From: an uncultured Candidatus Pelagibacter sp. | GTDB taxonomy: Bacteria > Pseudomonadota > Alphaproteobacteria > Pelagibacterales > Pelagibacteraceae | Direction: 5' to 3' | DNA length: 60,228 nt | NCBI GenBank assembly: GCA_905612465.1 | Contig: CAJQSC010000013.1 | Span: forward strand, 1 to 60,228 | In this document: piece by piece, positions 1-60,228 of the stretch | How positions within the stretch are numbered: the stretch's first letter is position 1 | How the letters are laid out: the number at the start of each line of letters is the position of its first letter | Notes under the pieces: model-generated | Database searches by the model: none | What the model saw: the letters and a program-made list of their open reading frames with translations, nothing else | What the model was told of the DNA's origin: nothing | Position numbers and translations under genes: made by a program

Positions 1-427
1 ATGGTGTACCATCATCTTTAGTCATTTCCTGAAACTCTACAAGAATATTTCCTTTAAAATATTTATATTGAATTTCATTTTTAATGAATAGATCTCTTAT
101 TTTTTTACCTTTATTAATTACATCAGGTTCATACACTTTACTCCAATAAACAGTAACATCATCTTTCTTTTTTAAATTTGAAAATATTTCCAGTTCATCA
201 CCTAATTGAACTTCTAATGTAATATTTAACTTTTTTAAATCCAGATTAAAATTTTCTAAAGCTTTAGAGATCCACCATTTTTGAGCTTCTCTTTTTTTAT
301 CAAAATTTTTTGGGTTATAAATATAAAGAACATTTACAAACTCGTGACTTTGAGTAGCGGTAGCCAATGCTTCATTGTCTTCAATTCTAAAATCCTCTCT
401 TATCCAAACAATTGCTTTTTTTGTCAT
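1..427 (-). CDS. phrB: Deoxyribodipyrimidine photolyase, N-terminal part (truncated by window edge)
   Basis: Not in the ORF track. Reverse-strand reading from ATG at 427-425 gives MTKKAIVWIREDFRIEDNEALATATQSHEFVNVLYIYNPKNFDKKREAQKWWISKALENFNLDLKKLNITLEVQLGD..., open to the window edge; typical photolyase N-terminal domain. Confidence 0.85.
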   Translation of the reverse strand, partial: MTKKAIVWIREDFRIEDNEALATATQSHEFVNVLYIYNPKNFDKKREAQKWWISKALENFNLDLKKLNITLEVQLGDELEIFSNLKKKDDVTVYWSKVYEPDVINKGKKIRDLFIKNEIQYKYFKGNILVEFQEMTKDDGTP

Positions 428-433
428 ATTTAC

Positions 434-1576
434 TTAGATTTTTTGCAATCCATCACTCAGTAGTTTTTGGTACATTGCATTATCAGTTAAACCTTCACAA
501 CCAAATAAAAGTACATTTGATTGTTCATTTAAACCTAGTTTATCTAAGTATTCTTTATTGTTAAATGAGCCTATTAACGCAATTATACCTGGTACAGCAC
601 ATTCTCCACCTATTATCTTTTCATTGGATAAGCGCTTTTCTGCTAGTAGTGCAACTGCAGTTGAAATTGCTTCATCAGGTACAGTTAAGCAGTAGTTAGC
701 AGAATTTTTTAAAATTTCCCATGCAATACTTGATACATCTCCACAAGACATTCCACCCATTATCGTTTCTTTTTTTATATCAACAGTTGTGGGTTTATTA
801 TTTTTAATGCTTTGAAATACGCAGTCTGCATTTTCTGGTTCAACAACAATAAACTTAGGAATATTTTTTGACAACTTTGCAAAGCCAGCAATCATTGCCG
901 CAGCCATTCCCCCAACACCTGCCTGAAGAAATACATGTGTTATTGAATTTGAGTTTATTTCATCCATAATCTCTTTGACCATTATAGTGTACCCAGCCAT
1001 AATCAATTTTGGTATTTCTTTGTAACCTTCCCAAGACACATCTTGTACAATTTCCCAATTATTTAAATTAGATTGTTTGATACATTCCTTTAATGAATTG
1101 TCATAATTCCCTTTAACTCTAATCACCTCAGCATCAAGATTACGCATAGCTTCAGCTCTAGACTCACTAACAAATTCACTTATAAATATTTTACAATTTA
1201 ATCCTAGTCTTTGCGCGCCCCATGCAACTGATCTACCATGATTTCCTGCTGTAGCTGTCGAAACTGTTATATTCTTCTTTTCACTTGCAATTTTGTAAAC
1301 TGCAAATGCCCCACCTAATGCTTTAAATGACTTAAGATCAAATCTTTTATCTTCATCTTTGTAGTAAATATTTTTGAATTTTAATTCATCATTTAATTTG
1401 TTTAATTTAATGAGTGGAGTGGGGGCATAATTATCCCAGCTAGATATAGTCAATATTGCTTCATCAATAAATTTTTCTGGTAATTGAGTGAATATATTTT
1501 CTTTATTAAAGTTATACGCTTTATTTTCTAAAAAAGATGTAATTGACCAAGGATTGTTTTTTATAATAGTTTTCAT
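434..1576 (-). CDS. PLP-dependent diaminopropionate ammonia-lyase-like enzyme
   Basis: 380 aa; DLKSFKALGGAFAVY PLP-Lys region, TATAGNHGRSVAWGAQRLG, GGECAVPG; threonine-dehydratase fold, DpaL/YgeX-like. Confidence 0.8.
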   Translation of the reverse strand: MKTIIKNNPWSITSFLENKAYNFNKENIFTQLPEKFIDEAILTISSWDNYAPTPLIKLNKLNDELKFKNIYYKDEDKRFDLKSFKALGGAFAVYKIASEKKNITVSTATAGNHGRSVAWGAQRLGLNCKIFISEFVSESRAEAMRNLDAEVIRVKGNYDNSLKECIKQSNLNNWEIVQDVSWEGYKEIPKLIMAGYTIMVKEIMDEINSNSITHVFLQAGVGGMAAAMIAGFAKLSKNIPKFIVVEPENADCVFQSIKNNKPTTVDIKKETIMGGMSCGDVSSIAWEILKNSANYCLTVPDEAISTAVALLAEKRLSNEKIIGGECAVPGIIALIGSFNNKEYLDKLGLNEQSNVLLFGCEGLTDNAMYQKLLSDGLQKI

Positions 1577-1657
1577 TTAAATTAAATTTTAATGTGTAAT
1601 TTTCTATGTTTAAACATTAATAACATTTATTTCAAATGCTGTCTTAGTTTTTTGATA

Positions 1658-1810
1658 TTATTTTAGAAATGAAAAAATTGCTTCTTTGTAGTAAATTAAA
1701 TTAACACAAATTATTATTATTATGGCTGCAATAACACCATATTTAGCTTTTGGAAATAATACACCTATCATCTTGCTTGGTCTCTGATCTTCGTTGTTAT
1801 TTTCAGTCAT
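1658..1810 (-). CDS. Small single-TM membrane protein (start revised to internal ATG)
   Basis: MTENNNEDQRPSKMIGVLFPKAKYGVIAAIIIIICVNLIYYKEAIFSFLK. The track's upstream start overlaps a hairpin/T-tract, so ATG at 1810 is preferred. Confidence 0.55.
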   Translation of the reverse strand: MTENNNEDQRPSKMIGVLFPKAKYGVIAAIIIIICVNLIYYKEAIFSFLK

Positions 1811-1824
1811 ATTAAATTTTTCTA

Positions 1825-1856
1825 TAAAAAAGGGCGCCACAATTTAAGTAGCGCCC
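1825..1856 (-). terminator. Rho-independent terminator after amt/74-aa operon
   Basis: Minus strand GGGCGC-TACTTAAATTGTG-GCGCCC followed by TTTTTT. Confidence 0.75.
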
Positions 1857-1871
1857 AAAGTTTATTTTATA

Positions 1872-2096
1872 TTACCAGTCAGTAATATTGCTTTTATGAT
1901 CATTTGCACCATGTCTTTTCCTAGCTAATCTAGCAAGTTTTTCACTTTCAGATCTAGCAGTCAAAACATGCCAGCCAATCCAGAAAACTACACCAATAAT
2001 AACTAGTAAAGTTTCACTAGATCCTGCTCCCGGATAAACTGCCCCGACAACTTCCTCAGCGCTTAAATGATCTATCCAGTTTGTTACTGTAGCCAT
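1872..2096 (-). CDS. Small membrane protein adjacent to amt
   Basis: 74 aa, one hydrophobic segment (ETLLVIIGVVFWIGWHVL), 12 bp after amt on the same strand. Confidence 0.7.
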   Translation of the reverse strand: MATVTNWIDHLSAEEVVGAVYPGAGSSETLLVIIGVVFWIGWHVLTARSESEKLARLARKRHGANDHKSNITDW

Positions 2097-2108
2097 ATAT
2101 TTCCTCCT

Positions 2109-3509
2109 TTACCTAGTTGAAGAGGCGACGGCTTTTTCAGCTTCTCTATCGTCCTCCATTATTTCATAGTCTAGTCCAGCTATCTCAACATCACGTGGTA
2201 TTCTTAATTTACCAAATGCGTTAAGTATTCTAGCAATGACATAACCTGGTAGCATTCCAAGAACTCCGAACATTATAATTGCTCCAAGGAATTGCCCCAG
2301 TGGATTGATTGATGCATAAGTTGATCCGTCCCACATAGCTCCAACACTGTATCCAGATGAAGGATAGCCATTTAAAACAAATCCACAAATTATAAGTCCA
2401 GCGACTCCAGCATAACCATGTACCGCTACTGCACCAACTGCATCATCAATTTTGAACTTACGTTCAACCCAGTAATGCATTTTGTATGCAATAACTACAC
2501 CGATCGCACCAATAAGCATTGCTTGTATCGGGTGATACAAATCATTACCTGCAGATGCACAGATGATACCAGCCAGTCCACTTGAGTAAGTCCAGAAAGG
2601 ATCACCTTTGGCGACCACGTATCCAGCCAATAATCCACCTGATAATGACATCAAGAAGTTATAGGTTATTCCACTCAGTGTGGTTGGGGTTACATATATG
2701 TTTGTTGCTGTCCAGTACGTTACACCTTCCATTCCATACTCGGGTCCAAGATCAAATATCGGTATATTACATGCCGCATAAAATCCCCAGAAACCAGTAT
2801 AGATTAAAAATAATCCAACAGTTACTAGCCATGGGTTTCTTGGTCCTATATTTCTTGGCTCACCACTTGATGAGAATTTTCCAATTCTAGGTCCTAAAAC
2901 GATTAGAACACCTAAAGCAAATCCACCCGCAATTGCGTGAATTACTCCTGATGCATAAGCGTCATGATATCCTAAAATTTTGAGCATCCATCCATCAAAG
3001 TGCCATCCCCAAGCAGCATCAATTACCCAGAAAAATGAACCTATTGCAATTGCTAAAATACCAAATGCAAAAGTTGTAATTCTTTCAATGATTGCTCCAG
3101 AAACAATTGAAGCAGCTGTCCATGAAAATAGTAAGAATGCAGCCCAGAATACTCCACTTATATGGTCACCTAAGTTTACCGCCATAAATTCAGAGTTAGC
3201 TAAATACCATTTTGCACTAAAAGTACTTTCGTCAGTAATTAACGCAGCACTCTCATTCATTATTGATGGAGCTATTCCCGGTCCTGTTGGGAATGCCCAG
3301 TAAATCCACCAACCAAAGAAAAACCATGTTACCGTTACTAGCGGTATTACCATAGTGTTTTTCATTAAAGTGTGTTGATGATGTTTATAACGCGAGGCTC
3401 CAACTTCATACATACAGAACCCGACGTGAATTAAGAACATCAGTACTACAGTTACCCAGTAGTAAAACTCTGTAAATATGACTGTAAGAGCACCTAATTG
3501 ATCAGTCAT
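2109..3509 (-). CDS. amt: Ammonium (possibly methylammonium) transporter, Amt family
   Basis: 466 aa polytopic; DDAVGAVAVHGYAGVAG motif; SD AAGGAGAGAG upstream. Confidence 0.92.
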   Translation of the reverse strand: MTDQLGALTVIFTEFYYWVTVVLMFLIHVGFCMYEVGASRYKHHQHTLMKNTMVIPLVTVTWFFFGWWIYWAFPTGPGIAPSIMNESAALITDESTFSAKWYLANSEFMAVNLGDHISGVFWAAFLLFSWTAASIVSGAIIERITTFAFGILAIAIGSFFWVIDAAWGWHFDGWMLKILGYHDAYASGVIHAIAGGFALGVLIVLGPRIGKFSSSGEPRNIGPRNPWLVTVGLFLIYTGFWGFYAACNIPIFDLGPEYGMEGVTYWTATNIYVTPTTLSGITYNFLMSLSGGLLAGYVVAKGDPFWTYSSGLAGIICASAGNDLYHPIQAMLIGAIGVVIAYKMHYWVERKFKIDDAVGAVAVHGYAGVAGLIICGFVLNGYPSSGYSVGAMWDGSTYASINPLGQFLGAIIMFGVLGMLPGYVIARILNAFGKLRIPRDVEIAGLDYEIMEDDREAEKAVASSTR

Positions 3510-3634
3510 AATCTCTCTCCTTATTAGTTTAGGAAAGCTTATGAAATTTTTAGGGGTGTGACAAACTAAACAGTGCTAAAATAAACTAGCAATGACGCTA
3601 GATTATAAAAGATAATCAACCTTTGATTGACGGG

Positions 3635-4042
3635 TTAAAATTTAAGATAAGCTTTTTTCAAATCAACAAGAGGGTGCTTTGGAGACATTTGGAACTTAAC
3701 TAAAAGTTCTCTTGCAATCATATCTCTATCTTGTTGGTTGTTTGGTAATTTAATTGATTTTGGAATAGTTACCCAACCATTTGCATTTCTACAAAACACT
3801 GCAGGTCTATCTTCTTCATAACCCATATGAACATCTTCTAACCAGTTAAGATCATCCCACCCCATAGCTTCTACATATTTTTTTAAGAATGGAGTAATCT
3901 TTTTATAATCAGGCAATAAGTTAACATCATATCTATATCCGATATGTTGACCAATTAGCTTCTCTCTAGCAGTCTCTTTAAAAGTACCTAATTTAAGTTT
4001 TTTTTCTTTTTTAACTTTTGCTTTTACTTTTTTTTTAACCAT
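3635..4042 (-). CDS. Conserved hypothetical, last gene of mgs operon
   Basis: 135 aa, 9 bp after mgsC; Lys-rich N-terminus. Confidence 0.8.
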   Translation of the reverse strand: MVKKKVKAKVKKEKKLKLGTFKETAREKLIGQHIGYRYDVNLLPDYKKITPFLKKYVEAMGWDDLNWLEDVHMGYEEDRPAVFCRNANGWVTIPKSIKLPNNQQDRDMIARELLVKFQMSPKHPLVDLKKAYLKF

Positions 4043-4051
4043 TTTTGATCC

Positions 4052-5476
4052 TTATATTTTATGATAATTATCAACACCAACAGTATAGTTAGTCCCAGTC
4101 ATTGGAACTTTTGCTAATGCAGATGCTTCCATTGTTAACGCAGCTAAATCTTCAGGCTCTAAAGAGTGAATATTAGTTTTACCACAAGCTCTTGCTAAAA
4201 GTTGAGCTTCTAATGTCATTGCATGTAAATAATTATAAACTCTTAATGCAGCATCATCAGGATTTAATCTAGCTCTTAATTTAGGGTCTTGTGTTGCAAC
4301 ACCAACTGGACAACGTCCAGTATGGCAGTGATAACAATCACCAGCTTTAACACCCATTTCTTTTTCAAAGTTTGCTTCTGGAATATCTTTATTACAGTTT
4401 AAAGCTATTAAAGCACCAGTTCCAATTGCTATTGCATCAGCACCAAGCGCTAATGCTTTTGCCATATCTGCACCATCTCTAACTCCACCTGCATAAATTA
4501 AAGTTACTTGACCAGTTTTACCAACATCATCAATAGCTCTTCTTGCTTCTCTGATTGCAGCAATACCAGGAATACCAGTATTTGCAGCAGCTATATGAGG
4601 ACCAGCTCCAGTCGAACCTTCCATCCCATCTAAAAAGATTGAGTCAGGGTTACATTTTGCAGCCATACGAACATCATCATAAACTTTCGATGCACCTAAT
4701 TTTAATTGAATGGGAACTTTATTTTTTGTTAACTGTCTTAACTCTTCAACTTTTAGAGCTAAATCATCTGGACCTAACCAGTCAGGGTGTCTTGCTGGAG
4801 ATCTTTGATCAATACCAGAGGGTAGGGATCTCATTTCCGCAACTTGGTCAGTAACTTTTTGACCCATTAAATGTCCACCCATTCCAACTTTTTGTCCTTG
4901 TCCAATAAACACTTCAATCGCATCAGCAAGTTGAGCATGATGAGGATTAAAACCATATCTTGATTGAATACATTGGTAATACCATTTTTCAGAATATCTT
5001 CTTTCATCTGGAATCATTCCACCCTCACCAGAACATGTAGCGCTCCCAGCCATTGTTGCTCCTCTTGCTAAAGCAGTTTTTGCCTCATAGGAAAGTGCAC
5101 CAAAACTCATACCTGTAACATATACTGGTATATCTAACTCAATTGGGTTTTCACAATTTGGTCCAATTACAGTTTTTGTTTCACATTTTTCTCTGTAACC
5201 TTCGATTACAAATCTTGTAAGAGTACCTGGTAAGAAAACCAAGTCATCAAATGTTGGAATTTTTTTCATTAAAGCCATTCCACGCATTCTGTATCTTCCA
5301 AGCTGAGCCTTAATATGAATGTCATCTATGACTTCAGGAGTAAAAATAGCATTGTGACCTAATAAACTTTTATTTCTTTTTCCTTCTTCATGTAAGTGAA
5401 CATCAGCTTTTCCACCAACATTACCGCTTACTTTTTTTAATTTTTTTTCATTTTTTTTATTTTTCTTTTTAGCCAT
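4052..5476 (-). CDS. mgsC: Glutamate synthase-like FMN/Fe-S subunit; N-methylglutamate synthase subunit C
   Basis: 474 aa; GltB central domain (PVYVTGMSFGALSYEAKTALARGA, GADAIAIGTGALIALNC, CYHCHTGRCPVGVATQDP); order A-B-C with gmaS. Confidence 0.85.
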   Translation of the reverse strand: MAKKKNKKNEKKLKKVSGNVGGKADVHLHEEGKRNKSLLGHNAIFTPEVIDDIHIKAQLGRYRMRGMALMKKIPTFDDLVFLPGTLTRFVIEGYREKCETKTVIGPNCENPIELDIPVYVTGMSFGALSYEAKTALARGATMAGSATCSGEGGMIPDERRYSEKWYYQCIQSRYGFNPHHAQLADAIEVFIGQGQKVGMGGHLMGQKVTDQVAEMRSLPSGIDQRSPARHPDWLGPDDLALKVEELRQLTKNKVPIQLKLGASKVYDDVRMAAKCNPDSIFLDGMEGSTGAGPHIAAANTGIPGIAAIREARRAIDDVGKTGQVTLIYAGGVRDGADMAKALALGADAIAIGTGALIALNCNKDIPEANFEKEMGVKAGDCYHCHTGRCPVGVATQDPKLRARLNPDDAALRVYNYLHAMTLEAQLLARACGKTNIHSLEPEDLAALTMEASALAKVPMTGTNYTVGVDNYHKI

Positions 5477-6330
5477 TATATAGCTCCTTTCTTTTCATGA
5501 GGTTCTAGATTATCATAGTTCCAAAGTTTTTTCCCTGCGACTATTTTTGTCATTTTACTGACGTCAAATTTTTCACCAATCTCTGCAACTTTCAATTTTC
5601 TTTTTAACCACTCTTGGTCAGTATCAGTTAGATCAGCAGGAATTGCGTCACTTCCAAAAGAACCAATTTTACCACCAATAAATATTGTTCCATCATACAT
5701 AGAATCTCCTAAATTAATTCCAACATCACCTAGAATAATTATTCTTCCTCTTTGCATCATGAAACCTGTAAAAGCTCCAGCATCACCACCAACAATAATA
5801 GTTCCACCCTTCATATCGATACCAGTTCTAGCACCAACACTACCTTTACAAATTAAATCTCCACCTCTAATAGCTGCACCAAAGCAAGACCCAGCATTTT
5901 TTTCTATAACAACTTTGCCAGCCATCAGGTTTTCCGCACAAGACCAGCCAACTCTACCATTAATTCTTACAGTAGGTCCGTCACACGATCCCATACCAAA
6001 ATAGCCCAAACTTCCTTCAAAAATTAAGTTTAGTTTATTCAAAATACCAACACCCAAACTATGTTTACCCTGAGGGTTTTTAATAACAATTGTTCCATAA
6101 CCTTGGCTCATTAAATTATCAATTTCTTTATTAGCATCTGCAGCTGTCATTTCTTTAACATCAAGATCTATTCTTTTATTGAAATCAACATCATAAGTAC
6201 CAAAATAGTAAAAGCTTTCAGCCTCCGAAGGGTTAAAAAACTTTTGTTGTGTTCTTCCTGTTAGCACTTCAGAATGCATACCCATTGATTGGGATTTTGA
6301 TTTATTGTCTGTTGTTTTTATATTTGCCAT
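5476..6330 (-). CDS. mgsB: Glutamate synthase GXGXG domain protein; N-methylglutamate synthase subunit B
   Basis: 284 aa with GXGXG repeats (GRVGWSCAENLMAGKVVIEKNAGSCFGAAIRGG...); overlaps neighbouring genes. Confidence 0.85.
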   Translation of the reverse strand: MANIKTTDNKSKSQSMGMHSEVLTGRTQQKFFNPSEAESFYYFGTYDVDFNKRIDLDVKEMTAADANKEIDNLMSQGYGTIVIKNPQGKHSLGVGILNKLNLIFEGSLGYFGMGSCDGPTVRINGRVGWSCAENLMAGKVVIEKNAGSCFGAAIRGGDLICKGSVGARTGIDMKGGTIIVGGDAGAFTGFMMQRGRIIILGDVGINLGDSMYDGTIFIGGKIGSFGSDAIPADLTDTDQEWLKRKLKVAEIGEKFDVSKMTKIVAGKKLWNYDNLEPHEKKGAI

Positions 6331-7262
6331 ACTTTTACCTCTCCATCATACGGATCATATGTATCAATTTCTTGAGGAAGAATTGCTCTAATTGCAATTT
6401 CTTCAGATCCCATTGCTATTAAATTATCAGATTCGTAAAGAACTAATGGTTTTGCAGCCATAGTATCTTTTGCCATTCCTAATGAATCTTTGGTTGCAAC
6501 AAAGTAAGTAAATACCCCATCAAGACCAGTTAAAGAAGCTTTCATACCTTCTTCAAGTGTTGCTCCATCTCTTAATTTTTTTGCAAGATACACTGCGATT
6601 AATTCTGAATCACATTCAGACATAAATCTCATACCTTCATTTTCTAAAAGTCTTCTGTTATTCCAATAATTTGTTAATTGACCATTGTGAACTACAGATA
6701 CATCGCTAAATGGATATCCCCAAAAAGGGTGAGCTGACTTAATATCTACTCCAGATTCAGTAGCCATTCTTGCATGACCAATAGCATGTGTACCTACAAT
6801 TTTATCTAAATTGTATCTATCACAAACATCTTTAGCGTTACCCAAGTCTTTAATAACCTCTAAAGATTTTCCCATTGAAAGTATTTCAACTCCAGGAACA
6901 CTCTCAATTTTTCTAGAAAACTCCCTTAAGTCTTTTTCATCGTAACTAACTTCATATCTCAATGAGTAGGGAAGTATTCTCTCTTCTTTAATAATTTTTG
7001 CACCCATACCTAAGATATGTGCCTTAACTATTTTAATTCTTTCATCATAAACAGAGGTCTCCTCACTTACAGAGGAACTACCTTCACCAACATTTTCTCC
7101 AACCTTAAAACGCATGATAAAATTTTTCCCATCTGTATCTCCATAAAGTGCATAACCAGTAGAATCTTCTCCTCTATGCTTTAACGCCTGAAGCATCCCC
7201 TGCAATTGAGTTCCAATATTTACTGATTTATCTTTATATATTAATCCTGCTATTCCACACAT
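6318..7262 (-). CDS. mgsA: Class II glutamine amidotransferase; N-methylglutamate synthase subunit A
   Basis: 314 aa; MCGIAGLI N-terminal Cys nucleophile, GHARMAT, HPFWG, HNGQLTNYW. Confidence 0.87.
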   Translation of the reverse strand: MCGIAGLIYKDKSVNIGTQLQGMLQALKHRGEDSTGYALYGDTDGKNFIMRFKVGENVGEGSSSVSEETSVYDERIKIVKAHILGMGAKIIKEERILPYSLRYEVSYDEKDLREFSRKIESVPGVEILSMGKSLEVIKDLGNAKDVCDRYNLDKIVGTHAIGHARMATESGVDIKSAHPFWGYPFSDVSVVHNGQLTNYWNNRRLLENEGMRFMSECDSELIAVYLAKKLRDGATLEEGMKASLTGLDGVFTYFVATKDSLGMAKDTMAAKPLVLYESDNLIAMGSEEIAIRAILPQEIDTYDPYDGEVKVWQI

Positions 7263-7289
7263 ATATTCCCCTATCTATTATGTTAAAGA

Positions 7290-8759
7290 CTATGGTAGGC
7301 AGTCCAGATACGTATCTAGATCCCACTGAGTTGTTGCACCTAAGAATTTTTCCCATTCGTCGTTTTTATACCAATGGAAAACTGTATACATTTCATCTGG
7401 CATAGCTGATTTTATAACCTCATCTTCTGCTAAACGATTTAAAGCCTCACCAAGACTCATTGGTAATTTTTTAACTATTTTTCCAGCAGCTTGAGCTTCA
7501 TACATACTTCTAGACTCAGGCTTTCCTGGGTCAATATTATTTGTTATTCCATCATCAAAACATTTTAACAATCCTGAACCCATTAAATATGGATTGTGCA
7601 TTGAATCAACTGAACGATACTCAAATCTTCCTGGTGCAGATACTCTTAATCCACAAGTTCTATTTTGAAACCCCCAATCAGCATAAACAGGTGCCCAAAA
7701 TCCCGTATCCCACAATCTTCTGTATGAGTTTACAGTAGAAGAACCAATTGCAGTTAAAGCTCCTAAATGTTTCATTACTCCACCAATAGCTTTTAAACCA
7801 ATTTTACCTGGTAATTGAATATCTTTAGTGTCAGGCATAAAAGTATTTGTTCCACCTTCAACGTAAGTAAATACCTCATCCATTCCTGGTAGAGATTTAT
7901 GAGATAGTTTATTAACTTTATCTTTTCCACCTGTCCATAAAGACATGTTCGTATGACAACCACTTGCTGACACACCCATAAAAGGTTTTGTCATAAAACA
8001 AGCTATCAAATTAAACTCTCTAGCTACTTGGGCACAAATTTGTCTGTAAGTAGAAAGTCTATCTGCGTTTCTCAAAACATCATCGTACATCCAGTTTAAT
8101 TCTAATTGTCCTGGTGCATCCTCATGATCACCTTGAATCATATCAAAACCCATAGCTCTAGCGTATTTAAATACTTGCATGAAAACTGGTCTCAGAGATT
8201 CAAATTGATCTATATGATAGCAATAAGGCTTAGAATAACCTTTACCTGAAGGTGAACCATCTTCATTTTTAGTTAACCACATCATTTCCGGCTCAGTTCC
8301 AACTCTTAATTGGTAACCATGTTTCTTTTTAAATTCTTGAGCATGTATTCTTAAATTTCCACGACAATCTGAAGTTAAATGTGCACCTGGATTATCTCTT
8401 TCTTCTCTATTTCTAAAACAAGTAACAAATACTCTTGCAACTTTTTTATCCCAAGGAAGCTGACAAAAAGTTTCAGGATCAGGTATACCAACTAGCTCTT
8501 TTGCTTCTGGTCCATAACCAATATAATCTCCATGACGATCAACAAACAAGTTTGCTGTTGCTCCATAAACTAATTGAAAGCCTTTTTCACAAGTTCTTTC
8601 CCAGTGATCAGTAGGAATACCTTTTCCAACAACTCTTCCAGTTACAGAAATAAATTGAAAATAAATATACTCAACACCTAGTTCATTAATTTTAGCTCTA
8701 ACTTGCTTTACTAACTTGTCTCTTCCTGGTTGTGCAACGTGCTTGTCTAGATCAGTCAT
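7290..8759 (-). CDS. gmaS: Glutamine synthetase-family enzyme, probable gamma-glutamylmethylamide synthetase
   Basis: 489 aa GS fold (GTEPEMMWL, GDHEDAPGQLELNW, NSYRRL, CGLRVSAPGRFEYRSVD); upstream of mgsABC; SD GAGGGAGAG. Confidence 0.82.
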   Translation of the reverse strand: MTDLDKHVAQPGRDKLVKQVRAKINELGVEYIYFQFISVTGRVVGKGIPTDHWERTCEKGFQLVYGATANLFVDRHGDYIGYGPEAKELVGIPDPETFCQLPWDKKVARVFVTCFRNREERDNPGAHLTSDCRGNLRIHAQEFKKKHGYQLRVGTEPEMMWLTKNEDGSPSGKGYSKPYCYHIDQFESLRPVFMQVFKYARAMGFDMIQGDHEDAPGQLELNWMYDDVLRNADRLSTYRQICAQVAREFNLIACFMTKPFMGVSASGCHTNMSLWTGGKDKVNKLSHKSLPGMDEVFTYVEGGTNTFMPDTKDIQLPGKIGLKAIGGVMKHLGALTAIGSSTVNSYRRLWDTGFWAPVYADWGFQNRTCGLRVSAPGRFEYRSVDSMHNPYLMGSGLLKCFDDGITNNIDPGKPESRSMYEAQAAGKIVKKLPMSLGEALNRLAEDEVIKSAMPDEMYTVFHWYKNDEWEKFLGATTQWDLDTYLDCLP

Positions 8760-9052
8760 TATCTCTCCCTCTAATGAATTTTTATTTATCGAACCGTAAC
8801 TGAAAAATATATTAGTGTCTAGGCATCTTGATTATAATATATATATATAATTTTTATAACTACTATAGCTAATTACGTGTGTAAGTTGTGTGATCGTTTC
8901 TTTCAATGATGAGTAAGCTTTATTTTTAATTTTAAAAAAATTGTTTAAGAATTTTTGAATAAATTTATTGCTGATGAAGCAAATTTTATTAGAAAAATAT
9001 TTTTGAGTCGAATTAGTACTTTTATTGAAAATTTATTAATTAGGTTTTAGGC

Positions 9053-10381
9053 TTAGCTCCATGGAAATGGACTATTTGAAGTAGGGTGAAGTTCACCTTT
9101 TTCATAACGATCAAATCTGAAAGGTTTTAATAATTCACTTTCAGTTCCAAGAATTTCTTTTGCAACAAGCTCACCAACACCAATCATTTTATATCCATGG
9201 TTAGCATCAGCTATCATATAAACATTTTCTAAAAATCTATCAAAGATTGGAAAGTTATCTGGAGTCATACATCCAAGACCACCTGATGGTCCTTTTCTAT
9301 ATAAATTTGATTTACCTTCAAATCTTTTTTGACAATGTGCTAAAGCCGAACACCACATATCATTAAAAGCTTCTGTTGTTTGAAATTCAGGAGAGTCAAG
9401 TCCGTAAGGATCAATGTTTATTTCATCAAAATGTTTATCAACTATGTAGGGAGATGTTCCACCCTGTACTCCAAGACCTTCAATATCTGGTTTGTAATAA
9501 ATTCCCCAAAGCTCTTCCGTAAGTAATTTTTTGGTTTTGTCAGAATATAATGGGGCAGTTGAATCAACATGCATTACTGGAGGTTGACCACCATCATTCA
9601 TCTTTAAAAAATCTTTATCAACACCAATAACACCTTCTTGTAGCATCCAGTATTTCCACATGTCTTCTTTGTGAAATTTTCCATCCTGCCCTTTAATGTT
9701 GGCAAATTTTGGAAGCTCTAACATGTTCCAAAAATCTCTAACCCAAGGACCAGCACCAACAACAACTTGTTCACACTCAATAATTCCCTTATCTGTTTCA
9801 ACACCTGTAACTGCTTTACCAGCACTTCCTTTTTTAAATCCTGTAACTGTTACACCCTTAACTATATTGACTCCATTTATAACAGATTTACTTTCAAGAG
9901 CTTTTACAGAATCTTTATTAAATGCATAGCCACCTTTTTTTTCATGAAGTACAGATGTTATGCCTTGTGCTTGCCAATCATCAAACATACCTTTCATGTA
10001 TTTAGTACATTCTTTTTCACCTTCTATAAATTCTGACTCATATCCAATAGCTTTTTGTTGTTCATAAATTGTAGCAACATCTTCATGCATAACCTCTGGA
10101 GAGATTTGCAAATATCCTACTGCATTGTAATTCCAAGCTTTTGGATCACTTTCCCATACTGAAACGGAGTGAGCCATCAATTCTCTCATAGCTGGTTGGA
10201 AATAATTATTTCTTATAACACCACAAGCTATTCCACTTGCACCTGCTGCAGTATCTTTTTTTTCTAAGATTACAATATCACCTGGATTCTTATAAGTTTC
10301 AGAAAGCTTCCAAGCTGTACTTAAACCATGAATTCCGCCACCGATGATTACTACTTTAGCTTTAGTTGGTAGTGTTGACAT
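9053..10381 (-). CDS. FAD-dependent amine oxidoreductase (DAO / SoxB-like), orphan
   Basis: 442 aa; VVIIGGGIHGLSTAWKL dinucleotide fold, GPSGGLGCMTPDNFPIFDRF; same strand as tdm and gmaS. Confidence 0.85.
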   Translation of the reverse strand: MSTLPTKAKVVIIGGGIHGLSTAWKLSETYKNPGDIVILEKKDTAAGASGIACGVIRNNYFQPAMRELMAHSVSVWESDPKAWNYNAVGYLQISPEVMHEDVATIYEQQKAIGYESEFIEGEKECTKYMKGMFDDWQAQGITSVLHEKKGGYAFNKDSVKALESKSVINGVNIVKGVTVTGFKKGSAGKAVTGVETDKGIIECEQVVVGAGPWVRDFWNMLELPKFANIKGQDGKFHKEDMWKYWMLQEGVIGVDKDFLKMNDGGQPPVMHVDSTAPLYSDKTKKLLTEELWGIYYKPDIEGLGVQGGTSPYIVDKHFDEINIDPYGLDSPEFQTTEAFNDMWCSALAHCQKRFEGKSNLYRKGPSGGLGCMTPDNFPIFDRFLENVYMIADANHGYKMIGVGELVAKEILGTESELLKPFRFDRYEKGELHPTSNSPFPWS

Positions 10382-10485
10382 AGGAAAACACTATTCCTCT
10401 TAAAAAAGAATTAATAGGATTATTTTTATAACAAAAAAATATATATATAAAATAGTAATTTAGTGTGATGTTCTTAAATAAGGGT

Positions 10486-10836
10486 TTAATAACTGATGTT
10501 TTTTAGTCTGAATAAATACTCATTAAATTCATTGATGAAAGATTCACTTGGTCTAATGTTTTTTATTCGCTGATCAGTTGAAGTTTTTTCTAAAAAGAAG
10601 AATCCTTTTATACATGCTTCGTTAATTATTAAAGCCGCTTTTGGTCTAGAAGTTTTAAAAAGTCTTGTTTTTAACTCTTCTACTGAAAGCTTTTCATTAA
10701 TCTTATACGCGTGCATCACTAACAACATCAAGTGATAATGAGAAGGTGATTTTCTAAAAAAATAATTACTTGAAGTGTGGGACTGTTTAACTTGATCTTC
10801 CCAAAAGTCCAAAAGACTTTTTTTTTTATCTGTCAT
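10486..10836 (-). CDS. Conserved hypothetical small protein, downstream of tdm
   Basis: 116 aa, 5 bp after tdm stop. Confidence 0.65.
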   Translation of the reverse strand: MTDKKKSLLDFWEDQVKQSHTSSNYFFRKSPSHYHLMLLVMHAYKINEKLSVEELKTRLFKTSRPKAALIINEACIKGFFFLEKTSTDQRIKNIRPSESFINEFNEYLFRLKNISY

Positions 10837-10841
10837 ATTAT

Positions 10842-13169
10842 TTAAGCTTTAACTTTAGATTTAGTAGGATCATAAAATGGGAATGGTATCACTGTAGCGC
10901 CAATTCTTTTTTGATGACCATCAATTTTTCCTATTTCTACTTCAGTTCCCATGTCAGAATACTTAACATCAATTCTACATAGTGCAATATTTTTTCCAAG
11001 CTTAGGAGATAACATTCCACTAGTTACCGTTCCTACTTGTCCTCGACCAATATGAACACAGTCCCCATTCATTGCTGGCTCATGACCAACTAATTCTAAA
11101 CCAACTAATTTTTTTTGAGGACTTGATTTTCTTTTAATTAATTCTTCTTTGCCTATAAAATCATCTTCTTTGGTTTTAAGTGGAACTGTAAATCCAATTC
11201 CTGCTTCAAAGGGGTCTGTTTGATCATCAAATTCATAACCATAAAAAATAAGGCCAGCCTCAATACGAAGCATATCAAGTGCCTCTAACCCTAAAGGAGT
11301 AATGTTAAATTCTTTTCCAGCCTCCCAAACTTTATCCCAAACTTCATTTGCATCTTTTGGATGACACCATATTTCATAACCAAGTTCACCAGTGTAACCC
11401 GTTCTTGAAATTATAATAGGAGTTCCTGTTTCATGGTCTATTCTTGCAATTGTAAATCTAAACCATTCAAGCTCAGTGATGTTAGGCTGTATTGGAGGTG
11501 TCCAAACAAATTTTTCTAAAATTTTTCTACTATTAGGACCTTGCACTGCAATATTATGAATATGATCTGTTGCAGATTTAATCCAAACTTTATAATTTTT
11601 CTTTTTTGCTTGTTCTTTTAGCCATTCACCGCTGTATTCATCTCCACCTATCCATCTAAAATTATCTTGTCCTAACTTGAATAATGTTCCATCATCAAGC
11701 ATACATCCATTTTCATAACACATTGCTGAGTACACAACTTGACCAACAGATAATTTTTTAACATTTCTAGTTAATGCGTATTGCATTAAATTTTCTGCAT
11801 CAGGACCGAGAATTTCAAACTTTCTTAAAGGCGAAAGGTCAGTTGCAATTGCGCTCTCTCTACAAGCTGTATATTCATTTATAGTTCCAGAATTTGTAAA
11901 GTTATTTGCTAACCAAAAACCTTTGTACTCGATAAAGTTTCTTGTTAGTTCAGAAGTTCTTTTATGAAATCCAGTTTCTTGAGTTAATTTTGGTTCTGAG
12001 TCTGTTTTCATTCTAAATGCTATTGCTTTTGAATATTTTTTTTCTTTAGGATAAGTCCTAACAAAAATATCAGTTGGATTCCATCCATTTGCAGGGTCTA
12101 CATCACATGGGCAAGCTGAAGAAACACAGGTTAGGTCCCTTAATGCTCTAAATAAGACGTAATCCCCAGCTCTTGAATAAGGCTCATCAAATGAAGCAAT
12201 ATTATTTGCATCAATTGCAGTATTAAAAAAGAGATTAATTGCTGACCAACTTTTACGGGAGTTAATATCGTATTTTTCTAATTCTTTATTAAAATTATCT
12301 GTACAATTTATATGACCCATATAACCCATATCGTCATAATACTTAGGTGTACAAGCAAGGTTAAAAGTATCATGTCTACCAACTGTATCTCTAATGACTT
12401 CAATCATAGCCTGATGATCATCATCATAAAACTTTGAAAACAAACCTGGGCCAGGGTAGGCACCACCCATAAATGTCCGAGTTGATTTATCATTTAACAT
12501 ACTTTCAATTCCATCATTTAATTTATGGGTATCAAAAGCTAAAAAATCAGAACATTGTCTTCCACCAGGATCAATAATTTGAATATATTCTCCAGCTTTT
12601 ACTTCATATGTTTCGGCAGTTCTTCTTTTTACAAGCTGCTCAATTACTGGATCATTAAGAGGTTCTGGCAAAATAAATTGCTCATCAGTCTCAATATATT
12701 GAGATCTACTTAAAAATATTGTTAAATCTGTTGGTGGATTTTGCTCATGAACATTCATAGCATCACCTGGTGCAGCAATCATTACTATACACTTATCTTT
12801 AGAAGTTAAGGTAATCTTTTCATCCATTAAACAATCTTCATTAAAAATAATTGATGATTTTGCTTTACTAAGGTCTAAGTTTTTTTTCCTAAATAGTTTT
12901 GAAATTTTTTCATCATTAGCAATGGCTTTTTTTGAAAAGTCAGCACTTGCATTTTCTTTTAGATTTAAAATTGATAAATCAGACTTACCCTTTGAATTAA
13001 AAACAATTACTTCGCAAATTTGTTTTCCTTCTTCATTTATGATTTCTATTTTGTCATCTGGTAAAACTTCTATAATTGAGAGACCACCACCTTTAACATA
13101 GTATCTTTCAACTCCAGATGGTAAAGTTCTTAAACCAGGATTTTTAATATCTTTACTAGTATGTAGCAT
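10842..13169 (-). CDS. tdm: Trimethylamine N-oxide demethylase (DUF1989 + GcvT fusion)
   Basis: 775 aa; N-terminal DUF1989 region (ETYEVKAGEYIQIIDPGGRQCSDFLAFD ... CTPKYYDDMGYMGHINCTDNF ... PCDVDPANGWNPTDI), C-terminal aminomethyltransferase (SRTGYTGELGYEIWC, LGLEALDMLRIEAG). Confidence 0.85.
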   Translation of the reverse strand: MLHTSKDIKNPGLRTLPSGVERYYVKGGGLSIIEVLPDDKIEIINEEGKQICEVIVFNSKGKSDLSILNLKENASADFSKKAIANDEKISKLFRKKNLDLSKAKSSIIFNEDCLMDEKITLTSKDKCIVMIAAPGDAMNVHEQNPPTDLTIFLSRSQYIETDEQFILPEPLNDPVIEQLVKRRTAETYEVKAGEYIQIIDPGGRQCSDFLAFDTHKLNDGIESMLNDKSTRTFMGGAYPGPGLFSKFYDDDHQAMIEVIRDTVGRHDTFNLACTPKYYDDMGYMGHINCTDNFNKELEKYDINSRKSWSAINLFFNTAIDANNIASFDEPYSRAGDYVLFRALRDLTCVSSACPCDVDPANGWNPTDIFVRTYPKEKKYSKAIAFRMKTDSEPKLTQETGFHKRTSELTRNFIEYKGFWLANNFTNSGTINEYTACRESAIATDLSPLRKFEILGPDAENLMQYALTRNVKKLSVGQVVYSAMCYENGCMLDDGTLFKLGQDNFRWIGGDEYSGEWLKEQAKKKNYKVWIKSATDHIHNIAVQGPNSRKILEKFVWTPPIQPNITELEWFRFTIARIDHETGTPIIISRTGYTGELGYEIWCHPKDANEVWDKVWEAGKEFNITPLGLEALDMLRIEAGLIFYGYEFDDQTDPFEAGIGFTVPLKTKEDDFIGKEELIKRKSSPQKKLVGLELVGHEPAMNGDCVHIGRGQVGTVTSGMLSPKLGKNIALCRIDVKYSDMGTEVEIGKIDGHQKRIGATVIPFPFYDPTKSKVKA

Positions 13170-13176
13170 TGGCAGT

Positions 13177-13195
13177 GTAAATTTAAATAATTTAC
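13177..13195. promoter_or_regulatory. Candidate palindromic operator in tdm/tmoX divergent region
   Basis: GTAAATT-TAAAT-AATTTAC, perfect 7-bp arms, 8 bp upstream of tdm ATG. Confidence 0.35.
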
Positions 13196-13284
13196 CATTA
13201 GCATAATATAATCAAAGGTCATTGACTATAAATTTAATAAGTGAGAACATAGAGTATTAACTTAATATTGAGGGAGAGAATATA

Positions 13285-14229
13285 ATGAAAAAAGTAATAT
13301 CATTAATATCTGCCTTAGTAATTTCAGCTGTAAGTTTTGCTGGAGTTTCTAACGCTGCAGATAGCAAAAAACCTATCGTTATTCCAACTCATAACTGGTC
13401 AAGTCAAATTGTAATGGCCCATGTTATTGGAGGAATTTTTGAAAGTATGGGAAATAATGTAAAATATGTAAACACAGACTCACAAGCTGTTTACGAGGCA
13501 ATTCGTATTGGTGATGTAAGTTTATCTCACGAAGTGTGGGAATCTGCGTTTGGTAAATCATTTACTACAGCACTAGACAAAGGTGGTTTAGTTGACTGGG
13601 GAGATCATGAGGCTAGAACTCTTGAAGATATGGGATATCCAAACTGGGTTGTTGAAAAAGGATTATGTCCTGGTCTTCCAGATTGGACTGCATTAAAAAA
13701 TCCAGCTTGTGCTAAAAACTTTACAACACCTGACTCAGGTGGAAAAGGAAGAATGTTAGAAGGACCACAAAGTTGGCATGGAGATTTAATACCACAAAGA
13801 GTTGACGCTTTAGGGCTTGGAGATCTTTGGACTGTTAAATTTGCTGGAAGTGCAGATGCACTTTGGGCTGAACTTAAATCTGCTGAAAAAGAAGGAAGAG
13901 GAACTATAATATTTAACTGGACACCAAACTTTACAGATGGTGCTGGTTTTACGTTTATAGACTTCCCTCCATATTCAGCTGGTTGCAGACCAGAAGATGG
14001 TGGTGATGGAAAATGTGGTTCGCCAGATGGTTATTTGAAAAAAGCTGTAAATGCAGATTTTCCAAAAACACATCCAGCAGCAGCAGGAGCATTTAAAAAA
14101 ATGTCATTCTCTACAAGTCACATTGGTGCAATGGCAGCTCTAGTTGATCTTGACAAATTGACTCATGAAGATGCAGCTAAAAAATGGTTAGCTGATAATA
14201 AGAGTGTTTGGCAAGCTTTTACTAAATAA
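13285..14229 (+). CDS. tmoX: TMAO / quaternary amine ABC transporter, periplasmic binding protein
   Basis: 314 aa with signal peptide; OpuAC-type binding protein; adjacent to tdm; SD GAGGGAGAG. Confidence 0.82.
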   Translation: MKKVISLISALVISAVSFAGVSNAADSKKPIVIPTHNWSSQIVMAHVIGGIFESMGNNVKYVNTDSQAVYEAIRIGDVSLSHEVWESAFGKSFTTALDKGGLVDWGDHEARTLEDMGYPNWVVEKGLCPGLPDWTALKNPACAKNFTTPDSGGKGRMLEGPQSWHGDLIPQRVDALGLGDLWTVKFAGSADALWAELKSAEKEGRGTIIFNWTPNFTDGAGFTFIDFPPYSAGCRPEDGGDGKCGSPDGYLKKAVNADFPKTHPAAAGAFKKMSFSTSHIGAMAALVDLDKLTHEDAAKKWLADNKSVWQAFTK

Positions 14230-14250
14230 GGGTAAAAGTTAATAAATTGA

Positions 14251-14284
14251 AATCTCTCCCAACAATGTTGGGGGGGATTTTTTT
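14251..14284 (+). terminator. Rho-independent terminator after tmoX
   Basis: CTCTCCCAACA-ATG-TTGGGGGGG hairpin followed by ATTTTTTT. Confidence 0.8.
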
Positions 14285-14331
14285 AAATAAGGTGCTCTCG
14301 CACAGACCCAAACTACGGACATATTAATTAG

Positions 14332-14775
14332 ATGATAAAATATTTTTTTTATATATTTCTTAGCTTATTAGCTTTTAATTTTTCTTTTGCAAAAAATATA
14401 GACATACAAGAAGATATTAAAATTGATTTTATATGTGAGCTAGAAAAGAAGATACTCAAGAATACAGAATATAATTATCAAACTTTTTTAGCAAAAGATT
14501 TAGATGATAAAAATTTAGACAAATTTGAAATTGATGCAAAACAACCAGAAAAACTTTTGATCAATGGTCTGTCATCGTTTCTATCAAAAACTTCAAAATT
14601 TGAGGTAAAAGTTGTTAATAAAGATGTAGTTTTGTTCAAAGCTTTTGATGAAGAAAAAAATTATTCAGAGTCAGGTATAATTAACAGAAAATCAGGTGAA
14701 TTAGTTCATGAAATTACAATAGGTTTAAAAAGTGATAATTTTGAAAAAAATATTTCTTTTTATTCATGTAGCTAA
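14332..14775 (+). CDS. Exported hypothetical protein
   Basis: 147 aa, N-terminal signal-like segment (YFFYIFLSLLAFNFSFAK). Confidence 0.65.
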   Translation: MIKYFFYIFLSLLAFNFSFAKNIDIQEDIKIDFICELEKKILKNTEYNYQTFLAKDLDDKNLDKFEIDAKQPEKLLINGLSSFLSKTSKFEVKVVNKDVVLFKAFDEEKNYSESGIINRKSGELVHEITIGLKSDNFEKNISFYSCS

Positions 14776-14784
14776 ATAAAAAAA

Positions 14785-15159
14785 ATGAAAAAGTATTTAC
14801 TTTATATAATTTTAAGTTGTTTGATTGCAACAACAGTATCAGCTCGAAAGACAGGTTGTGAGGGAAATTGTAAAGATGGTTTTGGTAAATGGACTTACAC
14901 GGACAAAACAACTTATGAAGGAAATTGGATTGGTACACAAAAACAGGGACAAGGAGTTGAGACTTGGCCTAATGGATATATTTATAAGGGTGAATTTAAA
15001 AATAGTGTGTGGAGTGGACAAGGTGTTTTAACCTTTCCAAACGGTGCAACTTATGATGGGGAGTGGGCTAATGGCTTTATGAATGGAGAGGGGACATTTA
15101 CAAGATCTGGTGGAAAAGAAATAATAGGAATTTGGAAAAATGGTAAATTACAAGAATAA
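14785..15159 (+). CDS. Exported MORN-repeat protein
   Basis: 124 aa; signal peptide plus YEGNWIGTQKQGQGVETWPNG / YKGEFKNSVWSGQGVLTFPNG / YDGEWANGFMNGEGTFT repeats. Confidence 0.85.
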   Translation: MKKYLLYIILSCLIATTVSARKTGCEGNCKDGFGKWTYTDKTTYEGNWIGTQKQGQGVETWPNGYIYKGEFKNSVWSGQGVLTFPNGATYDGEWANGFMNGEGTFTRSGGKEIIGIWKNGKLQE

Positions 15160-15165
15160 TTAAAA

Positions 15166-15717
15166 ATGTCACAAAATACATATTTAGATAAATTAATGAA
15201 GACATCCGAACCAGTTAGACAGTTTGGAGGTCTTATCATCTTAACAATTATTGTAATTTTTTCTTTTGCTATTTTAAATAGTATTTTTGGTGAGGGTGAA
15301 GAACTAATTGCTAAAATGAAAAAAGAAGAAAAAAGAATTGCAGAGACAAGAAAACAAAATGAACTGATTTCAAGTCTGCCATCAGGAATCTTAGTATTCT
15401 ACGATGGAACTGATCATTATGAATTATCTCCAGAGCAGTATGAAAAAGTTTGTAAAGCAACAAAGATTATTCCCCAACGTGCAATTATGGGTGCCAATTT
15501 TTTAAATTTTAGAGCACATCATATTTACACCATTAATGGAAATAAAATTGATGAAACATTCGTTAAGTGGAACAAGGAAAAAAATAAATGCTTTGCAGGT
15601 TTTACTGTGAGTGGAAATAATGTTGGGGTAGATGAAAAAATTACTGTTAGTGGAGAGGTTTTAAATTTCTTAAGTACTGGAATTGATACAAGAGTTTATT
15701 TTATTAAAAATTTTTAA
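15166..15717 (+). CDS. Membrane-anchored hypothetical protein
   Basis: 183 aa, one N-terminal TM (GGLIILTIIVIFSFAIL). Confidence 0.7.
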   Translation: MSQNTYLDKLMKTSEPVRQFGGLIILTIIVIFSFAILNSIFGEGEELIAKMKKEEKRIAETRKQNELISSLPSGILVFYDGTDHYELSPEQYEKVCKATKIIPQRAIMGANFLNFRAHHIYTINGNKIDETFVKWNKEKNKCFAGFTVSGNNVGVDEKITVSGEVLNFLSTGIDTRVYFIKNF

Positions 15718-15790
15718 GGAGGGAAAGAGCAAATACAAATAATATAAAAAGTGTTTTTTATTTTTATATCGTATAGCTTGTTAAAATATT

Positions 15791-16822
15791 ATGACTGATA
15801 CAGTAATTAAATGTGAATCTGTTTATAAAATTTTTGGAACTAATGCCAAAAAAATGCTTCAAGAAGCAAATGGAAATGTAGACGCTAAAACATTCCAAGA
15901 AAATGGATGTATAGTAGGTGTCAACAATGCTTCTTTTGAAGTTTTAAAAGGAGAAATGTTAGTTGTTATGGGTTTATCTGGCTCAGGAAAATCAACATTA
16001 TTAAGATGTATTTCTAGATTAACAGATGCAACTGCAGGGAAAATTTTCATTGAGGGCCAAGATTTACTTTCATTAAATAATAAAGAACTGATTGAACTTA
16101 GAAGAAATAAAATGGGAATGGTGTTTCAAAGTTTTGCTTTGCTTCCTCATAAAACAGTTGTTGAAAATATTGCTTTCCCACTTCAAATTAAAGGTATTAA
16201 AACCAAAGATAGCATCAATAAAGCAATGGAAATGGTTAAGCTTGTTGGTCTTGATGGAAGAGAAAACTATTTTCCAAGAGAGCTTTCTGGTGGACAGCAG
16301 CAAAGAGTAGGTATTGCACGATCATTAGCTGTTGAGCCTGATATTTGGTTTTTAGATGAGCCATTTTCTGCATTAGATCCGCTAATTAGAAAAGAGATGC
16401 AGGATGAATTTTTAAGACTTCAAGAAAAATTACAAAAAACAATTATGTTTATCACGCATGATTTTGATGAGGCCTTAAAACTTGCTGATCGTATTGCAAT
16501 AATGAAAGATGGAATAATTGAACAGTTGGATACACCAGCTAACATTGTGTTAAATCCAGCCACAGAATACGTAAAAAAATTCACTGAAGAAGTTCCTAGA
16601 GAGAAGGTTTTAAAAATAGAAGATGTAATGGAAAAACCAAATAATGAAAATTTAAGTGATTTAAAAGTTTTAAGAAATGAAATAATTGAAAATGTAGCTG
16701 AAAAAATATTAACTCAAGAAAAGTCAGTATCTGTAATTGATGAAAACAATCAAATTGTTGGCACTGTTCATCCATCAAAAATAATAAGTACAGTTTTTGG
16801 TGGAAAAAAAAGTACCGATTAA
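15791..16822 (+). CDS. tmoW: TMAO / quaternary amine ABC transporter, ATP-binding protein
   Basis: 343 aa; Walker A GLSGSGKST, LSGGQQQRVGIARSLA, Walker B IWFLDEP. Confidence 0.87.
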   Translation: MTDTVIKCESVYKIFGTNAKKMLQEANGNVDAKTFQENGCIVGVNNASFEVLKGEMLVVMGLSGSGKSTLLRCISRLTDATAGKIFIEGQDLLSLNNKELIELRRNKMGMVFQSFALLPHKTVVENIAFPLQIKGIKTKDSINKAMEMVKLVGLDGRENYFPRELSGGQQQRVGIARSLAVEPDIWFLDEPFSALDPLIRKEMQDEFLRLQEKLQKTIMFITHDFDEALKLADRIAIMKDGIIEQLDTPANIVLNPATEYVKKFTEEVPREKVLKIEDVMEKPNNENLSDLKVLRNEIIENVAEKILTQEKSVSVIDENNQIVGTVHPSKIISTVFGGKKSTD

Positions 16823-16825
16823 AAT

Positions 16826-18979
16826 ATGGAATTATTAAAAAAATATCCAAAATTATTTCAATGGATATTTTTATTAGTTGCATTTTTTACTTTATGTTTT
16901 GCAATTGATGTTCCAGAAACTTATAAATTTATTAGAGGTCAAGCAGAATTCATTAAAGACCCAAATCAAAGTACTTACACTCTCTTTGGTGCAGAAGTCA
17001 GATATTATGCATTTGATGTTTTTTGGAGGCTACCTCCTTTACTTGGGTGGTTACCTATCTGGATAAATGATTCATTATTTTTTTTAATGAATGATTGGAT
17101 GCCAATAGAATTTTGGAATGAAGATACTCAAGAATTCAGAACCCAACCTTTAGTTTTAAAAATAACAAGAAATTTAACTTCATTTATAACCTTTCTAATA
17201 GAATTAATTAGAGAGATATTATTAGGTGGTGTTGAAACTATTGTTGCATTTACAAGTTGGGATTGGATAAGTGAAAATTCATGGGCAGAATTACCGGGTT
17301 TACCGTGGACAATTGTTGCAGCGGGAGCGGCAATACTTGGATATAAATTAAGTGGTAAAGGTCTAGCTTTATTTGCTGCTATAGTCATGGTTTATATTTC
17401 TATTTTTGGTCAATGGAAACCTTCGATGCAAACACTTTCTTTTATATTAGTAGCAGCACCACTATCATTTATTTTCGGTTTGAGTTTAGGCATCATGGCA
17501 TTCAAAAGTAAACGTGTGGAGAAAGCTTTATACCCAATACTTTTAGTTATGCAGACCATGCCTCAATACGCTGTATTGGTTCCTGCAATTGTTCTTTTTG
17601 GTGTTGGTGATCATGCTGGAGTAATTATAACGATGGTTGTAGCTGTTCCACCAATGATACTGCTGACTTTGTTAGGTCTTAGAGGTGTATCTCCTGAGGT
17701 AATTGAAGCTGGCCGAATGAGTGGATGTAATAATTTACAGCTTATGTTTAGAGTATTAATCCCAACTGCTAGAAGAGATATTTTGATCGGAGTGAATCAG
17801 GTTATCATGGTGTGTTTTTCTATGGCAGTCATTTCAGCTTTTATAGGCGCCAAAGGTTTAGGGTTTAATTTATTGCTAGCCTTAAATCAACTAAACATCG
17901 GATTAGCGCTAGAAGCAGGTTTATGTATTAGTTTAATTGCGATACTTTTAGATAAATTATCTTTAGCTTGGGCAAATAAACAAACAGATTATTTTGGTAA
18001 CTTAACTTTTTTTCAACGTTATAAAAATTTATTATTTTTTTCAGGTGCAATATTGATTGGAATTATATTTGCCTATTTTGGATCTTTTTACTTTAAGGAA
18101 GGCTTTAATTATTTATATGAAATTCCTCACAACAAAGGAATATCAACTGCAGATTTTTGGAATAAAGGGGTTGATTGGATTTGGGATACTTTCTTTCAAA
18201 CTTTAAAAATTTTTAATACATGGTTGATAGTAGATGTATTGCAGCCCATGCGAGCTGCTTATTTGCGCATGCCTATTGTTGCAACATTTGTTTTAGTTAT
18301 GGGAGCTGGTTATATAATTGGAGGAATACGTTCAGCTTTAACAGTAGGGGGGTTAACATTATTTATAGCATTAAGTCCATGGTGGGATAGAGCTTTAGTT
18401 ACTACATACATGGCAACTTTTGGAGTTATCTTATCTTGTGTAATTGGTTTTACTGTTGGAACTTTATGTTTTCAAAATAAACATACAACAAATTTTATGT
18501 TGGGTGTTTGTGATATTTTTCAAACATTCCCTTCATTTGTATACTTAATTCCAGTGATGATGCTTTTTGGGGTTACAGATACATCAGTATTAATCGCGGT
18601 AGTTGTTTATGCAACTATACCTGCCACAAGATATACGATTGAAGGATTAAAAAGTGTTCCATCTTCTTTGCATGATGCAGCTTCAATGTCAGGTGTAACA
18701 AAAATACAAAGATTGTTGAAAATAGAATTCCCTTTAGCACTTCCTCACATGATGCTTGGTTTAAATCAAACAATTGTATTTGCTTTATTTATGGTAATTA
18801 TCGGAGCATTTATTGGAACGGAAGATTTGGGACAATATATTTTAAAAGCTATATCTGATAAAAAAGGTGCAGGTATAGGACTAACACTAGGTCTTTGTGT
18901 TGCTTTTATAGGCTTAGTATTTGATCATTTAATTCGAACTTGGGTAGAAAAAAGAAAAAAACATCTGGGTATAGATTAG
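16826..18979 (+). CDS. tmoV: TMAO / quaternary amine ABC transporter, two-lobed permease
   Basis: 717 aa; two copies of BPD permease EAA-type loops (EAGRMSGCNNLQLMFRVLIPTARRDIL; DAASMSGVTKIQRLLKIEFPLALPHMM). Confidence 0.85.
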   Translation: MELLKKYPKLFQWIFLLVAFFTLCFAIDVPETYKFIRGQAEFIKDPNQSTYTLFGAEVRYYAFDVFWRLPPLLGWLPIWINDSLFFLMNDWMPIEFWNEDTQEFRTQPLVLKITRNLTSFITFLIELIREILLGGVETIVAFTSWDWISENSWAELPGLPWTIVAAGAAILGYKLSGKGLALFAAIVMVYISIFGQWKPSMQTLSFILVAAPLSFIFGLSLGIMAFKSKRVEKALYPILLVMQTMPQYAVLVPAIVLFGVGDHAGVIITMVVAVPPMILLTLLGLRGVSPEVIEAGRMSGCNNLQLMFRVLIPTARRDILIGVNQVIMVCFSMAVISAFIGAKGLGFNLLLALNQLNIGLALEAGLCISLIAILLDKLSLAWANKQTDYFGNLTFFQRYKNLLFFSGAILIGIIFAYFGSFYFKEGFNYLYEIPHNKGISTADFWNKGVDWIWDTFFQTLKIFNTWLIVDVLQPMRAAYLRMPIVATFVLVMGAGYIIGGIRSALTVGGLTLFIALSPWWDRALVTTYMATFGVILSCVIGFTVGTLCFQNKHTTNFMLGVCDIFQTFPSFVYLIPVMMLFGVTDTSVLIAVVVYATIPATRYTIEGLKSVPSSLHDAASMSGVTKIQRLLKIEFPLALPHMMLGLNQTIVFALFMVIIGAFIGTEDLGQYILKAISDKKGAGIGLTLGLCVAFIGLVFDHLIRTWVEKRKKHLGID

Positions 18980-19350
18980 TTAAAATATTCAACCTCAGAA
19001 AAAGTATTCGTTGGAAAAATCCAATAAAATTCTAAGGTTTCTTTTCCATAATTTTTTAAGCCATGTTTTGCATTTCTTGCAATATAAACTACATCACCTT
19101 TCTTAATCTCTTCAAGTTCACCAGATTTATTTAATATCCCTTCACCACTAGTAATTACATATATTTCCGCAGGAGAATGATAGTGGAGTGTTAAGTCACC
19201 CCCTGGAGCAATTTCTACAAAACCAAGTGAAAGTCCAGAACTTCCCATAAAATCTGCATCAATTAAAAGTTTCCATCTAACACCTGGATATTTGTCGGTT
19301 GTTGTCCACTCTTGATCAGAGACAGATTTAAGATTTTTGACAAATATCAT
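18976..19350 (-). CDS. Cupin-domain protein, downstream of tmm
   Basis: 124 aa; LTLHYHSPAEIYVITSGEGILNKSGELEEIKKGDVVYIARNAKHGLKNYG. Confidence 0.85.
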   Translation of the reverse strand: MIFVKNLKSVSDQEWTTTDKYPGVRWKLLIDADFMGSSGLSLGFVEIAPGGDLTLHYHSPAEIYVITSGEGILNKSGELEEIKKGDVVYIARNAKHGLKNYGKETLEFYWIFPTNTFSEVEYFN

Positions 19351-19370
19351 GCAAAATTACAAGTTATGGC

Positions 19371-20711
19371 TTACTTTTTAGGCTGATCTAAAAATGTTTT
19401 TAAAGAATCGTCCATTGCAACTTCCCAGGCCGTATGATGTTTTGGACCAATTGAACCAGTCACAGGTGAAGAAAAAGACTTATTTCTATAGGTCATAATA
19501 TTTTCTACTTTATGGTGCTCCCATTCTTTAAAAGTTTTTCTAATCAATTCAAAATCAATTTTTGGATAATCAGATAAAGTATGAAGTTCTTTTGTGTACT
19601 CAGTTTGAAAATCTATCATTTGATCAGCACTTTCTAATTTTTCTTCCATCGATACCCATTTATTTATATCTTTTTCTATTTCTGAACTATCTGGAACTTT
19701 AATCTTTCCCATTATAACATCTCTTGCAAACCAAGCCTGACAATCAAACATATTAAAAGTATGAAATTGATCTTGCATGCCTAGGTAAAATAATTTGTGA
19801 TTATTCTGCCAAACCACACCTTTATATAATTTTGGTGGATACAATCTATTTCCTGTATTTAATTTTAAATCTTCAGATAAAAAAGGAAAATGATGAAGGT
19901 AACCTGTACATAAAATTACAGCATCTGCTTCTTGCACATGCCCATCTTTAAAAATTGCTTTATTGCCCTCAAGTCTATCTAGGTGATAAACTTCTTTCAT
20001 TCCTTTTGGCCAATTAAATCCCATTGGATTATGCCTATAAGCTATTGTTACACTTTTCGCTCCATATTTATGGCACTGAAGAGCTACGTCTTCCGCAGAA
20101 TAACTGCTTCCTAAAACAACTACATTTTTATCTCTAAATTCTTCTGCATCTCTAAAATCATGAGAGTGCATTATTCTACCAGGAAAAGCTTTCATACCAG
20201 GATATTCTGGAATGAATGGAACAGAAAAATGTCCATTAGCTATAATAACATAATCAAAAATATCTGTTGAAGAGGTAGCTTTTTTTTTATCACGATAAGT
20301 AACTTCAAAATTATTACCATTATAAACAACATTAGTAACTGTAGTGCTAAATTTTACTTTATTTTTTGAATTCCCTTTTTTTATTCTACCCAAAATATAA
20401 TCATACAAAACTTCTCTAGGTGGAAAAGATGGTATAGGTTTTCCAAAATGTTCATCAAAAGAATAATCGGCAAATTCTAGACATTCTTTAGGACCATTTG
20501 ACCAAAGATATCTATACATACTATTAGGTACAGGGTCACCGTATTGATCAGATCCTGTTCTCCAACTGTAGTTCCATAATCCTCCCCAATCTTCTTGTTT
20601 ATCAAAACAAACTATTTCAGGTATTTTTTCACCTTTTTTCTCAGCTTGCTCAAAAGATCTCAAAGTGGATAATCCACATGGTCCAGCCCCAATTATTGCT
20701 ACTTTTGTCAT
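19371..20711 (-). CDS. tmm: Trimethylamine monooxygenase (flavin-containing monooxygenase family)
   Basis: 446 aa; FAD motif IGAGPCGLSTL, NADPH motif VVLGSSYSAEDVA, FMO-type motif region; adjacent to TMAO transporter and cupin. Confidence 0.88.
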   Translation of the reverse strand: MTKVAIIGAGPCGLSTLRSFEQAEKKGEKIPEIVCFDKQEDWGGLWNYSWRTGSDQYGDPVPNSMYRYLWSNGPKECLEFADYSFDEHFGKPIPSFPPREVLYDYILGRIKKGNSKNKVKFSTTVTNVVYNGNNFEVTYRDKKKATSSTDIFDYVIIANGHFSVPFIPEYPGMKAFPGRIMHSHDFRDAEEFRDKNVVVLGSSYSAEDVALQCHKYGAKSVTIAYRHNPMGFNWPKGMKEVYHLDRLEGNKAIFKDGHVQEADAVILCTGYLHHFPFLSEDLKLNTGNRLYPPKLYKGVVWQNNHKLFYLGMQDQFHTFNMFDCQAWFARDVIMGKIKVPDSSEIEKDINKWVSMEEKLESADQMIDFQTEYTKELHTLSDYPKIDFELIRKTFKEWEHHKVENIMTYRNKSFSSPVTGSIGPKHHTAWEVAMDDSLKTFLDQPKK

Positions 20712-20793
20712 CTAAATATCTCTCCCTATAGTAGATTTATAAGTGTACTTTATTCATATAATGTTAAAAATTAAAATAAAATAATATTAAATT

Positions 20794-21822
20794 ATGAAAA
20801 AAATCATTATTATTGGAGCTGGAGCTATGGGATCAGCCTTCGCTGTACCTTGTCTTGAAAACCAAAATGATGTCACACTGGTTGGTACACATCTTGAGGA
20901 TGAGCTAATAAAGGGCATTAAATCTAATAAAAACCTTCATCCTGCTTTAAACATGAAATTACCAGCAGAACTGAAGGTAGAAAAATTTGAAAAATTAAGT
21001 TTAGTACTAATGGGTGGGGTTGATATAATTGTTGCAGGAGTAAGCTCTATAGGAATTGAATGGTTTGTAGAGCAAATATCAAAATATTATAAAAAAGATC
21101 TTCCTATTATATTGTTAACCAAGGGCCTAGCGATTGAAGAAAATGAATTAATAACACTTTCAGATAAAATCAAGAAACTACTAAAAGAAAAAGGTCATAC
21201 TGGAGTGAATGTTTCAGCGATTAAAGGACCATGTTTGGCTGCAGGACTAGCAAACAAGATGAGAACAGGGACAGTTATTGCAAATCCAGACATCAAAGAA
21301 ACTGAGTTATTAAAAAAAATAATATCAACAGATTATTATTCAACAGAAATATCAGATGACTTAACAGGTATAGAGTTATCTGGTGCAATCAAAAATATTT
21401 ATTCAATGCTAATTGGAGCATCTGAAGGATTAAGTAACTCTAAAGCATCCAAGGAAATTCAATCTAAATATTACTTAAATACATCTGCTTCATTAATTCA
21501 TAGATCAATTTCTGAAATGGTTGAATTTGTTTCTCATTATGGAGGTAGATCAGAAACAGTTTACGGTTTAGCAGGACTTGGAGATTTGTATGTCAGTGCA
21601 ATAGGTGGTAGAAATAGTCAGATGGGTAAATATCTTGGAGAAGGTTATCTGTATAAAGATGCTAAAGAAAAATTTATGAAAAATACTACAGTTGAAGGTG
21701 CGCAGCTTGCTTTAGAAATTGGACCAAAAATTTTACAAGATCTTAATCCAAAACTTTTTCCATTAATGTTTAGTATGCTAAACACAATTTGTGAGAATAA
21801 AAAATTAGAGATAACTTGGTAA
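20794..21822 (+). CDS. NAD(P)-dependent glycerol-3-phosphate dehydrogenase-like protein (GpsA paralog)
   Basis: 342 aa; IIIGAGAMGSAFA, IKGPCLAAGLA, AGLGDLYVSA GRNSQMG. Confidence 0.8.
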   Translation: MKKIIIIGAGAMGSAFAVPCLENQNDVTLVGTHLEDELIKGIKSNKNLHPALNMKLPAELKVEKFEKLSLVLMGGVDIIVAGVSSIGIEWFVEQISKYYKKDLPIILLTKGLAIEENELITLSDKIKKLLKEKGHTGVNVSAIKGPCLAAGLANKMRTGTVIANPDIKETELLKKIISTDYYSTEISDDLTGIELSGAIKNIYSMLIGASEGLSNSKASKEIQSKYYLNTSASLIHRSISEMVEFVSHYGGRSETVYGLAGLGDLYVSAIGGRNSQMGKYLGEGYLYKDAKEKFMKNTTVEGAQLALEIGPKILQDLNPKLFPLMFSMLNTICENKKLEITW

Positions 21823-22017
21823 ATGATTAAAAATATTTTAATATTTGTCTTTATAGTATTAGCTATGGTTGTTACTTTAAATTTTAGTGATTATAACTTA
21901 AAAAGAGCTGTTGACGCTTGTCTTGCAGGAAGTCAAAAATTATCTCAATCTAAGATAACAGATCTTAATGAAGCTAAAAAGTTTTGCAAAGAAGAAATTG
22001 AAAAAAATAAAAATTAG
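21823..22017 (+). CDS. Small exported/membrane protein
   Basis: 64 aa, signal-like N-terminus, starts immediately after the previous stop. Confidence 0.5.
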   Translation: MIKNILIFVFIVLAMVVTLNFSDYNLKRAVDACLAGSQKLSQSKITDLNEAKKFCKEEIEKNKN

Positions 22018-22024
22018 CAAATAG

Positions 22025-23182
22025 ATGAAGTCAAATTGGAATTATCCAACAACTGTTTGGACTGGAGAGGATAGATCAGCCGATCTTCCAGAAGCCTGTC
22101 TAATTTCAAAAATTAAAAACCCCTTATTTGTTACAGATAAAGATTTAGTTACTTTGCCAATGACGATTAAAACAATCAATAATCTTAAAAAAGCGTTTAA
22201 AGATATTTTTGTTTTCTCTAATTTTTCAGGAAACCCATTCGGAAAGAATATTACTGAAGGTGTTGAGTTATATAATAAGCATAAATGTGATGGTGTTATA
22301 GCTTTTGGTGGTGGTAGTGCCCTAGATGTTGGAAAGGGAATTGCTTTTATGTGCGGTCAAACTAGATCATTATGGGATTTTGAAGATGTTGGAGATTATT
22401 GGAAAAGGGCAGACGAGAGTAAGATTTCTCCTATTATTGCAATACCAACAACTGCAGGTACTGGATCTGAAACAGGCAGAGCTTCTGCAATAATTAATGA
22501 GGAGACAGGTGTGAAAAAGATAATCTTTCACCCAAAATTTATGCCTACTGTTGTTATTTTGGACCCAGTTTTAACAATAGATTTGCCACCAAGAATTACA
22601 GCTGCAACAGGTATGGATGCCTTAGCACATAACTTAGAGGCCTTTTGTGCACCTGGATTTCATCCAATGGCTGATGGAATTGCCTTAGAAGGAATTAGGT
22701 TAATAAAAAATTCTTTATCTATTGCTGTTAAGGATGGTAAAAATATTAAAGCAAGAACAGAAATGTTAGCAGCAGCAAGCATGGGGTCTACAGCTTTCCA
22801 AAAAGGATTGGGTGCAATTCATTCTCTAAGTCACCCAGTCAATGCTCAGTTTAATGTTCATCATGGTTTATCGAATGCTATTTTTATGCCCTACGTTTTA
22901 ACTTTTAATAAAAAAGAGATATCAGAAAGAATAGTTTCTATATGTGATTATTTAGGTTTAGAAAAATCCTTTGATAGTTTTCTACAATGGGTAATGGATC
23001 TCAGAAAAGAATTTAATATACCACATAAACTTTCAGATATTGTTGATGAAGAAAAGATAGATTTAGATAAACTTTCAGAAATGGCTTTTAATGATCCATC
23101 TACAGGTGGTAACCCAAAAAAACTAACTAAAGAAGATATGAAAATTATGTATCAACATAGTATTTCAGGAGAGTTATTTTAA
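22025..23182 (+). CDS. Iron-containing alcohol dehydrogenase
   Basis: 385 aa; GGGSALDVGKGIA, PTTAGTGSE, GMDALAHNLEAF, GLGAIHSLSHPVNA, HHGLSNAI. Confidence 0.92.
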   Translation: MKSNWNYPTTVWTGEDRSADLPEACLISKIKNPLFVTDKDLVTLPMTIKTINNLKKAFKDIFVFSNFSGNPFGKNITEGVELYNKHKCDGVIAFGGGSALDVGKGIAFMCGQTRSLWDFEDVGDYWKRADESKISPIIAIPTTAGTGSETGRASAIINEETGVKKIIFHPKFMPTVVILDPVLTIDLPPRITAATGMDALAHNLEAFCAPGFHPMADGIALEGIRLIKNSLSIAVKDGKNIKARTEMLAAASMGSTAFQKGLGAIHSLSHPVNAQFNVHHGLSNAIFMPYVLTFNKKEISERIVSICDYLGLEKSFDSFLQWVMDLRKEFNIPHKLSDIVDEEKIDLDKLSEMAFNDPSTGGNPKKLTKEDMKIMYQHSISGELF

Positions 23183-23974
23183 ATGAAGGATCTAAATATT
23201 TTAATTTGTGAAGGAAACACACCAGAAGAGGGAAGAGTCTTTCAAGACGTTGGAATACCCACGCACACAGAAAGTTTAAAAGAAAGTCTTGCTTATTATA
23301 ATCAAAATTTAAAAATTGATGTATTGAATCCTTGTTTGGAACTAAATCTAAATGAAATTATTCCTAATTTAAATAAATATGATGGATTAATTTGGGGTGG
23401 AAGTAGTTTGAATATTTATAATGATACACCTGAAATAAGAAGACAAATAACTTTTATGAAAGAATGTTTTAAAAATGTAAAAAAAATATTAGCAATTTGT
23501 TGGGGAATGCAAGTAGCCGTTACTGCTGCAGGTGGTGAGGTTAAAAAAGGAATTAATGGTTCTCATATAGGAATAGCAAATAACGTTGAATTAACTAATG
23601 ATGGATTAAATAACCCCCTTTATAAAGACAAAAATGATAAATTTAATACTCCAGCATTTAATTTTGATGAAGTTGTTACAACACCTACGGGTACAATACA
23701 TCTGGCATCAAATAAAATTAATAAGATACAGGGACTTAATTTTAAAACAGGTGTTAGTGAAATTTGGGGTTTACAATATCATCCAGAGATTACTTATAAA
23801 AAGATGGTTGATATTATTAAATTCAGAAAAGATGTACTAATTGAAAAAAGAAATATCTTCAAAAATGAAGAAGAGGTTAATAATCATATCAACTTCATTG
23901 AAGAGGAGATTAAAATTTCAGAAAAAGATTCTAGAATGCTTGAAATAAGAAACTGGTTAAATTTAATTAACTAA
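23183..23974 (+). CDS. Class I glutamine amidotransferase-like protein
   Basis: 263 aa; ILAICWGMQVAV nucleophile elbow, WGLQYHPEI; ATG immediately follows Fe-ADH stop. Confidence 0.85.
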   Translation: MKDLNILICEGNTPEEGRVFQDVGIPTHTESLKESLAYYNQNLKIDVLNPCLELNLNEIIPNLNKYDGLIWGGSSLNIYNDTPEIRRQITFMKECFKNVKKILAICWGMQVAVTAAGGEVKKGINGSHIGIANNVELTNDGLNNPLYKDKNDKFNTPAFNFDEVVTTPTGTIHLASNKINKIQGLNFKTGVSEIWGLQYHPEITYKKMVDIIKFRKDVLIEKRNIFKNEEEVNNHINFIEEEIKISEKDSRMLEIRNWLNLIN

Positions 23975-23977
23975 CTG

Positions 23978-25663
23978 TTAAAATAAACCTTCTATTTCAC
24001 CATCTTTATTTAACTTAATAGAGTCTGCTGCTGGAACTCTTGGTAGTCCCGGCATGGTCATAACTGCTCCACACACAACAACAATAAATTCTGCACCTGA
24101 AGAAAGTCTAATTTCTCTTATTGGTAAAGCATGCCCTGTAGGAGCGCCTTTTAAGCTCGGATCTGTTGAAAAACTGTATTGAGTTTTTGCAATACAGATA
24201 GGAAAGTCGCCATAACCAGCTTCTTCAAAGCCCTTTAATTGATCTCTAATCTTTGTATCAGCGATAACCTCATCAGCTCTATAAATTTCTTTTGCAATTG
24301 TTTCAATTTTCTTAAATAGAGGAGTTTTACTTTCATATAAGAATTTGAATTTATCATCATTCTTTTCACATAACTCGGCTACATGGCTTGCTAGTTCCTT
24401 TGTTCCTTCTCCACCATTTGCCCAATGTGTACAAAGACTTGCTTTAACTCCAATACTTTCACAAAATTCTATTAAAGCTTTCACTTCATTATCTGTATCC
24501 TTAATAAAATGATTAACTGCAACAGCAACCGGTAAGCCAAATTTTTTAACATTTTCTATATGTCTTTGAAGATTAACCAATCCTTTTTTTAAAGCTTCGA
24601 CGTTTTCTGTTTTAAGCTCATCTTTAGCTACACCACCATGCATTTTTAATGCTCTTATAGTTGCAACAATCACAACACAACTTGGTTTTAAATCAGATTT
24701 TCTACATTTTATATCAAGAAATTTTTCAGCACCTAAATCAGCACCAAAACCTGCTTCTGTAACAACATAGTCAGCAAGTTTTAACCCAGTTTTAGTAGCA
24801 ATTACAGAATTACATCCATGCGCAATATTTGCAAATGGACCACCATGAATAATGGCAGGATTATTTTCTAAAGTTTGAGTTACATTGGGTCTGATTGCAT
24901 CTTTTAATAATACAGTCATTGGACCATGAGCTTTTAGATCTTTAGCATAAACAGGTTTTTTTTCTCTAGTGTATGCAATTGTAATATTTCCAATTCTTTT
25001 TTCTAAATCTTCTAAATCATTTGATAAGCAAAAAATTGCCATGATTTCAGATGCAACAGTTATATCAAAACCATCTTCTCTTGGAAAACCATTAGCCACT
25101 CCTCCAAGATTTATATTTATTGATCTTAACGAACGATCATTCATATCCATTACTCTTTTCCAAACAATTCTTCTAACATCTATATCTAATTTATTTCCCC
25201 AATAGATGTGATTATCAATTAAAGCTGATAATAAATTATGAGCAGAGGTAATTGCGTGAAAATCTCCAGTAAAGTGTAAATTAATTTGTTCCATTGGAAC
25301 AACTTGAGCATAACCACCACCAGCAGCACCACCTTTCATTCCAAAAGAGGGTCCTAGACTTGGTTCTCTTAAACAAACAATAGATTTTTTTCCAATTTTA
25401 TTTAAACCATCACTCAAACCAACAGAAGTTGTAGTTTTACCTTCACCAGCTGGTGTGGGAGTGATTGCGGTTACTAAAATAAGTTTTCCATCAGGTTTAT
25501 CTTTTAAAGTATCTAAATATTCTAGGTTAATTTTTGCAATGTGTCTGCCCATAGGGCTAAACGCAGTACTTTCATCCGGTACATTTATCTTTGCTAATAT
25601 ATCATTTATAGGTTGCATTTTAGCTTCTCTAGCTATCTGAATGTCTGATTTAACTTCGCTCAT
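23978..25663 (-). CDS. fhs: Formate-tetrahydrofolate ligase
   Basis: 561 aa; [52 protein letters not shown]. Confidence 0.97.
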
Positions 25664-25789
25664 TTAAAACTCCTATAAATTAAAATTTCTTTGAGGAATT
25701 AGTATCTTCTTTTATGAATTTTTGAAACTTATAAAAATTATATATAAAAATAATAATAACTATTTATATTCTTTTAGATAAAATTAATT

Positions 25790-27046
25790 ATGCAAAAATA
25801 TTCAATATTTAACCTAATAAAAAATGCTTTCTCCGGTCATCAAAAGTGGGATTTAGCTTGGAAAGATGCTACTCCAAAAAAGGAATATGATGTTGTTATT
25901 ATTGGTGGTGGAGGCCATGGGCTAGCTACCGCATATTATCTTGCAAAAGAACATAACATTACCAATGTAGCTATTATTGAAAAAGGATGGCTTGGTGGTG
26001 GAAATATGGGAAGAAATACCACGATTATTAGATCAAACTATATGCATGACGACAATGCTTTGTTCAGTGAGTTTGGAATGGATCTATGGAGAAAGATGAG
26101 CCAGGATTTAAATTACAATGTAATGTTTTCTCCAAGAGGAATAATTAATCTTGCACACTCAGATGCCCAAATGAATGTTTTTGCAAGAAGAGGAAACTCA
26201 ATGCGCCTAAATGGTATTGATGCAGTTCTTTTAAATAGAGAAGAAGTAAAAGAAATTATTCCAATGGCAGATTTTTCAGACAATGTAAGATTTCCTATAT
26301 TTGGTGGATTAATGCAACCAAGTGCAGGAACGGCTAGGCATGATGCTGTTGCATGGGGTTATGCTCGTCAAGCAGATTCAATGGGTGTAGATATAATTCA
26401 AAATTGTGAGGTAACAGGTTTTGATGTTGTGGGTGGAAAAATTCAAGGAGTGAGAACTTCACGTGGAGATATTAAAGTTAAGAAAATTGGTTTATGCGTT
26501 GCAGGTAGCACAAATATTTTAGCTGAAAAACTAAATATGACAATACCGGTAGAAACTCATCTTCTTCAGGCGTGCGTTACAGAACCTGTAAAGCCTGTGT
26601 TAGATAGTGTGGTTACTTTTGGGGCAGGACATTTTTATATTAGTCAATCTGATAAAGGTGAAATGGTAATGGGAGGTGATCTAGATGGATACAATAGTTA
26701 TGCTCAAAGAGGAAACTTACCAACACTTCAGCATGTACTAACAGAAGGAATTGCAATGATGCCATTTCTTAGTAAATTAAAAATGCTTAGAACTTGGGGT
26801 GGGATAATGGATATGTCTATGGATGGCTCACCCATAATAGACAAAACTCATATTGAAGGATTATACCTAAACTGTGGATGGTGTTATGGTGGATTTAAAG
26901 CAACTCCAGCTTCAGGCTGGACATTTGCACATACAATTGCTCAAGATAGAGTTCATAAATTGAATGCTGGATATAGTTTGAGTAGATTTAATACAGGTCA
27001 CTTACTAGATGAAAAAGGACTTGGAACCAAAACATGGATCTCATAA
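25790..27046 (+). CDS. soxB: Sarcosine oxidase beta-type subunit / N-methylglutamate dehydrogenase subunit
   Basis: 418 aa; DVVIIGGGGHGLATAYYLA, heterotetrameric SoxB signature, followed by soxD/soxA/soxG. Confidence 0.88.
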   Translation: MQKYSIFNLIKNAFSGHQKWDLAWKDATPKKEYDVVIIGGGGHGLATAYYLAKEHNITNVAIIEKGWLGGGNMGRNTTIIRSNYMHDDNALFSEFGMDLWRKMSQDLNYNVMFSPRGIINLAHSDAQMNVFARRGNSMRLNGIDAVLLNREEVKEIIPMADFSDNVRFPIFGGLMQPSAGTARHDAVAWGYARQADSMGVDIIQNCEVTGFDVVGGKIQGVRTSRGDIKVKKIGLCVAGSTNILAEKLNMTIPVETHLLQACVTEPVKPVLDSVVTFGAGHFYISQSDKGEMVMGGDLDGYNSYAQRGNLPTLQHVLTEGIAMMPFLSKLKMLRTWGGIMDMSMDGSPIIDKTHIEGLYLNCGWCYGGFKATPASGWTFAHTIAQDRVHKLNAGYSLSRFNTGHLLDEKGLGTKTWIS

Positions 27047-27313
27047 ATGCTACATATTAAATGCCCACATTGTGGAATGAGGTCACAAAATGAATTTTCC
27101 TATGGAGGTGACGCAACAGTTAAAAGACCAGAGTTAAACAAAGAAGTTTCAGACCAAGACTGGGATAATTTTGTTTATAATAGAAAAAGTTTAAGAGGAA
27201 AACACCTTGAGTTTTGGCAGCATTTATCAGGTTGTAGACAATGGATTAAGGTAGAGAGAGATACCGCAACTCATGAAATATTCAAGACATTAAAAGCTAA
27301 CGAAGATATTTGA
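27047..27313 (+). CDS. soxD: Sarcosine oxidase delta-type subunit / N-methylglutamate dehydrogenase subunit
   Basis: 88 aa; IKCPHCGMRSQNEFSYGGDA ... EFWQHLSGCRQWIKVERDT. Confidence 0.92.
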   Translation: MLHIKCPHCGMRSQNEFSYGGDATVKRPELNKEVSDQDWDNFVYNRKSLRGKHLEFWQHLSGCRQWIKVERDTATHEIFKTLKANEDI

Positions 27314-27316
27314 AAA

Positions 27317-30313
27317 ATGGCACAAGATTTTAGACTAGATACTGTTGGATTAATAAATAGAGATAAGAAATTATCATTTGAATTTAATGGAAAAAATTAT
27401 TTTGGTTATGAGGGTGATACTTTAGCATCTGCACTGCTTGCTAATGGAGTTCATCTAATTGGTAGAAGCTTTAAATATCATAGGCCTAGAGGCTTTTTTG
27501 GTGCTGGAGTTGATGAACCTTACGCAATTGTTCAGTTATATAGAAATAATGAGACAGAACCCAATGTAAAGACTACAGAACAAGAGCTTTTTGAGGGATT
27601 AAAAGCAACTAGTGTTAACTGTTGGCCCAGTGTAAATTTTGATATTGGAGCAATTAATAATTTTTTAAAAGTATTTCTTCCAGCTGGATTTTATTACAAG
27701 ACATTTATGTGGCCAAAAAGTTTTTGGTATAAAGTTTACGAACCATTTATTAGGAAGGCAGCCGGTCTTGGTGTTGCATCAATTAAACATGATAAAGAAA
27801 GATACGAACACAAGTATGAGTACTGTGATTTATTAATTGCAGGATCTGGTCCATCAGGTTTAGCCAGCGCATATGCCGCTGCTAAAAATGGAGCAACAGT
27901 TATATTGGCAGAGGACAAATCGAGATTTGGTGGAACGCTGCTAACTAGTGAGGTTAATATTGGAAACCAAACTGGGAAAGAATGGGTGGAAAATATAATT
28001 GCTGAACTTAAAGAAATGCCCAATGTTACTGTGAAAAATAGATCTCAGGTTTTTGGTTATTATGATCACAACATGTTAGTTATGTCAGAAAAAATAAGTG
28101 ATCACTTGCCTAAAACAAGAAAATATCATCCAAAGCAAAGACTTTGGTATATCAGAGCAAAAGAAGTTTTAATTTCGTCAGGATCAATTGAAAGACCATT
28201 AGTCTTTGGAAATAATGATACACCAGGCGTAATGCTGTCATCAGCAGCAAAAGAATATTTAAAAGTCTATGGAGTTTTAGTTGGAAAAAAACCTTTAATA
28301 TTTACAAACAATGACAGTGGCTACGAAACTGCAATTGAGTTTAAAAAAAATGGAGTTGAACCAATCATATTAGATACAAGAAAAGAACCTAACTCAGAAA
28401 TAATAGAAGAGGCTAAAAATCTAGGTATACAAATTAAATTTTCTTATGTAGTTGTTGCAGCCAAAGGATATAAAAAAGTTAAATCTGCTGAAGTTGCAAA
28501 AATTTCAGATGATAAAAATGAATTAGGAATTTTAGAAAATATTACTTGTGACTGTATTTGTGTTTCAGGTTTTTGGACACCAACAATACATTTAGCGTCT
28601 CAATCAGGTAATAAAACTAAATTTGATAAGGATATAGATGCTTTTGTACCTGGTGTATCAAAACAGAATGAAACTACCTTAGGAGCAGCAAATGGAACAT
28701 TCACGCTTGCAGAAACTTTAAAAGAATCATTTAATGCTGGCTATGAGCTATCTAAAAAAATAACTAAAAATGATAACAAAATTTCACACCCTATTGTTGT
28801 TGAAAAAAATAAAACAACCCATGATAAATTTTGGTGTGTTCCATTACCAAAAGGAAAAAATTATAAAAGATTTTTAGATTTTCAAAATGATGTGGCTGTT
28901 TCCGATATAGAGATTGCGCTAAAAGAAGGATATCGATCTATTGAGCATGTTAAAAGATACACAACACTTGGAATGGCAACAGATCAAGGAAAAACAAGTA
29001 ATCTTAATGGTTTACAATTAGTTTCAAATATAGAAAATAAAATTGTACCAGAGGTAGGTCATACTACTTTTAGACCTCCATATACACCAGTTACCATTGG
29101 TGCAATTGTTGGAAGAGAAGTAGGAAAGCATTCCAGAGCAACCAGAAAATCACCATTACATTCATGGCATGAAAAAAATAATGCAGTATTTGTTGATGCA
29201 GGTGTTTGGTTAAGACCAAGATATTATAAACAAGGAAATGAAACATTATTTGAAGGATCAAAGAGAGAAGCGAAAAATGTTAGAGCAAATGTTGGTGTCT
29301 GTGATGTTACCACTTTAGGTAAAATTGATATTAAAGGACCAGACGCTGCAGAATTATTAAATAGAGTGTATACAAATGCTTGGCTAAAATTACCAGTTGG
29401 TAAAGCAAGATATGGTGTAATGTTAAGAGAAGATGGAATTGTAATGGATGATGGAACTACTACTAGAATTTCAGAAAATCATTATCATATGACAACAACT
29501 ACTGCTCAAGCTGCAAATGTTTTATCGCATCTTGAGTATTATCTACAATTAGTATGGCCAGAGTTAAATGTAAATGTTGTTTCTTCAACAGAACAATGGG
29601 CAGGGGCAGCTATAGCAGGACCTAAATCTAGAGACTTGATGCAAAAATTATTTCCAAATATAGATGCGTCGAATGAAGGCCTACCATTTATGGGCTACTT
29701 AGAAACAAAATTATTTGGTGCTACAGCAAGAATTTTCAGAATTTCATTTTCAGGTGAACTTGCATACGAAGTTAACGTAGAATCAGATAATGGAAACTTC
29801 ATGTGGGAAAAAATCATAGAAGTTGGTAAGGAATTTGAAATTCAACCATATGGAACAGAGGCATTATCAACATTAAGAATTGAGATGGGACATGTAGCTG
29901 GTTCAGAGTTGGATGGGAGAACAATTCCATATGATAATTCTTTAGAAGGGTTAGTTAGTAAAAAGAAAGACTTTATTGGAAAAAGATCATTAAATAGAAA
30001 AGCATTTATAGCAGAAGATAGACAAAAAGTTGTAGGTGTTGTTCCATTAGATAAAAAAACTAGTATTCCAGAAGGATCTCACTTAGTAAAAGATGCTAAC
30101 GCGCAACTTCCAAACCCTAAATTGGGATATATCTCTGCTTCATGTTGGAGTGTTGAGCATGATAATCCATTTTCTTTAGCTATTCTCAAAGATGGAAAAA
30201 ATATGATTGGCCAAAAACTATTTGTAATGTCACCATTAAAAAATATAACAATACCAGTTGAGATAGTTTCTTCGCATTATGTGGATCCAAAAGGTGAAAG
30301 AGTAAGATCATGA
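27317..30313 (+). CDS. soxA: Sarcosine oxidase alpha-type subunit / N-methylglutamate dehydrogenase subunit
   Basis: 998 aa; N-terminal 2Fe-2S-like domain, NAD fold ([21 protein letters not shown]), C-terminal GcvT domain. Confidence 0.92.
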
Positions 30314-30897
30314 CCTCAATATCAGCTCTAAAAAATGTTCATATTAAAGGTCTTTTTGGTGATTATGAGAATAAAAACGAAAAAGATTTATTAAAGATAT
30401 CAGAAAATAAAGATTTATTAATCATTCAAATAGTTCAATATAAAAATTCTTCAACTTCGTTAGATAGTTTAAAAATTGACGACTTAAACTTAAAGAATGA
30501 AGTTATTAGTGTAATGAATAATGATGATACAAGAATTTTGTGGAATGGACCAAATAACTGGCTTTTAGTTTCAAATAAAAAAAATCTTTTAAAAGAAATT
30601 GTTGAAAAGTTTGATGCAAATAATTTTTCAATTACTAATTTATCTCATTCAAGAGCAATAATTGAGCTAGATGGTGAAAATGCAAAAGAAGTACTAAAAA
30701 AAGGATGTCCTTATAATTTTAATGAATTAAAAAAAGATAACAGCTTAAATTCAACTTTTAATGGGATGTCAGTTACAATTGATGTGCTAAATGATAATCC
30801 ACAAAAGATAAGAATATTTACATTAAGAAGTTTTGGTGAATCTTTATACCACTCAATTACAGACAGTTGTTTAGAGTTTGGTTACAAAAGTATTTAA
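30310..30897 (+). CDS. soxG: Sarcosine oxidase gamma-type subunit / N-methylglutamate dehydrogenase subunit
   Basis: 195 aa; overlaps soxA stop by 4 nt; position and SoxG-like fold pattern ([24 protein letters not shown]). Confidence 0.82.
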
Positions 30898-31781
30898 ACT
30901 TTATTTTTTCTTGTAGCAATATAAACACCAAAAGTAGCTACAGCAAAACCAACTAAATCTAAATTAGTTAACACTTCATTTAAAAATAACCAAGCCATTA
31001 CTGCTGTAGTTGGGGGTATTAAAAAAAATATAGACACTGTTTTGCTTGCAGAGTTATTCTTAATTAAAAACATTAATATTGTAAATGCACCAAATGACAC
31101 CAAAAATATTTGATGACTCATAGCTATCAAAAAAGTGGAAGTAAAATTAATATAAGGATCTGTGAAAATAATAATAATTATTATATGGAAAAGACAACCA
31201 CCTATAGCTTGATACATATTACTTACAGACAAAGGTAAGTCGTTACCTATTTTTTTTTGCCACAAAGTAGAAGCGGTGATTGCTAATAATGCTATAAAAG
31301 AAGCTATAACCCCAACAACAGGAAGGCTTGTGCCAATATCAAAACCTAAAACTAATGTTGCACCAAAAAAACCAAGCATTACCCCAATCCATTGCTTGAA
31401 AGAAACTTTTTCACCTAAAAACCTACCTGCCAGAGCATTAGTTAGTATGGGCTGCAAAGTTACAATCAAAGCTGCAATGCCAGTAGGCATCCCAATTGAA
31501 ACTGAATAAAAGACACCACCTAGATAAATTCCATGAAATAAAACACCACTAATAATTGATTGAAGTAAATTTTTAGTATTTGTTAAAATTTTTTGTTTTG
31601 TAAAAACTGCAAAGATAAAGAAACCTAGCGCTACAAAAAAAAACCTGAATGCCAATGCAGCAAAAGGATCACTATTATCTATGATGGGTTTTGTAGTAAC
31701 AAAGGCTGATGACCACAAAATTATAAAGATTAATGGAAAAATTCTAATCATAGTGCACTTATAAGTTAAAAATTTAATCAA
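30894..31781 (-). CDS. EamA/DMT-family exporter
   Basis: 295 aa, about 10 TM segments; [15 protein letters not shown] start. Confidence 0.85.
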
Positions 31782-31860
31782 TATTAGCTATAAATGACCA
31801 TTTTGGCTATATTCGACCTTGAGTTGTTTCAACAAATACGTAGGATAAATAAGGGAATTA

Positions 31861-32172
31861 ATGATTTTAAAAAAAATAATTATAGGATTATTTGTTGGAT
31901 GTTTTCTTAATGGATGCATACAAAGTTCTGCTATTTTAGGGCCAGCATACACATTGGCAAACACTGGAAATGTCTTTCAAGCAGGTCTCTCTTATGGATC
32001 TGGTAAAGCTTTGCAGAAAATAACAGGAAAAACTCCAACTGAAAATTTTAAAAGTCTCTTAGATAAAAAAAATATTAAAGTTAAAGAAGAAGAAAATTAT
32101 GATGAATTCTTTGTGTTAGTTAAAAGTCAAATTGAAAAAAAAAGTAAAATTTTAAATTTAGCTAATCAGTGA
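31861..32172 (+). CDS. Small lipoprotein
   Basis: 103 aa; lipobox-like FLNGC after signal peptide. Confidence 0.65.
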   Translation: MILKKIIIGLFVGCFLNGCIQSSAILGPAYTLANTGNVFQAGLSYGSGKALQKITGKTPTENFKSLLDKKNIKVKEEENYDEFFVLVKSQIEKKSKILNLANQ

Positions 32173-32602
32173 TATTTAGCAAAAGTTGCTCTGATTGATC
32201 TGTTTCTTTACACCAGAGCTCATAACTCTCACACATTCTCCATAAAAAATCAAAAGCACGTTGTGAAATTTCAAGAGGGAAAGAACTTTTTGCATAATAT
32301 AGTTCTGGATATTTTATTAGTTGTTTTACAGTGGCATCCTTTTGTACATGTAAAAGTTTAATTGTTTCATCAGGTATTTTTTCTCCACTATCTTTGTCAA
32401 TAAATTTGTTATTTTCTAAGTCTTTAAACCAAGCATTATGAAATTTACCACTACTTATTTCTTCATAAATTTTTGTTCCAATAAAGCCTTCAATTGCATC
32501 TATATTAGAAATATCTAAATTATTTTTTTTAATATCTGCTATATTTTTATAAATGACTTCAGCTAAATATATAACATAAGGTTTTTTCTTATCTATTTTC
32601 AT
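32162..32602 (-). CDS. Conserved hypothetical protein
   Basis: 146 aa; start overlaps stop of the racemase gene. Confidence 0.65.
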   Translation of the reverse strand: MKIDKKKPYVIYLAEVIYKNIADIKKNNLDISNIDAIEGFIGTKIYEEISSGKFHNAWFKDLENNKFIDKDSGEKIPDETIKLLHVQKDATVKQLIKYPELYYAKSSFPLEISQRAFDFLWRMCESYELWCKETDQSEQLLLNITD

Positions 32603-33351
32603 TACTTCGTTAAATATTTTTTCATAGAAATACTGGCTAGCATCAAGTTAGGATCTAGAAAAACCCTAGATAGTTTAATTTTCTGGAAAGATTTGAAAGC
32701 AAAAATTGCTATGGGTAATTCAGTACATCCAAGTATTATTTTTTTGCATTTCATTTTTATTAAATGATTAACTGCTGGTTTTATAGCTTTTTCTGCTTCT
32801 TTAATTTTACCCATTTTCACAAACTGTATAGCTTTGTTGACACTTTTAATTTGCAAGTTATCGCTAGGTTTAATTAATGTAAAATTTTTATCAAAAAATT
32901 TATTATATATTCCAGTTTTTAAAGTCCCTTCTGTTGCTAAAAGCCCTATCTTTGAATTTTTTTTACAATTTTTTTTTGTATAATTAAAAACTTCTTTAGG
33001 CATGTTAACTATTGGAATACTAATTTTTTTTACAAGGTCATCATACCAATAGTGTGCTGTATTACACGGAATAACAATAAACCTACAACCGCTTGCTTGT
33101 AAAGACTTACATCCAGCAATTAAACTCTTTAAAACTTTGTTATATTTTTTTATATTATTAGGTTTACCTAATTTATCAGAAGATGATTTAGCATGAATAC
33201 TAATTGATTCTGGTCTTCCTGGGATATCTGATTTATTGTATAGAATAAAAAGAGGGTATTCTTGATCTATTTTACCTCTATTAATCATAGCAAGTTTATT
33301 GCAAAAATCTAAACCTGCCTGAGTTCCCATTCCACCTAAGATGCCGATCAT
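32602..33351 (-). CDS. Aspartate/glutamate racemase family protein
   Basis: 249 aa; GILGGMGTQAGLDF, FIVIPCNTAHYWYDDL, IILGCTELPIAI. Confidence 0.9.
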   Translation of the reverse strand: MIGILGGMGTQAGLDFCNKLAMINRGKIDQEYPLFILYNKSDIPGRPESISIHAKSSSDKLGKPNNIKKYNKVLKSLIAGCKSLQASGCRFIVIPCNTAHYWYDDLVKKISIPIVNMPKEVFNYTKKNCKKNSKIGLLATEGTLKTGIYNKFFDKNFTLIKPSDNLQIKSVNKAIQFVKMGKIKEAEKAIKPAVNHLIKMKCKKIILGCTELPIAIFAFKSFQKIKLSRVFLDPNLMLASISMKKYLTK

Positions 33352-33375
33352 AATATAGTTTTGAAAATAATTTAA

Positions 33376-33723
33376 TTAGATTGATTTATTAATTCCTCTC
33401 ATAAAAACTAGAACCAAGCAACCATTTATTGTGTGGGAGGAGTGTTTTGACCCTGGCTCAAAAGATATAAAATCACCTTTCTTAAAAATTTTACCATCAG
33501 GATCAATTAATTCCCCATCCAACATCAAAAATTCTTCAAACCCAGTGTGCTCATGAGATAAGCTCTTTGCACCTGGTTCCATCTTAAGAACATATGTTCC
33601 TTGACCACCATTTTCCTTATTATAGCTTATTTTATGCCAACTCATACCATGCACAACAACACCGTAGTTATCAAAAGGCTCAAACTTAAGATTATTAAAG
33701 TCTATTATTTGTCTTTTTTCCAT
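33376..33723 (-). CDS. Cupin-domain protein
   Basis: 115 aa; LSHEHTGFEEFLMLDGELIDPDGKIFKKGDFISFEPGSKHSSH. Confidence 0.85.
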   Translation of the reverse strand: MEKRQIIDFNNLKFEPFDNYGVVVHGMSWHKISYNKENGGQGTYVLKMEPGAKSLSHEHTGFEEFLMLDGELIDPDGKIFKKGDFISFEPGSKHSSHTINGCLVLVFMRGINKSI

Positions 33724-33765
33724 AATCTATAATAATTATAATTTTAAGCATTATGCAATATCTTT

Positions 33766-34689
33766 ATGATAAATATAAGGCATATGGAAAAATTTTTGGT
33801 AACAATCATTCTCAGTTTACTACTATCCAACCATTCATTTGCAGACAAAAATTTTGATAAAGATTTAAAAAAAGTATCAAAAGATAATGGTTTAATTGAG
33901 AATAATGGAAAAATTTATTCTATTGATAATATTTCTGACAAAAAAAATACTATTTTAGTCATCTATTCCCATGGCTCTGATGTGGATCAAAAAATAGATA
34001 AATGTCTTAGTGAGCATAATAGTGTTCCTAAGGTAATACGTAATCTTCATAATCAAAAAATTAAAAACTTTACTATAGTAATTTATCGTCTTTGTTCTGG
34101 TGTAAAAGGGTGGTCAGATAAAGAACAAACTAAAATGTGGAAAGCTCATAAGAAATTAGGAAATTTAGATTTAAAAATTAAAGACAAAAATGGAACTATA
34201 TTAATTAGTAAACAAAAACAAAATAGAAAAAGAAAAATTATTAAAGATAAAGTCGAAAGCCTAAGGGCAAAAGGATTTGAAAATATAGTTTTAGCCGGTC
34301 ATTCTTCTGGAGGCTGGCAATCAATTAAGTTGAAAGTAGAATTTTCTAATTTAATCCAAGGAGTAATAGGACTTCATCCTGGTGCGGGAGGCACAGTTCA
34401 AAATAGGGAAGATTGGCCTTGGTGGACCAATGTAAGGTATTATGGTTTTGCTAAAGATTTGTCCAAATTAAATGCTTTAATAATTACCCATGATAAAGAT
34501 ATTTTTAATAGTCCAGAGGATTATTCTATGTTTAGAAACCTTAGCACAGTTAAATTTGTTAACCTCACATATTCAAAATGTAAAAAGAAAGCTGCTCTTG
34601 GAGGTTATCACGGATTAGCATTAACTGAATGCTTCGCAGGCGATCCTAAAAGTAAAGATGTAATAAAATATCTCGAAAATATTTTTTAA
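33766..34689 (+). CDS. Exported alpha/beta-hydrolase-like protein
   Basis: 307 aa; signal peptide; IVLAGHSSGGWQS nucleophile-elbow-like motif; C-terminal YHGLALTEC. Confidence 0.65.
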   Translation: MINIRHMEKFLVTIILSLLLSNHSFADKNFDKDLKKVSKDNGLIENNGKIYSIDNISDKKNTILVIYSHGSDVDQKIDKCLSEHNSVPKVIRNLHNQKIKNFTIVIYRLCSGVKGWSDKEQTKMWKAHKKLGNLDLKIKDKNGTILISKQKQNRKRKIIKDKVESLRAKGFENIVLAGHSSGGWQSIKLKVEFSNLIQGVIGLHPGAGGTVQNREDWPWWTNVRYYGFAKDLSKLNALIITHDKDIFNSPEDYSMFRNLSTVKFVNLTYSKCKKKAALGGYHGLALTECFAGDPKSKDVIKYLENIF

Positions 34690-34821
34690 TTAAAAGAAGT
34701 TTAGTTAATAAATATTTAAAATGAAATTTGGAGGGACTAATTGGTATTGGCTGAAATATTTAGCTAAATAATTAAAAAATTAATTTAATTAAAAAATCGC
34801 AGCCAATAGAAAGTGTGAATA

Positions 34822-35028
34822 TTATGCAGTTTTTAAGTTTACCGCTGAAGGACCTTTTGGACCATCTTCAACTTCAAAAGTCAAAGCTTGACCTTCATCT
34901 AAACCATTCATGCCAGCATCTCTTACAGCTGAAACGTGAACGAATACATCTTTTTCTTTATCTTCTCTTTCAATAAAACCAAAACCTTTAGTTGGATTGA
35001 ACCATTTTACTTTTCCTTGTAGACTCAT
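34822..35028 (-). CDS. cspA: Cold shock protein
   Basis: 68 aa; [31 protein letters not shown]. Confidence 0.97.
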
Positions 35029-35145
35029 ATTTATCTTCTTACTTATTGTTGTGTTACTTTTATTACTTATAATTAAGCAATAGGGCCTTGTTTAGATTAA
35101 TTGAGGTTTTGTCAACTAATTTTACAGTATTAAGTGATTAATGGT

Positions 35146-35613
35146 CTATTTGTTGTTAACTAGCATAGTCATATAAATAGAGTTAATATCAATTTTATAA
35201 TGAGAAAAGGGCTCACAATGCTCAAAACCACTCTTAATAAATAATTTTCTAGCATTTAGAAAGAAATCACCTGCTCCAGTTTCTAAACTTAACCTTTCAA
35301 TATTAAGCTTTTTAGCTTCATTAATTAAATGAATTATAACTTTTGAGCCATTTCCCTTATTTCTAAAATTATCACCAACCCTTATTGATTTAAATTCACC
35401 ATGTTTTTTATCTAAAAACTTTAATGCACCACAACCCATGAGATCTTCTCCTTCCCATAAACTCCAGAATTTAATAGAGGAATCTTTTAAGCCAGCTATG
35501 TCAAGAACATGAGCACTACCTTCAGGGGAAACAGACCTTAATTCAATAAAATGATTGATAAGAAGTTCATTAACTTTGCGATTATCAAAATTACCTTCTA
35601 TTGATTTTAACAT
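35146..35613 (-). CDS. GNAT-family N-acetyltransferase
   Basis: 155 aa; SIRVGDNFRNKGNGSKVIIHLINEAKK acetyl-CoA motif. Confidence 0.9.
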   Translation of the reverse strand: MLKSIEGNFDNRKVNELLINHFIELRSVSPEGSAHVLDIAGLKDSSIKFWSLWEGEDLMGCGALKFLDKKHGEFKSIRVGDNFRNKGNGSKVIIHLINEAKKLNIERLSLETGAGDFFLNARKLFIKSGFEHCEPFSHYKIDINSIYMTMLVNNK

Positions 35614-35624
35614 CTTTGTAATAT

Positions 35625-36671
35625 TTAATTAAGGAGGGTTGTTAAATGTCCCATTTTCCTTTTTTGTTTGATTTCTTTTTTTAGATAATCAAAAAAAAAT
35701 TCATTTTCACCATACTCTTTATTTCTAAAATTTATAATTTGGTCACCGATAATGTTTGTCATTTTTGCATTCGATATCTTTTTAAGTGGTATTTGTTCTA
35801 ATTTACAAACAGCTCTCACATGATTCTCAAATTGACTAACATTGTATGCATTAATTGTTAAATGTCCTGAGTTATGAACTCTTGGTGCAATTTCGTTTAC
35901 ATAAAGATTATCATTTCTGTCAATAAAAAATTCGATGCATAAGGTTCCAATATATTTTAATTCTTCTGAAATTTGAGTTGCCCATAGTTTTGATTGTTCT
36001 AAAATTTTATCATTTATCTCAGCTGGAATTTTAGAATTCTTTAGAATTTGATCTTCATGAATATTTTCAATAGGTTCATAAATTTCATATTTTTGATCAC
36101 TAAAACGAGTAATAATTATTGAGATTTCTTTTTTTAATTTAACTAATTTTTCTAAAATATAACCTTTTGAATAATCTATATTAATTGAATCTAAGCTCTC
36201 CAAACTTTTAATAGGGTGCTGTCCCTTTCCATCATATCCTAAAGTGACAGTCTTAAGTAAACCAGGTAATAAATCCTCTACAGAATTCATTTCAGATTTT
36301 TTTTCGATAGAAACATACCTTGTTGTTCTTATATTTAAATTATTGATAAAATCTTTTTCAGCTAATCTATGTTGAATTATTCTATTTACAGAAGGCTTAG
36401 GTAAAACTGGCTTTATTTTATTAATTTTGTGTAATGTTTCATAGGGGATATTTTCAAATTCATACGTAATAATGTCTACCTTATCTACAAACTCCTTAAT
36501 CTTATTTTGATCATTATATTGTCCATAAATAAATTCATTAGAAAAATTTTGTGCTGGTGCATCAATATCGTCACAAAAAATAACAGTTTTAATTTCTAAT
36601 TTACTTGCTGCAATAGCAAGCATACTACCTAACTGACCACCACCGATAATTCCTAGAATTGGTTTAAACAT
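35625..36671 (-). CDS. purK: 5-(carboxyamino)imidazole ribonucleotide synthase
   Basis: 348 aa ATP-grasp; GIIGGGQLGSMLA, EIAPRVHNSGHLTI. Confidence 0.96.
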   Translation of the reverse strand: MFKPILGIIGGGQLGSMLAIAASKLEIKTVIFCDDIDAPAQNFSNEFIYGQYNDQNKIKEFVDKVDIITYEFENIPYETLHKINKIKPVLPKPSVNRIIQHRLAEKDFINNLNIRTTRYVSIEKKSEMNSVEDLLPGLLKTVTLGYDGKGQHPIKSLESLDSINIDYSKGYILEKLVKLKKEISIIITRFSDQKYEIYEPIENIHEDQILKNSKIPAEINDKILEQSKLWATQISEELKYIGTLCIEFFIDRNDNLYVNEIAPRVHNSGHLTINAYNVSQFENHVRAVCKLEQIPLKKISNAKMTNIIGDQIINFRNKEYGENEFFFDYLKKEIKQKRKMGHLTTLLN

Positions 36672-36680
36672 ATTTAAAAA

Positions 36681-37172
36681 CTATTTTGGTTTTTTTTTAA
36701 CAGATTTACTTTGACTTTGACGCCACTGATTTAATTTTTTTTTGACTGATGTATCGGTAATACCAATAATAGAAGCAGCCAGCAAAGCTGCATTAATTGC
36801 GCCATCTTCTCCGATAGCTAATGTTCCGACAGGTATGCCTTTTGGCATTTGTGCAATTGATAAAAGACTATCAAGCCCTTTAAGTTTCTTACTTTCAATT
36901 GGAACACCCAGTACTGGTAAAGAGGTAAGGGCTGAGATCATACCTGGTAAATGTGCAGATCCTCCAGCACCAGCAATGATAACGTCAATATTGTTCTTTT
37001 CAGCGTCTTTAGCATATTGATACATTCGATCTGGTGTTCTATGTGCTGATATAATTTTTGTTTCAAATTTTATATCTAATTTTTTAAGCACTTTTTCGCA
37101 AAATGTCATAGTTTTGAAGTCAGACTGGCTGCCCATCACAATCGATACTTTTTTAGATTTATTTTTGGTCAT
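36681..37172 (-). CDS. purE: 5-(carboxyamino)imidazole ribonucleotide mutase
   Basis: 163 aa; VSIVMGSQSDFKTM, SAHRTPDRM, AGAGGSAHLPGM. Confidence 0.97.
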   Translation of the reverse strand: MTKNKSKKVSIVMGSQSDFKTMTFCEKVLKKLDIKFETKIISAHRTPDRMYQYAKDAEKNNIDVIIAGAGGSAHLPGMISALTSLPVLGVPIESKKLKGLDSLLSIAQMPKGIPVGTLAIGEDGAINAALLAASIIGITDTSVKKKLNQWRQSQSKSVKKKPK

Positions 37173-37283
37173 TTGATAAAATTCTATTTTAACTTTAGTT
37201 GTTATTTCAAATTAAGCTTAAAATTTCAATAAAATTAATAGAAATTAGCCAACTTATTGATATTCTTTAAATCAAAAAAGATC

Positions 37284-38258
37284 ATGATAAATTTTAAAAT
37301 TGATAATTTACAATACTGCAACTGGTCTAGAGAGATCTTTGAGATAAATAGGCAAGCAGGACTTGATGCTATACATGTAACTATTGTTTACCACGAAGAC
37401 TTTGACGAACTAAAAACAGTAATAAAAATTTGGGAAAAAAATTTTTTAGATAATTCAGATTTAATTTTTCACGGTAAAAGTTTTAAAGATATTGAAAAGG
37501 CTAAATCTGAAAATAAAACTGCAGTATTTTTTGGGTTCCAAAATTGTTCACCTATAGAAGATGATATAGGATTAGTTGAAAAAGTTTATGATTTAGGGTG
37601 TAGATTTATGCAGCTTACTTATAATAACCAGTCTTTACTGGCAACAGGTTGCTATGAAAGTGTAGATAGTGGAGTTACTAATTTTGGTAGAGAAACAATT
37701 AAAGAAATGAATAGACTAGGTCTTGTAATAGACATGTCTCATTCAGCAGAAAAAAGTACAATTGATGCAATCGAGATAAGTGAAAAACCGATTGCAATAA
37801 CTCATGCAAACCCTTTATTTTGGCATCCAGCTAAGAGAAACAAATCAAACAAATTGTTAAAGATTTTGTCAGAGCATAAAGGAATGTTGGGTCTGTCTTT
37901 ATACCCTCATCATTTAAAAGATGGAACTGATTGTTCTTTAGAAAGTTTTTGTGAAATGACAGCAAAGACAGCTGAGATCATGGGAGTTGAAAAAATAGGA
38001 ATAGGTTCAGATCTTTGTCTAAACCAACCAGATACTATTGTTGAATGGATGAGAAATGGTACTTGGAGCAAAAGTAAAAATTATGGAGAAGGGTCAAAAA
38101 ACAAACCTGGTTTTCCAAAACAACCTGATTGGTTTTTAGATGCAAGAGGGTTTGAAAACTTAGAAGCAGGACTTAAAAAAGTTGGTTTTTCAGAAAGTGA
38201 AGTTAATGGAATTCTTGGAAACAACTGGTACAATTTTTACAAAGAAATGAACCAATGA
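37284..38258 (+). CDS. Membrane dipeptidase (peptidase M19)
   Basis: MINFKIDNLQ start; VIDMSHSAEKSTIDAIEIS, AITHANPLFWHPAKRNKS, IGIGSDL metal-site motifs. Confidence 0.9.
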   Translation: MINFKIDNLQYCNWSREIFEINRQAGLDAIHVTIVYHEDFDELKTVIKIWEKNFLDNSDLIFHGKSFKDIEKAKSENKTAVFFGFQNCSPIEDDIGLVEKVYDLGCRFMQLTYNNQSLLATGCYESVDSGVTNFGRETIKEMNRLGLVIDMSHSAEKSTIDAIEISEKPIAITHANPLFWHPAKRNKSNKLLKILSEHKGMLGLSLYPHHLKDGTDCSLESFCEMTAKTAEIMGVEKIGIGSDLCLNQPDTIVEWMRNGTWSKSKNYGEGSKNKPGFPKQPDWFLDARGFENLEAGLKKVGFSESEVNGILGNNWYNFYKEMNQ

Positions 38259-39907
38259 ATATTCCATTAAGAGATCCCAATGTAGTAATGAAACTATCAA
38301 GACTAGGGTCTTTTCATCAATCTAAACTTTCATTTTTAAGAAGTTTTTTAAAAGAGTTTAAAGACTGGGATTATAAAAGAGATTTATTTGAATTAAACGA
38401 ATATGGTTATGGGACTGCAGTTTATTCATTTAAGAAAAAAAATAGAGTTTATTCATTAATTTGTTTTGCAAATGAATTGGATGAAAATGAAAGATCAGAC
38501 AGAGTTATAGCTACTAAATGGGATGCAGCCTTTACACTATTTGATGGTGTTCCTTTAAAACAAGATATTGAAAGATTACAAAACGAAGTACCAAAACAAG
38601 AATTTGGCCGACTTTCATATAAAGAATTAACACTTTCAAGAGCTAATAAATCAGTTAGAGTTTTCAATCATGTAGTTGAATGTTTAAGCGAAGGCAAGCA
38701 GCCTGATAATGACTTAATAACTAGCGTTGGTTATTTATATAGAACTACAGCAGTTTATGGGTCAGGTAAATTCGGCTTAGCAGATAGATTTAGAATTAAA
38801 GATAGAGAAGAAATATATGGTCCTTTTAGATTGGAAATGATGTTGGTTTATTTAGTTAGGCAATTTACTTTTGATCAAGTTAATCACGTTGCAAGAAGCA
38901 AGAACCCAAAAAAAGCTATAAATCTTGATATAAATATTTGTAAAAGTTTAGGAATAGGAAATTCTACGGGTCTAGGAATGGCTCCATTTATTGTTAACCA
39001 TCCAACTCTTTTAAATAATTGGATTTCCGCAAGGGAGATTTCTTTAAAAAAAATAAGAGAGATAAAAACAATATCAGAGAAAGATAAAAACTTATTTTTA
39101 GAATGTTTAAAAAAATCGATAAAGAATATTACTTCGTGGAATACAGAAAGTGAGTACCAAATAAATAAAATTAGATCTTTATTAAAAGATCTTAATGAAT
39201 TTATTGTCTACTTAGATAGCGATTTTAGTTTTGAGCAAGATTACGCTTTTAATGAACTGTATCTACATTTAGAAAAAGAATATTGTGAGGAGTGTATTGA
39301 ATATGTCGTCTCGATGATGATGGAACCTTATGACGATATTACTTCACCCTTGATTAAAGAAATGAGTTCTGAAGAAGAAAAATATTTTAATATTCCAACT
39401 GAGAGAACTGTAGAAGACTTAAAGCTAATTTTAGAAAAAAAATATCCAGATATCTTAACTATAGATTTTACTAAAAATGAAAATAATTTAAATTTTTGGT
39501 TTATTTCAAAAAATAAAGAAGAGCCAAGACTAGCAAATAGATTTGATGAAGTGGGAGCTGAGTTAGAGCAACCTTTAGCAATAGCAAGAGACATTAAAAA
39601 ACTTTATGAATTGTTATCAGTTACTAAAAATAGCTGGACCATTGCTAAATTTTTATCAACCAATAATGAATTAAGACACGTTGTTAGAAGAGCATTTATA
39701 GTAGAGAAATTTCCTTATTCTGAAATACAAGATAATACCATTGGCCAAAAAATAATGCCTATTGATATGCTGAGATTAAAATTATCTTTTTTTGGAGCTT
39801 TAAAATTTGATCCACGTTCTGATAAATGGTTAAGAATATGCATGTTCCAAGGAGCACCCTTACCAGAGCAATTAAAAAACTATGATGAACATTGGGTTTA
39901 TAATTAA
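38255..39907 (+). CDS. Uncharacterised 550-aa protein in M19 operon
   Basis: 550 aa; 4-nt overlap with dipeptidase; no family recognised. Confidence 0.85.
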   Translation: MNIPLRDPNVVMKLSRLGSFHQSKLSFLRSFLKEFKDWDYKRDLFELNEYGYGTAVYSFKKKNRVYSLICFANELDENERSDRVIATKWDAAFTLFDGVPLKQDIERLQNEVPKQEFGRLSYKELTLSRANKSVRVFNHVVECLSEGKQPDNDLITSVGYLYRTTAVYGSGKFGLADRFRIKDREEIYGPFRLEMMLVYLVRQFTFDQVNHVARSKNPKKAINLDINICKSLGIGNSTGLGMAPFIVNHPTLLNNWISAREISLKKIREIKTISEKDKNLFLECLKKSIKNITSWNTESEYQINKIRSLLKDLNEFIVYLDSDFSFEQDYAFNELYLHLEKEYCEECIEYVVSMMMEPYDDITSPLIKEMSSEEEKYFNIPTERTVEDLKLILEKKYPDILTIDFTKNENNLNFWFISKNKEEPRLANRFDEVGAELEQPLAIARDIKKLYELLSVTKNSWTIAKFLSTNNELRHVVRRAFIVEKFPYSEIQDNTIGQKIMPIDMLRLKLSFFGALKFDPRSDKWLRICMFQGAPLPEQLKNYDEHWVYN

Positions 39908-39912
39908 TCAAC

Positions 39913-40524
39913 ATGAGATCATTAAGTGAAATAGATACAGTTTCTAAACGATCGAGCAGGGCTGCTGGATATTCATGGGGTATTGCAGAAGAGATTGGAA
40001 AAAATATAAGACTACTTGAGATTTTTAGCCTACCTGGAATTAAAAACTTAAATAGTTTTTTTAAGAAAAAAAAAGAATTAAGTTTAGAGAATATCAGCAT
40101 CATAAAACAAGACAATGAGGCCAATAAAAATGAATATTGTCCAATAATTGCAGGGGTAAATTTTTTAGATCAGATTAAAACTTTAGAAACTTTAAATGAG
40201 ATAACGTTTAAGAAAGTCTCATATCCATTACTTTTCCTACCATTTGTAAGTAGGGCAGCCGAGGTAATTGGTAAAAGAATTTTCTTAAAAATAGATGATA
40301 GGGAATTTTTATTAAACTTTAATAACAATATTTATTCTAATCACGCTAAAAACGAAATCATCGAGTCTGCTGAAAATATTTATTTAAAAGTTTTAGAAAA
40401 TAGAGACACGTTTGAAGAAAAAGAATGGAACGAACTCTATAAGCTTTCAGAAGAAACTTTTGTTGAGGAAAATGAAAGCCTAAAACAAGGTGGAGCAGGA
40501 GCTGGTCTTACTGATAATGACTAA
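39913..40524 (+). CDS. DUF3726-like protein with GGAGAGLTDND C-terminus
   Basis: 203 aa; N-terminus SLSEIDTVSKRSSRAAGYSWGIAEEIGKNIRLLE resembles DUF3726 (from memory). Confidence 0.75.
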   Translation: MRSLSEIDTVSKRSSRAAGYSWGIAEEIGKNIRLLEIFSLPGIKNLNSFFKKKKELSLENISIIKQDNEANKNEYCPIIAGVNFLDQIKTLETLNEITFKKVSYPLLFLPFVSRAAEVIGKRIFLKIDDREFLLNFNNNIYSNHAKNEIIESAENIYLKVLENRDTFEEKEWNELYKLSEETFVEENESLKQGGAGAGLTDND

Positions 40525-40687
40525 AGACTTTGACGATCAAACTAATGATAATGAAGAAGTTCTTCAATTAGATAATTTTTGTGAAGAGTGTAAAAAAGAA
40601 GACCCGAGCGTTTCTCAAAATTTAATTTTAACAGGATTTAAAACCTGTAATTCTTGTAAGCTTTCAAAAACTATATTTCCGATTTAA
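40490..40687 (+). CDS. Small zinc-ribbon-like protein
   Basis: Two CxxC pairs (FCEECKK ... TCNSCKL); overlaps the upstream ORF; internal start possible (ATG at about 40517, MTKDFDDQTND). Confidence 0.65.
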   Translation: MEQELVLLIMTKDFDDQTNDNEEVLQLDNFCEECKKEDPSVSQNLILTGFKTCNSCKLSKTIFPI

Positions 40688-41229
40688 CTAATATTGCTTA
40701 TAGGTAGAGCATTCATTTTACTCATTACGAAAGATATTGAGAGAAAAGCAATTATTAAAAAAGCTAAAAAGACTATTCCAAATGATTTAAAATTAGACTT
40801 TAGATTTAAAACTTCTTTTGTTGAAATGATTAAACTAGCAAATATCCAAAACTGAGTTAGAAATATTATTGGGATCATTAAATCTGGTGTTACAGCAAAA
40901 AATCTTAAAAGCCCTGGTGCATGAGCAAACCCTACAGCTGTTAATACTTTTTTAAACGGAACTTTACTATCTTTGTCTGGAAATATTTTTACACCAATTA
41001 CATAGATAAAAAGTGCCCAAACAAACCAAGTAAGAATGGCAGTTAAACCAGACATTGCAACAGCAGTTTTAATTATAGTATTTGCAGCAACGGCTCCAGC
41101 TAAACCATCTAGTATCATTATTAAACCAGCAAAGTATATTGCAGCTTCACCAAAGTTTTTATTATCTTTGTAAAGAGTTTTGTCTAATTTTATAGATCTA
41201 ACAATTATGTTTAAAAATTCACCAAACAT
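40684..41229 (-). CDS. Yip1-domain-like membrane protein
   Basis: 181 aa, about 5 TM segments, conserved APGLLRF loop. Confidence 0.7.
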   Translation of the reverse strand: MFGEFLNIIVRSIKLDKTLYKDNKNFGEAAIYFAGLIMILDGLAGAVAANTIIKTAVAMSGLTAILTWFVWALFIYVIGVKIFPDKDSKVPFKKVLTAVGFAHAPGLLRFFAVTPDLMIPIIFLTQFWIFASLIISTKEVLNLKSNFKSFGIVFLAFLIIAFLSISFVMSKMNALPISNIS

Positions 41230-41336
41230 TATTTTTTTTTATTTTTTTTTTGTGCTTTGTAAGAAACAAATAGTGGAAAGAGTATTAAAGCAATTACTAT
41301 TACTATGCAAACTGCGATTAGGAATGTTTTTGTCAT
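41229..41336 (-). CDS. 35-aa single-TM small membrane protein (not in ORF track)
   Basis: Reverse-strand MTKTFLIAVCIVIVIALILFPLFVSYKAQKKNKKK*; stop TAA shares its last A with the ATG of the next gene (TAATG). Confidence 0.65.
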   Translation of the reverse strand: MTKTFLIAVCIVIVIALILFPLFVSYKAQKKNKKK

Positions 41337-41342
41337 TATCAA

Positions 41343-41366
41343 TGGGGGAGAATTTAATCTCCCCCA
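41343..41366 (-). terminator. Perfect hairpin after DmdA-like gene (terminator/attenuator or RNA-processing site)
   Basis: TGGGGGAGA-ATTTAA-TCTCCCCCA, 9-bp perfect stem, 6-nt loop, no long U-tract on the minus strand. Confidence 0.55.
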
Positions 41367-41376
41367 AGTAATTAAT

Positions 41377-42735
41377 TTAACCTTTAACGACTTCTCTTGT
41401 GTTTGCGTTATAAGATTCTGTAAATGGCATATCTACTACCACCGCATCAACAGGAGTTCCTGGAGTGTCAGAATATTCTGCAGGTAAGTGAACTTTGTAT
41501 TTAGTTCCAGCTTTTCCTTTAGGGAATCCGTTTGCATTTAATGTTCCATCAAATGGCACATATCCCATTGCAATATTTTGACCTTTTTCAGGATGATACC
41601 AAGGTGAAGTAATAAACCCAACTGGATCACCACCATTCTCAGGTGATACTAACCAGAAGTCAGGAGCATATTCTTCAATTGGTTTTCCACCCATTTCAAG
41701 TCCAACTAGTTGAAGTTTATAAGGTTTTTTTCCATCCTTAATCTCAGCACCCATTTTCTCTAATGCAGCTTTTCCAACATAATCAGCTTTTTTATTCCAC
41801 TCACCTTTACCAGCTAATGAAACTTGGTAACCAAGGTTACACTGAAAAGGATTGTGTTGATGATCCATATCTTGACCCCAAGAAAGAATTCCAGCTTGAA
41901 TTCTTCTATGGTGAGCAGGAGCGATAACCATTAGGCTATGTTTTTTACCTGCAGCAAGAACAGCATTCCACATATCATCAGCATATTTAGTTGCTTCTCT
42001 TAAGTAAATTTCATAACCAGCTTCACCCGAGAAACCAGACTGTGAAATTACACAACTTCTTCCACCAACTTTAACTTCAGCTAATCCATAGAAAGGCATA
42101 TTGTCGAAATCAACCTGATCTCCACAAAGATCTTTCATCAAAGCTTTTGATTTAGGTCCTTGAATTTGTACCGGACAAACATCAATCTCTTCAATAGTAC
42201 AATCAAATCTTCCATCAGCATTAACACCTTGAAGATACATACCAATATCAGAGTCTGATAATGAGAACCAAAATTCATCTTTAGAAATTCTAAGAAGAAT
42301 AGGATCATTTAAAACTCCACCATATGCATTACAAAGAATTACATATCTTGCTCTCATAGGTGAGATTTTAGTTGCATCTCTAGTTATTACGTAGTCTGTA
42401 AACTTTTCTGCATCGGGACCTTTAACTCTAATTTGTCTTTCAACAGCAACGTTCCACATAGTAACGTGATTTTTAATTGCTTCATACTCTACCATCGCTC
42501 CGCCATCTTCAGGTTTTACATAACCACGAGGGTGATAAATACGATTGTAAACAGTTGCTCTCCAACAACCAGCTTCCATTGATAGATGCCAGTATGGAGA
42601 TTTTCTTACTCTTGTTGAAATTAACATTTCAACTTTTGTAGGCCCACTTTGTCTTAAGTTGTATGGTACTTCACGATCTGATTGATCAACTGAAGTCACA
42701 TGATTTAGTTTAGTATAGTCAAATTCATTAGACAT
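41377..42735 (-). CDS. GcvT-family, DmdA-related THF-dependent demethylase; substrate not assignable
   Basis: 452 aa; GcvT fold (VYNRIYHPRGY, MWNVAVERQIRVKGPDAEKFTDYVITRD, SGFSGEAGYEIYL, GILSWGQDMDHQHNPFQCNLGYQV). Confidence 0.8.
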   Translation of the reverse strand: MSNEFDYTKLNHVTSVDQSDREVPYNLRQSGPTKVEMLISTRVRKSPYWHLSMEAGCWRATVYNRIYHPRGYVKPEDGGAMVEYEAIKNHVTMWNVAVERQIRVKGPDAEKFTDYVITRDATKISPMRARYVILCNAYGGVLNDPILLRISKDEFWFSLSDSDIGMYLQGVNADGRFDCTIEEIDVCPVQIQGPKSKALMKDLCGDQVDFDNMPFYGLAEVKVGGRSCVISQSGFSGEAGYEIYLREATKYADDMWNAVLAAGKKHSLMVIAPAHHRRIQAGILSWGQDMDHQHNPFQCNLGYQVSLAGKGEWNKKADYVGKAALEKMGAEIKDGKKPYKLQLVGLEMGGKPIEEYAPDFWLVSPENGGDPVGFITSPWYHPEKGQNIAMGYVPFDGTLNANGFPKGKAGTKYKVHLPAEYSDTPGTPVDAVVVDMPFTESYNANTREVVKG

Positions 42736-43492
42736 AACCGTTCTCCTTCAACCACTTGTTAGTTTCCTTCAAGCCGCCGAATGTATAAATGTGGAAGTTG
42801 TCAGTAAACTCTTTCACTTTCCCAATCAATTCATTAGGGTCTTTAGGTTTCAATAAATCTAATGCCTTGCTAAAATTAGACTTAAGAAAATTAATGGAAT
42901 TTTTCGCCCCGACAATATTAGCAAATTTTATTAAGCTAGTTATTTTCATTGGCCCAGTAATTCCTACATGCACTGGTACTGACTGCTTAGAAATGAAATC
43001 TATGATAGGTTGACTCTCTAGTAACCACTGGGTCACTATATAGTCGGCGTAAGGCTTTTTATCTATCATGGCTTTTTCTAATTTTGTATCGGACATATCC
43101 TGACTTCCTTCTGGATGTCCTGCTATTCCTATTTTAATTCCATCAAAAAATCCTGTCTCTAAAATTTGAATTGAGCTATCAAATTTTCCAATTGGATCTC
43201 TACTACCACCAATTACTAAAGCTTGTTTTGTACCTACATCTTTACATCTTGAAATATAATCTTTAAGTTGAGCCTCATCATTAATTGATCTAGCTGGAAA
43301 ATGTGGAACAGGATTAAATCCTTTTTTTACTAAAGCATCAGCTTTTTCAGCCGTCTCTTTATAGTCTCCACCAGGAAGCATAGTTATATAAACATCCTTG
43401 ACGGGAGGTAAAGTATCTAGGTCTGTGTGAGGTCCTACCTCAAGTGAAAAATTCATTTTTCCGATCATTATCTTTTTTGTAAAAGCTGTCAA
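42728..43492 (-). CDS. Short MetF-like (methylene-THF reductase fold) protein
   Basis: 254 aa; SLEVGPH, GFNPVPHFPARSI, LVIGGSRDP, IAGHPEGSQ, YIVTQWLLE. Confidence 0.8.
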   Translation of the reverse strand: MTAFTKKIMIGKMNFSLEVGPHTDLDTLPPVKDVYITMLPGGDYKETAEKADALVKKGFNPVPHFPARSINDEAQLKDYISRCKDVGTKQALVIGGSRDPIGKFDSSIQILETGFFDGIKIGIAGHPEGSQDMSDTKLEKAMIDKKPYADYIVTQWLLESQPIIDFISKQSVPVHVGITGPMKITSLIKFANIVGAKNSINFLKSNFSKALDLLKPKDPNELIGKVKEFTDNFHIYTFGGLKETNKWLKENGYV

Positions 43493-43519
43493 AGAAATTC
43501 ATCTTGTGGATAAAGATAT

Positions 43520-44752
43520 TTGTTGTCAAAAGTTTCCCCAATGTTAGGATTTTTTATGGGTAAAAAAAATGACAATTCTTTGCTCTCAGCAATCCTTGAC
43601 CTTAAAAAAATAGAGGCTGTTGATAAACTGATTGAGGAAGCTCATGGCCTTCCTAACGAGTGTTATACCAGCAGTGAATACCTCAAGATTGAAAGAGATA
43701 AGATTTTCTCAGATAAATGGACTGTAATTGGTGTTGGAAGCTCTGTTCCAGATATAGGAGACGCTAAACCCTTTGAGCTTTTGGGGATACCTCTAATTAT
43801 AATTAGAGGAAATGATCAGAAAATTAGAGTTTTTCATAATGTCTGTAGTCACAGAGGGTTAAAGATCCTAAATGAACCTTGTACTCTGAAGAATGTCTTA
43901 AGATGCCCGTATCATTCATGGTCTTATGATTTTAGAGGGTCCTTAGTTGCAACCCCCCACATGGGTGGCTTAAATATTCATCAAGTAGATAACTTTGATA
44001 AATCCAAGAGCAACTTAAAAGAAGTCAGATCTAAGGTTTGGATGGATATGATTTTTATCAATTTAAACAATAATGAAATTGAATTTAATGATTATATCAA
44101 ACCACTTGAGGTCAGGTGGTCAAAATTTATCTGCAAAGATGACCAACAACTAATAAGACACGCTAAGGATTACGGTTACATTAACCTAAATGTTAAGAGT
44201 AACTGGAAATTTGCAATTGAAAATTATTGTGAGAGCTATCATTTACCAACTATTCATCCTGAGTTAAATAAAACGTCAAATATAAACGATCATTACCATA
44301 TACAAGGGTTGCCAAATAGATTTGCAGGACAGGGTAGCTATAAATACAATCAACCAATTAAGGGAAATAAAAAATTTAATAGCTTTCCTTCTTGGCCAGA
44401 AGATCTAGCTTTAAATGCAGAGTATGTTGCTTTATTTCCAAATGTTATGGTTGGTTTACACATAGACCACTTTTATATTTTTTGGTTAGAGCCCATATCT
44501 ACTAATGAAACTAAAGAACATATAGAGATGTATTACGTTGGAGAAGAGAGTGCTTATGGTGATGACTTTAAGGAAATGAGAAAAGAAAATTCAAAATTTT
44601 GGAAAGAAGTTATGACAGAAGATATTTTTGCTATTGAGGGAATGCAGGCAGGTAGAGCATCACCAGCATATAATGGGGGTAATTTCTCACCAGTTATGGA
44701 TAATCCAACCCATCAATTTCATAAGTGGATAGCAACAAATATAATAGATTAA
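43520..44752 (+). CDS. Rieske [2Fe-2S] ring-hydroxylating-type oxygenase alpha subunit (true start possibly 43541 or 43556)
   Basis: CSHRGLKILNEPCTLKNVLRCPYHSWSYDFRG Rieske motif; ENYCESYHLPTIHPEL iron-site motif. Confidence 0.9.
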   Translation: MLSKVSPMLGFFMGKKNDNSLLSAILDLKKIEAVDKLIEEAHGLPNECYTSSEYLKIERDKIFSDKWTVIGVGSSVPDIGDAKPFELLGIPLIIIRGNDQKIRVFHNVCSHRGLKILNEPCTLKNVLRCPYHSWSYDFRGSLVATPHMGGLNIHQVDNFDKSKSNLKEVRSKVWMDMIFINLNNNEIEFNDYIKPLEVRWSKFICKDDQQLIRHAKDYGYINLNVKSNWKFAIENYCESYHLPTIHPELNKTSNINDHYHIQGLPNRFAGQGSYKYNQPIKGNKKFNSFPSWPEDLALNAEYVALFPNVMVGLHIDHFYIFWLEPISTNETKEHIEMYYVGEESAYGDDFKEMRKENSKFWKEVMTEDIFAIEGMQAGRASPAYNGGNFSPVMDNPTHQFHKWIATNIID

Positions 44753-44814
44753 TTTTAATAATTCCTATAATATTAAATTTCATTAACCCATATGTGCAGA
44801 AAGTTAAAATCACT

Positions 44815-45219
44815 ATGAAGAAAATATTAATTATGGGTTTGCCTGGTTCAGGTAAAACAACTCTAGCATCAAAATTAGTTCCATTAATAAATGCGAAATG
44901 GCTTAATGCAGATGAGGTAAGAAAAGCTGCGGATGATTGGGATTTTTCAGAAGAAGGAAGAAAAAGACAAGCCAAAAGAATGGCAGAAAAAGCAGAAAAA
45001 CATAAACAAGATGGCAATCATGTGGTTGCAGATTTTGTTTGTCCAACACCTGCTGCTAGAGAATTATTTAATGCAGACTACGTTGTTTGGGTTGATACTA
45101 TAAAAGAAGGTAGATTTGCAGATACTAATGCCATGTTTGTAAAACCAGAAAAATATGATTATCATGTAACAACACAGGATGCTGAAAGTTGGGCTCCTAA
45201 AATAGCAAAGGAAATATAA
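44815..45219 (+). CDS. Adenylylsulfate-kinase-like P-loop kinase (start revised)
   Basis: MKKILIMGLPGSGKTTLASKL, LNADEVRKAADDWDFSEEGRKRQAKRM; CysC-like. Confidence 0.8.
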   Translation: MKKILIMGLPGSGKTTLASKLVPLINAKWLNADEVRKAADDWDFSEEGRKRQAKRMAEKAEKHKQDGNHVVADFVCPTPAARELFNADYVVWVDTIKEGRFADTNAMFVKPEKYDYHVTTQDAESWAPKIAKEI

Positions 45220-45221
45220 CT

Positions 45222-45596
45222 ATGGTTCACGTATGGGATAATAAAAAACCAACAGCACAAATGTTGGGAAGATGGCAACCATTTCATGATGGTCATTATG
45301 CTTTATTTCAAGAAATAGTTAAAAAAACAGGTCAAGTTTGTATTCAAATAAGAGATGTGCAAGGTGTTGACGATAATCCATTTGATTTTGAGACTGTTAA
45401 AAAAAATATTGAAGAAAAGCTAAACCCAGAATTCGAAGGGCAATTTAAAGTGATGATGGTGCCAAATATCACCAACATTTGTTATGGAAGAGGTGTTGGG
45501 TATAAAATTGAAGAAGTAGTATTATCTGAAGAGATACAACAAATATCAGCTACAAAAATTAGAGCTAAAATGAGAGAAGATGGAAAGCTTGAGTAA
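45222..45596 (+). CDS. Nucleotidyltransferase (cytidylyltransferase / NMNAT-like fold)
   Basis: 124 aa; GRWQPFHDGHYALF (HxGH) and ISATKIRAKM motifs. Confidence 0.8.
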   Translation: MVHVWDNKKPTAQMLGRWQPFHDGHYALFQEIVKKTGQVCIQIRDVQGVDDNPFDFETVKKNIEEKLNPEFEGQFKVMMVPNITNICYGRGVGYKIEEVVLSEEIQQISATKIRAKMREDGKLE

Positions 45597-46365
45597 TATT
45601 AAGATTAAAATTTTAGAAAAAGAAATAGCTTCAATAATTATCGATGAGTCCAAAACATATAACTCACTTTCATTTAGAAATTTAGGTGATTTAATTAAAG
45701 CTTTTAAAAGATTGGATAACGATAAAAACATTAAAGTAATAATTATTGAGGGTGCTGGAAAAGGTTTTAGTGCTGGTCATAATTTAAAAGAAGTAAGTGG
45801 ATTAAAGAAAAGAACTAAATATCAAAAATTATTTAACCTTTGTTCTAAATTAATGCTTCAAATAGTTGAGGGCAAGAAGCCCGTTATTGCTAAAGTTCAT
45901 GGAGCAGCTTTTGCTGCTGGGTGTCAATTGGTTGCAAGCTGTGATTTAGCTTACAGTACTAATGATGCAATATTTGCAACACCAGGAGTAAATATAGGAT
46001 TATTCTGTAGCACTCCGATGGTAGCAGTTAGCCGAAAAGTGAATAGAAAAAGATTAATGAAGATGCTCTTAACTGGTGAGCCTATTAAAGCAAATTATGC
46101 CAAAGAAATTGGTTTAATTAATGACCATTTTTCTAAATCAAAATTAGACAATGAGGTTCTAAAATTATCTAAAAAAATCGCTTCAAAATCTAATTTAACA
46201 ATTAAAATTGGTAAGCAAACTTTTTATAAACAGTTAGAGATGCCACTAAGAAAAGCATATGCATATACCAGTAAAATGATGACACAAAATATGATGGCAA
46301 TGGATGCTACGGAAGGCATATCTGCATTCTTAGAAAAAAGAAAACCCATATGGAAAAACAAGTAA
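45580..46365 (+). CDS. Enoyl-CoA hydratase/isomerase family protein
   Basis: 261 aa; IIEGAGKGFSAGHNLKEV, HGAAFAAGCQLVASCDLAYS; overlaps nucleotidyltransferase end. Confidence 0.9.
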   Translation: MESLSNIKIKILEKEIASIIIDESKTYNSLSFRNLGDLIKAFKRLDNDKNIKVIIIEGAGKGFSAGHNLKEVSGLKKRTKYQKLFNLCSKLMLQIVEGKKPVIAKVHGAAFAAGCQLVASCDLAYSTNDAIFATPGVNIGLFCSTPMVAVSRKVNRKRLMKMLLTGEPIKANYAKEIGLINDHFSKSKLDNEVLKLSKKIASKSNLTIKIGKQTFYKQLEMPLRKAYAYTSKMMTQNMMAMDATEGISAFLEKRKPIWKNK

Positions 46366-46775
46366 TTGACGATAAGATTAAAGAGCTTTTTATAAGTTCG
46401 AGAGTTATAGCTTTAGTTGGCGCAAGTAAAAAAAAAGAAAAAGATTCAAATATAGTAATGAAATTCTTACAAAAATCTGGTTATAAAGTTATTCCTGTAA
46501 ACCCAACATGTGTAAATGACACAATACATGGGGAAAGAGTTTATGGAACTCTATTAGATATAAAAGAAAAAGTCGATATAGTAGACGTTTTTAGGCCAAG
46601 TGAAGAGGCTGTAGATATAGCCAATCAAACTAAAGAGATTGGAGCACATGTTTTGTGGCTACAACTTAATATTGAAAATGATAAGGCTAGAGAAATAGCT
46701 ATAAAAAATAAAATTTATTATATTTCTAATAAATGCACTAAAATCGAATTTGAAAAATTATTTGGAATAATTTAG
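46350..46775 (+). CDS. CoA-binding domain protein (YccU/YneT-like)
   Basis: 141 aa; VIALVGASKKKEKDSNIVMKFLQKSGYKVIPVNP. Confidence 0.88.
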   Translation: MEKQVIDDKIKELFISSRVIALVGASKKKEKDSNIVMKFLQKSGYKVIPVNPTCVNDTIHGERVYGTLLDIKEKVDIVDVFRPSEEAVDIANQTKEIGAHVLWLQLNIENDKAREIAIKNKIYYISNKCTKIEFEKLFGII

Positions 46776-46842
46776 AAAATATTTTTATTAAATTAATAAT
46801 TGATATTTTAAAGATAAACCTTGCTTTTCCAGTTTTACAGAA

Positions 46843-47025
46843 CTAGTTTTTGATTACCCAAGCTCGATGATAAAAATCATCTATATTTTTTTGAATTAAT
46901 CCCTTTGCAATTTGGGTGGCTTCTTTCTCTTCAAAAGGACCATGTTTCTTTTCGGTATTTTTTAATATTGTTTTAATTTCGTTAGGATCTGTATGCTCAC
47001 CTTCAAGTACGTAAAAATTTTTCAT
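46843..47025 (-). CDS. Small conserved protein, DUF4170-like
   Basis: 60 aa; FYVLEGEHTDPNEIK ... HGPFEEKEATQIAKGL. Confidence 0.55.
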   Translation of the reverse strand: MKNFYVLEGEHTDPNEIKTILKNTEKKHGPFEEKEATQIAKGLIQKNIDDFYHRAWVIKN

Positions 47026-47059
47026 GGCTTTCTTATAGAACTAGTTTAAAAATACACAA

Positions 47060-47629
47060 ATGAAAAAAATATTTCTTATATATGGTCATTATAATGACAA
47101 ATCTTTTAATGCAGCAATAAGAGATACTTTTATCAAAACTGTAGAAGAAAATGGCAATAAAGTTGATGCTGTTGATCTTTATAAAGAAAAATTTGATCCA
47201 GTTTTTGCTGGTGAGGAACCAGGCGAAGATGTTTTAAGTCATCGTAAAAGAATAGAGGAATGTGATATAATTGTTCTAATTGCACCGATTTGGAATTTTA
47301 GAATGCCAGCAATAGTCGAGGGATGGATAGATAAAGTTTTAGCACCACCTTGGGCGTTTACGTTTAAGCAATTATGGGGAAACTACGGTTATCCAATTGG
47401 CAACTTACATAAAAAAAAAGCGATTATATTTTGTACATATGGATCTCCAAGATTAGCAATCACAACATTTTTCTTAAATTTACCAATTAGAAGGTTAAAA
47501 AGAGGTGTGTTTCATATGTGTGGCATTTATAATATTGTCTACAGAAGATACTTTGCTGTACCGTTTGTAAGTGATGAAAAAAGAAAACAATTTTTGGAAG
47601 ACGTCAAAAATACAGCACTTAATATATAG
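47060..47629 (+). CDS. NAD(P)H oxidoreductase, flavodoxin-like fold
   Basis: 189 aa; DIIVLIAPIWNFRMPAIVEGWIDKVLAPPWAF. Confidence 0.88.
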   Translation: MKKIFLIYGHYNDKSFNAAIRDTFIKTVEENGNKVDAVDLYKEKFDPVFAGEEPGEDVLSHRKRIEECDIIVLIAPIWNFRMPAIVEGWIDKVLAPPWAFTFKQLWGNYGYPIGNLHKKKAIIFCTYGSPRLAITTFFLNLPIRRLKRGVFHMCGIYNIVYRRYFAVPFVSDEKRKQFLEDVKNTALNI

Positions 47630-48074
47630 GGTAATTTTAATTACTTTATTAAACTCATCAATATCTTATGCAGAGTTAGTAAAGCCTAATAATGGGATTG
47701 AGCCCTTTCTAGTTGTCCAAATTCAATTAAGAAGTCTAAAACAGAACGACAACCCTAAAAAAGATAATGGAATTGAACAGACCTGGGAATTTGCACATCC
47801 AAGTAATCGAAAAAATACAGGTCCTTTAGATAGGTTTAAAACTATGATTAAGGGTAAGTCCTATGGAATGCTTCTTAACCACCTAGATCATAAAGTTGTT
47901 GAGATAAAAACAACTGATTTAACGGCTCTTTTTGAAGTAACAGTTCTTGATAAGAATAAGGCCTATTATAAATTCAATTGGACTGTTGAAAAATACACTG
48001 CAGAAGGTCCGCTGAAAGGTTGTTGGTTGACCACAATGGTCACAGCCCCAACGCCACTTGGATCCTCAATTTAA
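47571..48074 (+). CDS. Exported hypothetical protein, DUF4864-like (real start probably further downstream)
   Basis: GIEPFLVVQIQLRSLKQNDNPKKDNGIEQTWEFAHPSNRKNTGPLDRF; signal-like segment VILITLLNSSISYA. Confidence 0.65.
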   Translation: MMKKENNFWKTSKIQHLIYRVILITLLNSSISYAELVKPNNGIEPFLVVQIQLRSLKQNDNPKKDNGIEQTWEFAHPSNRKNTGPLDRFKTMIKGKSYGMLLNHLDHKVVEIKTTDLTALFEVTVLDKNKAYYKFNWTVEKYTAEGPLKGCWLTTMVTAPTPLGSSI

Positions 48075-48133
48075 TTTAATAACTAAACGAATTTTGTTTC
48101 GTAAATTATAAAAATTTAGTAGGAATCGCATTA

Positions 48134-50566
48134 ATGAAATCTAAAGCAAAAGTTGTAGTAGTTGGCGGTGGTGTAGTAGGGGTAAGTGCTCTTTATCATT
48201 TAGCAAAAAAAGGTTTATCAGATGTTGTTCTTGTCGAGAGAAAAGAATTAACTTCAGGATCAACTTGGCATGCAGCAGGTCTACTTCCATTATTCAATAT
48301 GAGTTATTCAGTTGGACAACTTCACAAGTATGCAGTTGATCTTTATAAAAAATTAGAAGAAGAGACTGGACAGAATGTTGGTTTCAGTGTTGTGTCAAAT
48401 ATTCGTTTAGCAAGCACTAAAGATCGAATGGATGAGTATCATCAATACGCAGGTGTTGCACAAACTATAGGTGTTGATGTAAAATTTTTAACGCCAGATC
48501 AAGTAAAAGAAATTTGGCCTCTATGTCGTACAGATGATTTGCTTGGAGCAATCCAACACCCAGAAGATGGTTATATTCAGCCTGCTGATTTAACTCAAGC
48601 AATGGCTACAGGTGCAAGAAATATGGGTGCAGAAATTTATAGAAACACAGCTGTAGTTGGAATTAAACAAACTAAAGATGGATGGGTTGTTGAAACTGAC
48701 AAAGGATCTATTGAATGTGAACATGTAATTTCTTGTTCAGGAAACTTTGCAAGACAAACTGGAAAAATGGTTGGTTTAGATATTCCTGCTATACCTGTTG
48801 AGCATCAATATATTGTTACAGAAGCACACCCAGATATTTTAAAGAGAAAAAAAGAAGGCTTACCAGAGATGGGAGTTTTAAGAGATAGTGATAGCAGATG
48901 GTACATGAGAGAAGAAGCAGGTGGTTTAATTTTAGGACCCTATGAAGATGGTGCTCCAGCTTGTTATGTTGATGGACCATCAAAAGATTCTGAGTATGAA
49001 TTATTTCAAGAAGATTTAGATAGACTAGCTCCACATATTGAAGGTGCGATTCATCGAGTTCCAGCCTTTGGAGAAGTTGGTGTTAAAAAAGTTTATAATG
49101 GTGCAATTTGTTATACACCAGATGGAAACCCTATTGTTGGTCCAGCTTGGGGACTTAAAAATTTTTGGATTAATGAAGGACATAGTTTTGGTATTACTGC
49201 AGCAGGTGGTGCAGGTTGGCAACTTGCTGAATGGATTGTAGATGGAGAACCAACGGTTGATATGCTTGGTGTTGACCCAAGAAGATTTGGTGACTATGCA
49301 ACAAAATCATACTTAAAAGAAAAAAATGAAGAAGCTTATAATCATGTGTTTAAAGTTCACTATCCAGATGAAGAAAGAGGTGCTGCTAGAGAATTAAGAA
49401 CATCACCTTGTTATGACAGAATGAAGGATTTAGGTGCTGTATTTGGACAAAAATTTGGTTGGGAGAGACCAAACTTCTTTGCAACAGATGGAATGGAGCA
49501 AAAAGATGATTGGTCTTTTAGAAGATCCAAGTGGTTTGAAGCAATAAAAAAAGAATGTAAAAATGTAAAAGAAAATGTGGGTCTTTTAGATATGACTGCA
49601 TTTGCAAAGTGTAGAATTAAAGGTCCTGGTGCAGAAGAGTTTTTAGATTACTTAGTAGCTAACAAACTTCCAAAAAAAATTGGAAGAATTGGTTTATGTC
49701 ATGCCCTTAATACTAAAGGGGGAGTTCATTCTGAATTTACAATAATGAGAGAAGCGTCAGATAGTTTCTATTTAGTTTCAGCAGGAGCTAACCAAAGATT
49801 AGACCATGATTGGATTCAAAAATGGATGCCAACAGATGGGACAGTTCAATTTGAAAATCTAACTAATAGTATGGGTGTACTTGTTGTGTCTGGTCCAAAG
49901 GCTAGAGAATTAATGACAAGAGTATCAAGAGACGACTTCTCAAAAGAAAACTTTAAATGGTTAAGTGCTAAAAATGTAAACGTTGGAAACGCTCCAGTAA
50001 ATGCCATGAGAGTAAACTTTGTTGGTGAGTTGGGTTGGGAACTTCATCATCCAATTGAATATCAAAATCATATATTTGATAAATTGATGGAAGCAGGAAA
50101 AGATTTAGGTATTAAGCCATATGGGATTAGAGCAATGAATAGTTTGAGACTTGAAAAATCTTATAAACTTGTTGGAACAGAATTATCAATTGAATATTCA
50201 CCATACGAATCTGGGTTAGATAGATTTATACATCCTAATAAAGGAAACTTTATTGGTCTGGATGCACTTAATAAATGGAGAGAAAAAGGTTTTTCAAATA
50301 AATTAGTAACGATGGAAATTCATAACGTTGAAGATGCGGATGTCTTAGGTAATAATCCAATTTATGAAAATGGTAAAGTTGTAGGACGTGCAACTGGAGG
50401 TGATTTTGGATTTAGGTTAGGAAAATCTATTGCATTAGGAATGATAAAACCTGATATTGCGACAACTGGTCAAAAATTGAAAATTGATATTCTTGGTAAA
50501 ATGTATAATTGTACTATTTTAGAGGAAAGCCCTTACGATCCTGAAAATAATTTATTGAGATCATAA
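48134..50566 (+). CDS. Dimethylglycine/sarcosine dehydrogenase-type FAD + GcvT protein
   Basis: 810 aa; [31 protein letters not shown]-terminal GcvT domain. Confidence 0.9.
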
Positions 50567-51315
50567 TGAAAATATTAGTCGCTGTTAAAAGGGTAATTGA
50601 TTACAACGTTCAAGTTAGAGTTAAAGAGGATGGAACTGGAGTCGTTACAGATAATGTTAAAATGTCCAGTAACCCACCTGATGACAATGCAATTGAAGAA
50701 GCTGTAAAAATTAAAGAAGCAGGCAAAGCAACAGAAATTATTGCAATTACAGTGGGTGAAGAAAAGTCACAAGAAACCGTTAGAAAAGCTTTAGCAGTGG
50801 GTGCTGATAGGGGAATTTTAATCAAAACTGAAGGAACTGTTGAGCCATTAGCTGTAGCAAAAGCGCTGCAAAAAATTGTTGATAAAGAAAAACCAGACCT
50901 AGTGTTTATGGGTAAACAAGCAATTGATGACGATTGTAATCAGACAGGTCAAATGTTAAGTGCCTTATTAAATTGGCCTCAAGCAACATTTGCATCCAAA
51001 ATTGAAATAAAAGATAAAATTCTAAAAGTTACAAGAGAAATAGATGAAGGATTAGAAACAATTGAAGTTAATCTTCCAGCTATTGTTACATGTGATTTAA
51101 GATTAAATGAACCGAGATATGCGTCTTTGCCAAATATCATGAAAGCTAAAAAAAAACCTATAGAGATATTTACAGCCGCAGATCTAGGAATTGATATAAC
51201 ACCTAGGGTTCAGCAAATTAAAGTAGAAGAACCCCCAAAAAGAAAAGCAGGAATTAAAGTTGCAAGTGTTGCTGAGTTAGTTAGCAAACTTAAAAATGAG
51301 GCAAAGGTAATATAA
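50566..51315 (+). CDS. etfB: Electron transfer flavoprotein beta subunit
   Basis: 249 aa; [41 protein letters not shown]. Confidence 0.97.
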
Positions 51316-52268
51316 TGTCAGTTTTATTAATAGCAGAACATAATAACAAAGAAGTAAAACCTTTTACATTAAATGCAATTACCGCAGCATCACAAATGGA
51401 TGGAGATGTACATGTTTTATTAATTGGAAATAATTGTGGTGATGTTGCTAAAGCATTATCTGAAATGTCAGCTGTTAAAAAAGTATTACATGCTGAAGCT
51501 GCTCATTATGAAAACTATTTAGCTGAAAACTTTGCTCCATTAGTTGTAAAAGTTTCAGAAAATTATTCTCACATTGTTAGCTCTGCAAATACATTTGGTA
51601 AGAATTTGATGCCAAGAATAGCAGCTCATTTAGATATATCTCAAGTAAGTGATATTACTAAAGTTATATCACCGGATACATTTATAAGACCTATTTATGC
51701 AGGAAATGCATTTGCTACAGTAAAAAGCACAGATACTAAAAAATGCATAACAATTAGACCAACTTCTTTTGAACCTTGCGAAACGTCTGGTGGATCTGCT
51801 CCAATAGAAAAAATTGAAGCAACTGAAGAGTTTACTTTATCAAAATTTATTAAAAGAGAAGAAGTTAAATCAGATAGACCAGAGCTTGGAACAGCTAGAA
51901 TTGTAATTTCAGGTGGTAGAGGAATGCAGAATGGAGAGAATTTCAAATTGATTGCTGATATTGCAGATAAATTAAATGCTGCAATTGGTGCGTCAAGAGC
52001 TGCAGTTGATGCAGGCTATATAAGTAATGAACACCAAGTCGGTCAAACTGGTAAAGTAGTTGTACCTGACTTATATATTGCTGTTGGAATTTCAGGTGCA
52101 ATTCAGCACTTAGCTGGAATGAAAGAAAGTAAAATAATTGTTGCTATAAATAAAGATGGTGAAGCTCCAATATTTAGTGTCGCAGACTACGGTCTAGAAG
52201 CTGATTTATTTGAGGCATTACCTCAATTCCTAGAAGAATTGAATAAATTAAATAGTATACAAAAATAA
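51315..52268 (+). CDS. etfA: Electron transfer flavoprotein alpha subunit
   Basis: 317 aa; VISGGRGMQNGENF, GASRAAVDAGY, VGQTGKVVVPDLYIAVGISGAIQHLAGM. Confidence 0.97.
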   Translation: MSVLLIAEHNNKEVKPFTLNAITAASQMDGDVHVLLIGNNCGDVAKALSEMSAVKKVLHAEAAHYENYLAENFAPLVVKVSENYSHIVSSANTFGKNLMPRIAAHLDISQVSDITKVISPDTFIRPIYAGNAFATVKSTDTKKCITIRPTSFEPCETSGGSAPIEKIEATEEFTLSKFIKREEVKSDRPELGTARIVISGGRGMQNGENFKLIADIADKLNAAIGASRAAVDAGYISNEHQVGQTGKVVVPDLYIAVGISGAIQHLAGMKESKIIVAINKDGEAPIFSVADYGLEADLFEALPQFLEELNKLNSIQK

Positions 52269-52291
52269 TCAGTACTGTAAAAATTTAACAT

Positions 52292-53911
52292 ATGCCTAGA
52301 GAAGCAATGGATTATGATGTGGTAATCGTTGGTGGAGGTCCATCAGGATTATCTACGGCAATTAAACTTAAACAATTAGACCCAGAGTTAAATGTTTGTT
52401 TACTTGAAAAAGCTTCAGAGATTGGTGCCCATATTTTAAGTGGTAACGTGTTTGAAGCTAGAGCTTTAGACGAGCTATTTCCTAACTGGAAAGAGTTAAA
52501 TGCACCAGTTAAAACAAGAGTTTTAAAAGAAAAATTCTTATTTTTAAGCAAAACAAAATCGTTAAGTTGGCCAACTTGGCTACTTCCTTCAGTTCAGCAA
52601 AATCATAATAATTATATAATAAGTCTAGCCAATTTATGTAGATGGCTTGCAGAACAAGCTGAAGCTTTAGGTGTTGAAATATTTCCAGGATTTCCCGCTA
52701 GTGAAATTTTATATAATGAAGATGGATCTGTAAAAGGTGTTGCAACCCAAGATATGGGTATTGATAAAGAAGGAAATAAAAAAGATAGCTTTGAACCAGG
52801 TATAGAATTAAACGGAAAAGTAACAGTATTTGCTGAAGGTTGCAGAGGACATCTTGGAAAAGAGCTTATAAAAAAATTTAACCTTGATGAAGGTAAAGAT
52901 CCACAACAGTATGGAATTGGATTTAAAGAAATATGGGAAATCACCGATAATAATCATGATGAAGGAATGGTTATGCATACAGCAGGATGGCCGTTAGATA
53001 ATAATACTTATGGTGGAAGCTTTATGTATCATGCTGAGAATAAACAAATATTTTTAGGATATGTCATTGGTCTAGATTATAAAAATCCATACCTTTCACC
53101 GTTTGATGAATTTCAAAGGTTTAAAACTCACCCAGCAATTAAAAAAATAATTGAAGGTGGAAAACGTATTTCTTATGGTGCAAGAGCTTTAATTGAAGGT
53201 GGAATACAAAGTTTACCGAAGATGTCTATGCCTGGAGCATTATTGGTTGGTTGTGATGCTGGAACTTTAAATATGCCTAAAATCAAAGGATCACATACTG
53301 CAATGAAAAGTGGAATGATTGCAGCAGAAACTATTTTTGAAAATTTAAAAGAAGATAAAGAGTTATCAATTTATGAAGATAAGTTTAAAAAAAGTTGGGT
53401 TTATGAAGAACTTCATCAGGCGAGAAATGTTAAACCTAGCTTTAGTTGGGGTCTAATACTTGGAATAATATTTACAGGAATAGATCAAATTTTGTTTAGA
53501 GGAAAATTACCTTTAACACTTAAACATAAGCATGCTGACCATGAAACTTTAAAGCCAGCAAGTGAAATGCCAAAAATTGATTACCCAAAACCTGATAATG
53601 TTATTACTTTTGATAAAACAAGTTCAGTTTATTTAACAGGTACGAACCATACTGAAAATCAACCAGTGCATTTACAACTTAAAGATCCAAATTTACCAAT
53701 TAGCTATACTTTAGAAAAATTTGATGAACCTGCTCAAAGATATTGCCCAGCAGGGGTGTACGAAGTTCAAGTCGAAAACAATGTTAATAAATTTGTCATA
53801 AATTCTCAAAATTGTATTCATTGTAAAACATGTGATATTAAAGAGCCTTCTCAAAATATTACCTGGGTAACACCCGAGGGTGGTGGGGGACCTAAATATG
53901 GAAATATGTAA
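52292..53911 (+). CDS. Electron transfer flavoprotein-ubiquinone oxidoreductase
   Basis: 539 aa; DVVIVGGGPSGLSTAIKL, C-terminal 4Fe-4S NCIHCKTCDIKEPSQNITWVTPEGGGGPKY. Confidence 0.96.
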   Translation: MPREAMDYDVVIVGGGPSGLSTAIKLKQLDPELNVCLLEKASEIGAHILSGNVFEARALDELFPNWKELNAPVKTRVLKEKFLFLSKTKSLSWPTWLLPSVQQNHNNYIISLANLCRWLAEQAEALGVEIFPGFPASEILYNEDGSVKGVATQDMGIDKEGNKKDSFEPGIELNGKVTVFAEGCRGHLGKELIKKFNLDEGKDPQQYGIGFKEIWEITDNNHDEGMVMHTAGWPLDNNTYGGSFMYHAENKQIFLGYVIGLDYKNPYLSPFDEFQRFKTHPAIKKIIEGGKRISYGARALIEGGIQSLPKMSMPGALLVGCDAGTLNMPKIKGSHTAMKSGMIAAETIFENLKEDKELSIYEDKFKKSWVYEELHQARNVKPSFSWGLILGIIFTGIDQILFRGKLPLTLKHKHADHETLKPASEMPKIDYPKPDNVITFDKTSSVYLTGTNHTENQPVHLQLKDPNLPISYTLEKFDEPAQRYCPAGVYEVQVENNVNKFVINSQNCIHCKTCDIKEPSQNITWVTPEGGGGPKYGNM

Positions 53912-54121
53912 TTAAAAAGATAATATAATTCCAACAACTACAACAAGTGCAGAAATTAAACCAAAGAAAACTAAATTTATTTTATTTTCTTTTTCTTTTT
54001 CTTTTCTAGCTCGTGCAAGTAAATCATTGATATCAACACGGCCAGTGAACTTAACCCTCAGTACAGGGGTCTTCAAAACAGTTTGGTTCTGCTCTAAATA
54101 TATAATTTTTTCAGCACTCAT
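53912..54121 (-). CDS. Small single-TM membrane protein
   Basis: 69 aa, C-terminal TM INLVFFGLISALVVVVGIILSF. Confidence 0.65.
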   Translation of the reverse strand: MSAEKIIYLEQNQTVLKTPVLRVKFTGRVDINDLLARARKEKEKENKINLVFFGLISALVVVVGIILSF

Positions 54122-54169
54122 GAAGGATATTAACCATCAATTAGTAACGTAAACAATTTATTTAAAGCC

Positions 54170-54214
54170 CATTTTGGGTTTAACTAATTATATTCAGTGT
54201 TCATTTTGGGTTTA
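54170..54214 (+). promoter_or_regulatory. Tandem direct repeat, candidate operator pair
   Basis: CATTTTGGGTTTA at 54170-54182 and again at 54202-54214; TATAAT at 54221-54226. Confidence 0.5.
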
Positions 54215-54232
54215 GGAAGTTATAATTTTATT

Positions 54233-55225
54233 ATGAATATTAAAATTCCAGATATTAGTAAGCAAATATATAAAGAGGACATACTTGGTGTAATGGAGAG
54301 CAGATATTCTACTGTTGGCTCAGTATGGGTAAGTCATCAAATGGACTGGCTAAATGGAATTTATGCTTCTTATAAAGACCATAATAAATTCTTGATAGTT
54401 ATACTTTTAATTAAAAAAACCTTGGACTTTTATTCAAGAAATTTTACTAAATTATCTTATGAAGAGTTTTATTTAAAAGACACTGTAGAGATTGAGAAAT
54501 TTACTGTAGCAGAAATCTCTCAATTACTTAACATTCCTAAAGAGTCTGCAAGAAGAAAACTGCTTGAACTTGAAAATGAAGATGTCATAAAAAAAATTAA
54601 AAAAAAATTGGTACTTGATAGATCAAAATTTTTTAAATCTAAACCACTAAAATCAATAAAAAGAATTAGTCGTTTTTTATCTATGCTTTCAGAGATGTGT
54701 GCTGAAGAAAAAATTTTATCAAATAAAATATCCTCAGAAGAATTAGAATTAGTTATAAAAGATAATTTTTCTTATATTTGGAAAATTTACTATGAATTAC
54801 AAATTCCAATGATGATTAATTATAAAAGAATATTTAAGGATTTGGAAACTTTTCATATTTTTGGTATTTGTGTTGTTAACGAACATCTACATGCTAGAAA
54901 AATATCTGAAGTTTATACGAATAGAGATCAATTTCTTAAAAGCATTTTTACAGTAAATATGGTGCAAGGAATTAATGCAATGTCAATTTCAGATATCACA
55001 CACATACCAAGAGCTACTGTTATTAGAAAATTGAAAAAATTAGTTAATAAAAAAATTCTGACAATTGATATTAAAAAACATTATAAACTAACAGGTAGTT
55101 TTGCAAAAAAACTTAAACCAGTTCAAAAAGATGTTTTTATTAAATTAGCAAATTTTTCAACTAGCGTTTTTAACTTAATAATATTAAATAAAAAATTAGA
55201 GGATAAAAGCACAAACCACTTTTAA
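54233..55225 (+). CDS. Transcriptional regulator with two HTH-like segments (start revised)
   Basis: FTVAEISQLLNIPKESARRKLLELENEDVI and MSISDITHIPRATVIRKLKKLVNKKIL, each wHTH-like. Confidence 0.7.
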   Translation: MNIKIPDISKQIYKEDILGVMESRYSTVGSVWVSHQMDWLNGIYASYKDHNKFLIVILLIKKTLDFYSRNFTKLSYEEFYLKDTVEIEKFTVAEISQLLNIPKESARRKLLELENEDVIKKIKKKLVLDRSKFFKSKPLKSIKRISRFLSMLSEMCAEEKILSNKISSEELELVIKDNFSYIWKIYYELQIPMMINYKRIFKDLETFHIFGICVVNEHLHARKISEVYTNRDQFLKSIFTVNMVQGINAMSISDITHIPRATVIRKLKKLVNKKILTIDIKKHYKLTGSFAKKLKPVQKDVFIKLANFSTSVFNLIILNKKLEDKSTNHF

Positions 55226-55255
55226 TAAACTTTTACTTAAGATCTTTATAAGTTT

Positions 55256-56107
55256 TTAAGTATTTTTCTTAATAATAAATATAAAAAATATAGAAGTAAT
55301 CATCATTATTAATGCGTATGCAGCGGTTGGTACAATAAAAGTAGTTACATTTTCACCAAAAATTTGTGTACCAACGAAAAGAGCCAATGTTCCATTTTGA
55401 AGACCACATTCTATTGAAATGCATCTTTGCTGTGCAACTCCAGATGTAAAATATTTTGCAATATAAAAACCTATTATCATCATTGATATGTTTAATAGCA
55501 AAGCAACCAAACCTGCATTCACAATATAAGAAATAATATTATCCCATTCCTCTATATAAATAGCAGCAAACACTAACATAAATAACATTATTGAAATTTT
55601 TTGAATTAGTGAGGCTTGCTTATCAATAAAATTTTTAGCAAAATGTTTAATTAACATTCCAATTATTACTGGAACTGTAACAACAAGAAACATTTTTAAA
55701 GCAATACCAGTCATAGATATTTCTTTAACAATATCAATTTTAAAAAAATCAATAGATGTAAACATTATAAATGGAACAGAAATAATACTAATCAAACTAA
55801 CGACTGCAGTTAATGTTATTGACAGCGCAACATCACCCTGGGCAAATTTTGTGAGTACATTTGATGTAACACCACCAGGCGCACATGCAATTAGCATTAA
55901 CCCAACAGCAAGTTCTGCAGGCAAGCTTAATAGTAAAGCTATAGATAGTGCTATGATTGGTAGTAAAATTAATTGACAAATAAAGCCAACCAAGAAATCT
56001 TTTGGAATTTTAGCTACTCTTATGAAGTCTTGGATAGTTAAACTCATTCCAAGCCCTAACATTATAAGAGCCAAACCGATTGGAGCTAATTTTGTAGCAA
56101 TTTCCAT
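55256..56107 (-). CDS. Bile acid:sodium symporter family (SBF) transporter
   Basis: 283 aa polytopic; LMLIACAPGGVTSNVLTKFAQGDVALSI, ECGLQNGTLAL. Confidence 0.92.
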   Translation of the reverse strand: MEIATKLAPIGLALIMLGLGMSLTIQDFIRVAKIPKDFLVGFICQLILLPIIALSIALLLSLPAELAVGLMLIACAPGGVTSNVLTKFAQGDVALSITLTAVVSLISIISVPFIMFTSIDFFKIDIVKEISMTGIALKMFLVVTVPVIIGMLIKHFAKNFIDKQASLIQKISIMLFMLVFAAIYIEEWDNIISYIVNAGLVALLLNISMMIIGFYIAKYFTSGVAQQRCISIECGLQNGTLALFVGTQIFGENVTTFIVPTAAYALIMMITSIFFIFIIKKNT

Positions 56108-56167
56108 TTTTAAAACTTATTAGTTCATTTTAAGTTTTTCAAGAAAATGATTTTAAACTTACGATTA

Positions 56168-56542
56168 CTAAGACAAATCAATAGCATTTTTCTTTAAAAT
56201 TTCCATAGAAACAAGCTTTAAAGTTTTTTCATGTGTTCTCTTTAAATAAACAGGGCAAGGTTTTCCTGCATCAGCAGCTCTTGCATACCAACTAGCACAA
56301 ACACACCAACCATCTCCCGCTTTTAAACCTGGAAAACCAAATTCTGGATGAGGAGTTATTAAATCGTTACCAGCTTCTTTACACCATTCTAAAAATTCAG
56401 TAGTAACTTTTGCACAAACAGTATGAACACCATGATCATTTTCATCAGTACTACAACAGCCATCTCTATGCCATCCAGTTAAGGGATCGTTAGAACATTC
56501 TTCTAGATCTTCTCCCAGAACGTTCTTTTGTTTATCACTCAT
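56168..56542 (-). CDS. DUF2237-family protein
   Basis: 124 aa; NVLGEDLEECSNDPLTGWHRDGCCSTDENDHGVHTVCAKVT. Confidence 0.85.
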   Translation of the reverse strand: MSDKQKNVLGEDLEECSNDPLTGWHRDGCCSTDENDHGVHTVCAKVTTEFLEWCKEAGNDLITPHPEFGFPGLKAGDGWCVCASWYARAADAGKPCPVYLKRTHEKTLKLVSMEILKKNAIDLS

Positions 56543-57030
56543 TAAATTTTTGTAGGATTGGGTTGTCCTTTGTAAACAATTTCTGGATCAAATGATTTTT
56601 CTTTTTCTTCAAATTTCATTTCTATCTGTCTGCCATTTTCAATTGGACCTAATGGTATTGATCTATAAAAGCAAGATCTATAGCCTACGTGGCAGCTAGA
56701 ACCATCTCCAATATCAACAGTTAACCAAACAGAATCTTGATCATCATCAATTCTTATCTCTAAAACTTTTTGCGTGAAGCCACTAGTCTTACCTTTGTGC
56801 CAAATTTGCTGCCTAGATCTACTGAAATAATGAGCCTCTTTAGTCTCAATAGTCTTTTTAAAAGCTTCAACATTCATGTAGCCATGCATCAAAATATCTT
56901 TGGTTTTTGAGCATGTGGTAATGACTGGAATTAACCCATCATTGTTAAATTTTGGAGAAAGCAATTTACCTTCTTCAATTTCGGCTATATTTTCTCTCTT
57001 TTTAAACATTTCTAGGTAATTATGTAGCAT
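56542..57030 (-). CDS. hisI: Phosphoribosyl-AMP cyclohydrolase
   Basis: 162 aa; GYMNVEAFKKTIETKEAHYFSRSRQQIWHKGKTSG, CHVGYRSCFYR. Confidence 0.95.
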   Translation of the reverse strand: MLHNYLEMFKKRENIAEIEEGKLLSPKFNNDGLIPVITTCSKTKDILMHGYMNVEAFKKTIETKEAHYFSRSRQQIWHKGKTSGFTQKVLEIRIDDDQDSVWLTVDIGDGSSCHVGYRSCFYRSIPLGPIENGRQIEMKFEEKEKSFDPEIVYKGQPNPTKI

Positions 57031-57086
57031 ACTGTAGAAAATATTAAATATTTTAAAAATAGTGATTTACTGTATAAACTTGCCTT

Positions 57087-57695
57087 ATGAAATTAGTAGA
57101 AGAGACAAATAACAAAATTTTAGATGCTAAAAAAGTTTCTGATAAAGAAGCTGAAGAAGCATTTAAAACAATCTTAACTTGGATAGGCGAAGACCCCAGT
57201 AGAGAAGGTTTATTAGAAACTCCAAAAAGAGTAGTTAAAGCATTTAAAGAATATTTTGGTGGTTATACTCAAGATGCTGCACAGATTTTAGATAAAACAT
57301 TTGGTGATGTAGAGGGTTACGATGACATGGTTGTTGAAAAAAATATTTCAGTTTCAAGTCATTGCGAACATCATATGGCACCAATAGTTGGAACAGCGCA
57401 TGTTGCTTATATTCCAAATGAAAGAGTTGTTGGTTTAAGCAAACTAGCAAGAGTTGTTGAGGTATTTTCAAAAAGATTACAAACTCAAGAGAGATTAACA
57501 ATGCAAGTCGCTAAAGCTTTAATGGAATCCTTAGATGCAAAAGGGGTTGCGGTCACAATCGATGCGGCTCACCAATGCATGACTATGAGAGGTATTAAAA
57601 AAGAAAATGCAACAACAGTCACAAATTACTTCTTAGGACAATTCAAAGAGGATTTAAGTATCCAAAATAGATACTTAAGATTTATTAGTAAGTAA
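57087..57695 (+). CDS. folE: GTP cyclohydrolase I
   Basis: 202 aa; EDPSREGLLETPKRV, SSHCEHHMAPIVGTAHVAYIP, HQCMTMRGI. Confidence 0.97.
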   Translation: MKLVEETNNKILDAKKVSDKEAEEAFKTILTWIGEDPSREGLLETPKRVVKAFKEYFGGYTQDAAQILDKTFGDVEGYDDMVVEKNISVSSHCEHHMAPIVGTAHVAYIPNERVVGLSKLARVVEVFSKRLQTQERLTMQVAKALMESLDAKGVAVTIDAAHQCMTMRGIKKENATTVTNYFLGQFKEDLSIQNRYLRFISK

Positions 57696-57716
57696 CTTTC
57701 TCGAGAGGAGATGGTC

Positions 57717-58718
57717 ATGTCAGATAATTTTAAAGCATTAGTAGTTAGTCAAGAAGGTGAAAATTTTACTCGAGAAGTAAAATCAATAGATAAATCATTT
57801 TTAAAACATGGTGATGTACTTGTGAAAGTAGATTATTCAGACTTAAACTATAAAGATGCACTTATTTTAAATAATGGTGCAAAATTAGTAAAAGAATTTC
57901 CACATATACCGGGTATTGATTTTTCAGGAACTGTTTTAGAGAGTGATAATTCTAAATTTGTAAAAGGTGATGAGGTAATTCTTACAGGGTGGAGAGTAGG
58001 AGAGATTTATTTTGGTGGTTATTCTCAAATGGCAAAAGTTAATGGAGATTTTTTAGTTAAAAAACCAAAAGATATTACATCTAAGCAAGCTATGATTTTA
58101 GGTACTGCTGGATTAACTGCTTTACTATGTTCTTTTGCAATTAAAGCACGTGAAGAAATTTTATTAGGAGAAAAAGTTAAAGATGTTTTAGTTACTGGAG
58201 CTTCAGGTGGTGTTGGAAGTATTGCAGTAATGATTTTAAATAAATTTGGTTATGACGTAACAGCTGTTACTGGTAAATCTGAAAATGAAGAATATTTAAA
58301 ATCTATAGGTGCTAAAAACATAATAAATAAAGCTGATTTAGATAAGGATGCTAGGCCACTAGATAAAGGTCTATGGGACGGTGTAGTGGATACAGTTGGT
58401 GGAAAAATACTTGCCAATGCGCTTGCACAAACTAGAGACAATGGAATTGTTGCTGCTTGTGGAAATGCTTCCGATTATAAATTAAATACAACAGTTATGC
58501 CTTTTATTATTAGAGGTGTTAAGCTTTGGGGAATTAATTCTGTTACTGCATCTATTAAGAGAAGAGAATTTGTTTGGAATGAGGTTAAAAGCCTTATTGA
58601 TTTTGAACAATTAGAAAAATCAATAAAGACAGTAAGTCTAGAAGATCTAATAGACATATATCCTAAGATGTTAAAAGGTGAAACATCAGGAAGATATATT
58701 GTTGATCTTAATAAATAA
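57717..58718 (+). CDS. acuI: Acrylyl-CoA reductase-like zinc-free MDR family oxidoreductase
   Basis: MSDNFKALVV start; DYSDLNYKDALILN, PHIPGIDFSGTV, LVTGASGGVGSIAV. Confidence 0.85.
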   Translation: MSDNFKALVVSQEGENFTREVKSIDKSFLKHGDVLVKVDYSDLNYKDALILNNGAKLVKEFPHIPGIDFSGTVLESDNSKFVKGDEVILTGWRVGEIYFGGYSQMAKVNGDFLVKKPKDITSKQAMILGTAGLTALLCSFAIKAREEILLGEKVKDVLVTGASGGVGSIAVMILNKFGYDVTAVTGKSENEEYLKSIGAKNIINKADLDKDARPLDKGLWDGVVDTVGGKILANALAQTRDNGIVAACGNASDYKLNTTVMPFIIRGVKLWGINSVTASIKRREFVWNEVKSLIDFEQLEKSIKTVSLEDLIDIYPKMLKGETSGRYIVDLNK

Positions 58719-59609
58719 ATGGATTGGGATAAACTAAAAATATTCCATGCAGTTGCAGAAGCGGGCAGCTTTACCAATGCCACGATAAACTTAAATCTTA
58801 GTCAATCAGCCATTAGCAGACAAATTCAATCATTAGAACAAGATCTTAAAGTACAACTTTTTGAAAGACATGCTAGAGGTCTTACATTAACAGAGAATGG
58901 TGAATACGTTTTTAAAACAGCTCACGATGTTATCAGTAAATTAAAAGAAGTTGAATCTACGTTGGGTGATCAAAAAAATAAACCTACTGGAAAATTGACT
59001 ATTACCACAGTTAGAAGTTTTGGTACTCATTGGCTGACACCAAGAATTCAAGAGTTTATGACTTTAAATCCTGAAATAGAAATTGAATTAATCTTTGATG
59101 ATAAAGAATTAGATTTAAGTACAAGACAGGCAGATTTAGGTATTTTTATGAGAAGACCTAAACAGCTTAACTATATTCAAAAAAAATTAGTAGATATAAA
59201 ATATTATATTTATGGTTCTAATAAATATTTAGAAAAACATGGAATGCCAAAAACTGTAAATGATTTAAACAAACATAAGCTAATTTCGTTTGGTAAAGGT
59301 GCACCATCACCGGTTTATGATCCAGACTGGGTACTTAAGCTTGGAGTTAAAGATGGGAAAAAGAGAAAACCAGTTATGAAGGTCAATAGTGTTATGGGTT
59401 TACTCCTAGCTGTAGAGTCTGGTGTAGGTCTAGCAGCACTTCCTGAATATTTAGTTTTTAATTCTAATAATATAATAAAAGTGCTACCAAATTCAGAAGG
59501 ACCAATTACAGAAGCTCACTTTGTTTATCCACAATCACTTAAAAATACTGCAAGAATTACAACTTTTAGAAATTTCTTATTTAGTAAAATAGGTGACTGG
59601 AAGTCTTAA
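58719..59609 (+). CDS. LysR-family transcriptional regulator
   Basis: 296 aa; DKLKIFHAVAEAGSFTNATINLNLSQSAISRQIQSLEQDLKVQLFERHARG. Confidence 0.95.
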   Translation: MDWDKLKIFHAVAEAGSFTNATINLNLSQSAISRQIQSLEQDLKVQLFERHARGLTLTENGEYVFKTAHDVISKLKEVESTLGDQKNKPTGKLTITTVRSFGTHWLTPRIQEFMTLNPEIEIELIFDDKELDLSTRQADLGIFMRRPKQLNYIQKKLVDIKYYIYGSNKYLEKHGMPKTVNDLNKHKLISFGKGAPSPVYDPDWVLKLGVKDGKKRKPVMKVNSVMGLLLAVESGVGLAALPEYLVFNSNNIIKVLPNSEGPITEAHFVYPQSLKNTARITTFRNFLFSKIGDWKS

Positions 59610-60227
59610 TTAGCTGGACTTATCATTAACATAAACTGAAACACCTCTAGAATTGATGTCTATATCAAACTTTTTATGAAGAGGTGGAAATGCTCTTTGT
59701 GAACAATCTAATCTATCGCATGTTCTACAGGATACACCAATTGGAATTTCTGTTTTTTTATCACTGATATCAATATTTTCGGTATAAACAAATTCTTTTG
59801 CATATTTAGCCTCACATCCTAAGCCAATAGACAAAATACTTTTAGATTGACCGTATCTTCCAACGCCTTTTTCAACAGTTCTAGCAATACAAACATATTT
59901 CTCTCCATTTGTCATTTTACTTACTGCTGCCTGAATAATACCAGGTCTAGTAAAGGCAGAATATACATTCCATCTAGGACAAGCACCACCATACCTTGGT
60001 ATTTCAATACCAGATAACGAAAATCGTTTTGAAATGTTACCAGCAATATCAGTTCTTAACATATGAAAAGGAATACCAGGCAATTTAGGGTTTTGAAGAC
60101 AAGTTACTCTATGTGCGACTTGCTCAAAAGAAGTTGCAAAAGTATTTTGAAGAAGTTCAAGGTCGTATTTTAATTCTTTACATTCTGTATGAAATAATTT
60201 GTAAGGCATTAAAATTGCAGCCCCACA
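59610..60227 (-). CDS. ScfR/PrpC-regulator-type transcriptional regulator, C-terminal part (truncated by window edge)
   Basis: The frame stays open beyond the track's Met (...VGAAILMPYKLF), typical ImmA/IrrE-like plus DUF2083 region (PGIPFHMLRTDIAGNISKRFS, GVSCRTCDRLDCSQRAFPP). Confidence 0.8.
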   Translation of the reverse strand, partial: CGAAILMPYKLFHTECKELKYDLELLQNTFATSFEQVAHRVTCLQNPKLPGIPFHMLRTDIAGNISKRFSLSGIEIPRYGGACPRWNVYSAFTRPGIIQAAVSKMTNGEKYVCIARTVEKGVGRYGQSKSILSIGLGCEAKYAKEFVYTENIDISDKKTEIPIGVSCRTCDRLDCSQRAFPPLHKKFDIDINSRGVSVYVNDKSS

Positions 60228-60228
60228 A

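Follow-up and report, generated by a model that had tools for sequence, protein, structure and literature searches.

Among the abundant osmolytes of phytoplankton is homarine (N-methylpicolinate), and no heterotroph in the ocean outnumbers SAR11. In Rhodobacterales, SAR11, and SAR116, a conserved pathway for homarine catabolism is reportedly encoded by homABCDER, five genes and a regulator. Rapid drawdown of homarine has been reported for Ruegeria pomeroyi (PMC12817926). The N-methylglutamate dehydrogenase Mgd takes part in homarine catabolism (PMC13390433); the same paper refers to a 2026 study by Ferrer-Gonzalez et al. of a conserved homarine pathway (Nat Microbiol, doi 10.1038/s41564-026-02313-7). 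SAR11 has two sarcosine oxidase-type (sox) operons, and which of them is N-methylglutamate dehydrogenase was left unclear by Sun et al. 2011 (PMC3160333).

The locus described here lies in a 60,228-nucleotide stretch of DNA from an uncultured Candidatus Pelagibacter sp., referred to below as the window. It carries a compact gene cassette, also found in many other bacteria of sea and soil, that is probably the SAR11 form of the recently published homarine pathway.

A Three-Gene Core with a Lineage-Specific Fourth Gene

The cassette is made up of four packed genes on the plus strand. The first (37284–38258, +) encodes an M19-fold amidohydrolase of a noncanonical clade (Pfam PF01244, E 1.1e-67; 229 bits against a cut-off of 26). 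It overlaps by 4 nt the gene for P550, a protein of 550 residues (38255–39907, +), which is followed after a 5-bp gap by the gene for a DUF3726 protein of 203 residues (39913–40524, +; Pfam PF12525, E 8e-30; 103 bits against a cut-off of 22.1). The fourth gene (40517–40687, +) encodes a putative zinc-ribbon mini-protein of 56 residues with two CxxC pairs. The initial annotation had already named the M19, DUF3726-like, and CxxC proteins, and these calls are borne out, together with the positions, the 4-nt overlap, and the 5-bp gap. Its 35-nt overlap between the last two genes does not stand. With the start that agrees with relatives, the ATG at 40517, the overlap with the end of the DUF3726 gene is 8 nt long (ATGACTAA); the GTG start of the mini-gene, which is not common to the relatives, and the longer overlap are artefacts.

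The conservation of the cassette was followed in a sample of 289 alphaproteobacterial genomes. DUF3726 occurs in 35 of these and P550 in 41, and the two genes are adjacent in all 35 genomes that have DUF3726, so their tight linkage is not a matter of chance. An M19 gene lies within a few kilobases in 29 of the 30 such genomes with enough flanking sequence (counted by eye from a table). In Mesorhizobium, P550 and DUF3726 are naturally fused in a single ORF of 814 residues. The linkage is stronger than the initial annotation could know. The co-conservation that it had suggested looking for in all four genes across the Alphaproteobacteria holds for M19, P550, and DUF3726, and these three form the conserved core.

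The mini-gene is a lineage-specific fourth member, an accessory gene seen only in Pelagibacteraceae loci. Its product has a core, SVSQNLILTGFKxCxSC, that is conserved across SAR11 loci, and it has no significant Pfam or NCBIfam family match. It was not found in a SAR11 genome that is 99% complete (G281) or in the genomes of a small-genome family in the same class (f30; G029 and G243). The close relatives of the DUF3726 gene in the window are found in Pelagibacter genomes, including strain HTCC9565.

More distant loci were also seen. In both Sinorhizobium pSymB (L158, 7716–11390) and a Bosea plasmid (L159, 8001–11362), a distant P550 (about 25% identity) is accompanied by M19 and by a protein of 236–238 residues that has no DUF3726 match; these loci may represent another type of the cassette. 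Diverged second copies of P550 occur at L151 6410–8092 (G238), where the surrounding flanks hold no cassette partners, and at G146:C1:1237871.

An M19 Protein Without the Canonical Dipeptidase Ligands

The peptidase M19 family includes the membrane or renal dipeptidases. In renal dipeptidase the canonical binuclear zinc site is formed by an HxD motif, a Glu, and two His ligands, together with a catalytic Asp. The cassette M19 protein belongs to the same fold family and keeps two His and one Asp (H153, H174, and D243, invariant across 104 cassette homologues). In contrast to the dipeptidases, it has D7-x-L-Q10 in place of HxD in nearly all of the 104, and in every one of them a Gln (Q86) sits where the bridging Glu would be, so that three of the six site residues are lost and the canonical ligand set is broken. 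Because both the HxD motif and the bridging Glu are replaced, plain dipeptidase activity appears unlikely. A mononuclear amidohydrolase is possible. The nearest solved relative in the PDB, 2i5g, is annotated as an amidohydrolase and has a similar N terminus and the same Glu-to-Gln change.

P550 and Its DUF3726 Partner

P550 is conserved in a series of loops (YGSGKFG, GNSTGLGMAP, EPR, and FDPRSDxW) and has no Pfam or NCBIfam match and no sequence match in the PDB. Its AlphaFold model (pTM 0.83, pLDDT 78) finds no PDB fold match with Foldseek at E<=0.001. Several low-confidence segments of the model overlap the invariant motifs, as would be expected if a ligand or partner orders them. A comparison of P550 with the profile of Ldh, a dehydrogenase encoded in the longer operons described below, showed no relation. 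The fold does not allow a catalytic residue or cofactor to be named, and this counts against a role in homarine catabolism.

The Pfam model of DUF3726 spans only the first ~73 residues, and the conserved C-terminal tail lies outside it. The initial annotation had picked out this unusual tail, and it proves to be kept, also beyond SAR11: AG[AS]Gx(2-3)DND terminates 87 of 104 distinct family members, and the remaining 17 end in degenerate versions, nearly all with GAG. In the AlphaFold model (pLDDT 88) the tail is at very low confidence. The model matches malate and ureidoglycolate dehydrogenases in Foldseek (prob 1.00, E 4e-3, partial cover, TM 0.42–0.46), and hhalign against the operon Ldh gives an E of 3e-4 with a probability of 40%. 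These dehydrogenases belong, with DpkA, to the Ldh_2 family, of which the full operon encodes a true member. By comparison with that family, the DUF3726 protein, at ~200 residues, covers part of the fold and is without the SHG motif that holds the catalytic His; S47-H48-G49 is invariant in the Ldh alignment and has no counterpart in DUF3726. DUF3726 has the look of a dehydrogenase fold put to another use.

A sequence search of the PDB gave no usable match for DUF3726, and matches to enoyl-ACP reductase (E 0.016) were taken as chance. None of the papers searched mentions DUF3726, and a search for PA5396 gave no result.

Full Operons and the Reduced SAR11 Set

Elsewhere the cassette is part of a longer operon. 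The full order is LysR, an aldehyde dehydrogenase (ALDH), M19, in some cases a BCCT transporter, P550, DUF3726, and Ldh, and then BCCT or glycine-betaine ABC transporters. This arrangement is found on annotated plasmids of Phaeobacter, Ruegeria, Aliiroseovarius, Shinella, and Aminobacter. The Mesorhizobium operon comes with a branched-chain-type ABC transporter, and in Pseudomonas the order varies. RidA, a Rieske oxygenase, purU, and "sarcosine oxidase" operons lie near the cassette in some loci. The nearest family of the operon ALDH is 2,5-dioxovalerate dehydrogenase, below cut-off, and the nearest PDB relative of the operon Ldh is delta1-piperideine-2-carboxylate reductase, 1wtj. The dedicated joint function that had been read from the tight gene packing thus gains backing from the kept adjacency, the P550–DUF3726 fusion, and the recurring catabolic partners.

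In the f30 family, ALDH and Ldh lie close to the cassette. No orthologue of the operon ALDH (best match 36%) or Ldh (35%) occurs in core SAR11 genomes, two near-complete genomes among them, which counts against a role in homarine catabolism. DMSP demethylase genes neighbor the cassette in Phaeobacter; DMSP was rejected as the substrate, as these neighbors do not recur elsewhere.

Downstream of the cassette in the window, a 452-residue GcvT-type protein and an MTHFR-like protein are encoded at 41377–43492 (−). In most SAR11 loci these two genes face the cassette convergently; the GcvT-type protein matches the DMSP demethylase model far below cut-off. A Rieske oxygenase gene at 43520–44752 (+), resembling glycine betaine monooxygenase far below the cut-off of that family, follows the MTHFR-like gene in many, though not all, SAR11 loci.

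Association with N-Methylglutamate Dehydrogenase

A set of mgdABCD-like genes lies 6.4 kb upstream of the cassette in the window. The mgdA-like gene (25790–27046, +), of the type annotated as sarcosine oxidase beta, matches TIGR01373 and forms an operon with the gene at 27317. The mgdB-like gene (27047–27313, +; sarcosine oxidase delta type) is assigned by its position between mgdA and mgdC, and the mgdC-like gene (27317–30313, +), for the large subunit, by its clade in a tree. The mgdD-like gene (30310–30897, +; sarcosine oxidase gamma type) is the last mgd ORF, and G281 has a homologue at the corresponding position. The window also holds gmaS (7290–8759; GlnA-III-like) and mgsABC (4052–7262; Glu_synthase at 4178–5170), which together occupy 4052–8759 on the minus strand. 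They give this genome another way of making N-methylglutamate, so Mgd has another role there as well. The surrounding SAR11 trimethylamine region (2109–20711) comprises an AmtB-like gene, mgsABC, gmaS, a TMAO demethylase, a betaine-type ABC transporter, and a trimethylamine monooxygenase.

Raw similarity proved ambiguous for separating MgdC from SoxA and was rejected in favor of trees, in which the sox-like alpha subunits fall into two groups. One group unites the copy beside gmaS/mgs in G029, the copy near gmaS/mgs in G238, the window gene at 27317–30313, and all tested cassette-linked plasmid copies, Roseobacter and Shinella plasmids among them. On its composition this group is taken as MgdC. 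The clade is supported in two trees, and the deep branches beyond it in the quick tree have low support. The second SAR11 sox-type copy (L206 and L208) falls outside. On the question left by Sun et al. 2011 (PMC3160333), the tree favors the SAR11 sox operon near fhs as the N-methylglutamate dehydrogenase, since that copy groups with Mgd.

The genomic association between the cassette and MgdC-clade genes is strong but indirect. Of 37 cassette genomes, 24 have a gene of this clade; of 28 cassette-free genomes taken arbitrarily, by number, 2 do (Fisher p 2e-6, for genomes that are not independent and with phylogeny uncorrected). Among genomes with any member of the family, the counts are 24/34 and 2/10 (p 0.008). 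Two of the 24 (G287 and G174) were assigned by 65–70% identity to the query, their genes having a stop or a contig break. The MgdC-type gene of G287 (L239; G287:C42:1694–4642) contains one in-frame TGA, either an assembly error or the mark of a pseudogene. No MgdC-clade gene was recognized in the other 13 of the 37 cassette genomes, and this too counts against a role in homarine catabolism.

Individual genomes add detail. In G281, mgdABCD lies ~7 kb from the cassette, and neither gmaS nor mgsC was found. Five further cassette genomes (G076, G152, G185, G242, and G274) have an MgdC-type gene without mgsC, and in G152 mgdABCD adjoins the cassette. The cassette-free genome G042 has an MgdC-type gene without mgsC as well, so the argument from N-methylglutamate is not exclusive to the cassette.

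A Probable Role in Homarine Catabolism

The presence of an amidohydrolase and Mgd, in company with a betaine transporter, an imine-type reductase suited to a 2-carboxylated ring, and a dehydrogenase for a C5 semialdehyde, suggests an N-methylated, 2-carboxylated ring, as in homarine, for the starting compound. The cassette is therefore likely to be the ring-attacking part of the catabolism of an N-methylated, 2-carboxylated pyridinium betaine, most probably homarine, with N-methylglutamate as the product. The occurrence of the cassette with mgd in G281, without N-methylglutamate synthase or gmaS, fits such a conversion of homarine to N-methylglutamate.

In the proposed mechanism, P550 and DUF3726 would form one enzyme that acts on the pyridinium ring, either opening it or abolishing its aromaticity. 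An N-formyl or enamide C–N bond would result, which the M19-fold hydrolase would cleave, with one carbon lost as formate. In the full operons, the aldehyde dehydrogenase would oxidize a C5 semialdehyde and Ldh would reduce an N-methyl imine. MgdABCD would demethylate N-methylglutamate to glutamate and methylene-THF. Core SAR11, with only M19, P550, and DUF3726, would have to use other dehydrogenases or stop earlier. A bolder proposal, with rather less than an even chance of being right, is that P550 and DUF3726 constitute an enzyme of a new type, its fold absent from the PDB, opening or dearomatizing an N-methyl-pyridinium ring, where the GAGAGxxDND tail of DUF3726 reaches the P550 active site and core SAR11 has a reduced three-protein version.

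The betaine transporters, the imine-reductase-type Ldh, and the Mgd linkage do not single out homarine, and the cassette might degrade another N-methylated carboxylated betaine, of the trigonelline, proline betaine, N-methylproline, or N-methylpipecolate type, by a route whose end product is N-methylglutamate or an N-methyl amino acid related to it. The trigonelline and stachydrine routes are not known to run via N-methylglutamate, which counts against such substrates. For homarine, the link to Mgd is documented (PMC13390433), and another betaine is considered unlikely. Service in methylamine or trimethylamine metabolism would suit a cassette that lies 6.4 kb downstream of mgdABCD and shares the 60-kb window with tmm, tdm, and gmaS. 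It is very improbable given that G281 has the cassette and mgd without gmaS or mgsC, and that no gmaS/mgs was found beside the cassette and mgd in Roseobacters and Shinella.

The tentative idea of the initial annotation was that a peptide, or a metabolite resembling a dipeptide, is modified or turned over; M19 would hydrolyze it and the other cassette proteins would handle it. This accords with the M19 Pfam match and with the dipeptidase activity of related M19 enzymes. The idea is probably wrong, as the M19 protein is without canonical metal ligands (all or nearly all of the 104 cassette proteins have other residues at the HxD and bridging Glu positions) and the conserved context is that of N-methylated betaine catabolism. 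Cassette contexts show no recurrent peptide transporter or second peptidase, and a peptide substrate now seems scarcely credible.

Comparison with the Known Homarine Cluster

If the genes are assigned to homarine catabolism, a named carbon and nitrogen route would be added to SAR11. The new part is the chemistry of P550 and DUF3726, along with the smaller number of genes in SAR11. No family or solved fold matches the central protein, its partner resembles a dehydrogenase fold, and the hydrolase is an M19 protein minus the dipeptidase ligands. Set against homABCDER as it is reportedly composed, the cassette likewise has, in its full operon, five enzymes and one regulator, and it is spread across Rhodobacterales and SAR11, with a probable endpoint at N-methylglutamate and Mgd. 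All six genes are found in the Roseobacter copies of the cassette. The core SAR11 copy, that of the window included, differs from homABCDER in having three of the five enzyme genes together with the mini-protein.
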